Shown: positions 1 to 64,000 of the stretch, piece by piece
Layout of the letters: every line of letters starts with the position of its first letter
How positions within the stretch are numbered: the stretch's first letter is position 1
DNA from: Verrucomicrobiota bacterium
Lineage (GTDB): Bacteria; Verrucomicrobiota; Verrucomicrobiia; Opitutales; Opitutaceae
NCBI GenBank assembly: GCA_016235555.1
Contig: JACRKC010000114.1
Span: 186,001 to 250,000, forward strand
Direction of reading: 5' to 3'
DNA: 64,000 bases
Notes under the pieces: generated by a model
The model's database searches: none
The model's input: the letters and a program-made list of their open reading frames with translations, nothing else
Told to the model about the DNA's origin: nothing
Position numbers and translations under genes: made by a program

Positions 1-588
1 GGGCGACCATTGCTGCCACTGGTGACGCTCCCGGACCAACGACCGACCCACCGCGCGCAGCTCGCGCATCAAACGAAACGCCGCGATCGACGCACCATCC
101 GCTTCGGTTCGCGGATTACCGCGCAAGGTCGCGACGTGCGCCCGCACCCGGACGCGCAGAGCCGACGTCGAGAGCCGCTCTTTTTCTGCGATTGCCAGCC
201 AGCGTTCGATCTCGCTGGGGTCGGCGAACGCGAGGCCGACCTCGCAATGGTGCGTCCAACTCAGGGCGTCATGGCGACATGACACCGGGATGCGAGCGCA
301 CACCATCTTGGCGTTGCGCAGCGTGCCGGCGTCGAAGCCCGCTGCCTCGGCACACTCGGTGATCAGACCGCGGCCGCGTGCGCCACTATAGGCGAGCGCA
401 TCACCCAGCCACGCCGTTAAAGTTTGGCGCGCGCCGGTGGCCGTGCGTGCGAGGCTGGCCACGCGGCTGACAAGATGCCGCCAGGCTTCCGTTTCCATTT
501 TTGGGGACAGGGCCAATCCCAACCGCGTGGCCCGGTCGATTCCCGTGGGTGGCAAGACGGCCAGGAGTTGCTGCACTTCAGTTCGCAT
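1..588 (-). CDS. Hypothetical protein, 3' end beyond the window
   Basis: An uninterrupted leftward frame starts at ATG 588 and runs off the left edge, showing 196 codons. Around residues 97-114 it has a Cys/Arg/His-rich stretch (CARIPVSCRHDALSWTHH) followed by a helix-rich part with ERWLAIAEKE. Such 'S-R-x-D-x-LSW-x-HH' segments occur in plasmid and phage proteins of ParB-like or methyltransferase-associated type, but I cannot assign the family. Its start overlaps the end of the upstream gene by 11 bases, so the two are probably co-translated. It is likely a maintenance or regulatory gene of the mobile element. Confidence 0.6.
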   Translation of the reverse strand, partial: MRTEVQQLLAVLPPTGIDRATRLGLALSPKMETEAWRHLVSRVASLARTATGARQTLTAWLGDALAYSGARGRGLITECAEAAGFDAGTLRNAKMVCARIPVSCRHDALSWTHHCEVGLAFADPSEIERWLAIAEKERLSTSALRVRVRAHVATLRGNPRTEADGASIAAFRLMRELRAVGRSLVRERHQWQQWSP

Positions 589-946
589 CGGCGTGCTGCA
601 TCGGCCGCGGTGGCAGCCCGAGGCGTCGTTGCATCTTCAAAACGTGCTGCCGAAACCCTTCGGGCGTGAGTGCATGCTTGCGGGCGTAGTCACGCAGGCT
701 GGTCAAATCGAATTCCGCGACGCCCGTGGCGTAGATCAGGACATCGACCGCCAAATCGCGATCGCGCGAGCCGGCGAGTTCATACACGATGTCGCGCACG
801 GCGTGGAGCGCGGCATCGCGCGCACATTGCTGCTCGGGATGCAGTGCCATGCGCAGCTCGTCGAGCAACCCGGCGTCGGCACACTCCGCCACGGCATCGG
901 CTACGATGCTGTTTCCGGCCATTTGAAAGCGTTGAAACCCGTGCAT
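578..946 (-). CDS. Hypothetical protein, 122 aa
   Basis: A mostly helical acidic/basic protein beginning MHGFQRFQMAGNS; a second Met lies eight codons later. The frame stays open further upstream, but that part is Arg/Pro-rich and runs over the opposite gene's start, so I take the internal ATG. The segment DLTSLRDYARKHALTPEGFRQHV (split here only for description, residues about 82-105) resembles a small DNA-binding helix set. Its stop overlaps the ATG of the next leftward gene. It diverges from the gene at 1113 across a 166-base spacer. Function not recognised. Confidence 0.5.
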   Translation of the reverse strand: MHGFQRFQMAGNSIVADAVAECADAGLLDELRMALHPEQQCARDAALHAVRDIVYELAGSRDRDLAVDVLIYATGVAEFDLTSLRDYARKHALTPEGFRQHVLKMQRRLGLPPRPMQHADAN

Positions 947-1112
947 GCTATTCTGGGCGCAAGGATGCCACGCCAGGTGTGTCGAGGGGAAGCAAGGGCA
1001 GCGAACACTCGGCGACGCCAGTGTTCGCCGGATCGACTTGACGCGCATGGACCGTCCGCGGCCGGATTGGAAAATCCTCGGCGACTGGCGCGCTTGCGAG
1101 AGCTGGTATAAT

Positions 1113-2072
1113 ATGGCCGCACCAAAACGATCCACGTCCCGCACCTTGAAGCCACGTCCTCCGCAACCCGATTGGCCCGTTGTCCTCACGGAGTGGAATG
1201 TCATCAGCGCGTTGCGGACGGCGGGTTTGCCACCGTCGCTCGCAGGCACTGTCGACATACCCGCCGCACTCGTTTCCGAGGTCAGCGCCTACCTCCGCTT
1301 TCGGACGTTGGAGTTTCGGGAATTGGAGGCGGAGGCACATGGCGTTGCGGCGGCCGAGGCGGTTTTTGCAGCGACATGCGGCTCGGCCTACGACCGATCC
1401 CACAAGGCCCGCGAATCTGCGCAACGATCCTATCTGATCGCCTTTGGCCAGCGTGATCGCGCAGCCGGCGAACTCGCCGTCGATGGCCAATGCGTGACCA
1501 CCCTTCGCGGACGGATGCTCCACGCGGAAGACCGGCTGGCGATCGTTCGTCGCCAGGCGGAACCTGCCGCCCGTGCCGCCCAACTGCAGGCGATTCGGAG
1601 CTACTGGATCGCGCTGGCGCGTCAGCGCATTCCCGAAGATATTTTCAAGGATGCTCCGCGAGGCAGTGCCATCGCGGCCATGCCGCGGCTGTTTCCCACG
1701 TGGTGGGGATGGTTCGTGCAAAAACTCGTCGAGTCTTATGACCGAAGCGACCCGGCGTATGCCCGATTGCTCCAGGAATTGCCGCGTCTCCGCGCCGAGG
1801 CCGGCCGCCCGAAACAAGTCCTCGTGTTTTCGGCGCTCGTCCGGCAATGGCGCGAGGCCCATGCCGAGCGCTACGGTCTATTGCGTGATGTTCACTATCC
1901 GGTGATCGAACAACGTGCTTGGGTGAAGGTCGGCATTGTCGAAAAGTGGTTCGAGGCGCATGCTCGCGGATACAAGCGCGACTCGGATGTGCGCGAAGCC
2001 GCAGCCAGACGCCTTTACGCAGCGCTGGCGGAAACGCCTCCCGAACTCAGCCAGGCTTATTGGAACAACTGA
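1113..2072 (+). CDS. Hypothetical protein, 319 aa
   Basis: I do not recognise this protein. It is soluble, helix-rich and basic, with a central Ala/Arg/Glu-rich stretch (about residues 70-160) that could form a coiled coil, and a Trp-rich piece (PTWWGWFVQKL, about residues 218-228). The frame is open further upstream (ATG at 945 and 1047), but the segment before 1113 has low-quality composition. A TATAAT hexamer at 1107-1112 abuts the chosen ATG, which leaves the start uncertain. It lies 100 bases before the relaxase and points the same way, so it may be an accessory transfer gene; that is inference only. Confidence 0.5.
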   Translation: MAAPKRSTSRTLKPRPPQPDWPVVLTEWNVISALRTAGLPPSLAGTVDIPAALVSEVSAYLRFRTLEFRELEAEAHGVAAAEAVFAATCGSAYDRSHKARESAQRSYLIAFGQRDRAAGELAVDGQCVTTLRGRMLHAEDRLAIVRRQAEPAARAAQLQAIRSYWIALARQRIPEDIFKDAPRGSAIAAMPRLFPTWWGWFVQKLVESYDRSDPAYARLLQELPRLRAEAGRPKQVLVFSALVRQWREAHAERYGLLRDVHYPVIEQRAWVKVGIVEKWFEAHARGYKRDSDVREAAARRLYAALAETPPELSQAYWNN

Positions 2073-2118
2073 TTCTTACGCCGGAGTCCTGCGCCTCTAC
2101 GCCTTCGTGATTCGCGGA

Positions 2119-2144
2119 TTAACACTGGTCGCCACGAGTGTTAA
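2119..2144. repeat. Perfect inverted repeat before the relaxase gene (oriT candidate)
   Basis: TTAACACT, a 10-base loop and AGTGTTAA form a perfect 8-bp inverted repeat 45 bases before the relaxase start. MobF origins of transfer usually carry inverted repeats close to the relaxase gene, so this is a candidate oriT arm or regulator site. It lacks a T-run, so a simple terminator for the preceding gene is less likely. No known nic sequence is recognised. Confidence 0.4.
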
Positions 2145-2189
2145 ACTGCTTGGCTTGGTCGCACTTCGCTGCGCGTGCATGATATCGCC

Positions 2190-5033
2190 ATGTTTACGAT
2201 GGCGAAGCTCCGAGATGGCTCGACGTATCTTGCGAATCACCTCACCGCGAACGACTACTATTCGGAGAAGGAGTCGGTCACGGGCGTCTGGGTCGGGCAG
2301 GCGGCAGAGCGGCTCGGTCTCGCTGGTCGCGAGATTTGCGCCCACGACGACGCCTTCGAGCGGCTGCGCGGCAATCGCCATCCGCTGACCGGCCGCAAAC
2401 TGACGGCGCGCACGGGCGACGGCCGAATTGTCTTTCTGGATTTTCAGTGCTCCGCGCCGAAGAGCGTTTCGCTGCTCGCCGTCACCTTTGGCGACGAGCG
2501 GTTGCGCCAGGCGCATCGCGAGGCCGTTAGTGTCGCCTTTGCCGAATTGGAGCGGTTCGCGGCGCGGCGAGTGCGCGACGGAGCCGCCGCTTGGTCGGAG
2601 CAGGTAAAGATCACGGGTAACCTCTGCGCCGCGCGCTTTGAGCACGACGCCTCGCGTGCGCTTGATGCCCAGCTCCACACGCACCTCGTCACCGCCAACG
2701 CGACCTTCGACGCCGCGGCGCAAAAATGGTTCGCACTCACCGAGCGCGAGATGCTCGCCGCCATTCGCTACGCCGGAAAGGTTTATCAGAATGAGCTCGC
2801 CCGGGGCGTGCTCGCCGCCGGCTATGAGATTGAGCCCGCCCGGAATGAGCGCGGCGTGATCGAAGGCTTTGAAGTAGTCGGCGTCACGGCCGCGGATCGC
2901 GCCATCGCGTCAAAACGCCGGGCGGAGATCGAAAAGGAAATCGCGGCCTTCAGGAAAAAACACGGACGCGAACCAACCACACGCGAGGTCCACGGCATCA
3001 CCACGCGCACCCGCGGCGGCAAGCTCGCTGAGATCACCACGGCCGAAGTTCGCCGTCGGCAGCGGGCGGAGTTTTCGCCGGAGCGCACCCAGGCGCTCGA
3101 TGAATTGGTCAATGTGGCGCGACGCCGTGGACCGACCCCGCCAGGCACGCAGGGGGAAGCCGTCGCGCTGGAACAGGCACGCAACCACCTCTTCGAGCGC
3201 GCAAGTGTGCAGCGTGGCCACGAAGTGCTCGCCGAAGCTCTCAACCAGAGCCTCGGCCACGTGTCACTTGAACGGCTGAAGCAAACGCTCATCGCGGGGC
3301 AGGCGACCGATTGCGTGGCCTTGAAATGCGGCGAGCACGGCCTGCACGCGGCCTACGCCACGCGCGAGGGACTGCGGCAGGAACTCGCCGCCATCGAGGT
3401 CGTGAATCGCGGGCGCAACGCCTGCGTCCCGCTTGGCCAGCCACGCTTCCAGCCCGACGAACGCCTGTCCGCCGACCAGCGAGCCGCGGTGAAATCGCTG
3501 CTCGAATCAACCGATCAGGTATGCGCATTGCGCGGCGTGGCCGGTGCCGGGAAGACTTTCACGCTACAAGAAGTGCGACGCGGCCTCGCCACCGCCGGTC
3601 ATCAGGTCATCGCGTGCGCGCCGACGACTTCCGCCGCCGAGGTGTTGCGCCGCGAAGGTTTTTCAAACGCCACCACGCTCGCGGATCTGTTGACGAATGC
3701 CGAAACGACTCACGGCGCGCGACTGCGTGGTGCCAGGTTGATCGTGGACGAAGCAGGTATCGCGAGCACGCGCCAAGGCGCGGAATTGTGCGCCTTGGTG
3801 CAGCGACAAGATGCCCGGCTGATTCTCGTCGGCGATTCACGCCAGCACAGCGGCGTCGAGGCTGGCGACTTTTTGTCGATCCTCGAAAAACATTCGCGGC
3901 TCCAGACCCGCGAATTGACCGACATCCGCCGGCAGACTGCCCGTGAGTATCGCAGTGCCGTGAAACTCATGGCGCAAGGCCAAGCCCGCGCCGGGCTGGG
4001 GGCCATCGATCGTCTCGGCTGGCTCAACGAAGGCAGCGCCGACTACGTGAAGCGTGCCGCCGAACACTACGTCGGCAGCGTGGCCGCCAAGCACGACGTG
4101 ATCCTCGTCGCGCCCACGTGGGAGGAAATCCACCGACTGACCGACGCCGTGCGCACCGGATTGAAAGCACGCGGCCTGCTCGGCGAAGGCCAGTCCGTGA
4201 CCGTGGCCGAGCCGCTGGCGTGGACGAAGGCTCAGGCCGAGCGAACCGCCAATTATCGGCCGGGCTATCTGCTGACGTTGCATAGTCCAGTGCGTCAGGC
4301 TGGCCTGCCCGCGGGCACGACTGTCGAAGTCATCGCGGTGGCGCGCGGTTCCGTGCGAGTGCGCGATGGTCACGGCCGCGAGGTCGATGTTTCCCCATCG
4401 CGCCACGCGGCCGCATGGGCCGCCGCGATGCCGCGCACGATCGAACTCGCGCCGGGCGACCGTGTGCTCATCCGGCAAAACCATCGCGCCGCAAGCCTCG
4501 TCAACGGCGAAGTGCTCACGCTCGCCGCGCGCGACCCGTTCGGGGCGTGGCGGGCGCGCGACGTGGCGGGCCGCGAAAAAGTGATTCCGGCGGATTTCCG
4601 CGCCTTCGCTCACGGCTACGCCGTCACCTCGCACAAGGCCCAGGGTCGCACCTGCGACGAGGTGATCGTCTGCGCCGCGCGGCTCGACGCCAAGGCAACC
4701 TACGTGGCGTTTTCGCGCGCCCGGCAACAGGCGACCTGCTACACGCCGGACAAGGCGGCTTTGTTCGACACGCTGCCGGAGACCAATCGTCCGCGCCAAG
4801 CCGCGCTCGATGTCTGGACACCAGCGCGCAGTCACCGGCTGCGGTGGGCTCGGCTCATCGTCGAGCGCGTCGCCGAGCTGCTGTCGCCCATAGTGACGGC
4901 TCCCGCGCTCACGGTCGAGATTCCGATCGTCAAACCCGCTGCCGGACTACGCCAATCCGCGGCGTCGACCGATGAGGCCGTCCACGTGCATCATGCGCCT
5001 CAACCAGCGTCCGCCATGCGGATGCGGTTCTAA
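2190..5033 (+). CDS. MobF-family conjugative relaxase with helicase domain (TrwC/TraI-like)
   Basis: The protein (947 aa) cuts one strand at oriT, stays bound through tyrosine and unwinds the plasmid for transfer. The N-terminal relaxase domain has the double tyrosine YY at residues 23-24 and the metal-binding histidine set (H152, and LHTH with H163/H165). The C-terminal half is a RecD/TraI-type SF1 helicase with Walker A GVAGAGKT (about 449-456), Walker B LIVDEAG, and late motifs VTSHKAQG and YVAFSRARQ. Both domains look complete. I chose the ATG giving MFTMAKLRDG, the typical family opening; an in-frame ATG five codons earlier (2175) is possible. The 132-aa gene follows after 18 bases. Confidence 0.95.
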   Translation: MFTMAKLRDGSTYLANHLTANDYYSEKESVTGVWVGQAAERLGLAGREICAHDDAFERLRGNRHPLTGRKLTARTGDGRIVFLDFQCSAPKSVSLLAVTFGDERLRQAHREAVSVAFAELERFAARRVRDGAAAWSEQVKITGNLCAARFEHDASRALDAQLHTHLVTANATFDAAAQKWFALTEREMLAAIRYAGKVYQNELARGVLAAGYEIEPARNERGVIEGFEVVGVTAADRAIASKRRAEIEKEIAAFRKKHGREPTTREVHGITTRTRGGKLAEITTAEVRRRQRAEFSPERTQALDELVNVARRRGPTPPGTQGEAVALEQARNHLFERASVQRGHEVLAEALNQSLGHVSLERLKQTLIAGQATDCVALKCGEHGLHAAYATREGLRQELAAIEVVNRGRNACVPLGQPRFQPDERLSADQRAAVKSLLESTDQVCALRGVAGAGKTFTLQEVRRGLATAGHQVIACAPTTSAAEVLRREGFSNATTLADLLTNAETTHGARLRGARLIVDEAGIASTRQGAELCALVQRQDARLILVGDSRQHSGVEAGDFLSILEKHSRLQTRELTDIRRQTAREYRSAVKLMAQGQARAGLGAIDRLGWLNEGSADYVKRAAEHYVGSVAAKHDVILVAPTWEEIHRLTDAVRTGLKARGLLGEGQSVTVAEPLAWTKAQAERTANYRPGYLLTLHSPVRQAGLPAGTTVEVIAVARGSVRVRDGHGREVDVSPSRHAAAWAAAMPRTIELAPGDRVLIRQNHRAASLVNGEVLTLAARDPFGAWRARDVAGREKVIPADFRAFAHGYAVTSHKAQGRTCDEVIVCAARLDAKATYVAFSRARQQATCYTPDKAALFDTLPETNRPRQAALDVWTPARSHRLRWARLIVERVAELLSPIVTAPALTVEIPIVKPAAGLRQSAASTDEAVHVHHAPQPASAMRMRF

Positions 5034-5051
5034 ACATTCCATTACGCTGCC

Positions 5052-5450
5052 ATGGCCCAGTTGAAACCCAAGCTCCCCACTGAACGCGACCCGAACCCCC
5101 GCCGGCCGATTACGCCGGAGCCGGGCTGCTTCACCGGCAGCGAGAGCCACCGCAGTCTCGTGCTGTCGCCCGGGGACGCGGACACGGCGGGATTCCCGCT
5201 GACGTGGCTCTACCGCTGGCAGTGGAAAATTCAGACCACGCACGAACTGCTCACGCTCACGTTGACCGAGCACGAAGTCACGATCACCGGCCTCAACCTT
5301 GGTCTGGCCGTCGAACACCTGACCAGCGGCAAAGGGTTTCATCTCCGGGTCAAAGATGACCGCTATCAGAGCCTGCTCGGTTCAAACGAAATTCGCATCA
5401 CCTCCATTACCATTCAACCCCACCCCAAGAATTCTCCTCCACCCAATTGA
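5052..5450 (+). CDS. Hypothetical protein, 132 aa
   Basis: A small soluble protein with no recognised domain. It opens with a Pro/Arg-rich tail (residues 1-30) and then has alternating hydrophobic residues (HELLTLTLTEHEVTITGLNL) that suggest a compact beta-sheet fold. It starts 18 bases after the relaxase stop and is probably in the same transcript. Its extreme C-terminus runs into the G-poor tract that follows. A helper of the relaxase is a reasonable guess from position only. Confidence 0.55.
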   Translation: MAQLKPKLPTERDPNPRRPITPEPGCFTGSESHRSLVLSPGDADTAGFPLTWLYRWQWKIQTTHELLTLTLTEHEVTITGLNLGLAVEHLTSGKGFHLRVKDDRYQSLLGSNEIRITSITIQPHPKNSPPPN

Positions 5451-5785
5451 ATCTCCTGCCACCAAACCACCTTCACCTTTCACTATCCTCTCACCGCTCA
5501 ACTCGCCGCCTCAGTTCACTCTCAGGACACAATTCTTCAAATCTGCTCAACCAGCACATTTCTCCAAAATCACCTCCGCCAAAATTCCCTCAATTATTCC
5601 TCATTAACTTCCATCATGATTTTTAGAGACGCAATATCCCTAACGCCGTTTTGGGCGTTGGGCGGAGGTGCTGCGCGGCGGCTAAACTATTCGAGCTTCA
5701 TCCGAGCTTCGTTCGAGACGGCACGCGGGATGGCAGCGGCGTCCTCGAATAACCTCGAATCGGCTCGAATCACCTCGCACGTCCG
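5451..5785. other. Gene-free spacer with a G-depleted tract and phased repeats
   Basis: From about 5440 to 5610 the plus strand is almost devoid of G and unusually AT-rich for this window. It is followed by a short inverted repeat (AACGCC-N6-GGCGTT, 5642-5659) and by the TTCGAG/CTCGAAT repeats. No open frame with coding character is visible. The mix of an easily melted tract and phased repeats in front of a ParA operon fits a partition site, replication origin or complex operator. Confidence 0.5.
5690..5777. repeat. Phased TTCGAG / CTCGAAT repeats (partition-site or operator candidate)
   Basis: On the left are TTCGAGCTT (5690), TCCGAGCTT (5701) and TTCGAGACG (5712), spaced 11 bases. On the right the inverse core CTCGAAT occurs at 5744, 5754 and 5764, with a partial copy at 5774, spaced exactly 10 bases. 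The two groups face each other. Spacing near one helical turn suggests a protein array on one face of the DNA. The HTH gene at 5786 starts 9 bases later, so it is the natural candidate binder. Confidence 0.6.
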
Positions 5786-6127
5786 ATGACGCGAAAGCCG
5801 TTTCAATCAAAGCTGCGCCCGCACCTCGAATTCATCCGCGAGTGCCGCGCCCAGGAGATGAGCTATCCGCGCATCGCAGCCGAATTGCGCGCCCGCTTCG
5901 GCCTGACAGCCGCGCCCTCGACCATCTTCGCCTTCGTGAAAGTGCGCTCCCGGCGGCGCACCGTGATCGCATTGCTCGCGTCGGAGCCGGCACGCGCAAC
6001 CGTTGCATCACCACAGTCACAAGCGCCGGCGAAACACGCCCGGCCGCCGGCCAAGGCGCGCGCGCCCGCCAGTTGGATTTTTTACGATCCCACCAAACCG
6101 CTCGAAAAACTTTCTCCCGCACCATGA
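5786..6127 (+). CDS. Small putative DNA-binding protein of the ParA operon, 113 aa
   Basis: Residues about 12-50 read as a helix-turn-helix: HLEFIRECRAQEMSYPRIAA, then a second helix that ends in a basic cluster (KVRSRRRTV). The C-terminal half is Ala/Pro/Lys-rich and ends WIFYDPTKPLEKLSPAP. It is the first gene of a three-gene operon; its TGA overlaps the ParA ATG as ATGA. Standing directly after the phased repeats and before a ParA, it could be the centromere-binding partner or autorepressor of a partition system. No ParB homology is evident, so this rests on context. Confidence 0.6.
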   Translation: MTRKPFQSKLRPHLEFIRECRAQEMSYPRIAAELRARFGLTAAPSTIFAFVKVRSRRRTVIALLASEPARATVASPQSQAPAKHARPPAKARAPASWIFYDPTKPLEKLSPAP

Positions 6128-6858
6128 TCACCACCAAAACGTCAAAACTCATCGTCTTCTCCTGCGGTGGAAAAGGTGGCGTCGGCAAGACGACCGTCGC
6201 CACCGCCATCGCCGACTACTATGCCGCCCGCGCCATCGCGGCAACGCTCTTCGACTGCGACACCGAAAACAAACAGCGCGGCTCGCTGAGCCACTTCTAC
6301 CCCGATGCCACCAAACTCGACATCCGCGCCGAGCGAGGGCTCGACCGGTTCGTTGACACCATGCTTGCCGCCGAGACGCCCGTGGCCCTCGCCGATCTCG
6401 CGGCGGGCTCCGGCCGCGACACCTTCGAGTGGATCGACACCATGTTCGACGGCCTCGCGGCGGAAGGCTTTCGGTTCACGGCGGTCGCAACCATTACGAG
6501 TGCCGCAAGCAGCGTGGAAACACTTTTCACTTGGTCGGCCGCACTTCGGGACCGAGTCCACTACCTCGTCGTGAAGAACCGGGTCGCCGGCGACGATTTC
6601 GGTTACTTCGACGACACCGAGTCCGGCCGCGCATTCATGGCCGCGGCACAGCCGGCCGTAATTGACCTCCGCGCCCGCGCCCGCGAAATCCAAACCGAGC
6701 TCGACAACCGCGGCCTGACGCCCGCGCAAATGATGACCGCCGACGCTGACCGCCGCGGCCCGCTCCTCAACGGCGGCACCGCCCGCATCCGCGCCCAAGC
6801 CTACGCCGCCCAGATTGACGCCGCGCTCGAATCCACCCGGCACCTGCTTGTCCCGTGA
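6124..6858 (+). CDS. ParA/MinD-type P-loop ATPase
   Basis: The protein (244 aa) has the deviant Walker A of the ParA/MinD/SIMIBI class, GGKGGVGKTT, at about residues 15-24, and an early acidic motif (FDCDTENK) where ParA proteins have the Walker A' aspartate. Such ATPases drive plasmid partition or position transfer machinery. The ATG overlaps the previous stop (ATGA) and its own TGA overlaps the next GTG (GTGA), so the three proteins are made together. It resembles the smaller ParA-like ATPases of conjugative elements more than chromosomal Soj. Confidence 0.85.
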   Translation: MITTKTSKLIVFSCGGKGGVGKTTVATAIADYYAARAIAATLFDCDTENKQRGSLSHFYPDATKLDIRAERGLDRFVDTMLAAETPVALADLAAGSGRDTFEWIDTMFDGLAAEGFRFTAVATITSAASSVETLFTWSAALRDRVHYLVVKNRVAGDDFGYFDDTESGRAFMAAAQPAVIDLRARAREIQTELDNRGLTPAQMMTADADRRGPLLNGGTARIRAQAYAAQIDAALESTRHLLVP

Positions 6859-7463
6859 CCGAGCCCAACCGCTTCCCGGATTCGGTCTTCGACCGCATCG
6901 GCGCCTACCTGCCGGCCGAACAGCGCGCGTCGTATTTCCGCTACGTCGCGAACCTGCGCACGCTCAACCCGAAGGACGAACTCCTCGTCCTCGCCGAAGG
7001 CATGGCGGTCTTTACGTGCATTGCCCGGCAGGTGCCGGATGCCCTCGGCACCGAGCGCGAAAAGCTGCTCGCTGAATACGCGCGGCTTTGCGCGAAGCAC
7101 GAGACCGCCACGACCAACGCCACGGCCGACGTGCGCACACTGTTCACAGCACATCAAACGCTCTTGGAGCAGAATATGGCCGCGTGGCAGAACAAGGAGC
7201 AGCAGGCCGCGCAGTCGCTCGACCTCATCGCGCAGCGCTTCGAAGAAGTGGCGAACCGGTGTGCGGCTCGGCTGCAGGTTGCGTGCGGAGAGTTCCAAAC
7301 CGCCACGAAGGAACACCACGCCGCGGCGACCAAGGCGCAGAACTGGGTGGCACGCGTCTCGCTCGAAACCAGGGCTTGGCCGTATGTCGCCTGCGCCGCG
7401 TGCGGCGCGCTACTCGCGCTACTCGTCACGCATTTTCTGACGACAGCGGTGCCACCACAGTGA
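6855..7463 (+). CDS. Hypothetical membrane-anchored coiled-coil protein, 202 aa
   Basis: Starts with GTG inside the GTGA overlap with the ParA-like gene. Residues about 75-150 are Ala/Gln/Glu/Lys-rich and predicted coiled coil. A single hydrophobic segment near the C-terminus (WPYVACAACGALLALLVTHF, residues about 174-193) would anchor it in the membrane with the bulk in the cytoplasm. This layout, and co-translation with a ParA ATPase, resembles the TraL/TraM-type or mobilization helper arrangement of conjugative plasmids, but sequence similarity is not clear. Function unknown. Confidence 0.65.
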   Translation: MTEPNRFPDSVFDRIGAYLPAEQRASYFRYVANLRTLNPKDELLVLAEGMAVFTCIARQVPDALGTEREKLLAEYARLCAKHETATTNATADVRTLFTAHQTLLEQNMAAWQNKEQQAAQSLDLIAQRFEEVANRCAARLQVACGEFQTATKEHHAAATKAQNWVARVSLETRAWPYVACAACGALLALLVTHFLTTAVPPQ

Positions 7464-8101
7464 TTCGGCCCATCAAAGCCAGCCCTGCGCTCGCCGCTCC
7501 GCTCTTGGCGGCTCCGCGGCGAGCGCAAGGCTAGCGGGCGGTGTCGTGCGGCACGGCGCGGCTCGTCTGGCGCTCCGCTCCGGGCCCGCGGCTGCGCCGC
7601 CGGCCCTTCGCTGCGGCCAGACCAGCCGCGCTTCGGCCGCTTTCACGCTGCATAGTCCCGTTGATTACAGTGATCATAATCTGTCGAGTCTCGAATTGCA
7701 CACCTACACTTAAGAGCAAGACGCGACCCGGATTCCGTTGAATTGAACTCTCGGAATCGCTCGTCCGACGTGCGACCGCGCAGCTTCATTTCGCACATTC
7801 GCCGCCAATGGTGCCGAGCGAGTGTTCGGTGTCAGCGTAAATCGCCTGGGTGTCGCTGACAAAATCTGGACGGACTGAGAACGACTGCATTCTCCGTGGA
7901 ACGAAAAACGCCACAGGTGATCGGAGTGGGCGCAAAAATCTCAGGGCGACTTAGCATCGTGACCGAGTCTGTCGTCGTTGAGGTCGCCGCCGGCTAGTTG
8001 ACGCGCACCTTGTTTCTGCTGCGTTGTGCCGCGGCCCCTAGAGCCAGGCCGCCGAGAGTGAGTATAGGGCGGACCAGAAGGCCCGCCCGTGATGGATCGG
8101 T
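7464..8101. other. Gene-free stretch at the possible element boundary
   Basis: The first part (7490-7630) is very GC-rich with simple 'cgct/ccgc' texture and no credible gene. It then turns AT-richer around 7655-7710 (GATTACAGTGATCATAAT). A 7-bp inverted repeat GTCAGCG/CGCTGAC lies near 7832-7862. A 6-bp hairpin GGGCGG/CCGCCC at 8067-8088 follows the leftward DsrE gene and could mark the end of that operon, though it has no T-run. I see no tRNA, integrase or IS here. Confidence 0.4.
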
Positions 8102-8464
8102 TCAGAACGTCAGCACGCTGAAGCCTTCGCGTTGCAGTGCGAGGATGCTCGGCAGTCCCGTGGTGCCGGGAACGGCGTTGGCGGTCAGGCGGGGTAGACC
8201 CTGGTCGTCGGCGCCGAAGACATCAGCGCAGCCGCAGGAGAGGCCGACCACGGTGTCGAGCACCTGCTTGTAGAGGCCGTGGACCGGATGCGCCGGCTGG
8301 TTCAACGCGGCGGGCCAGCGCGTGGCGGCGCCGGCGAACAGCACCTTGACGGGCTCCCCGGCCTGCTTGAGTTCATGGGCGACAGCGAGCGCGCTGAAGA
8401 CGCGGCCGAGGGCCTCGTCGGAATTGCTCTTGGGATCGGACAGGACGATGATGGCGGTTTTCAT
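8102..8464 (-). CDS. DsrE-family protein
   Basis: A 120-aa protein with the DsrE/DsrF fold pattern: an N-terminal beta strand and helix (MKTAIIVLSDPKSNSDEALG), then AHELKQAGEPVKVLFAGAA, and a C-terminal segment with GLSCGCADVFGA, where the cysteines stand near the usual active-site position. Members carry sulfur or act as small thiol proteins in the cytoplasm. It is the last gene of a leftward run (HPP, glutaredoxin, SDR, PNPOx-like protein, DsrE). The company of a glutaredoxin and a flavin/pyridoxamine oxidase-like protein points to redox or sulfur handling. Confidence 0.8.
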   Translation of the reverse strand: MKTAIIVLSDPKSNSDEALGRVFSALAVAHELKQAGEPVKVLFAGAATRWPAALNQPAHPVHGLYKQVLDTVVGLSCGCADVFGADDQGLPRLTANAVPGTTGLPSILALQREGFSVLTF

Positions 8465-8537
8465 GGATGGATGGTCTTGTTTTGATTGCGGGTTGGTTGG
8501 TCCCGGCGGAATTGCCGGGAAATAGGTTGGGGCTGCG

Positions 8538-9050
8538 CTATGGCTGGGCAGCGGCCTCGAGCTCGGCGATCCGCCGCTTGAGCGGCGCGGTGATCTGCTC
8601 GACCTCGTCAGCGCTGAATCGCGGAGTGATATATTTGGGACAGTTCCAGTCGTAACCGACCACCCGGATGCGGAAGATGCGCTCGATCAGCCGCACCGGG
8701 AGGCCTTCGGGGGCCAGACTGGCGGCGAGCGCCGGGTCCGCGCGCGCTGGGATGATCTCGGCGTGGCCCAGAATTTTGAGCCTTTCGCGTCGCGGATAAT
8801 CCATCAGGAAGAGCGCCACGCGGTCGCTTCGCTTGATATTACCGGTGGTCAGCAGTTGGCGGTTGCCGGCAAGATCGGCGAAGGCGAGCGTATGACCGTC
8901 GAGACATTTGAGAAATCCAGGCGGTCCACCCCGGTGTTGGATGTAGGGCCAGTCCCCATCGTTTACCGAGGCCATATAGAAACTGTCGCGGCGCTGGATA
9001 AACAATTCCTCCTGTGCACCCAATTCATCCGGACCGGTATCAGGAGGCAC
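8538..9050 (-). CDS. Pyridoxamine 5'-phosphate oxidase-like flavin-binding protein
   Basis: The family signature is clear: FYMASVN, YIQHRGGPPGFLK, LAFADLAGNRQLLTTGN and FLMDYPRRERLKILG, which form the split-barrel FMN site. The first ordinary start codon is GTG at 9050 (170 aa), but family-like sequence (LTDAVLREQEAYYGRAQK) continues in frame upstream to about 9104, where a CTG lies. A TAA at about 9122 closes the frame. The true start is therefore probably a rare CTG or TTG codon, or the N-terminus has been shortened. Substrate unknown; such proteins bind FMN, F420 or haem. Confidence 0.85.
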   Translation of the reverse strand: MPPDTGPDELGAQEELFIQRRDSFYMASVNDGDWPYIQHRGGPPGFLKCLDGHTLAFADLAGNRQLLTTGNIKRSDRVALFLMDYPRRERLKILGHAEIIPARADPALAASLAPEGLPVRLIERIFRIRVVGYDWNCPKYITPRFSADEVEQITAPLKRRIAELEAAAQP

Positions 9051-9181
9051 TTTTTGGGCGCGGCCGTAATAGGCTTCCTGCTCGCGCAGGACTGCATCGG
9101 TCAGAGTCGTTCGGAGAAATTAGTGGGTCATCGGGAGGGTTTCCCTGCGGCCGCGCTCGCGCGAGGCCGGTATTCGGGTGG

Positions 9182-9943
9182 TTACTGGTTGCGGCCGGCC
9201 ATCACGCCGCCGTCTACGTCCCAGATGGCGCCGGTGATCCAGCTCGCGGCGTCGGTGAGAAGGAAATCGATGACCGCACCGATATCCGCCGGCGCGCCGA
9301 CGCGACCGAGCGGATGGAAGGCGTTGAATCCGGCAAGCGTCTGGTGAATTTCCTCCGGCTTGATGAAGGCGCCGTATATCGGAGTCTCCACCACGGCGGG
9401 TGAGACGGCGTTCACGCGAATGCCATGCTCCGCGAGTTCCATGGCCAGGTGCTGCGTCAGCGAATGCAGCCCAGCCTTGGCCATCGAGTAGGCCGACGAC
9501 GGAGTCGCCTTGATGGCCTGCCGCGCCCACATCGAGCCGATGTTAACGATGCTGCCCCTGCGCTTCTGTTCCACCATCCGCTTCGCGGCAGCTTGGGTGA
9601 GAAAGAACAAAGACTCGTTGAGGTCGTGGTAGCGTCGGTAGTCCTCGCGGGTGTGGCCGAGGAAAGGCGTCGGGAAAAAATATCCCGCGGAATTGATCAC
9701 GTAGTCGAAAGCGGGAACCGCGGTGAGGTGGCGGATGAATTCGTCCACCTGGGCACGCTGATATAGGTCTACGCTGCGGGCGGTGACACTGGGCGCGCCG
9801 GCCTGGGTGACAGCCGTGGCGGCGCGAGTGAGCTTGGCGCCATCGCGACCGATGATGGTCACGGCTGCGCGACGGGCGCCGAGACGCTGGGCCGCATCGA
9901 GGCCAATCCCGGAGGAGCCGCCGATGATGAGAGCAGTTTTCAT
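9182..9943 (-). CDS. Short-chain dehydrogenase/reductase
   Basis: A complete classical SDR of 253 aa. The cofactor-binding glycine motif GGSSGIG is at 8-14, NSAG at 84-87, and the catalytic Ser137, Tyr152 and Lys156 (YSMAK) are all present. The segment after the active site, VNAVSPAVVETPIYG, and the end WDVDGGVMAGRNQ are typical. Arg33 in the IIGRDG motif suggests NADPH use. It lies between the glutaredoxin and the flavin protein in the same leftward operon and may reduce a carbonyl arising from oxidative damage; the substrate cannot be read from the sequence. Confidence 0.9.
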   Translation of the reverse strand: MKTALIIGGSSGIGLDAAQRLGARRAAVTIIGRDGAKLTRAATAVTQAGAPSVTARSVDLYQRAQVDEFIRHLTAVPAFDYVINSAGYFFPTPFLGHTREDYRRYHDLNESLFFLTQAAAKRMVEQKRRGSIVNIGSMWARQAIKATPSSAYSMAKAGLHSLTQHLAMELAEHGIRVNAVSPAVVETPIYGAFIKPEEIHQTLAGFNAFHPLGRVGAPADIGAVIDFLLTDAASWITGAIWDVDGGVMAGRNQ

Positions 9944-9970
9944 GAAGGTGTAGTGTTCGGAGGTGGCCGC

Positions 9971-10231
9971 TCAGCGACTGGCGGGAGACAGCCGGGCAGC
10001 GAGAAAAGGTTTCAGTTCCACCGCGCCGAAGTCGGCGAGAACGTGGCCCTCCCAATCGAGGACGGGAGCCTTGCTCTGGCCGGAGAGGCGGCGCATCTCG
10101 GCGAGCGCGGCGGTATCGACGCTCACATTCTTTTCGGTGAACGTGACGTGCGCGCCGACGAGGGCCTGGCGAGCTTCGCTGCACCAAGGGCAGCCAGCTT
10201 TGGTATAGAGGACAGGGATGGGTGATTTCAT
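9971..10231 (-). CDS. Glutaredoxin-like thiol-disulfide protein
   Basis: An 86-aa glutaredoxin with the redox motif CPWC (Cys14, Cys17) after the strand VLYTKAG and the later cis-Pro/glycine region KAPVLDWEGHVLADF. CPWC rather than CPYC places it among the less typical glutaredoxins. A longer frame exists, but the ATG giving MKSPIPVLYTK fits family length. It lies between HPP and SDR genes, in a co-directional set about regulator-controlled redox enzymes. Confidence 0.85.
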   Translation of the reverse strand: MKSPIPVLYTKAGCPWCSEARQALVGAHVTFTEKNVSVDTAALAEMRRLSGQSKAPVLDWEGHVLADFGAVELKPFLAARLSPASR

Positions 10232-10282
10232 AGAAGGAGAAAACGTGTGGTTGTGATGCTTGGGCCTACGTGACACTCGGCG

Positions 10283-10819
10283 TCAGGGACGCGGCGCGCC
10301 TTCGTGGCCGAGCCAGTAGAGCGGATAGCGACCGGAGCGGACGGCGTTGTTGAAGATCAGGGCCACGAGCACGACGCCGACTGCGCCGAGCAGCGTGGGC
10401 GTAATCAGGAAGCTCCAACCGGGTTGAGTCATGAACACGATGACCGGATTGGAACCTGCCGGCGCATGCACGGTGCGGGTCGAGAACATGCCGATCACTG
10501 CGAGCCCAAGAGCTATGCCGAGGGACCAGGCGTGAGGACCGAACACCTTCAGGCAGATCAGGCCAACCAGCGAGCTGAGCACGTGACCAGCAACTACATT
10601 ACGCGGCTGCGAAAACGGTGCGTCCGGCAGACCGAAGAGGAATACGCAGCTGGCTCCCAGCGAGCCGAGGAGCAGCGGCTGGTGGGTCCACGCAGCCAGC
10701 GTCGCCACGAAACAGATGGCCAAGGCCGCACCCAAGCCGGCCGAAAATATCTGGCGGGCGGGAAACCGCGGCGGCAATGCCGCTGACTGACCTCGGAATT
10801 TTCCGAAATAGGATTTCAT
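10283..10819 (-). CDS. HPP-family integral membrane protein
   Basis: A 178-aa protein with about four membrane helices (near residues 25-45, 50-66, 78-110 and 140-162). The family motif appears in altered form as HAPAGSNPVIVF (standard HPPAGANP), so the second residue of the name-giving HPP is Ala. HPP proteins have been linked to nitrite transport in cyanobacteria and plants; a transport role here is plausible but unproved. It precedes the glutaredoxin in the leftward run and follows the cysteine hydrolase after 83 bases. Confidence 0.8.
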   Translation of the reverse strand: MKSYFGKFRGQSAALPPRFPARQIFSAGLGAALAICFVATLAAWTHQPLLLGSLGASCVFLFGLPDAPFSQPRNVVAGHVLSSLVGLICLKVFGPHAWSLGIALGLAVIGMFSTRTVHAPAGSNPVIVFMTQPGWSFLITPTLLGAVGVVLVALIFNNAVRSGRYPLYWLGHEGAPRP

Positions 10820-10902
10820 GGTGCGGAACGTTTGGGTCGAGAGAACCGGCTGGGCAGGCGTGGCATCCTGCCCAGCCGGGTTGGTTGGTGCTTGGCGGGC
10901 CG

Positions 10903-11646
10903 TTATTGGCGCGCGGAAATCCGGGCGACGATTTCGTCGGTCGTGACGACTTCGTTGGCGACGAAGCCGAAGTTGGTGATCGCGGCCTTGTAGCCGTCGC
11001 CGAGCTCAGGCGAGACCGCCGCGGCGGTGGCGTCCTTCACAACGATGACTTCGAAGCCCTGTTCGAGCAGTTCGCGGAGGTGCGATTCCACGCAGAGGTT
11101 GGCGGACATGCCGGCGAGGATGACCGTCTCGATGCGCCGCTTGCGAAGTTGCAGGGCAAGGTCGTTGGATTCCGGGCCGTAAACCTTGTGCGGGCTGGTG
11201 ACGATGGTCGCGCCGTCGTTGATATACGGCTTGTAGCGTTCAAGCCAGTCGGCGCCGGAACCCTCGAAGCCGCTCAGATCCAGCGCGCCCTTGCGGTCAA
11301 ACATCCCGATCTGATGCATCACCTTCTCGATCGTGCCGCCGAAGTGCCAGTGGTGGTCGGTCGGATAATAGTAGTGCGGCGAGATGAAGACCGGCAGCTT
11401 GTTCTGCTTCGCCGTCTGAAGGAGCGTCTCGATGTGCTCGACGGTCTTGTTTTCGGTCACGCTTTGCCCGACCAGGCCCCAGGTCACACCCTTCGGGCTG
11501 AGAAAGTCGTTCTGCGGATCGGTGACGAGCAAAGCCGTGCGGGCGGGATCGAGCCGCTTGGGAGCGGCGGGCGCGGAGGCGGCGTGGGCCGGTGCCAGCA
11601 CGCCCAGGGCGGCGAGAAGAATAACGGAGATGACGGATGGTTTCAT
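10903..11646 (-). CDS. Secreted cysteine hydrolase (isochorismatase family)
   Basis: A 247-aa protein with a signal peptide (MKPSVISVILLAALGVLAPAHA) and an isochorismatase-like domain. The catalytic triad is visible: Asp43 in VTDPQNDF, Lys154 in SPHKVYG, and Cys185 in GMSANLCVES. Family members hydrolyse amides or vinyl ethers such as nicotinamide, biuret, N-carbamoylsarcosine or isochorismate; export to the periplasm is unusual for these. It is divergent from the AraC-type regulator, and the operator array between them ends at its probable -35 region, so it is likely activated by that regulator. Confidence 0.9.
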   Translation of the reverse strand: MKPSVISVILLAALGVLAPAHAASAPAAPKRLDPARTALLVTDPQNDFLSPKGVTWGLVGQSVTENKTVEHIETLLQTAKQNKLPVFISPHYYYPTDHHWHFGGTIEKVMHQIGMFDRKGALDLSGFEGSGADWLERYKPYINDGATIVTSPHKVYGPESNDLALQLRKRRIETVILAGMSANLCVESHLRELLEQGFEVIVVKDATAAAVSPELGDGYKAAITNFGFVANEVVTTDEIVARISARQ

Positions 11647-11683
11647 GTGTTGGTTGAATTGCGGCGGAATTGCCTTGGCCGAA

Positions 11684-11712
11684 AACATACCAACAACGCC
11701 GTGCGAAGTGGT
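11684..11712 (-). promoter_or_regulatory. Probable promoter of the cysteine hydrolase operon
   Basis: On the minus strand a TATGTT hexamer (11689-11684) is the best -10 candidate. A -35 placed 17 bases upstream would fall at 11712-11707, inside the first GTGCGA-N4-GTCCGG repeat, and has no good match to TTGACA. A weak -35 overlapped by regulator sites is the class II activation layout of AraC proteins. This is inference from spacing. Confidence 0.4.
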
Positions 11713-11768
11713 CCGGAAGAGGTGCGAGGTTGTCCGGGCCGGTGCGATTCCGTCCGGTTGCGGTGCGA
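11701..11768. promoter_or_regulatory. Phased direct-repeat operator array (AraC-type)
   Basis: The unit GTGCGA-N4-GTCCGG occurs three times, starting at 11701, 11722 and 11742, and a fourth GTGCGA half starts at 11763. The periods are 21, 20 and 21 bases, two turns of DNA each, so all copies face the same side. It lies between the divergent hydrolase and AraC-regulator genes. AraC proteins bind two direct half-sites with their paired HTH motifs, so each unit fits one monomer. Confidence 0.75.
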
Positions 11769-11818
11769 TCCCGGTTTTGACTGTTGCGGCACGCCGGGCG
11801 CGACCTAGCTTCGATCGC

Positions 11819-12727
11819 ATGTCACTGGATCGGTTGCTGTCGCAGCTTGAGGTGAAGGTGCAGCCTTTCTCCCTCTGCATTCTGAGCGGAGGGTGGCGGC
11901 TCAGGCTGCCCAAGCCCGCAGAGCCAGTGCTGCACTTCGTCTTGCAAGGCACGGGTCGGATCGAAGGTATCCGCGGCGACAAGCACACCTTGGCCCCCTA
12001 TCACCTTGCGGTGGTTCCGCTCGGCACGGCCCATCATCTCGAATCCGGTGCGGCAGTGCGGCGTGAGTTTGAGTTCGACGCCCGCCAAGCCGGGCCGCCC
12101 ATCTATCGGATAGTTGCCGGCTCACCCGACAAGCCCGATCTCATGCTGGCTTGTGGCATGATTACCGTGCGTTACGGACGGACGCTGGGTCTATTCGATC
12201 ACTTGCGTAGCATCGTTTCGGTGAATCTCGCGGATGTGCCGCAGGTGCGCGAGGCCTTTGCCACGATTCTGGCGGAGCAATCGCGTCCGGCGGAAGGAGG
12301 GCAGGCGTTGACGGCCGCGATGATGAGCGCCGCCTTGGTTTATCTTTTCCGGCGGTTGGCGGAAAAGCATTCGGGCACGTTGCCTTGGTTGCTGGCCCTG
12401 GAAGACTCGCGGCTTGGGCGAGCGATCGACCTGATGCTGGGCGATCCGGCCTATTCGCATTCCCTGGAATCGTTGGCGGATGCCGCCGGCATGAGCCGCT
12501 CCGCGTTCGCGGAGAGATTTGGTGAGTCCTTCGGACGCACGCCGATGGCCATGCTGCACGGAATCCGAATGGATATCGCGGCCAAGCTCCTGCACGAGGG
12601 CGGCCATTCCATGGACGCGGTCGCCGAACAAGTTGGATTCTCCAGCCGAAGCCACTTTTCACAGGCATTCAAGAAGCACCACGGCGTATCCCCGACGCGT
12701 CACCGCAACGGTCAGACTGGAGGATGA
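11819..12727 (+). CDS. AraC-family transcription regulator (cupin sensor domain)
   Basis: The 302-aa protein has an N-terminal AraC_binding/cupin_6-like domain (VLHFVLQGTGRIEG, then PYHLAVVPLGTAHHLE) and a C-terminal double HTH (about residues 195-295) with DAAGMSRSAFAERFGESFG and the second-helix signature VGFSSRSHFSQAFKKHHG. It faces away from the hydrolase gene, with the 21-base repeat array in the 172-base gap. It likely activates that hydrolase/redox operon and perhaps represses itself. The effector is unknown. Confidence 0.9.
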   Translation: MSLDRLLSQLEVKVQPFSLCILSGGWRLRLPKPAEPVLHFVLQGTGRIEGIRGDKHTLAPYHLAVVPLGTAHHLESGAAVRREFEFDARQAGPPIYRIVAGSPDKPDLMLACGMITVRYGRTLGLFDHLRSIVSVNLADVPQVREAFATILAEQSRPAEGGQALTAAMMSAALVYLFRRLAEKHSGTLPWLLALEDSRLGRAIDLMLGDPAYSHSLESLADAAGMSRSAFAERFGESFGRTPMAMLHGIRMDIAAKLLHEGGHSMDAVAEQVGFSSRSHFSQAFKKHHGVSPTRHRNGQTGG

Positions 12728-12784
12728 CCGCACGGAGGCCGGCGCGGGCCGCCACCTGCTGGGACCGGCTCTCCCCCTGCAGCC

Positions 12785-12811
12785 GGAATATGATCCCGCG
12801 GCGACCGTCTC
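12785..12811 (+). promoter_or_regulatory. ECF-type promoter, GGAATAT-N14-CGTCTC
   Basis: The -35 GGAATAT (12785-12791) is 14 bases from CGTC (12806-12809), matching the motif in front of both sigma genes with one changed -35 base. It lies 42 bases before the deaminase ATG, further than at the strong sites. Confidence 0.55.
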
Positions 12812-12847
12812 ACGTATCGTCCCCCGCAATCACCTGATTTTGCCCGT

Positions 12848-13873
12848 ATGCGTCACGCCCGATCCCCCGTTCGAGAATTCATCCGCTCCCTGCCCAAGAC
12901 GGAAACGCATCTGCATCTCGAAGGCGCGCTCCCATACGAGATGCTGCACGCTCTGGCGCCGGAGCGATTTCCTCCCGCACCCGCGTTTCACGCCGCGGAC
13001 TATCGTTACGAGGCGTTTTCGAAATTCGACGAAGTCTTGCTTGGCCACGCGTTGCCTTGGTTCACCTCCGCCCAACGCTATCATGAGGCCGCCCGCGCGA
13101 TCTTCGCCCGGCACCTCGAGCAAAACGTCCGCTATGTTGAGACGAGCTTTCACCTCGCGGTGACGCAGTTCATCACTACGCCCGGCCGGGAGATCCTTGC
13201 GGCCATCCGGGCGGCGGTGCCACCGGGCCTCGACGTGCGCCTTTTCGCCGGGATGCTGCGGACCGACTACACCGGGCCGTTGCAGGCGGTCATCGACGAT
13301 CTCGAAAATTGGGACGAACTCGATGGCGTCGATCTGCACGGATTCGAAGGCGTCCCGACCGAACCGTGGACTGCGCGTGTCTGGGAACGCCTGCGGTCGG
13401 CCGGAAAAATCACCAAGGCGCACGCCGGCGAATTCGACGGTGCGCAGCGGGTGCGGGAGGCCATCGAGCAACTTGGCGTTCGGCGGGTGCAGCACGGCGT
13501 TCGCGCGGCCGAAGATCCCTCGGTCGTCGCGCTCGCCGTGTCGTGCGACGCGACTTTCGATGTCTGTCCCATCAGCAACGTAAAGCTCAACGTGTTCCCG
13601 TCTCTGGCGGCGCATCCGCTGCGAAGACTGATGGACGCGGGCGTGCGGTGCACCGTCAGCACCGACGATCCCCTAGTGTTCAACAATTCCGTCGAAGACG
13701 AATACGTCGCGCTCGCGACGGAAGCCGCTTTCAGCGCCGCCGAGCTGGCCCAAATCGCGCGCAACGGCTGGGAGGTGGCGCGAGTTTCGAGCGCGACGCG
13801 TGCCGCGATGGTGGTGGAAGTTAATCGCTTGGCTGTCGCTGAACGAATCCGAGCGGGCGGAACGCCAACATGA
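12848..13873 (+). CDS. Adenosine deaminase-family aminohydrolase
   Basis: A 341-aa TIM-barrel deaminase with all zinc-site and catalytic residues: His21/His23 (THLHLEG), His192 and Glu195 (HAGEF), His216 (QHGVRA) and Asp273/Asp274 (STDDP). The substrate-side motif CPISNVKL is also present. Members deaminate adenosine, adenine or aminodeoxyfutalosine (menaquinone route). The sequence alone does not separate these; [10 protein letters not shown] is common to all. It stands alone between the AraC gene and DUF547, behind a candidate ECF promoter. Confidence 0.9.
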
Positions 13874-13897
13874 CCGGTGCGGCAACAGGGAAGAATC

Positions 13898-13924
13898 GGA
13901 ATAAAATGAACGGAGCCTAGTCCT
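13898..13924 (+). promoter_or_regulatory. ECF-type promoter, GGAATAA-N14-AGTCCT
   Basis: A perfect -35 GGAATAA (13898-13904) and 14-base spacer precede AGTC (13919-13922), one base away from CGTC. The DUF547 ATG follows 16 bases after the start of the -10, the same geometry as at the sigma genes, which supports the call. Confidence 0.65.
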
Positions 13925-13934
13925 ACTTGGCGAA

Positions 13935-14738
13935 ATGATTTCACCAGAATGCCCCCGCGTATTCTCAATCGTTAGCAAGCTGATCCTTTCTTTCGCCGTC
14001 TTGTCGGCGGCTGGATTTGCGGAGGCTGCCGGACCCTTCGACCAGTCGCATGCGCGCTTTGCCCGCGTGCTCGGCGCCGTCGTGCAAGACGCGCGCGTGG
14101 ACTACGCCAAGCTCAAGGCCAGCCCGGCGGAGCTGGACGGATACCTGCAGGACGTCGCGGCCGTGCCGGCGGCGGAGTTCGCGCGCTGGCCCGAGGCGGA
14201 CCGGCTCGCGCTTCTCATCAATCTCTACAACGCGCAAACCCTGCGCCTGATCATCGATCACTATCCCTTGGCGAGCATCCGGAGCATCGGCATGCTTCCG
14301 GGCGCGGCGTGGCGTGAGCCGGTCGTGCGGCAAGGCGGCCTAATCATGACCCTCGATCATTTGGAGAATAAGGTCATCCGCGTGCAATTCCGGGAGCCGC
14401 GCATCCACTTCGCGCTCGTGTGCGCCGCCGTCGGCTGCCCGCCGTTGCGCGCCGAGCCTTATGTCGGTGCCCGCCTCAACGATCAGCTCGACGATCAGGC
14501 GCGGCGGTTTCTCGGCGCGAAGGAGAAAAACCGCTTCGATCCGGCGACCGGCACGTTGAACCTCTCCCCGATTTTCAAATGGTATGCCGAGGACTTTACG
14601 GCCGCGGCCGGCTCAGTGGCGGCCTACGTGAAGGCGTTTCTCCCGGAAGCGCAGCGTCAGGCCCTCAGCGATCCTGCCAAGGTCAAAGTGACCTACACCG
14701 ACTACGACTGGGCGTTGAACGAGCTCAAACGGCGGTGA
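13935..14738 (+). CDS. DUF547 secreted protein
   Basis: A 267-aa protein with an N-terminal signal (SKLILSFAVLSAAGFAEA, residues about 15-32) and a DUF547 domain with the landmarks LLINLYNAQTLRLII, HFALVCAAVGCPPL and LSPIFKWYAEDF. DUF547 proteins are extracytoplasmic and likely thiol-linked or protease-like, without settled function. The gene is convergent with the Lgt-like gene and overlaps its end by 14 bases (14725-14738). Confidence 0.85.
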   Translation: MISPECPRVFSIVSKLILSFAVLSAAGFAEAAGPFDQSHARFARVLGAVVQDARVDYAKLKASPAELDGYLQDVAAVPAAEFARWPEADRLALLINLYNAQTLRLIIDHYPLASIRSIGMLPGAAWREPVVRQGGLIMTLDHLENKVIRVQFREPRIHFALVCAAVGCPPLRAEPYVGARLNDQLDDQARRFLGAKEKNRFDPATGTLNLSPIFKWYAEDFTAAAGSVAAYVKAFLPEAQRQALSDPAKVKVTYTDYDWALNELKRR

Positions 14739-15417
14739 CCGGTGCGGTGCCCTTGGGGCGACGAAGCCATTGCCAGCCGGCAGCGCCCCCCAGCATCAGC
14801 GCGAGGGCGATGCCCTGTTGGATCGAGAGGCCGAGAAACCGTTCCGGCCGGCCGTCGGCGCGCAACGGATCGAGCGCGAGCCGCAGTGCGCCGTAGAGCG
14901 CTCCGTAGGCGCAAAACGCGGCACCGCACGCGAGGCGATGCGCGTTGACCGAGCGCAACACGCGCGCGGCCAGAAACACGATGACGAGCAAACCGGCGGA
15001 CTCGTAAAGTTGGACAGGATGTGGAGCACGTCCGGCGCAGCAGCCTTCACAGTAACAGCCGACGCGCCCGATCGCATGGCCGAGCGGAAGCGCGACGCCG
15101 AAATAATCCGCGCCGCGCCAGAAGTTCAGTCGGCGCCAGCAGGCAAAACCACCGGCGGCCAGAGCCGCACCGACCAAACCGCCGAAAAACACGAAACCGG
15201 TGCCGAAGTCGGCCCAGAGCCGTAACTCTCCCGTGGCGTAGTGGCGCCACCCGAGCCCGACGAACAGCGCCTTGGCCCCGATGATTGCACCGATGACGAT
15301 CAACCAGAGCGCCGCCCAAAACTCGTTGTCCGAAAGCCCCATCGCCCGATGGTGACGCCGCAGCCAGGCGATGGCCGTCACCGCGCCCGCCGCCGCAAAC
15401 ACGCCGTAGGCGCTCAT
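14725..15417 (-). CDS. Lgt-like membrane protein (prolipoprotein diacylglyceryl transferase family)
   Basis: A 230-aa multi-span protein of the Lgt family. It keeps GRVGCYCEGCCAG (where Lgt has the GRxGNFxNGExWG or GCFxxGCC signature) and HPVQLYES. At the place of the catalytic HGGL segment it reads FVFFGGLVGA, so the essential His of E. coli Lgt is Phe here. It may act on another lipid or acceptor, or have lost transferase activity. Its ATG overlaps the radical SAM stop (ATGA), and it ends the leftward operon that also makes a 39-aa exported peptide. Confidence 0.8.
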   Translation of the reverse strand: MSAYGVFAAAGAVTAIAWLRRHHRAMGLSDNEFWAALWLIVIGAIIGAKALFVGLGWRHYATGELRLWADFGTGFVFFGGLVGAALAAGGFACWRRLNFWRGADYFGVALPLGHAIGRVGCYCEGCCAGRAPHPVQLYESAGLLVIVFLAARVLRSVNAHRLACGAAFCAYGALYGALRLALDPLRADGRPERFLGLSIQQGIALALMLGGAAGWQWLRRPKGTAPVTAV

Positions 15418-16715
15418 GCGGTGGCCGCCACGACCGGTTGCCCGACGCGATAGAATTCCTCGCGGAGGCCCAGGGCATTGACGGCGCACATGGGCGCGAG
15501 CTGGCCGTCGAGCGACACCTTGAACGCGCACGCGTCGAGCCGCTCCTGCCCGGCCGGCGTGGCGGTTTCAGCCGCGCTCATGAAATGGTGGCTCACGATG
15601 CAAAAGTAATTCCCGCGCAGCGTGCCGGTCCGGCACCAGAGTTTCCATGCGTGCGGCAGGAGTTGTCGCAGCGCGAAGCCGCCGTGGCGGGCCGTCATCC
15701 AAGCGGCACGGCGCAGCGCCCGCCAGCGATCATCCAGGCGGAACGACATGCCGCCCACACGAGCGAACAGCTCGCTCAGCGTCCGCATCTCGTCCGGCCG
15801 GTCGCGGCGGTAGAGCGGAAACAACCGCGGACGACCCGGCCGGGGGTGACGCACGGCGAACCCCTGCACGAACCGGGAGCATGCGGGATGGCCAAGCGAG
15901 CCCTCGGCGCGGCGGATTGCAGGATCACCCGTGCCCTCGGCGATTTTCTCCCACAGCTCGTCGGGTGAGACGCCGCGCAGGTTGGGATCGGTCCGGCCCA
16001 CGTCGGCGAGCGGCTGGAAGCTCACCATTTTGAAAGCGTCCGCATGTGCGAGCAGACAGCGAACGATGCCGGGAACTCCGGCGAGATTCGCGCGCGTCAC
16101 GGTGACCGTGGAGGCCGCTTCGAGGCGGCGACCGGTGGCTTGCCGGGCGGAGCGGATCATCGAGGCGAATTCCGCGCGCAGCGGGTCGAGGTCGGCCTCG
16201 ACTTTCGCGAGGGCGAAACGATCGCGCCGGCCGCGCTGCGTCGTGTCGATGTGCAGGCTGATTTCGGTCAGCCCACCCTCCACCATGTAGCGCTTGAGCA
16301 GGCCGGGCCGACGCCGAAAGGTCTCCCCGTGGGTCATGAGCATCGGCACGAGTCCGATCGCGCGCGCATACTGGATCAGTTCGATGACCTCGGCGTCGTT
16401 GCGGAGCGAGACTTCGCCATCGGTCAGCTGCACGTTGCCGGCCGGGCCAAGCCACGTGCGGAGGACGTCCAATTGCCGCTTGATGTCGGCGAGCGGACGG
16501 GGGCGGGCGCGATTGGCGTCTTCACCGAGGTAACACCCTTTGCAGGCGAAATCGCACTTGGGCATGGCGCCAATCGTGGCTCCGCATCCGGCGTAGTGTC
16601 GGCCGAGGAATTGCGTCGGCGTCCTGAGACGAGCGGGCAGCCGAGCCCACGCCGCGGCCAGAGCCGCGCGCGTCGCCACGGCCTCCCGCCGGAGCTGCAC
16701 CGCCGTGTCGGTCAC
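15414..16715 (-). CDS. Radical SAM enzyme of the peptide/Lgt-like operon
   Basis: A 433-aa radical SAM protein with the iron-sulfur motif CDFACKGC (Cys54, Cys58, Cys61) and further motifs QLTDGEVSLR and LTEISLHIDTTQ. The C-terminal part has extra cysteines (HPACSRF, NYFCIVSHHFM, DACAFKVSLDG, LAPMCAVNA) that could hold an auxiliary cluster as in SPASM enzymes. I chose GTG 16715 because it forms a GTGA overlap with the small peptide stop; the frame upstream has no credible Met. It is coupled at both ends, to the peptide gene and the Lgt-like gene, so it may modify that peptide or a lipid. Confidence 0.85.
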   Translation of the reverse strand: MTDTAVQLRREAVATRAALAAAWARLPARLRTPTQFLGRHYAGCGATIGAMPKCDFACKGCYLGEDANRARPRPLADIKRQLDVLRTWLGPAGNVQLTDGEVSLRNDAEVIELIQYARAIGLVPMLMTHGETFRRRPGLLKRYMVEGGLTEISLHIDTTQRGRRDRFALAKVEADLDPLRAEFASMIRSARQATGRRLEAASTVTVTRANLAGVPGIVRCLLAHADAFKMVSFQPLADVGRTDPNLRGVSPDELWEKIAEGTGDPAIRRAEGSLGHPACSRFVQGFAVRHPRPGRPRLFPLYRRDRPDEMRTLSELFARVGGMSFRLDDRWRALRRAAWMTARHGGFALRQLLPHAWKLWCRTGTLRGNYFCIVSHHFMSAAETATPAGQERLDACAFKVSLDGQLAPMCAVNALGLREEFYRVGQPVVAATA

Positions 16716-16831
16716 TTTTTGGCCGGCGCCGCGGGTGCGGCCGGATCGGGTTGGGCCGAAGGCGTGAAGCACGCCGTCCCAAGAGCGAACAGGGCCGCAA
16801 ACGCCGTCAGCATGAGAATCGTTTTCTTCAT
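16712..16831 (-). CDS. Small exported peptide or lipoprotein precursor, 39 aa
   Basis: MKKTILMLTAFAALFALGTA followed by CFTPSAQPDPAAPAAPAKK: a textbook signal peptide, then a Cys and a Pro/Ala tail ending KK. The residues before Cys21 (LGTA) are close to, but not, an ideal lipobox. Its stop overlaps the GTG of the radical SAM gene. It sits 69 bases after the anti-sigma gene in the same direction. It could be a lipidated or radical-SAM-modified peptide; the function is not known. Confidence 0.65.
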   Translation of the reverse strand: MKKTILMLTAFAALFALGTACFTPSAQPDPAAPAAPAKK

Positions 16832-16900
16832 AAACTCAGGTGAATGTCTTCCAGTATGAGAAAAAGCCCGAAGGACTATTCCCACCGCGGCGGGCGCAGG

Positions 16901-17638
16901 CTATGGCCGCTCGCGAAGCGCACTCGCGCCGGCGGCGGTGACGAGTGAAAATGCCAGACGCGAGTTCGACCATGTCCTGGCGGAGAACCGGCCCTCCGTG
17001 GCGAACTCCGGAGTGATCGAAGCAGGGCCGGCGAAGTCTTCCCTCCGCCCGACGTAAAGGTGAAATTCGCGGTCGCGACCGAAACAGATCTCGAAGACCT
17101 CGCGCCCGCCAATGCGAACGGTGCGACATCCGGCGGCCCGTAGGCGGTCGAGGTCGACATCCGCGTCGGAGCCTGGGCCGAACGACGCGAGCGCAAACCC
17201 TTCCGCGATTTCTCGGGCGGCAGCGGTGGGTCGCAAATGATCGCCGCCGTGGAGGGCCGTGTCCCCCAGCGCGAATCGGGCGAGATCGGACATGCGCGGT
17301 TGCGGCGGGACAGGCCGAAGAGCGAGGCCGGCGATGGCGACCAGCAGGAACGCGGCGGCAAAAGCGAGCCACCGCGGTCGGAGCCACCATAATCGCTTTC
17401 GCCGGCTCACCCGCACACCGGCGAGACTCGTATCGCGCAGGCCGGGAGGTGGCTGAACCTGCTGCAGCTTTTCCGCGACCAAGCTGTCGAAGGCGATCTG
17501 CGCTCCGAGCCACGCCCTCAACTCCGGATCGCGACACGCTTGGTCGAGCGATTCCGCAAAGAACGGGTCGGTGGCGTCGCGCCCACTTGGACGGTAGGCT
17601 GCGAGCACGAATTTGGCTTCGACGTTTTTCATGCGCAC
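16901..17638 (-). CDS. Anti-sigma factor (membrane-anchored), ECF pair 1
   Basis: A 245-aa protein with an N-terminal cytoplasmic part (DPFFAESLDQACRDPELRAW), one membrane helix (LAFAAAFLLVAIAGLAL, about residues 90-106) and a C-terminal extracytoplasmic domain. It overlaps the sigma stop by 10 bases, the standard layout for sigma/anti-sigma pairs. It is a paralogue of the protein at 38834-39598; both share the DPxFxExLxQAxxDPELRAWLG block. No zinc-binding HxxxCxxC motif is present, so it is not a ZAS-type anti-sigma. Confidence 0.75.
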   Translation of the reverse strand: MRMKNVEAKFVLAAYRPSGRDATDPFFAESLDQACRDPELRAWLGAQIAFDSLVAEKLQQVQPPPGLRDTSLAGVRVSRRKRLWWLRPRWLAFAAAFLLVAIAGLALRPVPPQPRMSDLARFALGDTALHGGDHLRPTAAAREIAEGFALASFGPGSDADVDLDRLRAAGCRTVRIGGREVFEICFGRDREFHLYVGRREDFAGPASITPEFATEGRFSARTWSNSRLAFSLVTAAGASALRERP

Positions 17639-18162
17639 GCGACAGCCGGCGAGGCCGCGGAATTGACGGTCGCCCGCTCAAGGAGGGCACGCAGCTGCCG
17701 TTTTCCGCGAAAGAGGCGGGTGCTCACGGTGCCGAGCGGCACCGAGAGGATCTCCGCGATTTCCAGGCAGGAAAACCCCTGCAGGTAGAACAAGGTGAGC
17801 GCTTCGCGAAACACGCGATCTACGTTTTGCAGCGTGGCGAGGACGACCTCCGCGTCCATGCGCGCGGAAACATCCGGGCCGAGATCCGGCGGATCACGAT
17901 CGAAGGGGGACATCTCCTCGAACGAGGAAAAACGCAGCGCCCGCCGTCGGGTGCGCAGGAACTCGCGATACAAGGTCGTGAAGAGCCAGGTCTTCGCCTT
18001 CGCCGTGTCGCGCAGCGCGTGACCATGCTTGGCCCAGGCGAAATAGGTCTGCTGCGTGAGATCGGCGGCGTCAGCCGGACGCTTCGAGAGGCTCAACGCG
18101 AAGCGGTAAAGCGCCGCATAGTGGGCCTCCACGAGCCGGGAAAACGTCTCCTCGTTGTGCAT
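17629..18162 (-). CDS. ECF RNA polymerase sigma factor, pair 1
   Basis: A 177-aa sigma-70 family protein with region 2 (RFALSLSKRPADAADLTQQTYFAW, residues about 20-43) and region 4 (LTLFYLQGFSCLEIAEILSVPLGTVSTRLFRGK). It starts the leftward operon sigma, anti-sigma, peptide, radical SAM, Lgt-like protein. The GGAATAA-N14-CGTC motif 13 bases before its ATG is the usual place of an autoregulated promoter. It is closely similar in layout to the sigma gene at 39591-40136. Confidence 0.9.
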   Translation of the reverse strand: MHNEETFSRLVEAHYAALYRFALSLSKRPADAADLTQQTYFAWAKHGHALRDTAKAKTWLFTTLYREFLRTRRRALRFSSFEEMSPFDRDPPDLGPDVSARMDAEVVLATLQNVDRVFREALTLFYLQGFSCLEIAEILSVPLGTVSTRLFRGKRQLRALLERATVNSAASPAVACA

Positions 18163-18169
18163 CGCGATT

Positions 18170-18196
18170 GGGACGGATCGGGGCGTGGTTTATTCC
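18170..18196 (-). promoter_or_regulatory. ECF-type promoter of sigma gene 1, GGAATAA-N14-CGTCCC
   Basis: Minus-strand GGAATAA (18196-18190), 14 bases, then CGTCCC (18175-18170). The sigma ATG is 13 bases past the first base of the -10, predicting an almost leaderless mRNA. Confidence 0.75.
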
Positions 18197-18267
18197 GGTG
18201 GGCCTCCAGGAAGAACGGGCCTCACTCGGGCCGGGCTCCGCAATTGATATTGGGGGAACGAAAAGCG

Positions 18268-18294
18268 GGAATAAGGGGCCACGCGCGCCGTCAA
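18268..18294 (+). promoter_or_regulatory. ECF-type promoter, GGAATAA-N14-CGTCAA
   Basis: Perfect -35 at 18268-18274 and CGTC at 18289-18292. It faces right toward DUF3750 and is back-to-back with the sigma gene 1 promoter 72 bases to the left. Confidence 0.7.
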
Positions 18295-18352
18295 AGTCCT
18301 GAACGAAATCCGTCCAAGATTGTTACCCCGCGTGAAATCCCCGATTCCCTCG

Positions 18353-19249
18353 ATGTTCCCCTCCGCGTGCGTGGAGATTTTTTCCCAGGACGAGTCCGCC
18401 TGTGGCGAAAGTCGCCACACCGACGCCGCTGCGATCACGAAACGGCGTCTCGCCGTATTCCTCGGCCGCGCCGCCCTCGCGATTCTGGCCGCCAGCGTGG
18501 CCGGCGAACTCGTTGCGCAGGATCGGCGCGGGCAGTTTCGCACCCCTGCCGGGCTCGCCCCCGATCCGGCGACGACCGAGGAGGCCGTGGTGCAGGTCTA
18601 CGCCGCGCGCGCGACCCAATGGCGCGGCTATTTCGGTGTTCATTCCTGGATCGCGGCGAAGCCCGCCGGGGCCGGCTCATTCACAGTTTACGAACTCGTC
18701 GGCTATCAGACCCAGCGCACCGGCAGCGGCGTGCGCACGAGCCGGCGAGTGGCGGATCGTTATTGGGATGGCATCCCGGCTCAAGTGCTGGCGGACGTGC
18801 GCGGTCCAGGCGCCGAGGCTCTGATCGCCCGCATCCGCGCCGCCGCCGCGGCCTATCCCGATGCCAAGACCTATCGCATCTGGCCGGGGCCGAACTCGAA
18901 TACGTTCGTCGCCCAAATCCTGCGAACGGTGCCGGAGATGCGCGTCGATTTGCCGGCGACGGCGATTGGCAAAGACTATGTCGGGCCGCAGTTGGTCGCT
19001 CTCACGCCGAGCGGCACGGGCGCGCAATTCAATGTATTTGGCGCCGCGGGAGTGCTGGCCGGATGGGAGGAAGGGATTGAGGTCAACCTATTGGGCCTTA
19101 CGTTTGGCGTGAATCCCAAGCGGCTCGCGCTGAAATTGCCGCTCATCGGCAACGTGGGCCTGATCGATTCGACCAAGCCGCGCCGGCTGGACGAGATAAT
19201 TCCGGCAGGCGCGCCAACCACTCCACGACAATCTGTCGCTTCCCGATGA
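18353..19249 (+). CDS. DUF3750 exported protein
   Basis: The 298-aa protein from ATG 18353 has an internal hydrophobic stretch (RLAVFLGRAALAILAASVAG, residues about 31-50) acting as signal or anchor, then the DUF3750 domain with VQVYAARATQWRGYFGVHSW, YELVGYQ and the characteristic WPGPNSNTFV and EVNLLGLTFGVNP. A TTG at 18320 could extend it by 11 codons. DUF3750 proteins are of unknown function, with a Cys-free NlpC-like look. It is divergent from sigma gene 1 and has its own ECF-type promoter. Confidence 0.8.
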   Translation: MFPSACVEIFSQDESACGESRHTDAAAITKRRLAVFLGRAALAILAASVAGELVAQDRRGQFRTPAGLAPDPATTEEAVVQVYAARATQWRGYFGVHSWIAAKPAGAGSFTVYELVGYQTQRTGSGVRTSRRVADRYWDGIPAQVLADVRGPGAEALIARIRAAAAAYPDAKTYRIWPGPNSNTFVAQILRTVPEMRVDLPATAIGKDYVGPQLVALTPSGTGAQFNVFGAAGVLAGWEEGIEVNLLGLTFGVNPKRLALKLPLIGNVGLIDSTKPRRLDEIIPAGAPTTPRQSVASR

Positions 19250-19310
19250 CCGCCACGGCAACACGCGCGTTTTCGATGGCGCGCTCTGCCAGCCGGACAA
19301 TTCTCTCAGC

Positions 19311-19901
19311 ATGGCCTACCTCAAGCAAATCCCGACCGGCGGAGTGCTCCTCGACCTCTTCAAGGTCTATCCCGACATCTTTGTTCCCATCATCGAATAT
19401 CACCAAAAGCTGTTGCGGGAATCATCGTCGCTTTCGGTGGCGGAGCGGGAACTGATCGCGGCGTTCGTTTCGGGCGTGAACGCCTGCCGGTATTGCACGG
19501 GCGTCCACGCCGCGACGGCGCGCGCGTTTGGCGTCGACGAGCGGCTCCTCAGCCAACTGTTGGAGAATCTCGAATCGGCACGGGTCGATGCGCGGCTGAA
19601 GCCGATTTTCCGCTACGTCCGGAAGCTGACCGAAACGCCTTCACGCATGACCCAAGAGGACGCTGATCAGGTTTTCGGCGCCGGCTGGGATGACCGGGCG
19701 CTGTTCGACGCCGTGGCGATCTGCGCGCTTTTCAACTGCATGAACCGGCTGGTGGAAGGCTTGGGCATCGCGGCTTCTGCGGACTATTTCTCCGTATCGG
19801 CAAAGCGATTGTCCGCTGCTGAGGGTTATCTTGGTTTGGTGCAGATCTTGAAGAACCAAACTCCGCCCAACTCGGTCGCCGGTAACGAGGGTAAGCGTTA
19901 G
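19311..19901 (+). CDS. AhpD-like carboxymuconolactone decarboxylase-family protein
   Basis: A 196-aa all-helical protein with the redox motif CRYC (Cys59, Cys62) followed by GVHA, as in AhpD peroxidase partners. LSVAERELIAAFVSGVNA precedes it. Members reduce peroxides through the CxxC pair and reload from lipoamide or thiols. The gene begins 61 bases after DUF3750 and may share its ECF-driven mRNA. A second AhpD-like gene occurs at 27511. Confidence 0.85.
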   Translation: MAYLKQIPTGGVLLDLFKVYPDIFVPIIEYHQKLLRESSSLSVAERELIAAFVSGVNACRYCTGVHAATARAFGVDERLLSQLLENLESARVDARLKPIFRYVRKLTETPSRMTQEDADQVFGAGWDDRALFDAVAICALFNCMNRLVEGLGIAASADYFSVSAKRLSAAEGYLGLVQILKNQTPPNSVAGNEGKR

Positions 19902-19990
19902 TTCCGTCGCACCCACGCGGTGCGATCGAGCGTGAAATCGCAGTCGCCAGGGGACACGCCGCCGAGGTCAGAACATTATTCTGCGCGCCG

Positions 19991-20017
19991 GGAATAACCC
20001 GCGAGCGGTGCCGTCCT
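19991..20017 (+). promoter_or_regulatory. ECF-type promoter of the sensor kinase operon, GGAATAA-N14-CGTCCT
   Basis: Perfect -35 (19991-19997) and CGTC (20012-20015). The kinase ATG at 20024 is 12 bases after the -10 start, again nearly leaderless. Confidence 0.75.
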
Positions 20018-20023
20018 ACGCGC

Positions 20024-21541
20024 ATGTTGGCGATACCCCAGGCGGTCGGGATTGAGAAAATTGCAGTCCCGACGTCGACGATCTCGCTCTGGCGCCCTGG
20101 AGAATTTCGGCGCTTCATGATCACCCTCCTGCTGGTCTCTATCGCGGCCCTCGTGATCGGTCTGGTGGGAAACTTCGTCATCTTGCGGGGCATCGAACGG
20201 CAACTGCTCGCGAGCCAGGCGCAGGCTGCCGCGCGTGAAGCCGCGGTGATCGCGCGGTTTCTCGACCGCGATCTCGCCGAAGGTGCCGCGCCGACGAAGA
20301 CGATGAGCCGGCTCCAAGGCGTGCTGAACGGCAGCGGCTCGCACACGGAATTTCTTTGTGTGCTGGATCGTGACGGACGGGTCGTAGTGCACCCGGACCC
20401 GACGATGATCGGCATGAAATGGGGCGACATGGATATGACGCATCTCGACTCGGGGCATCCGGTGCCCATTCTCAACGTGCTGCGCGAACGCCAGCCGGCC
20501 TCGGGCCTCCAAGCCGAGCCGAACGAGCCGGCGCAATTGGTGCACTACGAGCCGGTGTCGAACGAAGGGTGGACGGTGGCCGCGCACAAAAACACCGCGG
20601 CTATCGCCGCCGAATTCAGCGCGCTGCGGTGGAAGCTCTTTGGTGTCGCGCTGCCGACATTGATGCTCGTCTCCCTCGTCGGGGTGGGGCTCGCCCGCTC
20701 GCTCGGCGCGCGATTTGAGCAGGAACTGGCGGCAAAAAACGCGTCGCTCGAAGTCCGCGTCAGCGAGCGAACCGCCGAGTTGTCCCAAGCCCTCGGGGAG
20801 CTTCAAGCGGCCCACGAGCGACTGCTACAAGGCGAAAAAATGCACCTGCTCGGCGAGCTGATGGCGGGCATCGCCCACGAGATCAACAACCCGCTCACCA
20901 CGATCAGCGGGTATTCGGAGATGCTTGCCCAAGGCCATGCCGTCGATTCGGCGAAGGCCGGGAGCATCATTTCCCAGCAGACGCGGCGAGTCGTCTCGAT
21001 CGTGCGCAACCTGCTCAATTTCGCCCGCAACCGTCCGGTCGAGCGTGTGCCCGGTTCCCTGGTCGAGGTGCTGCGCAGTGCCGAGGAACTCATCGCCGCG
21101 GAATTGCGTCAGGCGGACGTGGCCCTGCAGGTCTCGATTTCGCCTGACCTGCCCCGCGTCATGATGGACCCGCAGCAGATGGAGCAGGTCTTCATCAATC
21201 TCGTGCGCAACGCGGCGCAGGCGCTTGCGAGCCACGGAGGGAAGCGTCGCATCGCCGTGCGCGCCGTCACGGACGGATTCTGGGTGGCGATATCAGTGCG
21301 CGACAACGGCCCGGGGGTCCCGTCCGCACTGCGGGAAAAGATCTTCGATTCGTTTGTCACCACCAAGTCCGACGGCACCGGACTCGGTCTCTCCCTATGC
21401 AAGCGCTTCGTCGAGGCGCACGGAGGTCACATCGTGCTGCTGCCAGCGGGGTCCGAACCGGGCGCGTGTTTTCAAGTGCGACTGCCCGCGTTCGATCCGG
21501 AAGCTGCGGCACGACGTTCGCGCTCGCCGTTTCCCACATGA
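20024..21541 (+). CDS. Membrane sensor histidine kinase
   Basis: A 505-aa kinase: TM helix 1 (about 31-55), a periplasmic sensor part of Cache type (LCVLDRDGRVVVHPDPTMIG), TM helix 2 (about 205-225), a coiled-coil linker, the H-box GIAHEINNPLTT with phospho-acceptor His285, an N-box (INLVRNAAQAL), G1 (VRDNGPGVP) and G2 (GTGLGLSLC). No response regulator gene is adjacent, so it is an orphan kinase here. Its stop overlaps the DUF3179 start (ATGA). Control by an ECF-type promoter is indicated. Confidence 0.9.
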   Translation: MLAIPQAVGIEKIAVPTSTISLWRPGEFRRFMITLLLVSIAALVIGLVGNFVILRGIERQLLASQAQAAAREAAVIARFLDRDLAEGAAPTKTMSRLQGVLNGSGSHTEFLCVLDRDGRVVVHPDPTMIGMKWGDMDMTHLDSGHPVPILNVLRERQPASGLQAEPNEPAQLVHYEPVSNEGWTVAAHKNTAAIAAEFSALRWKLFGVALPTLMLVSLVGVGLARSLGARFEQELAAKNASLEVRVSERTAELSQALGELQAAHERLLQGEKMHLLGELMAGIAHEINNPLTTISGYSEMLAQGHAVDSAKAGSIISQQTRRVVSIVRNLLNFARNRPVERVPGSLVEVLRSAEELIAAELRQADVALQVSISPDLPRVMMDPQQMEQVFINLVRNAAQALASHGGKRRIAVRAVTDGFWVAISVRDNGPGVPSALREKIFDSFVTTKSDGTGLGLSLCKRFVEAHGGHIVLLPAGSEPGACFQVRLPAFDPEAAARRSRSPFPT

Positions 21542-22488
21542 ACTCCGCGTTTCTCCGCTTTCTCTTCCGAGGCCTGATCGTAGCGGCCACGTTGGTGATG
21601 GCGTCATCGTCCGCCGTGGGGGCGCAGAAACTCGGGTTCAACCTCGATCGCGCCACCATCCCGGTCGCCGAAATCCACGCCGGAGGACCGCCGCGCGACG
21701 GCATTCCTTCGATCGATCGGCCGAAATTCGTGCAGATCGCGAAAGCCCGCTTCATGCGAGACGGCGATTTGGTGGTGAGTTTCACGCACCGTGGCGAGAC
21801 GCGCGCCTATCCGCTGCGCATCCTGGTCTGGCATGAGATCGTCAATGATCGCATCGGCGACCTTGCGATCAACGTGAGCTACTGTCCGCTCTGCGGCTCC
21901 GCGATGGTCTTCGATCGCACCCTCGGGGGCCGCACCCTGGAGTTTGGCGTTTCCGGGCTGCTTTATCGGAGCGACGTGCTGATGTATGACCGACAGACGG
22001 AGAGCCTCTGGTCGCAGCTTGAGATGGCTGCGGTCAGCGGGCCGCAAGTCGGCGGCAAGCTGGCGCTCCTGCCGGCCCAACACCTTACGTGGCGCGCGTG
22101 GAAGAAGCTATTTCCGGAGGGGAAGGTTCTATCCACCGACACCGGCTTCGACCGCGACTACGATCGCACCCCTTACGCAGACTACGAGAATTCCCCGCGC
22201 CTCATGTTTCCCGTGAACTCCAGCCGACGCGATCTCCCAAGCAAGGCGTGGGTGGCTGGCATCGTGATTAACGGAGTCGCTCGGGCTTACCCGCACGAAA
22301 ACCTTCCCGATGGCAAAGAGGTGCAGGATACGCTCGGTGGAACGAGCGTGCGCTTGCGTTTCGATCGCGCGAACCGGCATCTGGTCATCACCGACGCGGA
22401 CGGCACGCCGATTCCGTTCACTCCGGCCTACTGGTTCGCCTGGCAGGCGTTTCATCCCGACACGACCGTCTGGTCGACCGCGCCATGA
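21538..22488 (+). CDS. DUF3179 exported protein
   Basis: A 316-aa protein with a signal peptide (FRGLIVAATLVMASSSAVGA) and the DUF3179 domain: YPLRILVWHEIVND, the metal-like CPLCGSAMVFDR, LYRSDVLMYDRQTESLWSQ and a late VINGVARAYPHENL. Function of the family is unknown; the CxxC pair and periplasmic location suggest redox or metal contact. It is coupled to the kinase before it (ATGA) and to the 140-aa gene after it (ATGA). Confidence 0.85.
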   Translation: MNSAFLRFLFRGLIVAATLVMASSSAVGAQKLGFNLDRATIPVAEIHAGGPPRDGIPSIDRPKFVQIAKARFMRDGDLVVSFTHRGETRAYPLRILVWHEIVNDRIGDLAINVSYCPLCGSAMVFDRTLGGRTLEFGVSGLLYRSDVLMYDRQTESLWSQLEMAAVSGPQVGGKLALLPAQHLTWRAWKKLFPEGKVLSTDTGFDRDYDRTPYADYENSPRLMFPVNSSRRDLPSKAWVAGIVINGVARAYPHENLPDGKEVQDTLGGTSVRLRFDRANRHLVITDADGTPIPFTPAYWFAWQAFHPDTTVWSTAP

Positions 22489-22907
22489 ACCCCGACCGAA
22501 TCATTCTCGTCTACAATGCCGACAACGGTCTCTTCAACGCGGTGACGGGCTGGTCGCATAAACTTCTGTCGCCGGAGACCTACCAATGCAGTCTCTGCCG
22601 CATCACGTTCGGACTGTCGGGAATGCTGATCTCCTGGAAAAACTTCCTGCAAATGCTGCCATTCCCCGCGATCTTTTTCCATCGCGACGAATTTCTGCTG
22701 CGCTACCCACAATACCAGGCGATCAACCTGCCGCTGATCCTCGCCGAAAAGGACTGTAGCACCGAAATTCTGCTTCACGCGGACCAGATTGGAAACTCAG
22801 GCGGCGTCGCCAGCCTGATCGGACTAATTCAGTTGAAATTGGAACAGTGGGCGCACGCGCAAGCCGCGAAGGCGCCGGCCGTCTCGCCGGCGGCCCGACG
22901 CCACTGA
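22485..22907 (+). CDS. Conserved hypothetical protein, 140 aa
   Basis: A soluble protein starting MNPDRIILVYNADNGLFNAVTGWSHKLLSPETY, with a Cys pair CSLC (residues 35-38). This opening is typical of a small family found near thiol and membrane genes, which I cannot name. ATGA coupling makes it the third gene of the kinase/DUF3179 operon, so it should work with them. Confidence 0.7.
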   Translation: MNPDRIILVYNADNGLFNAVTGWSHKLLSPETYQCSLCRITFGLSGMLISWKNFLQMLPFPAIFFHRDEFLLRYPQYQAINLPLILAEKDCSTEILLHADQIGNSGGVASLIGLIQLKLEQWAHAQAAKAPAVSPAARRH

Positions 22908-22974
22908 CCGAATTGCGACTGAGCCCACTCGCGGCCCGCGACCGTTACGGGAGCGACGTCCGCCGGCCTCGCAG

Positions 22975-23676
22975 TCAATTACGAGAGTTGCCGTGCCAGA
23001 GCGGCATTTGCGCCTCTCGATCGTCGCTGCGAAGAAATCTCTTCTCCTCGATCCGTCGTTTCATCGCATGAAGCATTTCCATCGGAGCATCACGGACAAA
23101 GTAGTTGCAGACCCACTGGGGCAGCCACCCGCCCGGATCGAGGTTCACTTCGTAACGGACGAAGGTCTTTCCCTTGCCCAGCACTTTCAAATGCAGCTTG
23201 CCTTCCACTTTAGTGAGGCGGATCGCGTCCTTCCTTGGCGGCTCCCCTGCGGCGTCGACAGCCGTGAACAGGATATTAACCGTGCCGCCTTTGTAGTCCT
23301 TCGAATATTTGGTTTCGAGCAGCGAATCCCGATCACGAGCCGGCCACGGGAGGCGGTAGCGGTTGTAAACCAGCACTCGATCCACGTGGTTGTCCGAGAC
23401 GACTCTCGACTCGGCCAGACTCTTGACCCACTCGGTGCGGCGAGGAACATCCGAGAAGACCGCGAGGATGTCCACGACATCCACGGGTAGAACTCCCTCG
23501 GCTTTGAACGTTGAGGTGGATACGGTGCTGGAGAAGACCTCGATGCCGTTCTTCCGGTAGAGGAGTTTCCAGCTATCTGCGAACGCGTTGGCGGCGGCGA
23601 ACAGGACGGCCAACTGAAGAGCGAGGACGCGCTGGGCCACGTGGCGGCCCGGCGGCGGATTGCAGGCACGCTTCAT
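22975..23676 (-). CDS. START-domain (Bet v1-like) exported lipid-binding protein
   Basis: A 233-aa protein with a signal peptide (about residues 15-33, LALQLAVLFAAANAFA) and a START/SRPBCC domain: WKLLYRKNGIEVFSSTV, then LPVDVVDILAVFSDV and WPARDRDSLLE. Such domains hold a lipid or hydrophobic ligand in a pocket. It is convergent with the operon to its left and not obviously in an operon with the flavoprotein to its right (33 bases from its stop). Confidence 0.85.
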   Translation of the reverse strand: MKRACNPPPGRHVAQRVLALQLAVLFAAANAFADSWKLLYRKNGIEVFSSTVSTSTFKAEGVLPVDVVDILAVFSDVPRRTEWVKSLAESRVVSDNHVDRVLVYNRYRLPWPARDRDSLLETKYSKDYKGGTVNILFTAVDAAGEPPRKDAIRLTKVEGKLHLKVLGKGKTFVRYEVNLDPGGWLPQWVCNYFVRDAPMEMLHAMKRRIEEKRFLRSDDREAQMPLWHGNSRN

Positions 23677-23709
23677 CTCGCGCCGGATGATTTCACGTCG
23701 GGACGTTTG

Positions 23710-25269
23710 CTAGCGGCGCGTCCAGCCCAGCCAAAGGCCGAAAAGCTTTTTGACGAAGGGCGTCAGGCGCGTGCGGCTGTATTGGTCGCCGGTCTTGCGG
23801 ATCGCCTCGGCCTGGGTGGGATACGGATGGATGGCGGCGCCCACGGTCTTGAGTCCCAGCCTGCCGTTCATGGCGAGCGTGAACTCGGAGATCATGTCGC
23901 CGGCGTGCGCGGCGACGATGGTGGCGCCGAGGATTTCGTCCGTGCCCTTGCGCACATGCACCCGCACGCAGCCATCAGTCTCGCCGTCGAGGGTCGCGCG
24001 GTCGACCTTGTCGAGGCTCTGCGTATAGGTGTCCACTTCGATGCCCTTTTCTTTGGCGTCCTTTTCATAAAGGCCCACGTGGGCGATTTCCGGCGACGTA
24101 TAGGTGGCCCACGGAATATTGAGCGCACTGGCCTTGGCCCGTCCGCCAAAGAGCGCGTTCTGGATCACGATGCGCGCCATGAAGTCGGCGGCGTGGGTGA
24201 ATTGATACGGCGAGCAAATGTCGCCGCAGGCGAAGATGCGCGGATTGGTGGTCTGCAGGCGGTCGTTCACCTTCACGCCTTTCTTGTCAAAGGTGACGCC
24301 GACGGTCTCCAAGCCGAGGCCCTCCACATTTGGGGCACGGCCAACCGCCACGAGCAATCGGTCGACCACCACGTCGTAGCCCTTGCCATGCGATTCGACC
24401 TGTAGGCGCACGCCCTGTGGCGCCTTCGAGAGTCTGAGGTCCTTGCCGCAACAGAGCAGTTTTACGCCGTCCCGCATGAGCGTCCGCTGCACGATGTCGG
24501 CGGCGTCCCGATCTTCGCGGGGCAGAATTCCATGGGCCGCCTCGACGAGGAACACTTCCGACCCGAAGCGCGCGAAGCTCTGCGCCATCTCGCATCCGAT
24601 GGGACCCGCTCCGATGATGGCGAGCCGCCGGGGCAATTCAGTCAGCGAGAAGAGCGTCTCGTTCGTCAGGTAAGGCACGTCCTTGAGTCCGGGAATCGCC
24701 GGCGCAGCCGCACGGGCACCGGTGGCGATCACGGCTTTGGTGAATCGCAAGGACTTGTCGCCGACTCGCACGGTGTCTGGGCCGGAGAATTTTGCGCTGC
24801 CGATGAAAACGTCGACGCCGAGTTCGCGGAAACGCACCGCGGAGTCGTGCGGGCTGATGTTGGCGCGGAGTCTCCGCATCCGCTCCATGACCGCGGGAAA
24901 ATCGACAGACACGCCGCCTTGGATCGAGATGCCAAACTCGCCGGCCGCGCGCGCCTCGGCCGCCGCGCGCCCGGCGCGGATCAGGGCCTTGGAGGGCACG
25001 CAGCCGACGTTGAGGCAGTCGCCGCCGAGCAGGTGCTTTTCGATCAGGGCGACGCGTGCGCCCAAGCCCGCTGCACCCGCTGCCGTCACGAGGCCAGCTG
25101 TGCCGCCGCCGATGACGACGAGGTTGTAGCGGGGTGCGGGCTCTGGATTCACCCAGTCGGGTGGGTGGACATGGCCGTAGAGCTTGTGGTTGTGCTCGTC
25201 CCACGGCTGCAGCGGACCGTTGTCCGTTGCGTGGGCCGCGGGCGCGGGACTGGTTGACGGGGTGCTCAT
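23710..25269 (-). CDS. FAD-dependent pyridine nucleotide-disulfide oxidoreductase (mercuric reductase/dihydrolipoamide dehydrogenase-like)
   Basis: A 519-aa class I disulfide reductase: FAD site VVIGGGTAGL (about 51-60), redox-active pair in GGDCLNVGC (Cys85, Cys90), NAD(P) site IIGAGPIGCEM, second FAD motif ACGDI and the C-terminal His-Glu region (HPYPTQAE). It lacks a MerA-type N-terminal HMA domain and C-terminal CC, so mercury is not implied. It starts with an unusual 45-aa polar N-terminus. A TVP38 membrane gene ends 5 bases upstream, a pairing also seen in other bacteria. Confidence 0.9.
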   Translation of the reverse strand: MSTPSTSPAPAAHATDNGPLQPWDEHNHKLYGHVHPPDWVNPEPAPRYNLVVIGGGTAGLVTAAGAAGLGARVALIEKHLLGGDCLNVGCVPSKALIRAGRAAAEARAAGEFGISIQGGVSVDFPAVMERMRRLRANISPHDSAVRFRELGVDVFIGSAKFSGPDTVRVGDKSLRFTKAVIATGARAAAPAIPGLKDVPYLTNETLFSLTELPRRLAIIGAGPIGCEMAQSFARFGSEVFLVEAAHGILPREDRDAADIVQRTLMRDGVKLLCCGKDLRLSKAPQGVRLQVESHGKGYDVVVDRLLVAVGRAPNVEGLGLETVGVTFDKKGVKVNDRLQTTNPRIFACGDICSPYQFTHAADFMARIVIQNALFGGRAKASALNIPWATYTSPEIAHVGLYEKDAKEKGIEVDTYTQSLDKVDRATLDGETDGCVRVHVRKGTDEILGATIVAAHAGDMISEFTLAMNGRLGLKTVGAAIHPYPTQAEAIRKTGDQYSRTRLTPFVKKLFGLWLGWTRR

Positions 25270-25274
25270 GAATT

Positions 25275-26000
25275 TCACGCGGCCGGTTGGGTCCGCTTGG
25301 CGAGCGCACGGCGGGCGATGCGCGTGACGAACACCGTGACGGCCAGGGTCGCGAGGAGACCGACACCGTAGAGGGCCAACTCCGCCGGGGATTTCGTTCC
25401 GCCCGCCGTTCCGACACGGGCCAGCGAGCCCAGATAAACATACATCACCGTGCCGGGCATCATGCCGATCCACGAAGCTAGCACGTAGTCGCGCAGCGAC
25501 ACGCGGGTGACGCCGAAAGCGTAGTTGAGAAGCGCGAAGGGAAAGACGGGCGAGAGGCGCGTAAGGCCGACGATTTTCCAGCCCTCGGCGGCCACGGCGC
25601 GATCGATGGCGGCGAAAGTGACGTTGCCCTCGATTTTTTTCGCGACCCAGGCGCGGGCGAGATAGCGGCCGACCAAAAATGCGGCGGTCGCTCCCAGCGT
25701 GGACGCGAGCGAAACGTATACCGAGCCCAACGCCACGCCGAACACTGCACCCGCCCCCAAGGTGAGAACAGAGCCCGGCAGGAAAAACACGGTCGCGGCG
25801 ATGTAAATCAGCACAAACAGCACCGGCCCCCACGCACCGAGCCCGGCGACGGCTTCCAGAGTGTCGCGCAGAATCCCGCGCACGTCGAACCGTGTGAAGA
25901 CAATCGCCAGCGCCGCCGCGACAACGAGGAGGACGGCCCATTTTCGCCATCGGCCGGTCTTCGCCGCATCGTCCGGGCAAGTCGGAATTGTTGAAGTCAT
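25275..26000 (-). CDS. TVP38/TMEM64 (DedA-like, VTT domain) membrane protein
   Basis: A 241-aa protein with five or six membrane spans and the VTT domain hallmarks PGSVLTLGAGAVFG and LTRLSPVFPFALLNYAFG. VTT proteins are lipid scramblases or transporters. It sits just upstream of the flavin disulfide reductase. A weak ECF-type motif lies 52 bases before the ATG. Confidence 0.88.
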   Translation of the reverse strand: MTSTIPTCPDDAAKTGRWRKWAVLLVVAAALAIVFTRFDVRGILRDTLEAVAGLGAWGPVLFVLIYIAATVFFLPGSVLTLGAGAVFGVALGSVYVSLASTLGATAAFLVGRYLARAWVAKKIEGNVTFAAIDRAVAAEGWKIVGLTRLSPVFPFALLNYAFGVTRVSLRDYVLASWIGMMPGTVMYVYLGSLARVGTAGGTKSPAELALYGVGLLATLAVTVFVTRIARRALAKRTQPAA

Positions 26001-26046
26001 GACAAGGTGGTGCGGGAGTGTTTGTCCGCGACAGGTTGGAATAATT

Positions 26047-26073
26047 GAGACGCGGTAGTCCCGAACTTCTTCC
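26047..26073 (-). promoter_or_regulatory. Weak ECF-type promoter candidate, GGAAGAA-N14-CGTCTC
   Basis: Minus-strand GGAAGAA (26073-26067), 14 bases, CGTCTC (26052-26047). One base differs from the strong -35 and the start codon of the TVP38 gene is 52 bases away, so this is the least certain member. Confidence 0.35.
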
Positions 26074-26104
26074 CGCACCGACAGAAATTTCCGCGCTGGC
26101 TACC

Positions 26105-26830
26105 TCAGACTCGAGATGTGGGGGCGGCGCCAAACGCGCGGCGGTCACGAAGAAATCGCATCGTCATCCGTAGATCGGCGAGGGTTTGCCGCACAGGTCC
26201 CTTGGCCAGAAAACGTCGGCCCGAACTGACCGCGGTGGTCGGAAGCACCGTGGTGTGACCCAGCTTCGACAATCTCAGCGAGAATTCGAGATCCTCAAAC
26301 GCCTTCATCGGAGAAAACCCGCCGGCCGCGCGGAACGCCGCCCGGCGCACAAAAATCGTCTGGTCGCCGAGGAACCAGCCAAACTGGCGTGCGCGCCAGT
26401 CCGCGAGGCGACACGTCAGGCGCAGAAACACGGACTCGCTATTGAACCGGCGGCGAAAAACGCCCCCAACCGTTTCAGGCTGTCGGTGCAATGCGCCCCG
26501 CAGTGCCGTCAGCCAATCGGGTGGAAGAATCGTATCGGCGTGGAGGAAGACAAAAATGTTTCCGTGCGCCCGCTCTGCGCCATGGTTCATTTGCGCGGCA
26601 CGCTGCGCTATCGGAGACTTGACGACCGTTGCGCCGAACGAGCGGGCAATGTCCGAGGTGCGGTCGGTGCTGCCTCCATCGACGACAATCAGTTCGAATT
26701 CGTGGCCTGCGGCATGCGCCGCGGCGAGGCAGGGGTGCAGGTTCCTTTCCTCATTCAGCGACGGCACAATCAGCGTGACGGAGACGGCTTCAACCGGCTC
26801 GATTCGCGAAGGAGAGGAATTGCGATTCAT
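26105..26830 (-). CDS. TIGR04283-type family 2 glycosyltransferase
   Basis: A 241-aa GT-A enzyme with LIVPSLNEERNL, VVDGGSTDRT, FLHADTILPPDW and the late EDLEFSLRLSKLG. The 'DGGSTD' and 'HADT' forms are the mark of the TIGR04283 subfamily often found with arsenosugar and related genes. The ATG 26830 gives family length; an upstream in-frame start would add 21 residues. A homologous domain is fused into the protein at 30010-32028. Confidence 0.88.
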   Translation of the reverse strand: MNRNSSPSRIEPVEAVSVTLIVPSLNEERNLHPCLAAAHAAGHEFELIVVDGGSTDRTSDIARSFGATVVKSPIAQRAAQMNHGAERAHGNIFVFLHADTILPPDWLTALRGALHRQPETVGGVFRRRFNSESVFLRLTCRLADWRARQFGWFLGDQTIFVRRAAFRAAGGFSPMKAFEDLEFSLRLSKLGHTTVLPTTAVSSGRRFLAKGPVRQTLADLRMTMRFLRDRRAFGAAPTSRV

Positions 26831-26944
26831 GTGGTCCACGGGTGTGACGTGCGGAGGCCCTCTGAATTCCGCTTTCGTCGCCGACAGAGGCAAGCGCGTT
26901 GAGCTGCGCTCGGGCGGGTCGACCCGCTGGCTGCGGGCGGCGCG

Positions 26945-26971
26945 GGAATAATCCCGAGCGCTCCCCGTCCC
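26945..26971 (+). promoter_or_regulatory. ECF-type promoter, GGAATAA-N14-CGTCCC
   Basis: Perfect copy: GGAATAA (26945-26951), 14 bases, CGTCCC (26966-26971). It points right to small ORFs; an ATG lies 14 bases after the -10 start (26980), the usual distance. The -35 also sits in a short palindrome CGGGA-ATAA-TCCCG. Confidence 0.7.
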
Positions 26972-26979
26972 AATGCATC

Positions 26980-27066
26980 ATGCCATCTGCACCTGGCTGC
27001 TCCGCATTCTCGTGCGGTAAACAGGCTCACCTAAACCACGATCCCCTGGGGTCCACTCTGCGATGA
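26980..27066 (+). CDS. Tiny ORF behind the ECF promoter, 28 aa
   Basis: MPSAPGCSAFSCGKQAHLNH and eight more residues. The ATG lies at the typical distance from the ECF -10, and the TGA overlaps the ATG of the next tiny ORF (ATGA). Another ATG at 26973 gives a 15-aa frame. Composition alone would not support a gene; the two contextual points do. It could be a leader peptide or a real small protein. Confidence 0.35.
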   Translation: MPSAPGCSAFSCGKQAHLNHDPLGSTLR

Positions 27067-27143
27067 TCGTAGCGATCTTGATTCTGGTCGGACTGATCCT
27101 CGTCGTGGCGCTGGACGATGCACCGTCCGGCGGACGCGAGTAG
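27063..27143 (+). CDS. Small hydrophobic peptide, 26 aa
   Basis: MIVAILILVGLILVVALDDA followed by PSGGRE: a single membrane helix with a short charged tail, and a clean start in ATGA overlap with the preceding tiny ORF. The helix and tail resemble small single-pass membrane proteins. Too short to assign a family. Confidence 0.5.
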   Translation: MIVAILILVGLILVVALDDAPSGGRE

Positions 27144-27209
27144 GCCGACGGCGTCCCTTTGATGGCTATGCGGCCGCAACTACGACGCCGACGATACCTC
27201 GCAGCGCTG

Positions 27210-27365
27210 TCAGCCCCTGAGCTGATCCTTTAGTTTGCTGGAAGCACAGCCACAGTCGCCGCCGCATCCCGGATTCTTTCGCTTCCCGAAGTAGCGCCAA
27301 GCCAGCGAAACTACGGCGATCACAACGATGCCAAGCGCCAGGATGGTTTGGATCTCGGGAGTCAT
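27210..27365 (-). CDS. FeoB-associated Cys-rich membrane protein-like, 51 aa
   Basis: MTPEIQTILALGIVVIAVVS and WRYFGKRKNPGCGGDCGCAS: one N-terminal membrane helix (about residues 7-24), a basic stretch and a CGGDCGC cluster. This is the layout of the FeoB_associated family (single TM plus Cys-rich tail). No feoA or feoB is seen nearby. Possible iron-linked role; leftward, unlike its neighbours. Confidence 0.75.
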   Translation of the reverse strand: MTPEIQTILALGIVVIAVVSLAWRYFGKRKNPGCGGDCGCASSKLKDQLRG

Positions 27366-27465
27366 GTGGGTAGCGAATCGCGCACGGATATTTTGTCAAC
27401 CGATGCCCCGCTAACCGGCGGGGAGATCTGGAAGATTTCGCCGTGCGGCAAAAATTCAGGCCGGG

Positions 27466-27492
27466 GGAATTTCGCGCGGACTTCTCCGTCCC
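27466..27492 (+). promoter_or_regulatory. ECF-type promoter candidate, GGAATTT-N14-CGTCCC
   Basis: GGAATTT (27466-27472), 14 bases, CGTCCC (27487-27492). The AhpD-like ATG lies 24 bases after the -10 start. The -35 differs from GGAATAA in its last two bases. Confidence 0.55.
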
Positions 27493-27510
27493 AGTTAGGA
27501 TCTCAAATCT

Positions 27511-28089
27511 ATGAGCCAAATCCATAAAACGAAACTCGCCCTGCAAACCCTCGAAACCGCCGCGCCCCGCGCCAAGGCGGTGCTCGAACAAGCCAAAGCC
27601 AAGCTCGGGTTCATCCCCAATATGTATGGCGGCATGGTGAACTCGCCGGGCCTGCTCGAAACCTACATGCTCGGCTATGATCGCTTCCGGGCCGAGTCGA
27701 CGTTCACTGCGGTCGAGCAGGAAGTTGTCTTTCTAACGATCAGCCGGGAGAATGGCTGCACCTATTGCGTAGCCGCCCACAGTGTGATCGCGGACGCGTT
27801 CTCCAAGGTGCCGCCGGCGGTGACGGACGCAATCCGCGAGCGGAAAACGATTCCCGACGCGAAACTGGAGGCGCTGAGCGCCTTCACGCGCATCATGTGG
27901 TCAAGCCGCGGGAAGCCGACGCCCGAGGAGGCCGCGGCATTTTTCGCGGCGGGCTACGATGAACGCCAGATTCTGGAAATCATCCTCGCGACGGCGGTGA
28001 AGACCCTGAGCAACTACCCGAACCACCTCTTCGCCACGCCGGTCGACGCGATTTTCCGGGCCCGGAAATGGACGCCGCCCGCAGCATAG
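27511..28089 (+). CDS. AhpD-like carboxymuconolactone decarboxylase-family protein
   Basis: A 192-aa helical protein with GFIPNMYGGMVNSPGLLETY and the redox motif CTYC (Cys83, Cys86) in NGCTYCVAAH. This longer form is often called a peroxidase-related enzyme. The thioredoxin-family gene follows after 64 bases on the same strand. Confidence 0.85.
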   Translation: MSQIHKTKLALQTLETAAPRAKAVLEQAKAKLGFIPNMYGGMVNSPGLLETYMLGYDRFRAESTFTAVEQEVVFLTISRENGCTYCVAAHSVIADAFSKVPPAVTDAIRERKTIPDAKLEALSAFTRIMWSSRGKPTPEEAAAFFAAGYDERQILEIILATAVKTLSNYPNHLFATPVDAIFRARKWTPPAA

Positions 28090-28153
28090 AAGGTCGGAAT
28101 CGCCGGAGCGCAGCGCCGCTGCTCGAATTAACGCCAGACGAACACTGACACCC

Positions 28154-28642
28154 ATGCGACAGTGCAGAGTGGGTATGCTCCTTGGATTGCTCGCGGTCAC
28201 CGCGTTTGCGGCGGCACCGGAATATCGTTCGATGGGGCCGGACATTTTCGATCCAAAGGTTTCGGGTGAAACGCTCGTGGCCGACGCGCTCCGGCTCGCC
28301 AAGCGCAAAGACAAGAAAGTGCTGCTGCTGTTCGGAGCGAATTGGTGCCCGTGGTGTCGTCGGCTGCACCGGGCCTTGACCACGGGCACGGCTGTGCCGG
28401 ATCGGCTGCGGAAAAGTTTCGTGCTCGTCTTCGTCGACGCCAACACGCGCAACGACAAGAATCGCAATGCCGGCCTCATCGAAAAATACGGGAACCCCCT
28501 CCAATTCGGCCTCCCGGTTTTCGTCGTGCTCGATGGCGACGGCAAGCAGCTCACCACGCGCGAAACCGCGTCGCTGGCGGCCGACACCGATGCGAAAGTG
28601 GCCGACAACGTCCTGGCCTTTCTGCATGAATGGGCGAAATGA
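28154..28642 (+). CDS. Exported thioredoxin-family protein
   Basis: A 162-aa protein with a signal peptide (MRQCRVGMLLGLLAVTAFAA) and a thioredoxin fold with the active site GANWCPWC (Cys65, Cys68) and the later cis-Pro strand GLPVFVVLDGDGK. Such periplasmic proteins (Thioredoxin_7/DUF255-like) reduce or isomerise disulfides. It follows the AhpD-like gene and may share its mRNA. Confidence 0.88.
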   Translation: MRQCRVGMLLGLLAVTAFAAAPEYRSMGPDIFDPKVSGETLVADALRLAKRKDKKVLLLFGANWCPWCRRLHRALTTGTAVPDRLRKSFVLVFVDANTRNDKNRNAGLIEKYGNPLQFGLPVFVVLDGDGKQLTTRETASLAADTDAKVADNVLAFLHEWAK

Positions 28643-28779
28643 ACTGCGCCATCGGCCCTGCCAATTTCATGCCTCCTTGCGCACCGTTTGAAAAATCGGG
28701 GAATGGAGCCCGACCTGTCCCCCTCGCACCCTGGATTCCCCATCTGTGACTGGTTCGCCGCCGAAAATATCCCCGGACG

Positions 28780-29010
28780 ATGCCCGCCCTTCCTCGTCGC
28801 CGCCTAATGCTCGTGACTTCGCTGGCCGCGATCGCGGTTGTTGCACTCATCGTGGCCCAAGCCTCGGACGCCGGCGCGGCCTCGGCCAAGTGGAGGGCCT
28901 TGAATCGCACGCTCGACCTGCGGTTTCCAAGCGTGGCCAACCTGTCGACCGCGGAGCTGTCCGACGGCGGCAGCCCGCGTGTGGAAAGCATTCTAATTCC
29001 CCATGCAACT
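28780..29010 (+). pseudogene. Truncated rhodanese-like fragment
   Basis: The frame starts with a membrane or signal helix (LMLVTSLAAIAVVALIVA) and then reads WRALNRTLDLRFPSVANLSTAEL, very like the segment just before a rhodanese domain, but the sequence then loses similarity and runs into the DinB start in another frame. The catalytic Cys loop is missing. I infer a deletion fused it to the next gene; a real short secreted protein is the alternative. Confidence 0.4.
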
Positions 29011-29539
29011 CATCCGCTCCGTTCTGTTTCTCGCCGGCCTGAGCCTGGCCCTCGGCGCCCAAGCCGCGGACCAAGCCTTTGAGGCCGCGTTCCGCACTTC
29101 CCTGTTGAAGAGCTTCAACGAAGCCTCCGGCAAGATCCTTGCCCTCGCCGAGGCGATACCCGAGGAAAGATACGCGTGGCGTCCGATGGAGGGCGTCTCC
29201 TCGGTGCGCGAGGTTCTCGTGCACGTGGCCGATACAAATTTCAGCTTGGGCGCGCGCCTCGGTGGCAAGCCGCCGTCCGGCGTCGATAGAAAGGCCCTGG
29301 TCGAGTCGATGAAAACCAAAGCTGAGGCGCTCGCCGTGGCAAAACTGAGCATGGACTATATCCGTGACATTTTGGGCGTCGTCCCGGCGTCGGAGTTGCT
29401 GCCCGAAGTCAATGTCTTCGGCAGCAAGGCGCCGAAGCTCCGGGTCGCATTGCTGCCGGTCGATCACGCGCACGAACATCTCGGGCAGTTGATCGCCTAC
29501 GCGCGGATGAATCGCGTCGTGCCGCCTTGGAGCAAGTAG
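29003..29539 (+). CDS. Exported DinB-family protein
   Basis: A 178-aa protein with a signal peptide (RSVLFLAGLSLALGAQA) and a DinB four-helix bundle: IPEERYAWRPMEGVSSVREVLVHVAD and a late DHAHEHLGQLIAYARMN. The histidines in VLVHVAD, DHAHEH fit the metal site of DinB/YfiT-type transferases. DinB-like enzymes act on small thiols such as bacillithiol; export is unusual but known in this phylum. It begins inside the rhodanese remnant. Confidence 0.85.
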   Translation: MQLIRSVLFLAGLSLALGAQAADQAFEAAFRTSLLKSFNEASGKILALAEAIPEERYAWRPMEGVSSVREVLVHVADTNFSLGARLGGKPPSGVDRKALVESMKTKAEALAVAKLSMDYIRDILGVVPASELLPEVNVFGSKAPKLRVALLPVDHAHEHLGQLIAYARMNRVVPPWSK

Positions 29540-29608
29540 GGCGGGCGCTTCGTGTTCCTCAGCCCGTTCGATTTTGGTGCGGCTACGCGCGGGTGACGAC
29601 GCGAGCGA

Positions 29609-29995
29609 TTAACGAGCAGAAGTCTTTTTCGCGATCCAGACGATGAGTCCAAACACCGCGAGCGCGCCGAGCGGGGTCGTGTTTGCGGCGAGGTCGGTGG
29701 GGAAAATCAGTAGGAACGGGTGTCCCTTCGTGAAGGCCGCAAAGCTCGAGACACAGAACGGCACGAGAAAAAACCGGAAGGCCGGCCAAAAACCCACGTC
29801 GCGGATTCGCCCGCCGGTGGGCACAGCGTTGAGCACGAGCATGCTCCCGACGATCGCCGCGATGCCGAGGGCGCGCAACCAGAGTGCGGCGTCGCGCTCG
29901 GCATAACGCACCGCCAGCGCGGCATACCAGATGCCGGCGCCCCAGAGCACAATCCTCCGGTGATCGAGCGTGGAGAGGTAGCGAAGCAAGGGCAT
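29609..29995 (-). CDS. Hypothetical membrane protein, 128 aa
   Basis: A multi-span protein with about four hydrophobic segments (WGAGIWYAALAV, ALGIAAIVGSMLVL, FWPAFRFFLVPFCVSSF, ALAVFGLIVWIA). No family is recognised. The next gene upstream on the same strand is the fused glycosyltransferase, whose stop is 15 bases away, so it is probably the last gene of the glycosyltransferase operon. Confidence 0.6.
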   Translation of the reverse strand: MPLLRYLSTLDHRRIVLWGAGIWYAALAVRYAERDAALWLRALGIAAIVGSMLVLNAVPTGGRIRDVGFWPAFRFFLVPFCVSSFAAFTKGHPFLLIFPTDLAANTTPLGALAVFGLIVWIAKKTSAR

Positions 29996-30009
29996 CGGTG
30001 GCGGGCGCG

Positions 30010-32028
30010 TCAGGTCGCCGTCGAGTAATATTTTTTGTAGAGCGCGGCGGTAAACCGGGCGGCGTTCCGCCGATTCCACCGATAGCGTGCGGTCATCGCG
30101 ATGACCGAAAGACAGCGTTTGAGCCAACGCTCTTTGCGCCAGCGGCGATCGGAGGCGATCAGACCACCTCCCAAATAGAGCGTCGGGCCGGCGGCTCTCG
30201 CCCGCAGGCTGAATTCGACGTCCTCCATCAGCGGCAGGCCGGGAAATCCGCCGACACTAGCGAGCGCCGCGCGCCGAAAGAACTGCCCTTGGTCGCCGAA
30301 GGAGATTCCGAGAAAGAGCGCCCGAAAATCATTGAGCATTTCGATGACGACGAGGCCGGGCGAATCGGCGTTGAACCGCTGGCCGACGGCGCCGCCGAGG
30401 GCGCTCGGGTCGGCATTGAACGCGTCGAGGATGCGCCGGCCCGTGTCGGGAGAGATGATGGCGTCGGCATGCAGCACGAGCACCACGTCGCCGTGCGCGA
30501 CACTCGCCCCTGTCGCGATCTGGTGCCCGCGGCCCGGCGCGGCGAGCACAATGACGGCGCCGGTGCTCGCCGCGATCTCGCGGGTGCCATCGACGGAGCC
30601 GGCATCAGCGACGATGATTTCCGCCGGTGCGGGCGACATCCGCGCCACCGATCGGAGGCAACCGCCGAGGTTGCCCGCCTCGTTCAAGGTTGGGATCACG
30701 ACGGAAAATGTTCGCACGGGCGCGGCGGGCTCGCGCCGGCGAAACTTTTTCCACAGCGCTGGCAGCGCGATGATCGCCTCGCGGAGCAGTGCCGCGCCGA
30801 AGGCCAACCAGATCGCGTTCTGCGCCCAAGACGGCAGGCCCCAGTCACGGCCGGCCTGCACTTCGCGCAGCACCAGAAAATAGAGCGCCATCACGCCGCT
30901 CAACGTGAGCCATGCCAGCGAGGGAAACAACGGGAGAAAAACGAGCGCCCACGAAAGATACCAATAATGGACCGTCGGCGACAGGCCGACGAGCCCGCCG
31001 AAAATCCAAAACGTCGCCCGCCAAGGATCGCCCTGAACGAGGACCACGCCGACGATCCAGGCTGCGAGGAGCGCCGTGCAGAGCGCCGCCGCGGTGGGAC
31101 GATCGCCGAATGCCGACCACGCGAGGGCGTGAATCGAGCCGTTGAACGCGAGGTCGGCCCCGAAATGGCGCACGCCCGCCAGCCACGCCGGCATGTCCGC
31201 CAGATAGGGAAGGAACGGCAGCAGCACCGCCGCGCCGCCTGCCCATGCGGTGCGCCAGCCGCCGCGCCGCAATAGCAGCGGCAGAAGGAGGATGGCGACG
31301 AGCTTCACTTGCACGGTCAGCCCAAAGGCGATCCAGCTCCAGACTGGGCGCCGCCGCTCGCGCAGCCAGAGCGTGAGCAGCACGAAGAAGAGGAGCATCG
31401 CGTCGAAGTGCGCCTCGCCCGCGAAGCCGATGAGCGGAACGGGATTGAAAGCGTAGAGTCCGGCCAGCCCCGGCGGCTGACCGCGCGCCGCCAGCATCGC
31501 GAGGAGCAGCGCCACCACGCCGAGGTCGAAGGCGATGAAAAGCAGCTTGAGGGCCGTGGCGTCGTAGCGCAGCGCCCCGATAGCGGCAAAGGTCCACTCG
31601 GCCACGGGCGGATAAATCGTGCGGAGATCCTTTTGATTCATGCCCTGCCAGTAGGCGTCGCGACGCTGCTCCCATTCGGACGCGGAGGCGACGTGGGCGT
31701 AGGGACTTTGACCTTCACGGATGAGCCGTCCTTCCCAGAGGTAGCGATTGACGTCCGAGTCGGGCGGATGCGGCAGGAGCGTCAGCCGCGCGACCAGCGC
31801 CAGCAAGAGGAGGCCCCACTTCTGGGCGCGCGGCGTGATGTTGCGCGGCCACCGCAAGGTCACCGCGAGACCGACCGGCACCAGCAACGCAAACCCGGCG
31901 ACGCGCGCCCAAGGCGTTGTCTGCACCCACGCCGATCCTCCGAATACGGCGCAGATCGCGAGCAAGACGGCAACGGCCGCGGCAAACACTCCGTGGCGCC
32001 ACCGCTGAGCGCTGTTTGCAGGCGTCAT
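30010..32028 (-). CDS. Fusion of a polyprenyl-type membrane glycosyltransferase and a TIGR04283-type GT2
   Basis: The first ~420 of 672 aa are a GT-C type membrane protein with around ten helices and the loop HPPDSDVNRYLWEGRLIREGQ (residues about 85-105), as in mannosyltransferase-like proteins using polyprenyl-phosphate sugars. Residues about 450-655 are a complete soluble GT2 (SVVIPTLNEAGNL, VADAGSVDGT, VLHADAIISPDTG, PLMEDVEFSLRARAAG). The two are in one frame with no stop. The next gene upstream (GT2 at 32025) overlaps its start by 4 bases. Confidence 0.85.
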   Translation of the reverse strand: MTPANSAQRWRHGVFAAAVAVLLAICAVFGGSAWVQTTPWARVAGFALLVPVGLAVTLRWPRNITPRAQKWGLLLLALVARLTLLPHPPDSDVNRYLWEGRLIREGQSPYAHVASASEWEQRRDAYWQGMNQKDLRTIYPPVAEWTFAAIGALRYDATALKLLFIAFDLGVVALLLAMLAARGQPPGLAGLYAFNPVPLIGFAGEAHFDAMLLFFVLLTLWLRERRRPVWSWIAFGLTVQVKLVAILLLPLLLRRGGWRTAWAGGAAVLLPFLPYLADMPAWLAGVRHFGADLAFNGSIHALAWSAFGDRPTAAALCTALLAAWIVGVVLVQGDPWRATFWIFGGLVGLSPTVHYWYLSWALVFLPLFPSLAWLTLSGVMALYFLVLREVQAGRDWGLPSWAQNAIWLAFGAALLREAIIALPALWKKFRRREPAAPVRTFSVVIPTLNEAGNLGGCLRSVARMSPAPAEIIVADAGSVDGTREIAASTGAVIVLAAPGRGHQIATGASVAHGDVVLVLHADAIISPDTGRRILDAFNADPSALGGAVGQRFNADSPGLVVIEMLNDFRALFLGISFGDQGQFFRRAALASVGGFPGLPLMEDVEFSLRARAAGPTLYLGGGLIASDRRWRKERWLKRCLSVIAMTARYRWNRRNAARFTAALYKKYYSTAT

Positions 32029-33548
32029 GACCGCGCCAATTCGGAAGCGGGTGCCGTTCCGACCGTGAGCGGCGTTTCCTTCGGGCCGCCCTGCTCAAGC
32101 AGGCTCAAGACGCCCACGATAAAGAAGCTGATCGAATACACCGCGAGAAAGCTCCCGATCGCATAGCGGCCCGTCGCCAAATACGACGCGAGACTGATCG
32201 CGCAGTAGAGCCCCATCGCCAGTTCGATCCACGGGGCGACCGACTTCCGGGAGACGTATCGCCGCTTCCGGCTGGCGCCCTGCTTGGGTGTGCGCACGAA
32301 TTCGCCGGTCTTACCGAACAGGGCCTCCAGCACGGCGTGCGTGTTGTTAACGGTCAGCCCAATGCCGAGGCCCGTGAGCACCGGCAGCCAACGCAGCCGC
32401 CACGGCCAATCGCGATGCAGGCTGCGCTGGCTCGCCAGATAGACGGCGTTTGGGGCAAGCACAACAATGGCGAGGGCCGCCACCACGATGGGCAGCCACC
32501 CGCGCGGCAGGTTGACGGGGAAGTGCGTCATGACCGGCCAGGCGAACAGCGCCACTGCGAGCATGAGCGGATGAATCGAATAGTGGGTCAGGTGCAGCGC
32601 GGCTTGGATTTTTGTCCAAGCCGGCACTGCGCTGCGCAGGATGCGGGGCAGGAGTTTTCTGGCCGATTGGATCGAGCCCTTGGCCCAGCGGAACTGCTGG
32701 CTCTTGAACGCGGCGAGTGTCGGGGGCAGTTCGCCCGGCGCCACCAGTTCCGCGATATAGTGCGTGCGCCAGCCAGCGAGCTGCGCGCGGTAGGAAAGAT
32801 CGAGATCCTCGGTGAGCGTGTCCGCCGACCACCCGCCGGCCTCCTCGATCGCGCGCCGCCGCCAGATGCCGGCCGTGCCGTTGAAATTCATGAAGAGCCC
32901 GTTGAACGTGCGGGCCGATTGCTCGACCATGAAGTGGCCGTCGATGCCGATCGCCTGGGCGTGCGTGAGCGGGGAATCCTCGCTGTTCAGGTGTCCCCAC
33001 CGGGCCTGCACGAGGCCGAGCCGTGCGTCGGAGAAAAAGAACGGCAGCGTGTGCCGCAGAAAATGCGGCGGCGGCACGAAATCGGCGTCGAAAATCGCGA
33101 TGTAATCCGCCTCGGTTTGCGCCAGGGCCGCGGCGAGTGCGCCGGCCTTGAAGCCCGCACGGTCCTTGCGCCGAAAAACGGCGATGCGATGGCCGCGATC
33201 GCGCAATTCCGCGACGATGCGATCGACGATCTCGCGCGTGTCGTCGTCGGAATCGTCGAGCACCTGAATCTCGTGGCGATCGCGCGGATAGTCGATGGTG
33301 GCGGCGGCGCGGAGGACGCGCTCGGCGACGTTGGCCTCGTTGTAGAGCGGGATCTGGGTGGCGACGAGCGGGAGTCGCCGCGATGGATCAAAGGACGGCT
33401 CCGCAATGCGAATCGCCTCGGCGGAAGAGGCCGCGTTTTGCCGCCGGCGGCGCAGGAACAACGCCACGAGGACATAACAGTTGATCCCATACAGCAGCAG
33501 CGCGAGCGACGCGGCTGCGTAGACGGCGATGAGCGCAGCGCCGAGCAT
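32025..33548 (-). CDS. Membrane family 2 glycosyltransferase (cellulose synthase/mannan synthase-like)
   Basis: A 507-aa processive-type GT2: an N-terminal helix, then QIPLYNEANVAERVL, LDDSDDDT, IFDADFVPP, LTEDLDLSYRAQLAGW and QQFRWAKG, the full D,D,D,QxxRW set, followed by four C-terminal membrane spans. It resembles synthases of beta-mannan or beta-glucan. Its stop overlaps the fused gene's start (ATGA). The gene before it, at 33552, stops 3 bases from its start. Confidence 0.88.
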   Translation of the reverse strand: MLGAALIAVYAAASLALLLYGINCYVLVALFLRRRRQNAASSAEAIRIAEPSFDPSRRLPLVATQIPLYNEANVAERVLRAAATIDYPRDRHEIQVLDDSDDDTREIVDRIVAELRDRGHRIAVFRRKDRAGFKAGALAAALAQTEADYIAIFDADFVPPPHFLRHTLPFFFSDARLGLVQARWGHLNSEDSPLTHAQAIGIDGHFMVEQSARTFNGLFMNFNGTAGIWRRRAIEEAGGWSADTLTEDLDLSYRAQLAGWRTHYIAELVAPGELPPTLAAFKSQQFRWAKGSIQSARKLLPRILRSAVPAWTKIQAALHLTHYSIHPLMLAVALFAWPVMTHFPVNLPRGWLPIVVAALAIVVLAPNAVYLASQRSLHRDWPWRLRWLPVLTGLGIGLTVNNTHAVLEALFGKTGEFVRTPKQGASRKRRYVSRKSVAPWIELAMGLYCAISLASYLATGRYAIGSFLAVYSISFFIVGVLSLLEQGGPKETPLTVGTAPASELARS

Positions 33549-33551
33549 GGC

Positions 33552-34214
33552 TCACACCGCGTGGGAAAGATTGGGCCACGCTTCCCGCAGGGCGGACGAC
33601 GCGTCTTCGTCCAGATGCCGCCGCAGGCTCTCCAAATCGTCGATGTCCTCCTTGACCGTCAGCAACGCGCTCGAAAGCCCCAGCTCCGCGACGCGATCCA
33701 GCGTCTGGCGCAGGACATCCGCCGAACTCCACGCGATGCTCTCGAAGAGCTGGGGTGCGGGCCGCCGCAGGCCGATGAGATAATACCCGCCGTCCGCCGC
33801 CGGACCGAGGACGACATCGGCCTTGCGGAGCCGTCGCGCGGCCTCGATCAGGCAGGCGCCGTCGAGCCCGGGGCAGTCCGCTCCGATGGCGATGATTTCC
33901 TTTGCCCCGCGGCGGAAGCCGCGCTCGAATGCCCGGGCGAGCCGTTGCCCGAGGTCGCCGCCCGCCTGTGCGCAATAGTGGTAATTCGCTCCCAGCCAGT
34001 CGCGCATTTCGCTCCGAGCGCCCCGCGGGGCGTAGTGGACCTCGATCCGGAAATTCTCCGGCACGCTACGCAGTTGCCGTTCCGCCATCACCCGGTAGAT
34101 CCGCGTCGCCTGATCGAAGCCGACCTGGCGGCCGAGGCGGGTCTTGACGTAACCGCTGCGCGGCGCCTTCAGGATCGCCATGACGACCGGTCGGGATAGG
34201 GAGTCGGAAATCAT
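33552..34214 (-). CDS. TIGR04282-family arsenosugar-type glycosyltransferase
   Basis: A 220-aa single-domain nucleotidyl/glycosyl transferase: VMAILKAPRSGYVKTRLG at the start, IIAIGADCPGLDG (metal and sugar-nucleotide site) and DVVLGPAADGGYYLIGL. This is the TIGR04282 pattern, a family that accompanies ArsS in arsenosugar clusters. It lies 45 bases after arsS, and the two co-directional genes probably form one transcript. Confidence 0.88.
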   Translation of the reverse strand: MISDSLSRPVVMAILKAPRSGYVKTRLGRQVGFDQATRIYRVMAERQLRSVPENFRIEVHYAPRGARSEMRDWLGANYHYCAQAGGDLGQRLARAFERGFRRGAKEIIAIGADCPGLDGACLIEAARRLRKADVVLGPAADGGYYLIGLRRPAPQLFESIAWSSADVLRQTLDRVAELGLSSALLTVKEDIDDLESLRRHLDEDASSALREAWPNLSHAV

Positions 34215-34259
34215 TTCGGCACAGGACGGGAGTTCGGCGCTCGCGAAGCGGTCATCTCC

Positions 34260-35261
34260 TCAGCCATTCAAAGCGACCGTCGCCGGTTCCGCGCCGGACT
34301 CGATGGCACCGCCGCAGCTCGAGCCGGCGCCCGCGGTGCAGCCGAAGCAGTGCGGCGCGGTGGCGATGGGTGCGCCGCTGAGCGCGGCGGGATCGAGGTC
34401 CCAGAGATGCCGGGTCGCGCGGCCAACCTCGCCGCCGAGCGGCAGCTTCATCATTTGGTTGAAATCGCAATCGAAGACCTCGCCCTCCCAGCTCACGTTG
34501 ATCGTGTCGCGACACATCAATCCGTCGACCGTCGCCGGATTGAACGACTCGATCAGCAGCGCGAGATACTCCTCATATTTTCCGTTGTGCCGCAGCCAGG
34601 ACGCAAAGCGCGACACGGGCAGGTTGGTGATGGTGTAGAGGCGGTTGAACTCGATGCCGAAGTGCGCGAGCAACTCGCGCTTGTAGTCGCCCTCGAGCTC
34701 GGCCTGCGGGCCGGGGAGCTTGGCGCCGACCGGATTGAAGACCAGGTGCAGCGGCAGCGCGGGATCGATACCGTAGCCGATGGCGTTGAGCCGCCGCAGT
34801 GCCTCGATGCTCGCCTCGAAAACGCCGTCGCCGCGCTGCGCGTTGACGTTCTCCGGCGAGTAGCACGGCATCGAGGCGACAATCTCGACGCGTTGCGCCG
34901 CCAGAAACTGTGCCATGTCCTCGTAGCCCGGCTGGAGGAGAATGGTTAGATTGCAGCGGTCGATGATCGACGCGGCGGGGTCCATCGCGCGCAGCGCGCT
35001 GACGAGATATTTGAAGGATGGGACCATCTCCGGAGCCCCGCCGGTCAGATCGATCACCGGCAGCCGAGCGCGCTGCTGCCAGACGAGGATGCGATCCACC
35101 GTCTCCAAGGCGATGACCTCTTTGCGGCCGGGGCCGGCGTTCACGTGGCAGTGCGAGCACGTGAGGTTGCAGAGCTTGCCCACATTGATCTGAAGCACAC
35201 GCGGTCGAGCCCGACGGAGCGGCAGGCCACGGGCATGAAGGACGGCGTCAAACGTTGTCAT
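34260..35261 (-). CDS. arsS: ArsS, arsenosugar biosynthesis radical SAM protein
   Basis: A 333-aa radical SAM enzyme with CNLTCSHC (Cys31, Cys35, Cys38), DLTGGAPEM, DRCNLTILLQPGYEDM and the C-terminal CFGCTAGAGSSCGG. These match ArsS, which transfers the 5'-deoxyadenosyl group to arsenic in oxo-arsenosugar synthesis. Some ArsS forms are selenoproteins; here the relevant position is Cys. The ECF-type promoter ends 10 bases before the ATG. It leads a leftward operon with the TIGR04282 transferase and two more glycosyltransferases. Confidence 0.92.
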   Translation of the reverse strand: MTTFDAVLHARGLPLRRARPRVLQINVGKLCNLTCSHCHVNAGPGRKEVIALETVDRILVWQQRARLPVIDLTGGAPEMVPSFKYLVSALRAMDPAASIIDRCNLTILLQPGYEDMAQFLAAQRVEIVASMPCYSPENVNAQRGDGVFEASIEALRRLNAIGYGIDPALPLHLVFNPVGAKLPGPQAELEGDYKRELLAHFGIEFNRLYTITNLPVSRFASWLRHNGKYEEYLALLIESFNPATVDGLMCRDTINVSWEGEVFDCDFNQMMKLPLGGEVGRATRHLWDLDPAALSGAPIATAPHCFGCTAGAGSSCGGAIESGAEPATVALNG

Positions 35262-35269
35262 TCCTCTCT

Positions 35270-35296
35270 CAGACGGGGAACAGCGTGGATTATTCC
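35270..35296 (-). promoter_or_regulatory. ECF-type promoter of arsS, GGAATAA-N14-CGTCTG
   Basis: Minus-strand GGAATAA (35296-35290), 14 bases, CGTC (35275-35272). The arsS ATG (35261) is 14 bases after the -10 start. Confidence 0.75.
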
Positions 35297-35342
35297 TGAA
35301 CCCCGGTCGATTCCTCTGAGCTTCGCGGCGCAGGAATCGAGT

Positions 35343-36473
35343 TTACCAACTCACGCGCAAACCCGTCGTCCACGCCCATCCGGCAAAGCTGCCGCCGTTT
35401 CTGGCGGCGTCGTCCATGTCGACGTGTTGCAGCCCGGACTGGAGCTTCAGTTTGTGCCCGTAAAAATAGTAATTCAGGCCGGCGTAATACTCGTTGTAGT
35501 TGTTGCCACGGCCGCCGACCGCGAGGCTCTCGTAACGGCCGAAAACGACGCCATCTTTCCCGGCGCTGTTGAGGTAGGTATAGCGCAGCACGAGCTGAAG
35601 CCGCTGGCTGAGGTTGTAGTAGGGCATGATCATGGCGCCCCAAAGATCGCTCTGACTGCCGGTGCCGGTGGCGCCGGAGAGGTCTGCCCTTACGCCGGCC
35701 CGGCCAGACTCAAAATCAAAGCTCAACGAGCCGATGTGGTGCAGCCTCCGCGTGAAGGTGTTCCTCGGGTTCGGATTTTGGAAGACGTAGTTGCCGGTCA
35801 GCGTGGCAGTTTTCACCCCAAGGCGGCCGGCAAAATCGTAGCCGAGGGTATAGAGCGCGAAGTAGCTTCCGTCGAAGCGGCCGAACTCCTTGGTGGTGCT
35901 GCCCGCGGAATACAGCCCTGCGTGGTAGCGCCAGTCGCCGGTCCTTCCGGCGGCGCTTACGCCGGGCATGTATTCCTGGGTAAACCAAAGGTTGTTGGTG
36001 AGATTGCTGCGGTCGATCGTGAGCAGCTCCTTGGACGAGGTCATGCCGTCCATCGTGAAGCCCGCGCTGTGCTTGCCCGCCGTGAGGGTGAGGGCCTTGC
36101 TCCTGCTCCAGGCGATATAGACATCTGTCAGCTTCTGATACAACGGCTCTCCCTCTGGATCGAAGTCCGCCTCGGCGTGCAAGGTGAAACTCCCGAACGC
36201 CCGGATTTTCGTGCCCATCCGCCAACGGCGGGTAGCCAGCTCCTCGAAATCGTTCCGCCGAACAAAGGCATAGTCGAGCTGGTAGCGACCAGTGAAGGCG
36301 ACGCTCTGGATCGCGGGATTGCCGGCATCTTTGTAGAGTTCGGCACGGCTCCACGTCCGCTCATACGCGGAGGGCTCGGCGGCGAAATTCGCCAACGGCG
36401 CAAGGGCCGCCGCAGCGAGCAGGGCGATGGGCCGGTGCAGGCCGCGCGCGGGAATCGGCGTTGGGACCCTCAC
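35343..36473 (-). CDS. Outer-membrane beta-barrel protein (porin-like)
   Basis: A 376-aa protein with a signal peptide (residues about 10-31, LHRPIALLAAAALAPLANFA), then short alternating-pattern strands ending in LRVSW, an aromatic-terminated barrel signature. YQLDYAFVRRNDFEEL, LRYTYLNSAGKDGVVFG and YAGLNYYFYGHKLKLQSGL are typical strand and turn segments of phosphate-selective (OprO/P) type porins. Placed after PiT and before arsS, it may admit arsenate or phosphate. A strong hairpin separates it from PiT. Confidence 0.82.
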   Translation of the reverse strand: MRVPTPIPARGLHRPIALLAAAALAPLANFAAEPSAYERTWSRAELYKDAGNPAIQSVAFTGRYQLDYAFVRRNDFEELATRRWRMGTKIRAFGSFTLHAEADFDPEGEPLYQKLTDVYIAWSRSKALTLTAGKHSAGFTMDGMTSSKELLTIDRSNLTNNLWFTQEYMPGVSAAGRTGDWRYHAGLYSAGSTTKEFGRFDGSYFALYTLGYDFAGRLGVKTATLTGNYVFQNPNPRNTFTRRLHHIGSLSFDFESGRAGVRADLSGATGTGSQSDLWGAMIMPYYNLSQRLQLVLRYTYLNSAGKDGVVFGRYESLAVGGRGNNYNEYYAGLNYYFYGHKLKLQSGLQHVDMDDAARNGGSFAGWAWTTGLRVSW

Positions 36474-36488
36474 GAGCGGCTCGCGCGG

Positions 36489-36517
36489 AGGGCTGGCGCA
36501 AATTTATCGCCAGCCCT
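36489..36517 (-). terminator. Strong hairpin between PiT and porin genes
   Basis: Perfect 10-bp stem AGGGCTGGCG / CGCCAGCCCT with a 9-base loop, located in the 79 bases between the PiT stop and the porin start. It lacks a U-run on either strand, so it may be a weak terminator, processing site or mRNA stabiliser. Confidence 0.45.
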
Positions 36518-36552
36518 GCAACTCTCGCTGGCAGTATGAAGCATGGTTTCCG

Positions 36553-37656
36553 TCATTGGAGGTTTCGGAGAGCGAGATATGAGACGGCGGCGATCGCCCC
36601 CGCGACCGGCAGCGTGACGATCCACGCGAGCGCCATGTCTCTCACCGTAGCCCAGCGAACCTGACGGGCATCACGGCGCAGGCCGAGGCCGACGATGGCG
36701 GCGCTGCTGACGTGAGTCGTGGAGACCGGCAGCGCCAGCCGGGACGCAAAGATGACGAGGACCGACGTGACGAGGTTGGCCGAGAGGCCCTCCAGCGGCT
36801 CCATCGGCGTCACTTTTTGGGCCAGCGTTTCTGTTACCTTGAATCCGCGGATGAGGCTCCCGGCGGTCATGGCCAGGGCAACGAGTAGGAATGCCGTGCC
36901 CGGCGACAGGTTGAGCGCCGCGCTGGAGATCACGCCGAGCGCGATTACTTTGGGGGCGTCGTTCAGTCCGCGGGCAAACGCAGTCGCACCGGAGCTGAGC
37001 CAGTGCAATCCATCGACCACGGTTACACCCGCGATGGTCACAGGCTGCCGGGCGCAACTCGCGGCGTCATCTATCACGATGTCGCGAGGAGCACTCAATG
37101 CAGCGAGTGTCCCACTGCCGGCCGCAGCCATAGCCGGTTGTTGCACGCAGACGCAGTAACCCTGCCAGCGCCGTAGCGCGGCGTTCACCAACGGGAAGAC
37201 CGCGAAGATCAGGGCAAGCGAAAGCAGCGGGCTTGCCGCGAGAGGAAGCGCAAACTTGGCGATCAGGAAGGACCATTGGATGCCACCCAGGCCCGACGCG
37301 ACCAAGCCGGCGCCGACGAGCCCTCCGGTGATCGCGTGCGTCGTCGAGACGGGCAGCCCGGTCGTTGTCGCGATGCCGATCCAAACCAGCGCCCCGATCG
37401 CCACACTCAGGATGAAGCCGGGTCCCTCGGGGGTCACGGCGAGCAATCCGCGTCCGCTGAACGCGGCGACCAGCCCTTGCGCCGCAAGCGCCGCGCACGA
37501 CGCCCCGGCAAACGTCCAAAGGCTTCCCCAAATGATCGCCGTGCGAAAGCGAGTCACGCCGCTGCCGACCAGGGTAGCGACGGCCTTCGACACGTCGTTG
37601 GCGCCGTTGAAAAAGCCCACCGCGAGCATCGCGGCGAAAAGGATTAAGAAGAGCAT
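36553..37656 (-). CDS. PiT-family inorganic phosphate (arsenate) transporter
   Basis: A 367-aa transporter of about ten spans. Both repeats of the PiT signature are present: GFFNGANDVSKAVATLVGSG near the N-terminus and ARGLNDAPKVIALGVI in the middle, with paired STTHAITGGLVG and STTHVSSAAIVGLG. PiT proteins take up phosphate and do not exclude arsenate. Its ATG overlaps the ArsM-like stop by one base (TGATG), tying it to the sigma 2 operon. Confidence 0.92.
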   Translation of the reverse strand: MLFLILFAAMLAVGFFNGANDVSKAVATLVGSGVTRFRTAIIWGSLWTFAGASCAALAAQGLVAAFSGRGLLAVTPEGPGFILSVAIGALVWIGIATTTGLPVSTTHAITGGLVGAGLVASGLGGIQWSFLIAKFALPLAASPLLSLALIFAVFPLVNAALRRWQGYCVCVQQPAMAAAGSGTLAALSAPRDIVIDDAASCARQPVTIAGVTVVDGLHWLSSGATAFARGLNDAPKVIALGVISSAALNLSPGTAFLLVALAMTAGSLIRGFKVTETLAQKVTPMEPLEGLSANLVTSVLVIFASRLALPVSTTHVSSAAIVGLGLRRDARQVRWATVRDMALAWIVTLPVAGAIAAVSYLALRNLQ

Positions 37657-38810
37657 CAGCAGCAATTCCCTCCGCTCCCACCGTCGCAGCAGACGGAGGC
37701 CTCGGTCGTGGCGTGGTATTCCTGGCCCTTGGTCTCGCGCGGGTCTCGCCGCGCCGTGCGGCGGCAGTCGAAAGGCTTCGCCGACTCCAGTGGAATCGGC
37801 GTAAGCGGCTCCACGAATTCGAAATGGTTCCGATAGGGCGCCTTCGCGTAGAGGCTGAAGGTCTTGTCGCACACGGCGTGGCGGACGCCGCGCTGCAGCC
37901 GGTGGCCATCGTCGTCGAGCACCTCCTTGAACGGCCCTTTGTAGATCACGGCTTGGTTGCGCTCCCGGCACTCGCCCTGCTTGCCCTTGAAGGCTTGGAT
38001 CGTGACGGAGCGAAACTCGATGCCGTTCACCGTGCGCCACGGCTGGGCGTCGCGCTTGACCAACTCGATGCCGTAAAATCCGGCCCTCTCGAACGCCGCG
38101 AGAAACTCGGTCTCCGTGAGGGCGCCGGAAATGCAGCCGCTCCACAACTCAGCGTCGCGCTGCATCGCCTCCGGCACCGCCTCGTCGCTGACAATGTCCG
38201 AGATCACCGCCCGCCCGCCGAGGCACAGCACGCGGAAGATTTCCTGGAAGAGTTTCCCTTTGCTCGCGGGATCGACCAGATTGAGGACGCAGTTCGAGAC
38301 GACGACATCGATCGCGTTGTCCGCGACCAGCGGTTGCTCACGGCGGAGCTGCTCGGCGATTTTTTCCGCTTCGAGCCAGGCGTTGGCGCCCGCGAGGGGC
38401 TGGGTTTTCAGCCGCGCATTAAGCAGGTCGAGATTGAGCGCGAGGTCTTGGATGCGGCCCTTGCGAAACTCGACGTTGTCGTGGCCGATGCGCTTGGCGA
38501 CCACGGGGGCATTGCGCCGCGCCACATCGAGCATCTCGTCCGTCATGTCGACGCCGATGACTTTTCCCCCGGCGCCGACCACCTGCGAGGCGATGAAGCA
38601 AATCTTCCCGGTGCCCGAGCCGAGATCGAGGACGGTCTCGCCGGCGCGCACCCAGCGTGAGGGGTCGCCGCAGCCGTAGTCGCGCTCGATGACTTCGGCG
38701 GGGATCACCTTGAGATACTTTGGATCGTAGTCGACGGGGCAGCAAAGCGCGGCCTCGGCGCGGTGAGCGGCGTTGGCGTAACGTTCGCGAACGGAGGTTT
38801 CTGTCGTCAT
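37656..38810 (-). CDS. ArsM-like arsenic methyltransferase
   Basis: A 384-aa SAM-dependent methyltransferase: SAM motif VLDLGSGTGK (residues 60-69), GVDMTDEML, SNCVLNL and RDAQPW. Conserved cysteines (Cys23/24 in ALCCPVDY, Cys46/47 region DYGCGDPS) and a Cys-rich C-terminus (CCDGGSGGNCC) fit arsenite binding, as in ArsM proteins that make the methylated arsenic used by ArsS. The C-terminal ~130 residues are an added domain. It is third in the operon, 23 bases after the anti-sigma stop. Confidence 0.78.
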   Translation of the reverse strand: MTTETSVRERYANAAHRAEAALCCPVDYDPKYLKVIPAEVIERDYGCGDPSRWVRAGETVLDLGSGTGKICFIASQVVGAGGKVIGVDMTDEMLDVARRNAPVVAKRIGHDNVEFRKGRIQDLALNLDLLNARLKTQPLAGANAWLEAEKIAEQLRREQPLVADNAIDVVVSNCVLNLVDPASKGKLFQEIFRVLCLGGRAVISDIVSDEAVPEAMQRDAELWSGCISGALTETEFLAAFERAGFYGIELVKRDAQPWRTVNGIEFRSVTIQAFKGKQGECRERNQAVIYKGPFKEVLDDDGHRLQRGVRHAVCDKTFSLYAKAPYRNHFEFVEPLTPIPLESAKPFDCRRTARRDPRETKGQEYHATTEASVCCDGGSGGNCC

Positions 38811-38833
38811 GGCGTTTTGTGAAGTGGGTTAGA

Positions 38834-39598
38834 CTAGGCGCGGAAAAACTTTTCGATATTGGGCGGCTGGCCCGGCTCCACCGGCATGCCAAGCACATAG
38901 GCGCGCCCCGCATCCTTCCAGACGGCGAGAGCCCAGTTGCCGGAGCGTTCGAATCGCGGCTGCGGCAACTCGGGAAGTTTCGCACCGTCGAGGGCTGCCG
39001 GCGTCTGGTCGAACACGTAGAGATGGACCATCTTCATGTCGTCGCCTACGAAGCACACCAGCGACACCTTGCCGCGTGACGTCTTCCAGGTTTCGCAGCC
39101 CAGCACGGCCATTTTTTCCAAGGCCGGAGGCAAATGCTCGGGAAGCGGTCCACCCTTCTCCGCGATCCAGGTCCGCAGTTTGGAATAGTCTTTGGACATC
39201 AGGCCGATGGAGGCATGGTGCTCCGAGAGGTTGGTCGCGAGTTCGGCGAGCGTGGCGTTCTCCGGCAGGGCGAGGCTGCCGCGGTTTTGCAGTCCGCTGC
39301 GAACGGCGAAAAAGATCGCCACGCTGGCGGCCAATGCGAGCGGCCACGCCCAAGCGAGCCGGCGACCGCGCGGCGCGACCCTCGTCGTCGCGATCATGGC
39401 CTTGCCCTCCGCCGGGCCGGAGATGCCGGCGAGCGCCGCCGCGATCTGCGCGTCGGTCGCGCGTTGATCCCCCAGCCAAGCCCGCAATTCGGGATCGGAC
39501 TCGGCCTGCTTCAGCGCTTCGCTGAACATGGGATCCTGGGCGTCGAGCCCGTTGGCGCGATAGACGCTCAGTATGAGTTTGGCTTTGCTGTTATCCAT
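38834..39598 (-). CDS. Anti-sigma factor (membrane-anchored), ECF pair 2
   Basis: A 254-aa protein with a cytoplasmic N-terminal part (MFSEALKQAESDPELRAW), one membrane helix (LAWAWPLALAASVAIFFAV, about residues 80-98) and an extracytoplasmic domain ending FFRA. It overlaps the sigma stop by 8 bases. The opening block SVYRANGLDAQDPMFSEALK is shared with the paralogue at 16901-17638, pointing to a duplicated regulatory pair. Confidence 0.75.
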   Translation of the reverse strand: MDNSKAKLILSVYRANGLDAQDPMFSEALKQAESDPELRAWLGDQRATDAQIAAALAGISGPAEGKAMIATTRVAPRGRRLAWAWPLALAASVAIFFAVRSGLQNRGSLALPENATLAELATNLSEHHASIGLMSKDYSKLRTWIAEKGGPLPEHLPPALEKMAVLGCETWKTSRGKVSLVCFVGDDMKMVHLYVFDQTPAALDGAKLPELPQPRFERSGNWALAVWKDAGRAYVLGMPVEPGQPPNIEKFFRA

Positions 39599-40136
39599 GA
39601 CTCTCTCCTTTCACCGGGCGCATCGGGATGACTTTCCCCGAATCTGCGGCGGCAAGCTGTAGTTTGGTTCGCAACTGTTCCTTCCCGCGGGCGATGCGCG
39701 ACATGACCGTTCCAATCGGGATGTCCAAAATCTCCGCGATTTCCTTGTAAGAATGGCTTTCGAGATAAAACAGGGTCACGGGCGCCCGAAATGTCTCGTC
39801 GAGCGAGCCCAGCGCAGAGACTACCGAGGCCACATCAATCCCGGAGCCGGCGGCGGGTTTCGCCGCCGCGTGTTTGTCGAGGGCGGCCTCGGCCTCGCCC
39901 AACACCTCGCGTTGCCGCAGCCGCCGCGAATCGAGGAATTCGCGGTAGAGCACCATGAAGAGCCAGGATTTGGCGCGGTCCTTGTCCCGGAGCGTGTGTC
40001 CCTTCTCCGCCCAGCGGGCAAATGTCTGCTGAGTGAGATCGAGCGCATCGTCCCCGTTGCGGGCGAGACTGAGCGCGAAACGGTAGAGGGGGTTATACCA
40101 CGTATCGATCAATTGTTGGAAGGTGGAGGGTTCCAT
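39591..40136 (-). CDS. ECF RNA polymerase sigma factor, pair 2
   Basis: A 181-aa ECF sigma with region 2 (YRFALSLARNGDDALDLTQQTF) and region 4 (VTLFYLESHSYKEIAEILDIPIGTVMSRIARGKEQL). The gene heads the leftward operon sigma, anti-sigma, ArsM-like, PiT. A perfect GGAATAA-N14-CGTCCC motif lies 15 bases before the ATG. Its DNA-recognition helix IPIGTVMSRIARG differs from VPLGTVSTRLFRG of pair 1, yet the promoters are the same type, so cross-talk is possible. Confidence 0.92.
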   Translation of the reverse strand: MEPSTFQQLIDTWYNPLYRFALSLARNGDDALDLTQQTFARWAEKGHTLRDKDRAKSWLFMVLYREFLDSRRLRQREVLGEAEAALDKHAAAKPAAGSGIDVASVVSALGSLDETFRAPVTLFYLESHSYKEIAEILDIPIGTVMSRIARGKEQLRTKLQLAAADSGKVIPMRPVKGESHG

Positions 40137-40145
40137 CTGGTGGTT

Positions 40146-40172
40146 GGGACGAGGAACGCGCCGGGTTATTCC
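40146..40172 (-). promoter_or_regulatory. ECF-type promoter of sigma gene 2, GGAATAA-N14-CGTCCC
   Basis: Minus-strand GGAATAA (40172-40166), 14 bases, CGTCCC (40151-40146). The ATG at 40136 is 15 bases past the -10 start. Confidence 0.78.
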
Positions 40173-40304
40173 GGCGAAAACGGACTTTTCTACGAACAAT
40201 CTTGTGCAGTGCGGACGTGTGGCTCCGTTTCGATCCACCACCCGTGTGTTTGGATTCTCTGCGCACTGTGGGCGGGGCGCTTGGCAGGAAATGCGCCGGC
40301 CTTG

Positions 40305-40331
40305 GGAATAGCCTGCGCTGCGGGCGGTCTC
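40305..40331 (+). promoter_or_regulatory. ECF-type promoter candidate, GGAATAG-N14-GGTCTC
   Basis: GGAATAG (40305-40311), 14 bases, GGTC (40326-40329). Each element has one change from the consensus, but the peroxiredoxin ATG is 15 bases past the -10 start, the common geometry. It is divergent from the sigma 2 promoter. Confidence 0.5.
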
Positions 40332-40340
40332 ACCCATCGC

Positions 40341-40901
40341 ATGACCAAATCCGTCTCCGCGCTCCTTGCATTTTTTCTCGCGGCCGCCGCATTCGCGGCC
40401 GACACGGCCAAGCCCGAAACGCTCCCCGGTCTCGCCGTCGGCGAGCGCGCGCCCGGATTTGCCCTCAAAAACTCCGCCGAAGCCGAGATTTCCCTCGCGT
40501 CACTGCTGGCGCGCGGGCCGGTGGCGCTGGTTTTCTACCGTTCCGCGGACTGGTGCCCCTTTTGCCGGAAGCAACTGCAGGACTTGCAAAAAAACCTCAC
40601 GGCGATTGAGGCCGCGGGCGTGCAGCTGGTTGGCGTGAGCTACGACTCTACAGTGACTCTCGCCGCCGCGGCCGCGAAACTCGGGCTCACGTTTCCGCTG
40701 CTCTCCGACGCCGGGAGCACGATCATCGACGCCTTCGGCGTGCGCAACGCCGACGCCAAGGGCCGCGCCGCCGGCATCCCTCACCCCGTGGTGTTTGTCA
40801 TCGATCGGCAGGGTGTCATCCGCGCCAAGCTCGGCCGCGAGGGCTATCGCGATCGCGCCGAGCCCGCCGAGATCATCGCGGCGGCGGCGAAGTTGAAGTG
40901 A
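40341..40901 (+). CDS. Exported peroxiredoxin (AhpC/TSA family)
   Basis: A 186-aa protein with a signal peptide (VSALLAFFLAAAAFA) and an AhpC/TSA fold: FYRSADWCPFCRKQLQ with Cys72/Cys75 as the redox pair, GVSYDSTVTLAAAAAKLGLT and VFVIDRQGVI. A CxxC in place of the usual single peroxidatic Cys suits a peroxiredoxin or thiol-disulfide role in the periplasm. The DUF255 gene follows after 35 bases. Confidence 0.87.
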   Translation: MTKSVSALLAFFLAAAAFAADTAKPETLPGLAVGERAPGFALKNSAEAEISLASLLARGPVALVFYRSADWCPFCRKQLQDLQKNLTAIEAAGVQLVGVSYDSTVTLAAAAAKLGLTFPLLSDAGSTIIDAFGVRNADAKGRAAGIPHPVVFVIDRQGVIRAKLGREGYRDRAEPAEIIAAAAKLK

Positions 40902-40960
40902 GCCGCCACCATCGTGAAAATCGGTGATGCGACCGCGTGGCACCCGGAGAACTTCCGACG

Positions 40961-43231
40961 ATGTTCCGAATGCTTCTTTCACCGCATTGGCGCGCCCGAT
41001 TGATCGCGATGGTGATAGCGGCGTGCTGGGTGGCGACTGCGTCAGCCTTCGCCCAAGCGTCGCCCTCCGGCTTGCCGGAGCGAAGACCGAACCGGCTCAT
41101 CCGCGAGAAATCGCCCTATCTCCTCCAGCACGCCTATAATCCGGTGGATTGGTTTCCGTGGGGTGAAGAGGCGTTTGCGAAAGCGCGCCGGGAAAACAAA
41201 CCGATCTTCCTCTCCATCGGTTATTCCACCTGTCATTGGTGCCATGTGATGGAGCGCGAGTCGTTCGAGAATGCGGAGGTCGCGCAATTCATGAACGGTC
41301 GTTTCGTCAGCATCAAAGTGGACCGCGAGGAACGCCCGGACCTCGACAAGGTTTACATGACCTTTGTGCAGGCGACGACAGGCGGCGGCGGCTGGCCGAT
41401 GACGCTGCTGCTGACGCCCGACCTCAAACCGTTTTTCGGCGGCACTTATTTTCCACCCGACGACCGATGGGGCCGCGCCGGCCTGAAATCGCTGCTCGCC
41501 AAAATCTCCGAGGCGTGGAAGGCCGATCGCGCCAGCATCGAGGCCCACGCCAGCGCGGCCGTGGTGGCGCTCCAAAAATATGGCAAGCCCGAAAAATCCT
41601 CCGGCCTGCCGGGGCCGGAGATTTTCGATGTCACCTACCACCAGATTGCCGCCGGTTTCGACTCGGCAAACGGCGGTTTCGGCCGGGCGCCGAAATTTCC
41701 CCGCCCGGTGACGTTGAATTTCCTGTTCTCCGCCTACGCCCGGGCGCCCGAATCCGACCAAGGCAAGCGCACCCTCGCGATGGCGTTGCTCACTCTGCGC
41801 AAAATGGCTGATGGCGGCATTCATGATCAGATCGGCGGCGGGTTTCACCGCTACGCCGTCGACGGCGTCTGGCACGTGCCGCATTTCGAGAAAATGCTCT
41901 ACGATCAGGCGCAGCTTGCGACGGCCTATCTCGCGGCGTTTCAGATCACGCACGAAACCTTTTTTGCGGACTCGGCACGCGATATCCTCGACTACGTCCG
42001 CCGCGACATGACTGATGGCAACGGGGGATTCCATTCCGCCGAGGATGCGGACAGCCGCATCGCGGCCGGCAAATCCGAGCGCGGCGAAGGCGCGTTCTAC
42101 GTCTGGACTCGCGATGAAATCGTCCTCTTGCTCGGCGGTGATCGCGCCAGAATTTTTGCGTTTCACTACGGGGTCGAAGCAGACGGGAACGCCGCGACCG
42201 ATCCGCAGGGCGAATTCGCGGGCAAAAACATTCTGTTCGTGCGTCACACCCTCGCCGAGACGGCGCGGAAGTTCGGGCTCAGCGAGGCCGACACCGCGCG
42301 CGCCCTGAGCGAGTGCCGCCCGGTTCTTTTTGCGGCCCGCAGCCGGCGCCCGCGCCCGAACCGCGACGACAAAATTATCACCGCGTGGAACGGCCTGATG
42401 ATTTCCGCATTCGCCCGCGCGGCGCAGGTGCTCGATGAGCCGCGGTATCTGGAGGCCGCGCGGCGGGCCGCAGAATTTTTGCGCGGCACGTCGGCTGGCG
42501 GCTCCGCGGATCGGCTTCACCGCAGCTATCGCGAGGGTGTGGGCGCGGCCGAGGGATTTGCCGACGATTACGCGTTTCTCGTGCAGGGTCTGCTCGATCT
42601 CTACGAAACCTCGTTCGAGGTGCGCTGGCTTGAGTGGGCGCAGCGGCTTCAAGCGACGCAGGACGCATTGTTCTGGGACGCAGCGGACGGAGGCTACTTC
42701 GGCACGACGGGGCGCGACGCCACGGTTCTGTTTCGCGACAAAGAAGACTACGACGGCGCCGAGCCCTCGCCGAATTCCGTCGCCGCGCAAAATTTGCTGC
42801 GCTTCGCGTTTCTCCTCGACCAAGCGCCCGCGCGCAAAAAAGCCGGGCAAATCCTCGCGGCGTTTTCGATCCGACTCGCCCGTGCGCCCTCGGCGCTGCC
42901 GCAAATGCTGGTGGCCGCGGACTGGTGGTGGGGTGCGCCAAAGCAGATCGTTATCGCCGGGCGCCTGAACACCGCCGACACACACGCCTTGCTCGCCGAA
43001 TTACAACGGCAGTTCGTGCCGAAGAAAGTCGTCGTGCTCGCGGATGGCGGCGAGGGCCAGCAGTTTTTCGCGCGCCAAGTGCCGTTCTTTCACGATCTCC
43101 CGGCGAACGACGGCCGGGCGACGGCCTACGTCTGCGAAAACTACGTCTGCCAGCTCCCGACCACGAGCACGGCGAAATTCGCCGAGCTGCTCGCCGCGAA
43201 AAAAACGACGGTTGACAAACCCGCAAGGTGA
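40961..43231 (+). CDS. DUF255 thioredoxin-domain protein (YyaL/SSP411 type)
   Basis: About 756 aa from ATG 40961 (an ATG at 40937 adds 8 residues). After a signal or anchor helix ([18 protein letters not shown]), the N-terminal thioredoxin-like domain has [32 protein letters not shown] and [11 protein letters not shown]. The rest is an alpha/alpha barrel like N-acylglucosamine epimerases ([32 protein letters not shown]). The family is widely conserved with unclear function. Export makes a periplasmic thiol role likely, coupled to the peroxiredoxin. Confidence 0.9.
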
Positions 43232-43348
43232 GTGCTGGGGAACCGGTCGCGCGCAGATTCCAGGCGGCGCCTCGCCTCAGCATGCAACTCGCAGAGCACT
43301 ACGGCAACCGGACCAGCGCCCGTGTGGTTTGCAGGTGACGGCCGCGCA

Positions 43349-43678
43349 CTATTTCGCTGGCAGTGTCGAAACGTAGCTCCGCGAAACCTCCAGCCACCGC
43401 TTGAGTGAGACACGGGTGCGCAATGCCGGAGGCTCCACGAGCAGCCAACCCTTCATGCTTCGACCAGTGATGTCCATTTCCCGCACATACGGCTTGGCTA
43501 GGTGCTTCGGCCACTCGGTTGGATCGCAGCGGACGACCAGGCTGTCGTGCCAGATGCCCACGCACATCTTGCCGTGCAGCAGCCACGCGATCCCGCCGAA
43601 CATCCTCGTCGCGGCGAGACCGCGCCAGTCCTTTGTCACGGCCTCCACTCGGGAGACGAGCTTGGGATCGCTGTGCAT
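43349..43678 (-). CDS. TfoX N-terminal-domain protein
   Basis: A 109-aa single-domain protein: TRMFGGIAWLLHGKMCVGIW, LVVRCDPTEWPKHL and REMDITGRSMKGWLLVEP are the standard landmarks of the TfoX/Sxy N-terminal domain. Stand-alone copies are common and are not tied to competence. It follows the membrane protein at 43680 in a tight leftward pair, which suggests co-transcription from the HxlR-controlled promoter. Confidence 0.87.
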   Translation of the reverse strand: MHSDPKLVSRVEAVTKDWRGLAATRMFGGIAWLLHGKMCVGIWHDSLVVRCDPTEWPKHLAKPYVREMDITGRSMKGWLLVEPPALRTRVSLKRWLEVSRSYVSTLPAK

Positions 43679-43679
43679 G

Positions 43680-44090
43680 TCAGGCGGCCTTGGCGGGAAG
43701 CCGGCCAAAAACTAATCCGACGGCCGCCCCCGCGGCGACGAACTGCAGCAGGTGGAAAACTGCTTGCACGGCCAGGAAACCGCCGAGGCCCTTCACCTCG
43801 ATCTTCGCGGCGTTAGCGAGCGTGGAGACGCTGAACAGGAAAACGCCCATCAACAGGCCAAACTTGATGCCCTCCACGGCCGGCGCGCCGCCGCGATACC
43901 ACCGCGGGTAGAGCGCAGCCATCACCGCGCCCTGGACGATCATGGAGAGCAGACCCAGCGGAATGATGGGATCGGCGCGGTTGTAGATGCCGAAGCTGTG
44001 ATAGAGGTCCTTGAAGAGCACGAAGTGCCACGGCGCCGCGAGGGCGAAGGACACCACGACGTAGGCCAGAGCGGCGAGGACGGTCTTCAT
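43680..44090 (-). CDS. Hypothetical membrane protein of the HxlR-controlled operon, 136 aa
   Basis: Four predicted spans (ALAYVVVSFALAAPW, GLLSMIVQGAVMAALY, FGLLMGVFLFSVSTLA, LQFVAAGAAVGLVFG). It resembles the DUF1761-type small membrane proteins that often lie near HxlR regulators, though I cannot confirm the family. It diverges from the HxlR gene; two operator-like repeats lie just upstream. Confidence 0.7.
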   Translation of the reverse strand: MKTVLAALAYVVVSFALAAPWHFVLFKDLYHSFGIYNRADPIIPLGLLSMIVQGAVMAALYPRWYRGGAPAVEGIKFGLLMGVFLFSVSTLANAAKIEVKGLGGFLAVQAVFHLLQFVAAGAAVGLVFGRLPAKAA

Positions 44091-44104
44091 GGGTGGGGCG
44101 GGAT

Positions 44105-44160
44105 AACTTGTAAGATGCAAGTGAAGGCTGGCGCGTTTCACTTGCGATGTGCAAGTGAAA
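44105..44160. promoter_or_regulatory. Two palindromic operators for the HxlR regulator
   Basis: Site A is a perfect palindrome, TTTCACTTGC-N5-GCAAGTGAAA (44136-44160). Site B, AACTTG-N7-CAAGTGA (44105-44124), is a near copy of its core. The centres are about 34 bases apart, in the 86-base gap between the divergent membrane-protein and HxlR genes. HxlR winged-helix dimers bind such palindromes. Confidence 0.75.
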
Positions 44161-44176
44161 AAACGAGCGTCGGTTT

Positions 44177-44611
44177 GTGCCCCGCAATTCTTCGCGCCGC
44201 TCCGATTGCCCCATCGCCAACGCCCTTGAAGTGCTGGGCGACCGCTGGACGCTGCTCATTGTCCGCGACCTGGTGTTTCGCGGTTTTCGGGAATACGGCC
44301 AGTTTCTCGCGGCCGACGAGGGCATCTCGACCAACATTCTTTCCGAGCGGCTGGAGCGCCTGCGTTGCGCCGGCGTCGTCGTGCGCCTCGACCACCCGAC
44401 GGATGGGAAGAAATTTGTCTATCATCTGTCCGAAAAGGGCACGGACCTCATTCCGCTGCTTGTGGAGCTGGTGCTGTGGGGGGCGAAATACACGCCCAAC
44501 CACGCGGCGCCGGCAGAAGTCCTGCGCGAGATGAGGACGAATCCGGAGCGGATGATCGCGGGCCTGCGCGTGGCATTGCTCAAGGAACTCGCCGCGGTTT
44601 CGAAGCGTTAG
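44177..44611 (+). CDS. HxlR-family transcription regulator
   Basis: A 144-aa winged-helix protein with the family opening CPIANALEVLGDRWTLLIVRDLVFRGFREYGQF and LSERLERLRCAGVVVR. The conserved N-terminal Cys (Cys11) often senses oxidants or electrophiles. The frame starts with GTG at 44177, 17 bases after site A of the operator pair. It likely represses itself and the divergent membrane-protein/TfoX operon. Confidence 0.88.
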   Translation: MPRNSSRRSDCPIANALEVLGDRWTLLIVRDLVFRGFREYGQFLAADEGISTNILSERLERLRCAGVVVRLDHPTDGKKFVYHLSEKGTDLIPLLVELVLWGAKYTPNHAAPAEVLREMRTNPERMIAGLRVALLKELAAVSKR

Positions 44612-44620
44612 AGCGCGTCC

Positions 44621-45064
44621 TTACTTGGGCGTGAGTCGGCGGCCCAGGGCGGCGGCGATCACGGGCGTCGGCGCGAGGCGCAGCGCGGCTTCGCGGTGTC
44701 GCTCGGCCAGCTGCGTGTGGCCACACCGGCGTTGCAGGTCGGCGAGCGTCGCCGCCCACAAGTTGGAGCCGGCGAGCCAGGCCGGCGGCAGGAAACCTTC
44801 GAGGACGGCAAGCCCGGCGGCCGGCCCCTGCCACTCGGCCACGGCGATGGCCCGGTTGAGACGATGGATCGCGGACGGCTCGAATTGTTCAAGCAGCGCG
44901 TAGCACTCCGCGCCGCGCTGCCAGTGTGTTTCGCCGAACGAGGGCGCGCGACAATGTTCGGCGGCAATCGCGGCCTCGGCGTGATACTGGGAAAACGAAT
45001 CGCCCTCGGCCGAGCGGGCAAGCCATTGAAGCCCGAGGGCGATCCGCTCCCGATCCCAGCGGGA
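44621..45064 (-). pseudogene. C-terminal remnant of a DUF6596-type sigma factor
   Basis: The leftward frame from about 45060 encodes SRWDRERIALGLQWLARSAEG, AEAAIAAEHCRAPSFGETHW and SAIHRLNRAIAVAEWQGPAAG, the C-terminal half of ECF sigma proteins with a DUF6596 domain (usually over 400 aa). The whole sigma-70 part, about 240 residues, is absent. Upstream the frame continues a little as unrelated low-quality sequence. The break lies at the left side of the AbiE region, so an insertion or deletion probably destroyed it. Confidence 0.65.
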
Positions 45065-45542
45065 TTCCGTGTGCCGTGTCGCTCGTTGTCCGTGTCGCCG
45101 AGCTCCTATCGATCCGGCTAGCAAACGAACGATTATGCATCCGGCGCTCAGAAGATCATTTCGCCCTTTCGGAGGCACCACGTTTCCATCGTAACATCAG
45201 ACGTCCACGCGAACGCACCGGCGGATATCGGCTTGCGGCGGGGTATGTGTGGACGCACGGAGGAGCGAGCGCGCAATGGTTGGCGTGCGGTGTCTGGCCG
45301 CGCGTGGGTCTTCTGGGCCGCAGCCTAGTTTCGATTCTGCGCCCCTGCGGCGCCGTCAAGAGCTTCCTCGCTGCGCTGCGGTTCCTCTTGACCGCGCCTC
45401 CGGGGCGGAGGACCACGTGGCGACTGAGGCGCGCCGTGGAGCATCAACCCGAAGGTGGTAGCGGGGCATTCTGGTGTTAGGGGCTACGGTAATCTTGTTG
45501 CTAATCATCGGTAGTTACACATATCTCCCGAGTTATTAGAAC
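45065..45542. other. Spacer before the AbiE pair
   Basis: No credible gene. The region around 45280-45430 is GC-rich with simple 'cgctgcgctgcgg' texture similar to 7530-7630. Near 45490-45540 it becomes AT-rich, with TTGTTG at 45495 and ACATAT about 18 bases later as a plausible promoter for abiEi. Confidence 0.4.
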
Positions 45543-46142
45543 ATGGCCACCAAGGCACAAACCATCGAACGCCTCGTCCGAAAGCACGGAAACATTCGTG
45601 TTCGCGATCTCACACGACAGGGGCTGTCGAGCGTCTATCTCGGCCGGCTCGTGCAGCAAGGGCGCCTCGTGCGACGCGCGCGAGGCGTCTATGCGCCAGC
45701 TCGGCAAGAAATCAGCCGCACCCACGAATGGGAACTCGCGTGTCTGCGACTGCCCAACGGCGTGCTGTGTCTGCTCTCGGCACTGGTCTATCACGGCATT
45801 GGCACGCAGAACCCCGCGGAAGTCTGGATGGCTATTGACGTGAAGGCATGGCGGCCTCGCGTGGATTACCCCCGGATGCGCATCGTTCGTTTTTCCGGTC
45901 CTGCGCTTTCCCGTGGAATCATGACCGTGAGCGCCGGCCGCGCCACCCTGCGGGTTTACGATCCGGCCAAGACCGTCGCGGACTGCTTCAAGTATCGCAA
46001 CAAGATCGGACTGGAAGTCGCGGTCGAGGCGCTTCGTGAAGGTTGGCGGTCCAAGAAGTTCAGCCTCGAACAACTCGCCGAAGCCGCCCGCATTTGCCGC
46101 GTGCGCAAGATCATCCAGCCTTACCTCGAAATGCTCGCATGA
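45543..46142 (+). CDS. abiEi: AbiEi-type antitoxin (type IV toxin-antitoxin)
   Basis: A 199-aa protein with an N-terminal winged helix (RDLTRQGLSSVYLGRLVQQG, residues about 21-40) and the AbiEi_4-type body: VLCLLSALVYHGIGTQNP, TLRVYDPAKTVADCFKYRNK. It represses its own operon and blocks AbiEii without direct contact. Its stop overlaps the abiEii start (ATGA). Family-typical length and complete. Confidence 0.93.
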   Translation: MATKAQTIERLVRKHGNIRVRDLTRQGLSSVYLGRLVQQGRLVRRARGVYAPARQEISRTHEWELACLRLPNGVLCLLSALVYHGIGTQNPAEVWMAIDVKAWRPRVDYPRMRIVRFSGPALSRGIMTVSAGRATLRVYDPAKTVADCFKYRNKIGLEVAVEALREGWRSKKFSLEQLAEAARICRVRKIIQPYLEMLA

Positions 46143-47041
46143 CCGCGCCCAAGAATCTGCCCGCCTCTGTCAAAGCCCGACTGCTCGCCCTGGCTGAAAA
46201 GCGTGGCGAGTCATTCAATCTCTTGGTGGTGCGTTTCGGCATCGAGCGGCTGCTTTATCGTCTCAGTCAATCGCGGCACGCCGACCGGTTTCTCCTCAAG
46301 GGCGCCATGCTGTTCGCTCTCTGGGACGAGAAGGCTCCCCGCCCAACGCAAGACGTCGATCTTCTCGCGTTCGGGCCGACTGAGCTGAAAGACATGGAGG
46401 CCACGTTCCGGGAGATCGTGGAAACGCCCGTGCCCGCTGACGGGCTCGTCTTCAAGGCCGATTCCATACGGGCGGAGAACATCCGCGAGGCGGATGCCTA
46501 TGGCGGTGTCCGAGTGCGATTGCTCGCCATGCTCGGCAAGGGCGAGCTGCCGCTCCAAGTCGATCTCGGCACTGGTGATGTCGTGACGCCAGCGGCCGAC
46601 AAGAGCGTTTTCCCGGCGCTCCTCGATTTTCCGGCTCCGCATATCCGTTCATATCCCATCTACACGGTCGTGGCGGAGAAATTCGAGGCGATGGTCAAAC
46701 TCGGGATCACCAACAGCCGGATGAAGGACTTTTACGACGTGTGGTTTCTTTCCCGGCGTTTCGATTTCGGTGGGGCGACCCTGCACAAGGCAATTCACGC
46801 CACCTTTGCACGTCGCCAGACCGCGCTCGGCCCCCAAATGCCTTATCCTTTGACCGACGGCTTCGCCAACGAGGCTGCAAAGCAAACCCAATGGGCCGCC
46901 TTTCTTCGCCGCAATGGATTGACCGGCTCGCCACCCAAATTCGCCGACGTGATCGTGGTGCTTCGTGAATTCGTCGGGCCAGCGCTTCAGCCGAATATCG
47001 GTGTGCAGAAATGGCATCGAGGTGAAGGATGGCTGAAATGA
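46139..47041 (+). CDS. abiEii: AbiEii-type nucleotidyltransferase toxin
   Basis: A 300-aa minimal nucleotidyltransferase: FLLKGAMLFALW, then the active site RPTQDVDLLAFG with paired aspartates, VVAEKFEAMVKLGITNSRMKDFYD as motif III/IV (KDxxD). AbiEii halts growth, classically on phage infection, by modifying tRNA 3' ends. All motifs are intact. The ATG is set by the ATGA overlap with abiEi. Confidence 0.93.
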   Translation: MTAPKNLPASVKARLLALAEKRGESFNLLVVRFGIERLLYRLSQSRHADRFLLKGAMLFALWDEKAPRPTQDVDLLAFGPTELKDMEATFREIVETPVPADGLVFKADSIRAENIREADAYGGVRVRLLAMLGKGELPLQVDLGTGDVVTPAADKSVFPALLDFPAPHIRSYPIYTVVAEKFEAMVKLGITNSRMKDFYDVWFLSRRFDFGGATLHKAIHATFARRQTALGPQMPYPLTDGFANEAAKQTQWAAFLRRNGLTGSPPKFADVIVVLREFVGPALQPNIGVQKWHRGEGWLK

Positions 47042-47238
47042 TCGGCAGCCATGAATCTAGTATTCCGATACCCGTATGTGTCATGATTTCGGCCAAAAAC
47101 ATTTGCCACGGATTTGCCAGCAAACGTGGTTTTGGCTTCACTTCGTCGCTTTTTCGTGCATCCTATTTCCTGTTCTAACTCACTACTAAACAACTTAAAG
47201 CACGATCGGCGAAGCTTTTCTGTTGTTGGGCAGCCGGC

Positions 47239-47263
47239 GGTTCGATTCCCCGTGGGGGCGCCA
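47239..47263 (+). other. tRNA-Glu 3' end fragment (putative att site)
   Basis: GGTTCGATTCCCCGTGGGGG followed by CGCCA has the T-loop TTCGATT, a 3' acceptor strand TGGGGGC, discriminator G and encoded CCA, as in bacterial tRNA-Glu. The T-stem 5' half upstream does not pair properly and no anticodon arm is present, so this is not a gene. Islands that integrate in tRNA genes leave exactly such a duplicated 3' end. Confidence 0.6.
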
Positions 47264-47743
47264 CTTTCAAACCGCTACTCTGCAAAGAGTCGCGGGTTTT
47301 CGTTGGCCGAAAAACGGCCCGAACTCACACCAGGCACCGATTAGTCAGGGTGGTTCGAGTGGTCACCCGCCGAACCGCAGCCGAGGCCATCGGCACGTGC
47401 GCCAAGTAGGTTTCCTTGCGTTGGCGCCAATCCGATTTCGGCGTCTCGTCTGAGTCGGTGCAACCTTCGACCATCTCGGCAACTTTGCGGCCGAAGCGCA
47501 GCCGGATATTTGGGTATCGGAGCGTCAGATATCGGGGTCTGACGAAGAACGGGCATCAGCTCCACACTCTCGTTGGTTTGGCCAACTCGCCATTGCGGCG
47601 CGAGCGCGGCGCCACCAGGCACCGCGCCACGCTCCGATTTCCTCCGCCGCCGATGCCCGCGGCCACTGCTCGCCCGAAAACCGCCGACTTGGCTTTGTTC
47701 AGTGCCTCCTCGGCCAACGATGCAGTTGAATCTCGCGAAACGT

Positions 47744-47815
47744 CGTAGCAGCCGAGGTTACGAGGCTGGTGGACGCGGCGCACTCCGCTCCAGCCTCCTC
47801 ACCTCGGTTGCTACG
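47744..47815. repeat. Long imperfect palindrome (REP-like)
   Basis: Two 26-base arms (47744-47769 and 47790-47815) match in 22 of 26 positions when one is reversed and complemented; both begin or end with CGTAGCA/TGCTACG. They flank a 20-base loop. It lies just after phoB's stop and could act as a terminator for the operon or a REP-type mobile palindrome. A similar GTAGCGG palindrome occurs at 57097. Confidence 0.7.
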
Positions 47816-47829
47816 GTTGGGCGGCCGGC

Positions 47830-48519
47830 TCAGGACACTTCGGCCGTGAAGCGGTAACCTACCCCGCGGATCGTCTCCAAAAACCGGGCGGCGTCACCGA
47901 TCTTTTCGCGCAGCCGGCGCATGTGGGTGTCGACCGTGCGGCTGTCGATCGGGTTTTCGTAACCCCACACGTCCTGCAGGAGCCGCTCGCGCGTCTGCAC
48001 GCGCCCGCGGCGGCGGGCCAGCAGTTCGAGCAATTTGAATTCCGTGGCCGTCAGCTCCACCGCGGTCCCCGCCACGGTCACGCGATGCTGCGGCACGTCG
48101 ATTTCGAGCTCCGCGAAGCGCAGCTGCGCCAGCGGTTCCTCGGCGGCCTTCGCGCGCGCGAGCAGTTTCTTGATGCGCAGGACGAGTTCGCGCGGACTGA
48201 ACGGCTTCGTCACGTAGTCGTCCGCGCCCAACTCCAATCCCAGCACGCGGTCCATCTCCGCCGCCCGCGCGGTCAGCATGATGATCGGCGTCGCGGCTGT
48301 GACCGGGTCGCGCCGAAGAATTTTGCACACCTCCAGTCCGTCAATCTCCGGGAGCATCAGATCGAGCACGATGAGCGCCGGGCGCTCATCCCGCGCGACC
48401 GCGATCGCGCGGCCGCCGTCCTTGGCGAAGATGGGCGCGTAGCCGGACTCCTTCAGCTTGAAGCCGAGCACCTCGAGCGCATCGGGCTCGTCGTCGACCA
48501 CGAGAATCTTTGGTTTCAT
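47830..48519 (-). CDS. phoB: PhoB-type response regulator
   Basis: A 229-aa OmpR/PhoB regulator: receiver domain with ILVVDDEPDALE, phospho-acceptor Asp in LIVLDLMLPEIDG (about Asp53), LTARAAEMDRVLGLELGADDYVTKPF, and a C-terminal winged helix (ELTATEFKLLELLARRRGRV, WGYENPIDSRTVDTHMRRLREKIG). It is the last gene of the phosphate operon. No phoR kinase is adjacent, so its partner is elsewhere. It would switch on this operon when phosphate is low. Confidence 0.92.
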   Translation of the reverse strand: MKPKILVVDDEPDALEVLGFKLKESGYAPIFAKDGGRAIAVARDERPALIVLDLMLPEIDGLEVCKILRRDPVTAATPIIMLTARAAEMDRVLGLELGADDYVTKPFSPRELVLRIKKLLARAKAAEEPLAQLRFAELEIDVPQHRVTVAGTAVELTATEFKLLELLARRRGRVQTRERLLQDVWGYENPIDSRTVDTHMRRLREKIGDAARFLETIRGVGYRFTAEVS

Positions 48520-49175
48520 GCTGTCTTCTGACTCGAATGCCGGATGTCCTTCGCTTCGTAAAGATAAACGACTTCCTCCGCGATGTTGGTTGCATGGTCC
48601 GCGATGCGCTCGAGGCTCTTGGAGATCACCATGAGGTGCAGGCAGCGCGTGATGGTCGTCGGACGCTCGACCATGTAGCTGGAGAGTTCGCGGTGAAGCT
48701 GCCGGTTCAACTGATCGACGTCGGAGTCGCGCGGAATGACCGCGCGGGCGCGATCCGGCTCGCGGTTGATGAAGGCCGTGAGGCCGTCGCGCAGCATCTC
48801 CAGCGACATGGCCGACATGCGCGGCAGGTCGACATACGGCTTGAGCTGGGGCTCGGTGTTGAGGTCGATGGCCCGGCGGGCGATCGTCACCGCCTCGTCC
48901 CCCACCCGCTCCAGGTTTTGGGAAATCTTCATCGCGACCGTGGTCAGGCGGAGATCGGTGGCGAGCGGTGCTTTCGTGAGGATATGCAGCGCCGTGTCGT
49001 CGATCTCGATCTCGTATTGATCAAGGATGTTATCATCCTCCTGCACCTGGCGGGCGAGTGCGTCGTCGCGTTCGACGAGCGCGCGCATCGCGCGCGCCAC
49101 GGCGGTCTCGGCGTGGCTCGCCATCGCCAGCAGGCTGTCTTTCAGGCGGGTCATTTCCTCGGCGTAATGGGTCAT
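48516..49175 (-). CDS. phoU: PhoU phosphate-signalling regulator
   Basis: A 219-aa two-repeat helical protein with each repeat's metal motif (EDDNILDQYEIEIDDTAL and DSDVDQLNRQLHRELSSY) and RVGDEAVTIARRAIDL / RIADHATNIAEEVVYL. PhoU dampens kinase activity when phosphate is plentiful and limits Pst uptake. Its stop overlaps phoB's start (ATGA). Confidence 0.95.
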   Translation of the reverse strand: MTHYAEEMTRLKDSLLAMASHAETAVARAMRALVERDDALARQVQEDDNILDQYEIEIDDTALHILTKAPLATDLRLTTVAMKISQNLERVGDEAVTIARRAIDLNTEPQLKPYVDLPRMSAMSLEMLRDGLTAFINREPDRARAVIPRDSDVDQLNRQLHRELSSYMVERPTTITRCLHLMVISKSLERIADHATNIAEEVVYLYEAKDIRHSSQKTA

Positions 49176-49235
49176 CTCTGAAGTGGGTCTTGGAGTTGGG
49201 GTCCAGGGTCCGGGATCTCGGACTTTGGGGCCGGG

Positions 49236-50038
49236 TCAGCCGAACCGGCCGGAGACGTAGGCTTCGGTCTGGGGATTGGCGGGCTTGGTGAAGATGTCAC
49301 GGGTGTCGGCGTATTCGATCAGGCGACCAAGGTAGAAAAACGCGGTCTGGTCCGAGCAACGCGCGGCCTGCTGCATGTTGTGCGTCACGATCACGATCGT
49401 GAACCTCGCGCGCAACTCCTGGATGAGTTCCTCGATCTTGGCGGTGGCCACGGGATCGAGCGCGGAACACGGCTCGTCCATCAGGATGACCTCCGGCTCG
49501 ACGGCGATCGCGCGGGCGATGCAGAGGCGCTGTTGCTGGCCGCCCGACAGCCCGAGGCCGCTCGTGTGGAGGCGATCCTTGACCTCCTCCCACAGCGCGG
49601 CGCCACGGAGGGACTTCTCCACGATCTCATCGAGCCGCGCTTTGTCCTTCAGACCCTGCAACCGCAGCCCGTAGGTGATGTTTTCGTAGATCGACTTCGG
49701 AAACGGGTTCGACTTCTGGAAGACCATGCCGATCCGCTTGCGCAGTTCGATCACATCGACGTCGGGCCGGTGGATGTCGACGCCACGGATCGTGATCGTG
49801 CCGCGGCCGACGCGCGTGCCGTCGATCAGGTCGTTCATGCGGTTGAGGCAGCGCAGCAGCGTGGATTTGCCGCAGCCGGACGGGCCGATGAAGGCCGTGA
49901 CTTTCTTCGCCTCGATCCCGAGGGTGATGTCATGCAGCGCCTGCGTGGCCCCGTAGTAGAAGTCGACGTGATCGATTGCGATCAGGGCGTCCGCGCGGCG
50001 CGGACCCGGGAGCGCGGAGACGGGAGGTTCAAGGGTGC

Positions 50039-50045
<7 letters not shown>
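49236..50045 (-). CDS. pstB: PstB phosphate ABC transporter ATPase
   Basis: A 269-aa ABC ATPase: Walker [10 protein letters not shown], signature [16 protein letters not shown], Walker [14 protein letters not shown] and H-loop [13 protein letters not shown]. The order and ends match PstB. ATG 50045 overlaps the pstA stop by 7 bases. Confidence 0.96.
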
Positions 50046-51079
<1,034 letters not shown>

Positions 51080-51082
51080 GGC

Positions 51083-52687
51083 TCAGCCGATCGAGATGCG
51101 GTAGCGGCGCACGATGGTCTGCGCCGCGTAGTTGATCGCCAGCGAGAGGAGGAAGAGCACGAGCCCGACGACGAACAACGCCCGGTAGTGGATGCTGCCG
51201 CGCACGACCTCGCCCATCTCCTGGGCGATGATGCCCGTCATCGTGTGCACCGGCTGCGTGACGACGCCGAGGCCCGACGAAAAATCCGGAATCGCGATCC
51301 GGTTGCCCGCGCAGAGCAGCACGACCATGGTCTCGCCGATCACACGACCGAGCCCGAGCAACACCGCGGACACGATGCCGGAGAGGGAGGCGGGCACGAC
51401 GATCCGCGTGATCGTCTGCAGGCGCGACGCGCCAAGGGCGAAGGACGCCTCCTTGAACGCGCGCGGCACGTTGTTGAGCGCATCCTCGGCGAGAGTAAAA
51501 ATCGTCGGCACCGCGATCAGCGCGAGCAGGCAGCCCGCGGTCAGCACATTGAGTCGCTCGCTGTAGGGGAAGCCCGGCACCCAGCTGAGCCCCGGCAGCT
51601 GGGAGACCGCGCGCAGGATCTGACCCAGCACCGCGATGCCGAAGAAGCCGAGCACCACCGACGGAAACGCCGCGATGAACTCGATGCCGGGTTTGATGAA
51701 CTTCTGTTCCCGCACGCCGGCGATCTGGTTCACATAGACCGCCGCCCCCACTCCGAGCGGCACGGCGATCATCAGCGCCACCATCGAAACCAGCACCGAG
51801 CCGGCGAGCAGCGGAAGGATGCCATACCAGTCCTGCCAGAAACTGGCCGTCAGCCAGGCGCGGCCGAACACGAACGCCGTGAAAGACTCCCACCACGGCA
51901 CGGGCCGCCGATGATCCCACTTCGCCAGCCTGGTTTCGATCGCCGGAAAACCGGCCACATAGTCTCGCACGTGCTGTTGCAGGCGCGTCATGCGGTCGCG
52001 CAAATCGGCCGTGGGCAGCGCGGGCGCCGCCGCCGCCACCTCGACGAGCCGGCGGGCGAACTCCCGGTTGAGGTCGCGATAAACGGGCAGCGTGCCGACC
52101 AGGGGCTTCAGCTCCGTCGCGAAATCGACCTCGTCGATCTTCACCTTGGCGGCCTCGGCGCTTTTGCCCTCCGCGAGCAGCTGCCGGCGGGCCTCCTTCT
52201 GGTCCTGCGTGACGAGGAACTTCGTCTTGATGGCTGTCGCCATCTCGGTGAGTTCGGTGGCGAGGCCGCGGAGCGGTTCGACGGTGTCGGAGAATTTTCC
52301 CGCGTAATCGTCGAAACCGGCCAGCGCTTCATTGGCCGCCGCGAGCGTCATCTGCCGCTCCTCCGTCAGGCAGGTCAGGTAGCGCAGCCGCAAATCGGCC
52401 AGCGAACGGGTGAGCGCAATGTGATCCGCCTGCTGGGCGCGGATGAACTCGACGTATTCCAAACCCGCCTGCCGGTAGATCGCGAGGTTCTGGCGGTTCT
52501 GGCCGAAGAATCCGACGCCCTCGCGAAAAAGAAAAATGGTGATCAGCAGCAGCACCACCACCGAGACGAGCGCATTGCCGCCGAAGAAGGCCTTGATCGC
52601 ATCGTCACCCGTGAGCCCAAGCAGCCGCAGTCGTCGCTTCGCGACGGCAAAGTCGGACGGCATTGCGGGTGATTTCGACTCGGTCAT
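51083..52687 (-). CDS. pstC: PstC phosphate permease with large periplasmic domain
   Basis: A 534-aa permease. The C-terminal ~260 residues are the standard PstC channel ([36 protein letters not shown]). The N-terminal part has one span ([14 protein letters not shown]) and then a coiled-coil-rich periplasmic domain of about 190 residues, making it much longer than the ~320-aa E. coli protein; this long form is seen in several phyla. It begins 133 bases after pstS, with a hairpin between. Confidence 0.94.
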
Positions 52688-52737
52688 GCTGCGCCCGCTA
52701 CTCGAAATCCCCCGCCGATGCGGTCAAGGGAGGGTCG

Positions 52738-52755
52738 GTTACGATCGTGTGACAT
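52738..52755 (-). promoter_or_regulatory. Pho-box-like sequence before pstC
   Basis: On the minus strand ATGTCAC, 4 bases (ACGA), then TCGTAAC resembles the 7-4-7 direct repeat of PhoB sites, though the second half is weak. It lies after the pstS terminator-like hairpin and 51 bases before pstC, a good place for an internal PhoB-dependent promoter. The Pho box of this phylum is not established. Confidence 0.3.
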
Positions 52756-52771
52756 TCAGGTCTGGCCCGGG

Positions 52772-52797
52772 AAAAACGCGCCGGGGGCGCCGGCGCG
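52772..52797 (-). terminator. Rho-independent terminator after pstS
   Basis: Minus-strand CGCGCCGG-CGCCC-CCGGCGCG (perfect 8-bp stem) followed by TTTTT. It should cut part of the transcripts after pstS, which fits the known need for more binding protein than permease. Confidence 0.75.
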
Positions 52798-52820
52798 CTT
52801 CCGTCGTTTCGCATCGGGAG

Positions 52821-53636
52821 TCAGCTCTTGGGCGGAGCCACGAAACCGACCTGTTCGACCATCTTCCGGCCTTCGTCGCTCAGCGTGAAGTCGAAGAACC
52901 GGGCCGCCTCGCCGGAGGGCTGGCCGTTGGTGTAGTAGAACGTCGGGCGGGCAAACGGATACTTCAGGGCGATGATCGCCTCCTTCGTCGGCACGTGGCC
53001 GTCAACCGGCACCACCTTCACGCCGGGATCATGGAGGTAGGCGAGACCGACATAGCCGATGCCGGCGGGATTCCTGGCCACCTCGGCGGCGATCTGCTCG
53101 TTGCCGGCCATTTTTTGCGAGGATGAGGCGTAGTCGCGATTCTTCATGGCGAGGGCCTTGAAGTCGGAGTAGGTGCCGGACGAAGTGTTGCGCGTGTAGA
53201 TCGAGATCCTGCCGGGCTTGCCGCCGACCGCCGACCAGTCGGTGATGTCGCCCGCGAAGATCTGCTCGACCTGACGCTGCGTCAGTTTGGCGATCGGATT
53301 GTTCGCGCTGACGATGATGCCGATGCCATCGAACGCGACGATCGTGGGCTTGAGCGTCACGCCCTTGGCCGCGGCGGCCGACATCTCCGTGGCCTTCGCG
53401 CGACGGGAACTCATGCCGATCTGGGCCGTGCCGTCGATGATGGCGGCGATACCGGTCGTCGAGCCCTCCGCGGCGATCTCGAACGACACTCCGGGGTGCC
53501 TGGCCTTGTAGGCTTCGGCGAGTTGCGGGACGAGCTTCGCGCCGAGGGTGTCGGAGCCTTTGATGACGAGTTTGCTCTGCGCCTGGGCGAAAGTGACAGC
53601 CGCGAGCGCGGTGAGTGAGAGGAGGATTTTCTTCAT
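52821..53636 (-). CDS. pstS: PstS phosphate-binding protein
   Basis: A 271-aa periplasmic protein with a signal peptide (MKKILLSLTALAAVTFAQAQ) and phosphate-site motifs KGSDTLG, AEGSTTGIAAIIDG, GMSSRRAKATEM and NTSSGTYSDFKALAM. It passes phosphate to PstCA. Short form typical of the SphX/PstS group. It begins 32 bases after the porin stop, so the two probably share an mRNA. Confidence 0.94.
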   Translation of the reverse strand: MKKILLSLTALAAVTFAQAQSKLVIKGSDTLGAKLVPQLAEAYKARHPGVSFEIAAEGSTTGIAAIIDGTAQIGMSSRRAKATEMSAAAAKGVTLKPTIVAFDGIGIIVSANNPIAKLTQRQVEQIFAGDITDWSAVGGKPGRISIYTRNTSSGTYSDFKALAMKNRDYASSSQKMAGNEQIAAEVARNPAGIGYVGLAYLHDPGVKVVPVDGHVPTKEAIIALKYPFARPTFYYTNGQPSGEAARFFDFTLSDEGRKMVEQVGFVAPPKS

Positions 53637-53668
53637 GGAGGGAAAGGCCGGGCAGTTGGGTGGTTCGC

Positions 53669-54934
53669 TCAGAACTGAAGCTGCACTTGCGAGCGGACGC
53701 CGGTCGCGGTGGCCTCGGCGTGCGCGCCGGTGACGGTTTCCTTGGACTTGGCGGTGAAGGCACCGAGTTGGAATTTGAGGTCGTTGCCGCGCAGGTAGAG
53801 ATTCAGGCCGGCATACCACTCGTCGAATTTGTTCATGGTGCCGCCCGAGGGCGCGGAGCGGGTGACATCGCCGAGGTTCAGGCCGCGACCGTCGGTATCG
53901 AGTTGCTGGTAGCGCACGACGGCCTCGAGCGATTCGCTGAGCAACAGGCTGGGCTGGATGAACCAACCCGCCGGCTTCGCATCACGGGTGAGCGAGACCC
54001 CGCGCTCCACGTTGGCCGTGAGATATTCCGCCATGAGACCGAAGCGACCGGCCTGTATGTCGAAGTAGGTCGAATAGAGGCTGAGATCGTAGCCCCGGCC
54101 GAAGTTCGTATTGCCGGGGCCGCCGCGGTCCGGCATGTGCCCCGCGCCAAACCCGGCCACCCAAGTGCCGTTGCTGGCGAGTTTGCCGGCGAGTCCGGCC
54201 GTGCCCCAGAAGGCGACGTGATTGGTCGCGGCGTCTCCCGCGGCCGAGGCATCGGCAAACGCGTCGCTGCGTTCCGGATCGGTGATGGCGGCCGTGTAGA
54301 CGAAGTTCAGGTTGCGGTTGATCGCCTTCTTTCCGTCGAGGAACGCACCGATGCGGTAGCTGGCGGCGCCGAGGCGGCGGCCGTTGTTACCCTCGACGAA
54401 GTAGCGCGTGACGCCCGAGCGTTCGATCGACTTGAGGTTGCCGCTGGACGCGCGCTCCTCGTAGCCGACGGCGACCTTGCGCAGGCCGAAATTAAACGAG
54501 AGGTCCGGCGTCGGCTTCCACTCGACGATGGCGTCGTCGTAGTAGCCGGACGCAAAGTCGTAGGTGAAAGTCGCCCCCCAGTTGCCGCCCACGCCGGCCT
54601 TGAGCGTGAGATACATGCGGCGCAGGAACGGTTGATCCGTGTAAACCGGACGCACCGGGTTGCCCTTAATCTCGGTGCCGATGTTGGCATACTGGGCCTG
54701 GACTCGCATCCCGACGCTGAGACGGTCCGTGGCCTTGCCGCCACCGAACGCATGCGCGGGGATCGTGTTGCTCTCCCGCACGAGGTCGGCGCGGATGTCC
54801 TCCGCCTCCTGGACCGTGAGGATGCCTTTGCGGATCAAAGCGTCGATGAGGGCGCCGCTCTCCTGCGCGAGGAGTGGACCGGTCAGCAGCAAAGCGCCGA
54901 GCAGCGCGCGCCGGGTGGATTTCCAAGAGGACAT
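53669..54934 (-). CDS. Phosphate-selective porin (OprO/OprP type)
   Basis: A 421-aa outer membrane barrel with a signal peptide (MSSWKSTRRALLGALLLTGP), an N-terminal coiled-coil segment (DALIRKGILTVQEAEDIRADL) as in OprP homologues, strands such as RVQAQYANIGTEI and FTYDFASGYYDDAIVEW, and a C-terminal QLQF. It is the first gene of the phosphate operon and would admit phosphate to PstS. Confidence 0.9.
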   Translation of the reverse strand: MSSWKSTRRALLGALLLTGPLLAQESGALIDALIRKGILTVQEAEDIRADLVRESNTIPAHAFGGGKATDRLSVGMRVQAQYANIGTEIKGNPVRPVYTDQPFLRRMYLTLKAGVGGNWGATFTYDFASGYYDDAIVEWKPTPDLSFNFGLRKVAVGYEERASSGNLKSIERSGVTRYFVEGNNGRRLGAASYRIGAFLDGKKAINRNLNFVYTAAITDPERSDAFADASAAGDAATNHVAFWGTAGLAGKLASNGTWVAGFGAGHMPDRGGPGNTNFGRGYDLSLYSTYFDIQAGRFGLMAEYLTANVERGVSLTRDAKPAGWFIQPSLLLSESLEAVVRYQQLDTDGRGLNLGDVTRSAPSGGTMNKFDEWYAGLNLYLRGNDLKFQLGAFTAKSKETVTGAHAEATATGVRSQVQLQF

Positions 54935-55245
54935 GATGCGAATGGATGAGGGATTGGACTGAGCCCCGGCATCCTCGCAGCGGAATGTTACAATCATGTG
55001 GCGGCCGCGTGACGAAACGGCAAAACGCGCACCGCGCACGGCTTTCCGGTATGGTTTCACAGCCGTAGGTCCGCGCGCCGGCCTGCGCGGGAACGATTGG
55101 TGCATTCACCGCGGAAAGCCGTGCCGCACCGCGGCCCGCACTGGTTTCTGCGTTGAAAATCGCCCCCGGTTCGCTCGCATCATCCGCCACGCCCGCCAGC
55201 GCCATGTCGCCCGTCCCGCAACCGCTCACGCCCACCGCAGATTCC
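54935..55245. other. Divergent spacer between porin and secreted-protein genes
   Basis: This 311-base gap holds the promoter region for the phosphate operon. On the minus strand, TTGTAACATTCC near 54983-54999 faintly recalls a Pho-box half. No clear -35/-10 pair is seen and no gene is supported. Confidence 0.35.
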
Positions 55246-56790
55246 ATGCTCCGGCTCCGCCGGTTTCTCGCCGCTGCGCTCGGCGCGTCGTCCATGGCGA
55301 TCGCGCAGCCGGACTACGGTGGCGATACGCGCAGAGAAAACCCGCGGGGTTACGATACCGGCCAGCCCGCGCTCGTGTTTTTCCCGCCGATCCCTCCGCC
55401 CCTCGGCCGGCCGGTGTCGAAGCTCACGACGCCACCGGGCGGACGCCAGGCCCCGCCGTCCGAACTCGGGCTCTTCATCAACGAAATTTTTTACCCGCCC
55501 CTCAGCACACGGCTCGCCCGTGGCAAACTCCCGCCACCGCTGCGGCAGAAACTGGACGACTACCGCGCCGCCAAGACCCGCCTGCAGGCCGAATTTCACG
55601 CGGAGTTCAGCCGCCTGCGCGACGCCGAGCCCGATGCCCGGCGCGTCGCCCTCGAGGCGCTGGCCCGGCGGCAGGCCGCCCCGCTCGCCCAACTCGAGCT
55701 GACGGCGGAGGCGTTGCGTGCCGAACTCAACACCAGCGACACGGATTGGAGCGCGTTCCGGCAGTGGCGTCTCGGCAACGCTGGTCGCGGCGATCGGGGC
55801 GATTCCCCCAACGAGGTGGCCCAGGTGCTCCGCGCCACGGCCTATTATCAGACCGGCCTGTTGCCCGCCCAGCGCCGGCTCTTGCGTGAGATATCGCTCG
55901 AAGTGGCGATGAGCGCCGAGGACGCGGAAAAAGCCGCCGCCGCCCAGCCCTTCCTGTTCTTCGTGCCGGAGCCCGCCCGCGTCACGCTCCCGGACGATCT
56001 CACGAGCGACCTCGCCCTGCTCGTCGCCGAGTTCACCAGCAAGAAATCCACGCTGAAAAAGGAGCTATTCGACCTTGCCTACGCGGAGGACAACGCGACC
56101 TTTGCCTTCAGCCGCAACAGCAAGTTCAAGGAACTCGCCAGCCGGCAGGCCCCGCGCCTCGCCGAACTCGAGCGCCTGGCCGACCGTATCCGCGCCGGAC
56201 TGCGACTGCTGCCCGACACCACGCCGGCACCGCCCCGTTCGCCGCTGCCGCCCGCGCTCACGGAACGCACGGTCGCCCTCGTGCAAAAACGGCTGCTGCT
56301 CCAGGGCGAGACCCGCGATCGCCTCGACGAGGTGGGCGCGCAACTCCGCAGCGTCGGGGCGCGCCTGGGCTACCAGTTCGACGGCGAGACGATCAAAACC
56401 CAGGTCGTCCCCGGCCGCCGGACCGACGCCCTGCCCGAGGAAGTCCGCACCCGCCTGGCCGACCTCCGCGCCCGCGTGAGCACGATCGAGAATGATTATC
56501 GGACCCGGGCCGAGGCGGTCCTCGCGGAACTCAATCTGTTGCGCCGCGAGACCGGCGAGGCCATCGGCCGCACGGCCCCGGAGCAGATCGATGCCAGGCT
56601 CAACGACGCGATCCGCTACGTCGCGGAACGGGACAACCAGGAAGGTTATCGCGACTACCGCCTGGCCGTGTTCGAACCGGGCCTTTCCCCCGAACAGCGG
56701 CGGCTCGTGTTCGACGGCGCGATGGAGAAACTCTCGCTCCCCCTGCCCCGCGGCGAATACCAGCCCACACGCCGCGCGGCGACGTGGTGA
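55246..56790 (+). CDS. Orphan secreted coiled-coil protein, 514 aa
   Basis: I do not recognise a family. A signal peptide (RRFLAAALGASSMAIA) is followed by a Pro-rich segment (LVFFPPIPPPLGRPVSKL) and long helical stretches rich in Arg/Ala/Glu/Leu (residues about 90-500) with repeated LAxLEL / RLADLRARVS patterns. It has almost no Cys. Composition suggests a periplasmic structural or scaffold protein. It stands alone, divergent from the phosphate operon; an upstream in-frame ATG at 55153 would bury the signal and is less likely. Confidence 0.65.
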   Translation: MLRLRRFLAAALGASSMAIAQPDYGGDTRRENPRGYDTGQPALVFFPPIPPPLGRPVSKLTTPPGGRQAPPSELGLFINEIFYPPLSTRLARGKLPPPLRQKLDDYRAAKTRLQAEFHAEFSRLRDAEPDARRVALEALARRQAAPLAQLELTAEALRAELNTSDTDWSAFRQWRLGNAGRGDRGDSPNEVAQVLRATAYYQTGLLPAQRRLLREISLEVAMSAEDAEKAAAAQPFLFFVPEPARVTLPDDLTSDLALLVAEFTSKKSTLKKELFDLAYAEDNATFAFSRNSKFKELASRQAPRLAELERLADRIRAGLRLLPDTTPAPPRSPLPPALTERTVALVQKRLLLQGETRDRLDEVGAQLRSVGARLGYQFDGETIKTQVVPGRRTDALPEEVRTRLADLRARVSTIENDYRTRAEAVLAELNLLRRETGEAIGRTAPEQIDARLNDAIRYVAERDNQEGYRDYRLAVFEPGLSPEQRRLVFDGAMEKLSLPLPRGEYQPTRRAATW

Positions 56791-56841
56791 GCCCGCGCCG
56801 AGTCCGGCGGGTGTGACTCAAACTGATCCCAGATTCCGCAA

Positions 56842-57018
56842 TTGAACCGCAGAGATCGCAAAGAACGCAGAGAACGCAGAGAACGCAGAGAACGCAGAGA
56901 GAAAAAGCGCGTTGGCTGCACGTCATCCCCATTCACCCACGCGGTGAACGCCGCGTGACCAGCACGAAAAACCGGCGAGTCTCTCTTTGCGTCCTTTGCG
57001 CTCTTTGTGGTTAATTCC
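56842..57018. repeat. AACGCAGAG tandem repeat inside an inverted-repeat element
   Basis: AACGCAGAG is present four times in tandem (56864-56899), preceded by diverged copies (CCGCAGAG, TCGCAAAG). The right arm CTCTCTTTGCGTCCTTTGCG and CTCTTTGTGGTT (56981-57012) is the complementary form, so the whole is an inverted-repeat element. Similar 'AACCGCAGAG' blocks are frequent in genomes of this phylum; their role is unknown. Confidence 0.75.
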
Positions 57019-57096
57019 AACTGCGTTTTCTAGGCTGATGTCAGGAACCGGCGAAAAAGCCTGCCCAAGGCACGCGCTCACCCGCGCCGGCTCGGC

Positions 57097-57172
57097 GTAG
57101 CGGCGGGCGTCCCTGCCCGCCGGTTCAGGATTTTCGCCCGATCCCTCGGCGGGCCGGGACGCCCGCCGCTAC
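57097..57172. repeat. Near-perfect palindrome GTAGCGGCGGGCG (REP-like)
   Basis: Arms 57097-57121 and 57148-57172 are complementary in 24 of 25 positions around a 26-base loop. Such GTAGCGGCGGGCGTCCC palindromes are scattered in Opitutus-type genomes. It lies between two convergent genes and could stop transcription from both sides. Confidence 0.8.
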
Positions 57173-57256
57173 AACCGAGGTATTCGAGAACTGACCTCAG
57201 TTTGAGTTGCATCCGAGTCCGGCCGATCGCCGTCGGGGCAAACCTCCCGGCTCCGT

Positions 57257-59026
57257 TCACTCCGGTTTTTTCGTCCGCTTCTCGACGAGCGCCAGCAGCA
57301 AATCGCTCTTCGCAATGCTGCCGCGCAGCAGCCCGTCCGGCTCCACCACCGGCAGTCGCTCCGCGGTCACATTCAAGAAGCCCGCCAGCGCCTCGGTCAG
57401 CGGCTGCTGCGGCGCCACCCGCGGGAAATCCTCACGCAGGATATCGCGCGCGAGCACCAACTCGCCCAGCGCCGGCTCGGTCAGATAGGGCTTGATGTCG
57501 TGAAGCGACACCACGCCGAGAAACTTGCCGGTCTCGTCGACCACGTAGAGGTTGTTGACCGCGGTGTTGAGAAACATGCGCGCGAGGTCGGTAAACCGCG
57601 TCGTCGGCGTGAGCACGGGCGGTTTGGGCCGCATCAGATCGGCCACGCGTCCCTCCTCGAATGGCGCAGCCGTTTCCGCAGTCTTGCGCTTGAGCGACTC
57701 GCTGTAGAGCGAGGCGCCCTCGAGTCCCCTGGCCGTGTAGTAGGCGATCACACTGCACAACAGCAGCGGCAGGATGATGTCATAGCTCAGCGTCATCTCG
57801 AACAGCATGATCACCGCCATCACCGGCGCATGACTGGCCGCCGAGAGGAACGCCCCCATGCCCACCAGCGCAAACGCCCGCGGATCATGCGCCGCGGCCG
57901 GCCAGAGATTGTGCAACGCGGCGCCAAACAGGTAGCCGACACTCGCGCCCATGAAGAGCGACGGCGTGAACACGCCGCCGGGCGCGCCCGAGCCAAACGA
58001 CGCCATCGTCGCGAGCCACTTGCAGGCGCAGATGCCGAGGAGGACATTCCACACCATGCCGCCGTTGAGAATCTGCACCACCACGGTGTAGCCATTCCCC
58101 GCCACCTGCGGGACATTGATCGCCATCGCGCCGACCAGCAGTCCGCCCAGCGCGAGCCGCGCGACGATCGGCAGCCGCAGCGCGACAAAGAACTCCTCCG
58201 CCTGGCGCAGCGAACGCAGGAACCACGGCGCCACCGTGCCGGCCACGAGCCCGAGCAACACATACGGCCCCATCTCCCAGGGCGAGCTGAGCTGAAATTT
58301 CGGCACCTGATAAAGCACGTGGGCGGCGGTCAGCACCCGCACCGTCAGCGTCGCCGCCACCGCCGAGACCACGAGCGGCCCGAGGCTCTCCATCGCGATG
58401 GTCCCGAGGATGATCTCCGCGACGAAGAACGAACCGGCGATCGGTGCGTTGTAGGCCGAGGCGATGCCCGCGGCGGCGCCGCACGCGACGATCAGGCGCA
58501 ACTGCGGCGGCGTGAAATTCCGCCACCGGCCGAGAAACGAGGCCAGCACCGCCGCGAGCTGCACCATCGGACCCTCGCGGCCGATCGACCCGCCCGAACC
58601 GATCGAGAACAGCGCCGCGCCGCTCTTCACGAGACTCGCCCGCATCGGCACGTGGCCGTTGCCGATGGCGATCGCCTCCATGTAGTCGGTGGAGCGCTGC
58701 GCGCTCGTCAACCGCTGCCCGAAGACCAGCACCAGCCCCGCGCACGCGCCCCCGAGCGTCGGCACCAGCAGACAGCCCCACCACGGCAGCTTCCGCATCG
58801 AATCGACCACCCCGAGCGTCGAACTGCCGAACAAGTCGTGCACGCCCTCGGTCAGCCCGGAAAAAATGATCGACGCCAGCGCCCCGAGAAATCCCGCCAG
58901 CGCCGCCCACAACAGCGTGACCTGCCACTCCGTGGGCTGGAGTTTCTCCTGAATCCACACGCGCCAGCGCAGCAGCCGCAACATGCGGCGCATGAGCAAC
59001 AGCGCAGGATCGGTGACGGCCTTCAT
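57257..59026 (-). CDS. CLC-type chloride channel or antiporter with CBS domains
   Basis: A 589-aa CLC protein: anion-site motifs GSGGSIGREGP (with the gating Glu) and GSGAPGGVFTPSLFMGA, plus VAGNGYTVV. After about 440 residues come two CBS domains (residues about 460-580), which bind nucleotides for regulation. The E. coli proton-path Glu203 equivalent cannot be judged by eye, so channel or exchanger is open. ATG 59026 avoids a low-quality N-terminal extension. Confidence 0.9.
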   Translation of the reverse strand: MKAVTDPALLLMRRMLRLLRWRVWIQEKLQPTEWQVTLLWAALAGFLGALASIIFSGLTEGVHDLFGSSTLGVVDSMRKLPWWGCLLVPTLGGACAGLVLVFGQRLTSAQRSTDYMEAIAIGNGHVPMRASLVKSGAALFSIGSGGSIGREGPMVQLAAVLASFLGRWRNFTPPQLRLIVACGAAAGIASAYNAPIAGSFFVAEIILGTIAMESLGPLVVSAVAATLTVRVLTAAHVLYQVPKFQLSSPWEMGPYVLLGLVAGTVAPWFLRSLRQAEEFFVALRLPIVARLALGGLLVGAMAINVPQVAGNGYTVVVQILNGGMVWNVLLGICACKWLATMASFGSGAPGGVFTPSLFMGASVGYLFGAALHNLWPAAAHDPRAFALVGMGAFLSAASHAPVMAVIMLFEMTLSYDIILPLLLCSVIAYYTARGLEGASLYSESLKRKTAETAAPFEEGRVADLMRPKPPVLTPTTRFTDLARMFLNTAVNNLYVVDETGKFLGVVSLHDIKPYLTEPALGELVLARDILREDFPRVAPQQPLTEALAGFLNVTAERLPVVEPDGLLRGSIAKSDLLLALVEKRTKKPE

Positions 59027-59248
59027 CGCCGGGCGCCCCTCCCCCCGGCGCGCTTCGCCGCAGTCTCGTTCAACAGCTTCACTCCGGACACGGTAGGCCT
59101 GCCGCCACGCAAAACAAGCCCGGTCTCGGCCCGACTCTGTTGAGTCGTTGCCCGCCTGCGCGAGCCCCCCCCGGTTGACCAACGCGCAGCACCTGTCGCA
59201 CGGCCTCTGCCGTCACGCGCCGTCGCTTTGGCCCCGCGGATCCGCCTC

Positions 59249-60166
59249 TTAAGCGAGCGCCAGATAGAGCGCTTCAAAGCACTCCCCGCCGCGATCCAGA
59301 ATCTCCTGATCGCTCACGTTCTCCTTCGCCCAGCCCCGCAACACGAGGTCCAGCCCCCGTCCCTCCGTGCGCCCGAACTTATCGTCGCCCAGATCGACGT
59401 CGTGCACGATTTCCGCGATGCGCCGCACCGCGGCGTCGGTCACGCCGAACCGCCGCACGAGCGTCTCGAACGTGCAATCCTCCCCATGGTGCGAAAACTC
59501 GACCCCCGTCAGGTCGAACGGCAGCGCCTCGGGGTGCCGCGCCGGATCGGTGGCGAACACGAACTTCGCCCGCGGATCGATGAACCGCCGGATGAGCCAC
59601 GCCGAGCCCACCCGGTCGATGTGCGGGCGCGGCCGCGTAAGCCAGGTGCGCCCGGCGTATTTCCTGGTCTGCAAAATCGCTCCCGCCTTCCCGGGGTTCC
59701 CGTCCCGGTCGGCCACGCGGGTCAGCAGCATTTCCACATCCTGCGCGCGCGGGCATCCGAAGAAATCCACCCGCCGAATCTCCTCGAACTGTTGCGCGCA
59801 CCGTTCGATCTCCGCCCGCTCGGCGGCGGTCGGTTTCTTTTTCCCCGCGATCCGGCTCAACGCCGGGCGCAGCGCCTCGTAGTCGGCCGCCCGCGCTTCG
59901 TTGAACTGCCGCACGAGGTCCTCCGCGCGCAGCCCCTCGATCTCGCTCACGCGCAGCAGCGTCGCCTCCCCGCCCGCCTCGCGCACCTGCTGCGCCAGCC
60001 ACTGGAACCGCTCGTCGTGCTCCGGCGTGTCCGGCAACAGCGAGGCCGCCGTCTTGAACGGCAGCGCCCCGCTCTTCTTGAGCTGCCGCCACAGGCTCAC
60101 CCGCGCGCCGCCGCTTTTGCCCGGCAGACCGTAGAGCAGGAGCAGCCATTTGTCCGGCATCGTCAT
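59249..60166 (-). CDS. chrB: ChrB-like chromate resistance protein
   Basis: A 305-aa protein with the ChrB N-terminal domain (KWLLLLYGLPGKSGGARVSLWRQLKKSGAL) and the C-terminal ChrB/Dpa-type domain (RTWLTRPRPHIDRVGSAWLIRRFIDP, FSHHGEDCTFETLVRRFG, HDVDLGDDKFG). ChrB senses chromate and regulates ChrA efflux; no chrA is in the window. It diverges from the DUF1259 operon with an inverted repeat in between, and may regulate it. Confidence 0.85.
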   Translation of the reverse strand: MTMPDKWLLLLYGLPGKSGGARVSLWRQLKKSGALPFKTAASLLPDTPEHDERFQWLAQQVREAGGEATLLRVSEIEGLRAEDLVRQFNEARAADYEALRPALSRIAGKKKPTAAERAEIERCAQQFEEIRRVDFFGCPRAQDVEMLLTRVADRDGNPGKAGAILQTRKYAGRTWLTRPRPHIDRVGSAWLIRRFIDPRAKFVFATDPARHPEALPFDLTGVEFSHHGEDCTFETLVRRFGVTDAAVRRIAEIVHDVDLGDDKFGRTEGRGLDLVLRGWAKENVSDQEILDRGGECFEALYLALA

Positions 60167-60183
60167 GGGCGCACGCTACGGTC

Positions 60184-60199
60184 TGTAATATGTCTTACA
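60184..60199. promoter_or_regulatory. Operator-like inverted repeat between chrB and DUF1259 operon
   Basis: TGTAA-N6-TTACA is perfect and lies in the 70-base gap between the divergent genes, 18 bases from chrB's start. It would be a fitting site for a repressor such as ChrB, but no known box is matched. Confidence 0.45.
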
Positions 60200-60236
60200 A
60201 CTTGAAATTCTTATCTCACCTCCTAGCCTCCGCGCG

Positions 60237-61139
60237 ATGAACCGCCTTTTTCCCCGTCTGTTCGCCGCGCTCGCCCTCGCCGCCTCCGCGCTCCCCGCCT
60301 CCGCCGCCCTCGACCAGGCCCTCATCGCCAGGCTCACCGGCCTCACCGGCACGTGGAACGAAGCCGAAGGCGTCTATAAAGTCACCTCGCCGCGCACCGA
60401 TCTCCCCATTACCGTGGACAATTGGAGGATGCCGCCGTTCATGGGCCTCACGTCGTGGGCCTCGTTCATGGCCGGCGGTAAACAGGAGGTCATGGTCATG
60501 GGCGACCTCGTGCTCTTCGAGGACGAGGTGAATCCCGTGATGAGCGCCGCGTTCGCAGGCGGCCTCGAAGTCACCGCCCTCCACAACCATTTTCTCCACG
60601 ACCAGCCGAAGGTCTATTTCATGCACATCGGCGGCGAGGGCACACTTGAAAAACTCGCCACGGGCGTCCGCCGCGCACTCGACCAGGTGAAGGTGGTCCG
60701 TGGCGCCGCCTCCGCGCCCGCCCAATCCTTCGGCGGAGGCATCCCCTCGCCGAGCGCCATCACCGGCAAAACCATCGACGATCTCCTGGGCACCACCGGG
60801 CAGGCCAACAACGGCATGTTCAAGGTCGTCATCGGCCGCACTGCCACGATGGAGTGCGGTTGCACGATCGGAAAGGACATGGGCCTCAACACGTGGGCCG
60901 CATTTGCTGGCACCGATGCCAACGCCGTCGTCGATGGCGACTTCGCCGTCCTCGAAAGCGAACTCCAGCCCGTCCTGAAATCCCTCCGCGCCGCCGGCAT
61001 CAACGTCGTGGCCATCCACCACCACATGACGCACGAGACGCCCCGCTACCTCTTCCTCCACTATTGGGGCCGTGGCCCCGTCGCCGACCTCGCCCGCGCG
61101 CTCAGGGCAACGCTCGCCGCGCAACAGGCCGCGAAATGA
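60237..61139 (+). CDS. DUF1259 (LppY/LpqO-like) exported protein
   Basis: A 300-aa secreted protein (signal peptide FPRLFAALALAASALPASAA) with two related DUF1259 halves: MGLTSWASFMAGG ... VTALHNHFLHDQPKVYFMHIGGEG in the first, GLNTWAAFAGTD ... VVAIHHHMTHETPRYLFLHYWGRG in the second. The paired His clusters suggest metal binding. A CGC motif (ECGCTIG) separates them. ATGA links it to the next gene. Confidence 0.88.
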   Translation: MNRLFPRLFAALALAASALPASAALDQALIARLTGLTGTWNEAEGVYKVTSPRTDLPITVDNWRMPPFMGLTSWASFMAGGKQEVMVMGDLVLFEDEVNPVMSAAFAGGLEVTALHNHFLHDQPKVYFMHIGGEGTLEKLATGVRRALDQVKVVRGAASAPAQSFGGGIPSPSAITGKTIDDLLGTTGQANNGMFKVVIGRTATMECGCTIGKDMGLNTWAAFAGTDANAVVDGDFAVLESELQPVLKSLRAAGINVVAIHHHMTHETPRYLFLHYWGRGPVADLARALRATLAAQQAAK

Positions 61140-61783
61140 AACGCCACCTCCCGGCACACTTCGCGATGGCTGCACTGCTCACCGGCGCCGCGCTGGCGCA
61201 GACCATCAACTTCGACACCGCCAAAACCGGCGAAGTCCCCGCCGGCTGGACCGCGACCAAGACCGGCAGCGGCACGCCGAAGTGGACGGTCGAACCCGAC
61301 GCCACCGCGCCCAGCAAACCGAACGTCCTCAAGCAATCTGGCGAAGCGACCTATCCGCTCTGTCTCCATGCCGGCACCGCGCTCAGGGACGGTTTCGTCG
61401 AGGTGAAGTTCAAGTCCGTCTCCGGCAAAACCGATCAGGCCGCCGGGGTCGTCTGGCGCGCGCAGGACGCCGACAACTATTACGTCTGCCGGGCCAACGC
61501 GCTCGAGGGCAACGTCGTCCTCTACAAAACGGAAAAGGGCAGGCGCAGCTCGCTGGATATCACAGGCCGCAAGGGCGGCTACGGTGTCGATGTGCCGGTC
61601 GCGAAGGCGCAATGGCACACGTTGCGCGTGGCGTTCGCCGGCAAGAAATTCACCGTCTTCTTCGGCGGGAAAAAACTTTTCGACGTGGAGGACGGGACTT
61701 TCACGGGCGCCGGCCAGGTGGGCGTCTGGACGAAGTCCGACAGCGTGATGCTGTTCGACGATTTCAGTTCCGGTGCACCGTGA
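61136..61783 (+). CDS. Exported DUF1080-like (LamG/jelly-roll) protein
   Basis: A 215-aa secreted protein with a jelly-roll pattern: INFDTAKTGEVPAGWTATKTGSG, DGFVEVKFKSVSGKTDQAAG, VWRAQDADNYYVCRANALEGN and VAKAQWHTLRVAFAGKKFTVFFGGKKLF. This is the 3-keto-disaccharide hydrolase/DUF1080 lineage, often used for binding sugars or polymers. It is coupled to the gene before (ATGA) and after (GTGA). Confidence 0.8.
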   Translation: MKRHLPAHFAMAALLTGAALAQTINFDTAKTGEVPAGWTATKTGSGTPKWTVEPDATAPSKPNVLKQSGEATYPLCLHAGTALRDGFVEVKFKSVSGKTDQAAGVVWRAQDADNYYVCRANALEGNVVLYKTEKGRRSSLDITGRKGGYGVDVPVAKAQWHTLRVAFAGKKFTVFFGGKKLFDVEDGTFTGAGQVGVWTKSDSVMLFDDFSSGAP

Positions 61784-62550
61784 ACGCGCGGGTTCCGCTC
61801 ACGGTCGCGGCGGCGCTCTTCGCCTTCGCGGCGCGCTGCCCGGCGCCGCCACCGCTCGTGACCGGCGATGTCCCGGTGGCAGACCCGGGCACGTTCGAGC
61901 TCTACGCGGGCTTTCGCTATCAGGACACCGGCCGCATCGAGCGGCAGGTGCCGCACGTCGAGTTGGTCTACGGCCTCACCGAGCGCTGGGAAGTTTCGAC
62001 CGAGACCAACTACCTCTCCCGCACCGGCCGCCGCGGCTTCGACGATCTCACGCTCGCCACCAAGGCCCTGCTCGTGGCGAAGACGCCCGCCTCCCCAATG
62101 CTCGGCGCGAGCTACGAATTGAAACTCGCCAACAGCGACGCCGCTCGCGGACTCGGCAGCGGCGGCCGCGAGCACGAACTTCGATTGCGCGCGCAGCAGA
62201 CGTTCGGCGCGCTCACACCGGTCCTCAACGTCGGCCGCGTCCTCGTGGCCGACGTGACCATCGGCGGGGCGGGTGCGCCGCGGCAGGATGCATGGCGCGC
62301 CAGCTTCGCGCAGGAGTGGCAGTTGGTGCCGGCCACGAAACTTCTCGGCGAGATCCACTGGCGCACCGCCGATGAGCCCGGCGAAACGCACCGGCTCGGC
62401 TGGAACGCCGGCCTCAAGCGGCGCCTCCCCGCGGGCCTTTCCGCCCACGCCGCCGTCGGCGGAAGCCTGCGGCCCGGCGATCGCGGCGGCCCCGCGCTGC
62501 GCGTTTACACCGGTTTGAAGTGGGAATTCGCCGCGCCGTGGCGGCCGTAG
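61780..62550 (+). CDS. Putative outer-membrane barrel protein, 256 aa
   Basis: Starts with GTG in a GTGA overlap. A signal-like start (VPLTVAAALFAFAARCPA) is followed by alternating strands (FELYAGFRYQDTGRIERQ, VELVYGLTERWEVSTETNYL, ASYELKLANSDAARG) and a C-terminal RVYTGLKWEFAAPWRP. The pattern fits transporter-like barrels of the MetA/phenol-degradation type. It completes the three-gene exported operon behind the inverted repeat. Confidence 0.7.
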   Translation: MNARVPLTVAAALFAFAARCPAPPPLVTGDVPVADPGTFELYAGFRYQDTGRIERQVPHVELVYGLTERWEVSTETNYLSRTGRRGFDDLTLATKALLVAKTPASPMLGASYELKLANSDAARGLGSGGREHELRLRAQQTFGALTPVLNVGRVLVADVTIGGAGAPRQDAWRASFAQEWQLVPATKLLGEIHWRTADEPGETHRLGWNAGLKRRLPAGLSAHAAVGGSLRPGDRGGPALRVYTGLKWEFAAPWRP

Positions 62551-62824
62551 GCGCAAGTCGCTTTTCGCGCGGACGGCCGCACCCTCCTTCCGTCGGTGTC
62601 ATCGGGCGCATCTCAGTTTTCTGCAATGTGACCGCACCGCAGGGGTGGGGCGGGCGCTCCGCGCACGGCCAGCGCGTGGCGATGCCCGCTCGTTCCTGGC
62701 CGCCCGCGGAGCGGCCGGCCCACCTTTCGGCTTGCTGCAAGAAAGTGAGATGCGCCCGGTGTCATCGCAGAAAGCCCTTCCGGTTTGACAACCACGCACG
62801 TCTCGCGCCTTGTCCGCGCGAAGC

Positions 62825-63205
62825 ATGCGCCGCCGGCGTTCCCTCACTGCATGGCTGTTGCTGGCCCTCTGGTTGCCGGCGACGCTGCATTGCGCACTGG
62901 AGACCGCCGGCGTCGATATCGCCTTTCTGTGCCACGACCACGACGCGAACGAGTCACCGGCCGAGCATTGCGCAGATGATTCGTGCCACGCGCTCGAAGG
63001 CTCGGCGCTCGCCGCCTTCACGTTCACGAAGCTGGTCGGCGCGACCATTTTTTCCGTCGTCGCGCTGCTGCCCGAGCCGATCGAGGTTCCCTCTGCATCG
63101 GTGCGCCCCGAACGCACCGACGTTCCCCGCGAACTCCAGCGAAGTTGGCAGTTCTACACGCGCGCGGCGCCGCCTTCGCGCGCGCCGTCCGTTGGCGTTT
63201 CTTAA
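62825..63205 (+). CDS. Small exported hypothetical protein before an efflux gene, 126 aa
   Basis: It has a signal or anchor segment (SLTAWLLLALWLPATLHC) and then a Cys/His/Asp-rich piece, FLCHDHDANESPAEHCADDSCHALEG, given here only as its landmarks CHDHD and DDSCHALEG. This looks like the small metal-binding proteins found just ahead of CzcC/CusC operons. An ATG at 62810 would add five residues. Confidence 0.6.
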   Translation: MRRRRSLTAWLLLALWLPATLHCALETAGVDIAFLCHDHDANESPAEHCADDSCHALEGSALAAFTFTKLVGATIFSVVALLPEPIEVPSASVRPERTDVPRELQRSWQFYTRAAPPSRAPSVGVS

Positions 63206-63322
63206 ACTCGCTTAGCGAGTCCTCGGTTCGCGTCGCGTGCAGATTTGCACGCCCGCCTTCTGTCTTTCTCCGCGGAGCTCCGTGCCCGCGGGCACCGCTC
63301 CACCACCCTGCGTCTGATTGCC

Positions 63323-64000
63323 ATGAAATTTCTCCTGCTCGCCCTTTCCCTCCTCGCCGCACTCCCCCTCGCCGCTTCCGCCGCTGATCGCACGCTCACC
63401 CTCGCGGATGCGCTCGCGCGCGTCGAAGCCGGCCATCCGTTTTTCCGCACCAGGGACGCCGAATCGCGCCTCGCCGCCGCCCGCGCCACGCACGCCACCG
63501 CGCGGCCCGCCGCCGAGGTGTCGCTGCAACTCGAAAACGCCCTCGGCAACGGCGAACTCAGCGCGCTGCGCAGTCTCGAAGCCACGCTACAACTCAGCCG
63601 TGCGCTCGATCTCGCCGACCTCCGCTCGGCGCGCGCCGCCGTCGCCGCGGCCCGCAACAGCGCCGAGCATCTCGCGTGGGAGGAACGCCGCCGCGAACTT
63701 CACGCCGAGGCCGCCTGCCGCTTCATTCGCGTCGTCGCCGCCCAGTCCGAACTCAGCGCCACTCGCGAATTCGCCGACCTCGCCGCCAGGACCGCCGACG
63801 CCACCGTGGCGCACGCCCGCGCCAACGTCGCGTCCCCCGCCGATGTCGCCCGCGCGCGCCTCGCGCTCGCCGACGCCCGCCTCGAGGCCGAGCACGCCGA
63901 GCACCTCCTCGAATCCGCACGTCACTCGCTCGCCTCGCTCTGGGGGGCGAGCACGCCTGATTTCGACACCGCAACCGCCTCACTCGCCGCCCTCCCCGCC
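63323..64000 (+). CDS. TolC-family outer membrane efflux protein, 3' end beyond the window
   Basis: 226 codons are visible with no stop. A signal peptide (MKFLLLALSLLAALPLAASA) is followed by the TolC repeat: LTLADALARVEAGHPFF, then long helices with ARATHATARPAAEVSLQLEN and LSRALDLADLRSARAAVAAA. The opening resembles CzcC/CusC-type proteins of heavy-metal RND pumps. The rest of the pump would be to the right. Confidence 0.88.
   Translation, partial: MKFLLLALSLLAALPLAASAADRTLTLADALARVEAGHPFFRTRDAESRLAAARATHATARPAAEVSLQLENALGNGELSALRSLEATLQLSRALDLADLRSARAAVAAARNSAEHLAWEERRRELHAEAACRFIRVVAAQSELSATREFADLAARTADATVAHARANVASPADVARARLALADARLEAEHAEHLLESARHSLASLWGASTPDFDTATASLAALPA

Follow-up and report, generated by a model that had tools for sequence, protein, structure and literature searches.

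A conserved three-gene unit encoding a prolipoprotein-like peptide, a Tes-like radical SAM protein and an Lgt-like membrane protein in Verrucomicrobiota and Gammaproteobacteria

The locus described here lies in a stretch of 64,000 nucleotides from a Verrucomicrobiota bacterium (contig JACRKC010000114.1, positions 186,001 to 250,000; referred to below as the window). The peptide, radical SAM and Lgt-like genes announced in the preliminary description, hereafter the trio, were all found on the minus strand at the positions given there. Gene calls come from a simple caller of our own, and labels that carry no family assignment were given by eye. The features of the window are the following:

16712..16831, minus strand: 39-residue prolipoprotein-like peptide, MKKTILMLTAFAALFALGTACFTPSAQPDPAAPAAPAKK, with homologues in eight other loci and under purifying selection
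16769..16771, minus strand: codon of Cys21, the presumed lipidated cysteine, in an ACF core invariant in 9 of 9 peptides
15414..16715, minus strand: Tes-like radical SAM protein, 433 residues from the GTG at 16715, CxxxCxxC at residues 54-61
14725..15417, minus strand: Lgt-like membrane protein, cysteine variant (FFGGL, GRVGCYCEGCCAG), PF01790 E 1.9e-29
13935..14738, plus strand: DUF547 protein with an N-terminal signal-like helix, convergent with the Lgt-like gene and overlapping it
16901..17638, minus strand: anti-sigma-like protein, identified by weak matches only and not a conserved neighbour of the trio
17629..18162, minus strand: ECF sigma factor, likewise part of the surroundings and not a conserved neighbour
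23710..25269, minus strand: FAD-containing oxidoreductase (NF004991); 18 of the 80 radical SAM loci have relatives
25275..26000, minus strand: VTT-domain (TVP38-like) membrane protein, which also has relatives, in 14 of those 80 loci
30010..38810, minus strand: arsenosugar-type cluster, in the same 64-kb window as the trio
30010-31989, minus strand: TIGR04283-like GT, member of that cluster
33552-34181, minus strand: TIGR04282 GT, member of that cluster
34260-35198, minus strand: ArsS, member of that cluster, 17 kb from the trio
37656-38810, minus strand: ArsM-like protein, member of that cluster

The radical SAM gene was followed in 81 loci (80 of 112 relatives taken, plus the window) and in a draw of 200 genomes from the family of the organism; the two samples are not independent, because some genomes, to judge by contig positions and sizes, apparently appear in both (L056/L012, L080/L013, L074/L014, and L017 and L018 with L105 and L106). 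The peptide and an adjacent Lgt-like gene are both present in nine of the 81 loci and neither is found in the other 72, nine of which have a cut flank (six with less than 300 bases upstream and three with less than 300 bases downstream of the radical SAM match). The HMMs used for the peptide and Lgt searches came from the very nine members they recover, the control being that nothing else scores except L047, which has a weak, non-adjacent Lgt-like match and no peptide. In the family draw, the same three genomes carry the peptide, the Lgt-like gene and a close radical SAM gene, and a fourth, with a distant radical SAM gene, has neither of the other two.

In the radical SAM tree, which contains the window and 75 of the 80 loci (L046, L047, L048, L068 and L081 are incomplete and were left out), the nine trio members form one clade (100/99) spanning Verrucomicrobiota and Gammaproteobacteria. 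Concerning gene order, both overlaps that had been described are literal in the window, but that between the peptide and radical SAM genes is not general: among the eight other trio loci the four bases are shared only in L021 and L023, and in the remaining six the radical SAM start lies 1-9 bases past the peptide stop, with a gap of nine bases in L017, L018, L019 and L058, which are the four closest. Judging from these other loci, an in-frame GTG at 16700 is the likelier radical SAM start in the window over the GTG at 16715. The four-base overlap between the radical SAM and Lgt-like genes is kept in six of the eight (L019 counted with an ATG at 11221). That overlap, together with the order of the three genes maintained by a single clade over two phyla, makes it very improbable that functionally unrelated genes came to lie side by side by chance in a genomic island, a reading already disfavoured, for which the rarity of the trio (3 of 200 family genomes) would speak. 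The peptide, the cysteine-variant Lgt-like protein and the Tes-like radical SAM protein are inherited as a unit.

The peptide is a real, conserved gene under purifying selection. Over 29 codons, ten pairs of five loci yield a pooled pN of 0.09 and pS of 0.58, i.e. a ratio of 0.16 in frame versus 1.58 and 3.30 in the other frames, which rules out a spurious small ORF. In the eight other loci homologues stand immediately ahead of the radical SAM gene, and these, like the selection, support the start and frame of the window peptide; the small ORF on which the preliminary description had staked its proposal is present in 9 of 9. Across the trio clade the peptides are 39-61 residues long and by eye all nine show a basic start, a hydrophobic stretch, and Ala then Cys, which in the window peptide make up the signal-like stretch ending at Cys21 that had been described; in the alignment the ACF core is invariant. 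They do not match the lipobox consensus [LVI][ASTVI][GAS]C as given in PMC4728403, since the window peptide reads GTAC and all nine have G, A or M at -3. The tail is poorly conserved between branches: it is variable and contains no Cys in window-type peptides, and has two extra Cys in common in L021-L023. From these features we infer that the peptide is exported, and its lipidation is plausible.

The radical SAM protein has an intact CxxxCxxC motif, as had been described. Among the extra C-terminal cysteines, also described before, C396 and C410 are invariant in all 76 complete homologues, as is C279, whereas C361 and C372 vary. A profile of 44 sequences (44 of 76 alignment rows taken) matches no PDB protein other than Tes at E 0.001 or better, and Tes with an E value of 5e-17. 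It is also the best structural match of the AF2 model (pLDDT 95.1), with Z 29.6 over 342 residues, model residues 20-432 being placed on chain residues 57-493; viperin follows with Z 18.4. The model matches the Tes fold in its radical SAM core and C-terminal cluster domain, and C279, C396 and C410 align with cysteines of the Tes C-terminal region, where they would be the predicted cluster ligands. A defence role was considered and rejected, PADLOC giving just a weak viperin match for this protein (E 1.6e-4).

The likeness to archaeal Tes (GDGT-MAS; PDB 7TOL and 7TOM; NF045702) has clear limits. The window protein scores 41-46 bits with NF045702 (45.5 bits at E 4.2e-12), far below the curated cut-off of 450, and contains no cysteine before C44, hence the N-terminal metal sites of Tes (rubredoxin/cluster) are missing. 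Moreover, His376, invariant in 76 of 76 homologues, appears to occupy the position of Tes Met439, as placed with an inferred 20-residue tag offset. Met439 is a labile ligand, stated in PMC9433317 to be completely conserved in 1000 archaeal homologues; these residue differences suggest that the chemistry may differ from that of Tes. Tes-like proteins of unproven function also occur in bacteria, where, according to PMC8941075, they have been proposed for brGDGT synthesis. Those homologues had BLASTP e-values under 1e-50, whereas the E of 4.2e-12 cited above comes from a different search, and the window protein forms a family separate from theirs.

In many radical SAM RiPP systems a small ORF lies just upstream of the radical SAM gene, as it does here. 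This layout, like the two extra cysteines of the L021-L023 tails, would be expected if the peptide were a ribosomal natural-product precursor that is modified by the radical SAM protein and then lipidated by the Lgt-like protein. We consider this improbable, given that 72 of the 81 loci contain no peptide (other precursor peptides near the family were sought with a rough filter only), that the window-type tail is variable and free of cysteine, and that the peptide enzymes SuiB and SkfB resemble the model far less than Tes does, with Z 16.7 and 15.3, respectively. By sequence and model, then, the radical SAM protein is akin to Tes, which acts on lipid tails, and does not look like a peptide maturase. 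The idea of a modified or lipidated peptide made by a dedicated enzyme pair is supported in part: there is a dedicated and conserved three-gene unit, with the small ORF in 9 of 9 loci, but the view of a radical SAM protein that chiefly modifies peptides finds no support.

The identification of the last protein as an Lgt homologue is borne out by PF01790 (103.2 bits, gathering score 24.9), although it misses the TIGR00544 equivalog cut-off (79 vs 118.9 bits). The residues reported as essential in E. coli Lgt, in PMC4728403 and PMC13251419, are Y26, H103, R143, N146, G154 and R239. Equivalents of R143, G154 and R239 are kept in all nine trio proteins, that of the window also keeping those of Y235 and R246, and the Y26 position is Tyr in five, Phe in three and Trp in one. 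Unlike the E. coli enzyme, however, all nine have Phe for H103 and Cys for N146, so that the full essential set is not present, and the window protein shows E151C as well. Phe at 103 and Cys at 146 are found in some natural Lgt proteins, as reported in PMC13251419. The same genome encodes a canonical Lgt elsewhere (HGG, GRLANFINGE), hence the trio protein is an extra one.

The pairing of a Tes-like protein with an Lgt-like protein is an independent recurrence in this genome, where a second Tes homologue, closer to Tes, is found 6 bp from another Lgt-like gene. An Lgt-like gene lies within 761 bp of the Tes homologue in six of the eight genomes with such homologues. No peptide of the trio kind was found at these eight loci, therefore the Tes/Lgt pairing does not need it. 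Along with the canonical Lgt and the poor conservation of the peptide tail between branches, this would suit a scheme in which the Lgt-like protein acts on the lipid substrate of the radical SAM protein, and the peptide, which would receive its lipid from the housekeeping Lgt or carry none, serves as a small partner in the membrane, assisting the enzymes or tethering them. This scheme is somewhat unlikely in our judgement, since nine of the 81 loci have both the peptide and the adjacent Lgt-like gene and no locus has one of them alone.

The usual neighbour of the radical SAM family is the DUF547 gene, located within 1.5 kb in 50 of the 80 loci; the preliminary description mentions neither this gene nor the arsenosugar-type cluster. 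Its model (pLDDT 90.8; 40 of 51 alignment rows used) has no PDB match above Z 4.4, which by itself does not make the fold a new one. On the other flank, the ECF sigma/anti-sigma pair does adjoin the trio in the window (18162-16901), as had been described. The stress induction read from it would concern the window locus only: within the flanks examined, tblastn matches the pair in one of the eight other trio loci, L018, on the far side of DUF547, and ECF control was therefore discarded as a general feature.

A further scheme arises from the arsenic genes, in which the radical SAM protein would put dimethylarsenic on a lipid tail, yielding arsenolipids, with the Lgt-like protein and the peptide handling the product. 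ArsS, arsenosugar glycosyltransferases and an ArsM-like gene share the window with the trio, arsenosugar-type genes are near it in three of the eight other trio loci, and Cupriavidus (by eye) and B. glumae (record annotation) plasmids combine a distant radical SAM gene, DUF547 and ArsS. For 50 of the 80 radical SAM loci, 20 genomes have an ArsS above cut-off, compared with 20 of the 200 in the family draw (Fisher p 2e-6, phyla differing between the samples), and so do six of the nine trio genomes. ArsS is nonetheless missing over cut-off in 30 of the 50, including three of the eight other trio genomes, and ArsM of the window kind (E 1e-40) is present in 10 and absent in 40, including seven of those eight; within the family, ArsS occurs in 2 of 4 genomes with the radical SAM gene and 18 of 196 without it, where p is 0.05. 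Hence arsenic as an obligate role was rejected, and we regard the scheme as a whole as quite unlikely, even though the arsenosugar pathway (ArsM, ArsS, TIGR04282/04283) has neighbourhoods in common with the radical SAM/DUF547 family.

The explanation we favour, tentatively and at somewhat less than even chances, is a dedicated lipopeptide module, in which the Lgt-like protein lipidates Cys21 of a mini-lipoprotein and the radical SAM protein acts on lipid tails. The peptide would be exported, its Cys21 would receive a diacylglyceryl group from phosphatidylglycerol through the Lgt-like protein, and signal peptidase cleavage would then leave a lipid-anchored tail of ~19 residues. The radical SAM protein, sitting in the cytoplasm against the membrane, would use its 5'-deoxyadenosyl radical to abstract a hydrogen from a lipid tail, where its C-terminal Fe-S cluster would then serve to make a new bond. 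The resulting modified lipid would be either the one that the Lgt-like protein transfers or the one anchoring the peptide, and the DUF547 protein, probably exported, would act on the product outside. DUF547 may have joined the radical SAM protein earlier than the other two did; most loci of the family contain no peptide or Lgt-like gene, thus the radical SAM protein need not touch either. Against the module stand the -3 residue off the lipobox, Phe in place of H103 and the scarcity of the trio in the family, as well as the apparent change of Met439 to His376, the missing N-terminal metal sites and the Tes/Lgt pairs that have no peptide. Taken together, the trio points to an unstudied route to a modified lipid-anchored peptide.

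In the open-licence library searched, we found no paper on arsenosugar together with DUF547, nothing relevant by title on DUF547 in bacteria or on Lgt (by its full name) together with radical SAM, and, among the matches listed, none on diacylglyceryl transferase with tetraether or membrane-spanning lipids. The words "prolipoprotein", "Lgt" and "diacylglyceryl" are absent from the main texts of PMC8941075, PMC9433317 and PMC11868695, and the first and last of these leave the role of bacterial Tes homologues in membrane lipids open. The Tes-like radical SAM/Lgt-like pairing, plus the peptide in one clade, offers a small genetic handle on that role. It is a long shot that the radical SAM protein links a tail of the peptide anchor with another lipid tail, or with dimethylarsenic that the arsenic genes nearby would provide, and, more widely, that bacterial Tes-like enzymes work with Lgt-like transferases. 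A cross-linked, membrane-spanning or arsenic-bearing lipoprotein anchor would, if true, be of a kind that has no description in the literature searched, and if radical chemistry does alter the anchor lipid of a lipoprotein, the standard picture of lipoprotein maturation would need a new branch.

The peptide, radical SAM and Lgt-like genes named in the preliminary description were recovered on the minus strand at exactly the coordinates it had proposed, in a host genome of 8.0 Mb (140 contigs, completeness 98.6%), with the following layout:

16831-16712, minus strand: peptide gene
16715-15414, minus strand: radical SAM gene
15417-14725, minus strand: Lgt-like gene
upstream of the trio, minus strand (same strand as the trio): genes for an anti-sigma-like protein and an ECF sigma factor
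strand opposite to the trio, convergent and overlapping with the Lgt-like gene: DUF547 protein gene

The start overlap between peptide and radical SAM genes is present in 2/8 other trio loci; on this point, and on the claimed ECF control of the trio, the preliminary description was less right.

The 39-aa peptide is a real gene. In the proposed check for short ORFs at radical SAM/Lgt-like loci, which combined tblastn with inspection, all eight other loci having an adjacent Lgt-like gene (L017-L023 and L058) proved to carry a small ORF directly upstream of the radical SAM gene; tblastn alone gave five of the eight, and the remaining three came from reading the frames. The frame is under purifying selection, with a pooled pN of 0.09, a pS of 0.58 and a ratio of 0.16 (29 codons; window and four close loci), against 1.58 and 3.30 for the two other frames taken as control. 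The 100 bases 5' of the ATG reach an ungapped identity of only 18-53%. In 9/9 peptides the start is basic, a hydrophobic stretch is present and ACF is invariant; the window's peptide and its nearest relatives have a Pro/Ala-rich tail, and L021-L023 share a second tail pattern with two cysteines. Run against 28,207 reading-frame segments from 81 loci, a profile of the nine peptides recovers all of them, each at E 7e-18 or better, with no further match below E 0.49.

The trio is one inherited unit, as had been claimed. Among the loci of radical SAM relatives (80 kept of 112 found), an adjacent Lgt-like gene occurs in eight, and the peptide in those same eight; the weak Lgt-like match at L047 does not adjoin the radical SAM gene and comes without a peptide. 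The flank is shorter than 300 bases in 9/72 loci lacking the trio, so that absence of both partners is firm for 63. Across 200 genomes of the window's family, three carry the peptide, and the Lgt-like protein (E 1e-15 or better) is confined to these three; the radical SAM is present in them, plus one distant copy. When 76 radical SAMs were placed in a maximum-likelihood tree, the nine trio members formed one group (support 100/99), whose hosts are Opitutaceae, another Verrucomicrobia bacterium, Candidatus Udaeobacter, two Gammaproteobacteria and one unassigned bacterium. Given this single group and the co-occurrence, the simplest account is that the peptide and Lgt-like genes were added to the radical SAM a single time and thereafter moved together. 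No described system with this trio was found within the literature searched, in line with the original claim.

Concerning the radical SAM, the best NCBIfam models are Tes, the archaeal tetraether lipid synthase (E 4.2e-12), and TrsS, each far under its cut-off. Among PDB sequences, a 44-sequence profile has a single match at E 0.001: 7TOL/7TOM, the tetraether lipid synthase (E 5e-17, profile positions 47-434). An AF2 model (pLDDT 95.1) aligns to the same structure with a Z of 29.6 (342 residues, rmsd 3.7); viperins come next with 18.4, and for the peptide enzymes SuiB and SkfB the values are 16.7 and 15.3. C44, CxxxCxxC, C279, H376, C396, M409 and C410 are invariant in 76/76 complete homologues, and three of them, C279, C396 and C410, are matched to cysteines of the Tes C-terminal region when the profile is aligned. 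According to the excerpted text of PMC9433317, Tes abstracts hydrogen from the lipid-tail end inside a hydrophobic tunnel, and its C-terminal cluster has a labile Met439. H376 stands opposite chain residue 459, taken as Met439 on an inferred 20-residue tag, and the Tes N-terminal metal sites are missing; judged by these two differences, the family is a relative of Tes and not a Tes.

The Lgt-like proteins were compared with Lgt, prolipoprotein diacylglyceryl transferase, by placing motifs through alignment and published numbering. Counterparts of R143, G154 and R239 are kept in 9/9 trio proteins, whereas H103 is replaced by F, and both N146 and E151 by C. According to excerpts of PMC4728403, the H103A/N/Q/R/Y mutants all fail to complement; those of PMC13251419 state that six residues are absolutely required in E. 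coli Lgt, but also that in natural Lgt proteins position 103 can be Y, W or F and position 146 can be C. Since the three residues are kept and such natural proteins exist, transferase activity is plausible. A canonical Lgt is also encoded elsewhere in the window's genome.

Regarding other neighbours, 50/80 loci have a DUF547 gene no more than 1.5 kb from the radical SAM gene. The DUF547 residues invariant in 51/51 alignment rows include an Asn, a Tyr, a His and two Cys, and the window's protein has a signal-like N-terminal helix; FAD oxidoreductases occur in 18/80 and VTT-domain proteins in 14/80. Five loci without an Lgt-like gene (L024, L025, L060, L071, L076) carry nearby a small membrane protein named by eye as DoxX/MauE-like, with a CGCF motif in the one member read.

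The arsenic link of the radical SAM is a tendency and no requirement. In the window, ArsS (417 bits) and a TIGR04282 glycosyltransferase (192.5) pass their respective cut-offs of 300 and 134, whereas a TIGR04283-like domain falls just under its cut-off and an ArsM-like protein is under those of the ArsM models. Arsenosugar-type genes occur in 3/8 other trio loci. ArsS exceeds its cut-off in 20/50 radical SAM genomes versus 20/200 of the window's family, but these two sets are not of the same phyla; inside the family the figures are 2/4 radical SAM genomes versus 18/196 others; ArsM of the window's kind (E 1e-40) is present in 10/50 radical SAM genomes. Within 29609-40136 of the window, the arsenosugar-type cluster, accompanied by a PHO4 permease and a Porin_O_P protein, stands behind a second sigma/anti-sigma-like pair (39591-40136 and 38834-39598), likened to the first by eye. 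Of 72,556 plasmid records 47 match, 45 of them from Burkholderia; on a Burkholderia glumae plasmid (L016) and a Cupriavidus plasmid (L015), a distant relative of the radical SAM directly precedes DUF547 and is near ArsS.

Besides the trio enzyme, the window's genome encodes a closer Tes homologue (233 bits against a cut-off of 450; L113:7005-9194, contig C60), six bases from another Lgt-like gene. Such homologues (E 1e-40) occur in 8/387 genomes of the phylum, this one counted, and six of these (L113, L123-L126, L129) have, on the same strand and 6-761 bases from the homologue, an Lgt-like gene (PF01790, E 1.7e-21 or better), with a PEMT/ICMT-type methyltransferase in between at L124. The two loci without one nearby are L127, where the homologue is near a contig end, and L128, where the surrounding genes look, by eye, to be of fatty-acid or polyketide type. 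The trio-type peptide was not found in these eight loci, and no report of the pairing was met in the openly licensed literature searched. Elsewhere in the window's genome (L104, G000:C108:49215-49706), a 644-aa open frame with a GCC motif appears by eye to fuse methyltransferase, phosphatase and Lgt-like parts.

Of the proposal that an enzyme pair makes a lipidated or modified peptide, the genes and their unity stand; for the radical SAM's likely substrate sequence and model point towards Tes, favouring lipid tails over the peptide. We infer every chemical step of the most likely mechanism, in which an Lgt-type transfer would act on Cys21 of a dedicated mini-lipoprotein and the Tes-like radical SAM would carry out radical chemistry on lipid tails. 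The strongest independent sign of a role for the Lgt-like protein alongside the radical SAM's lipid chemistry is the pairing of Tes homologues with Lgt-like genes in 6/8 genomes.
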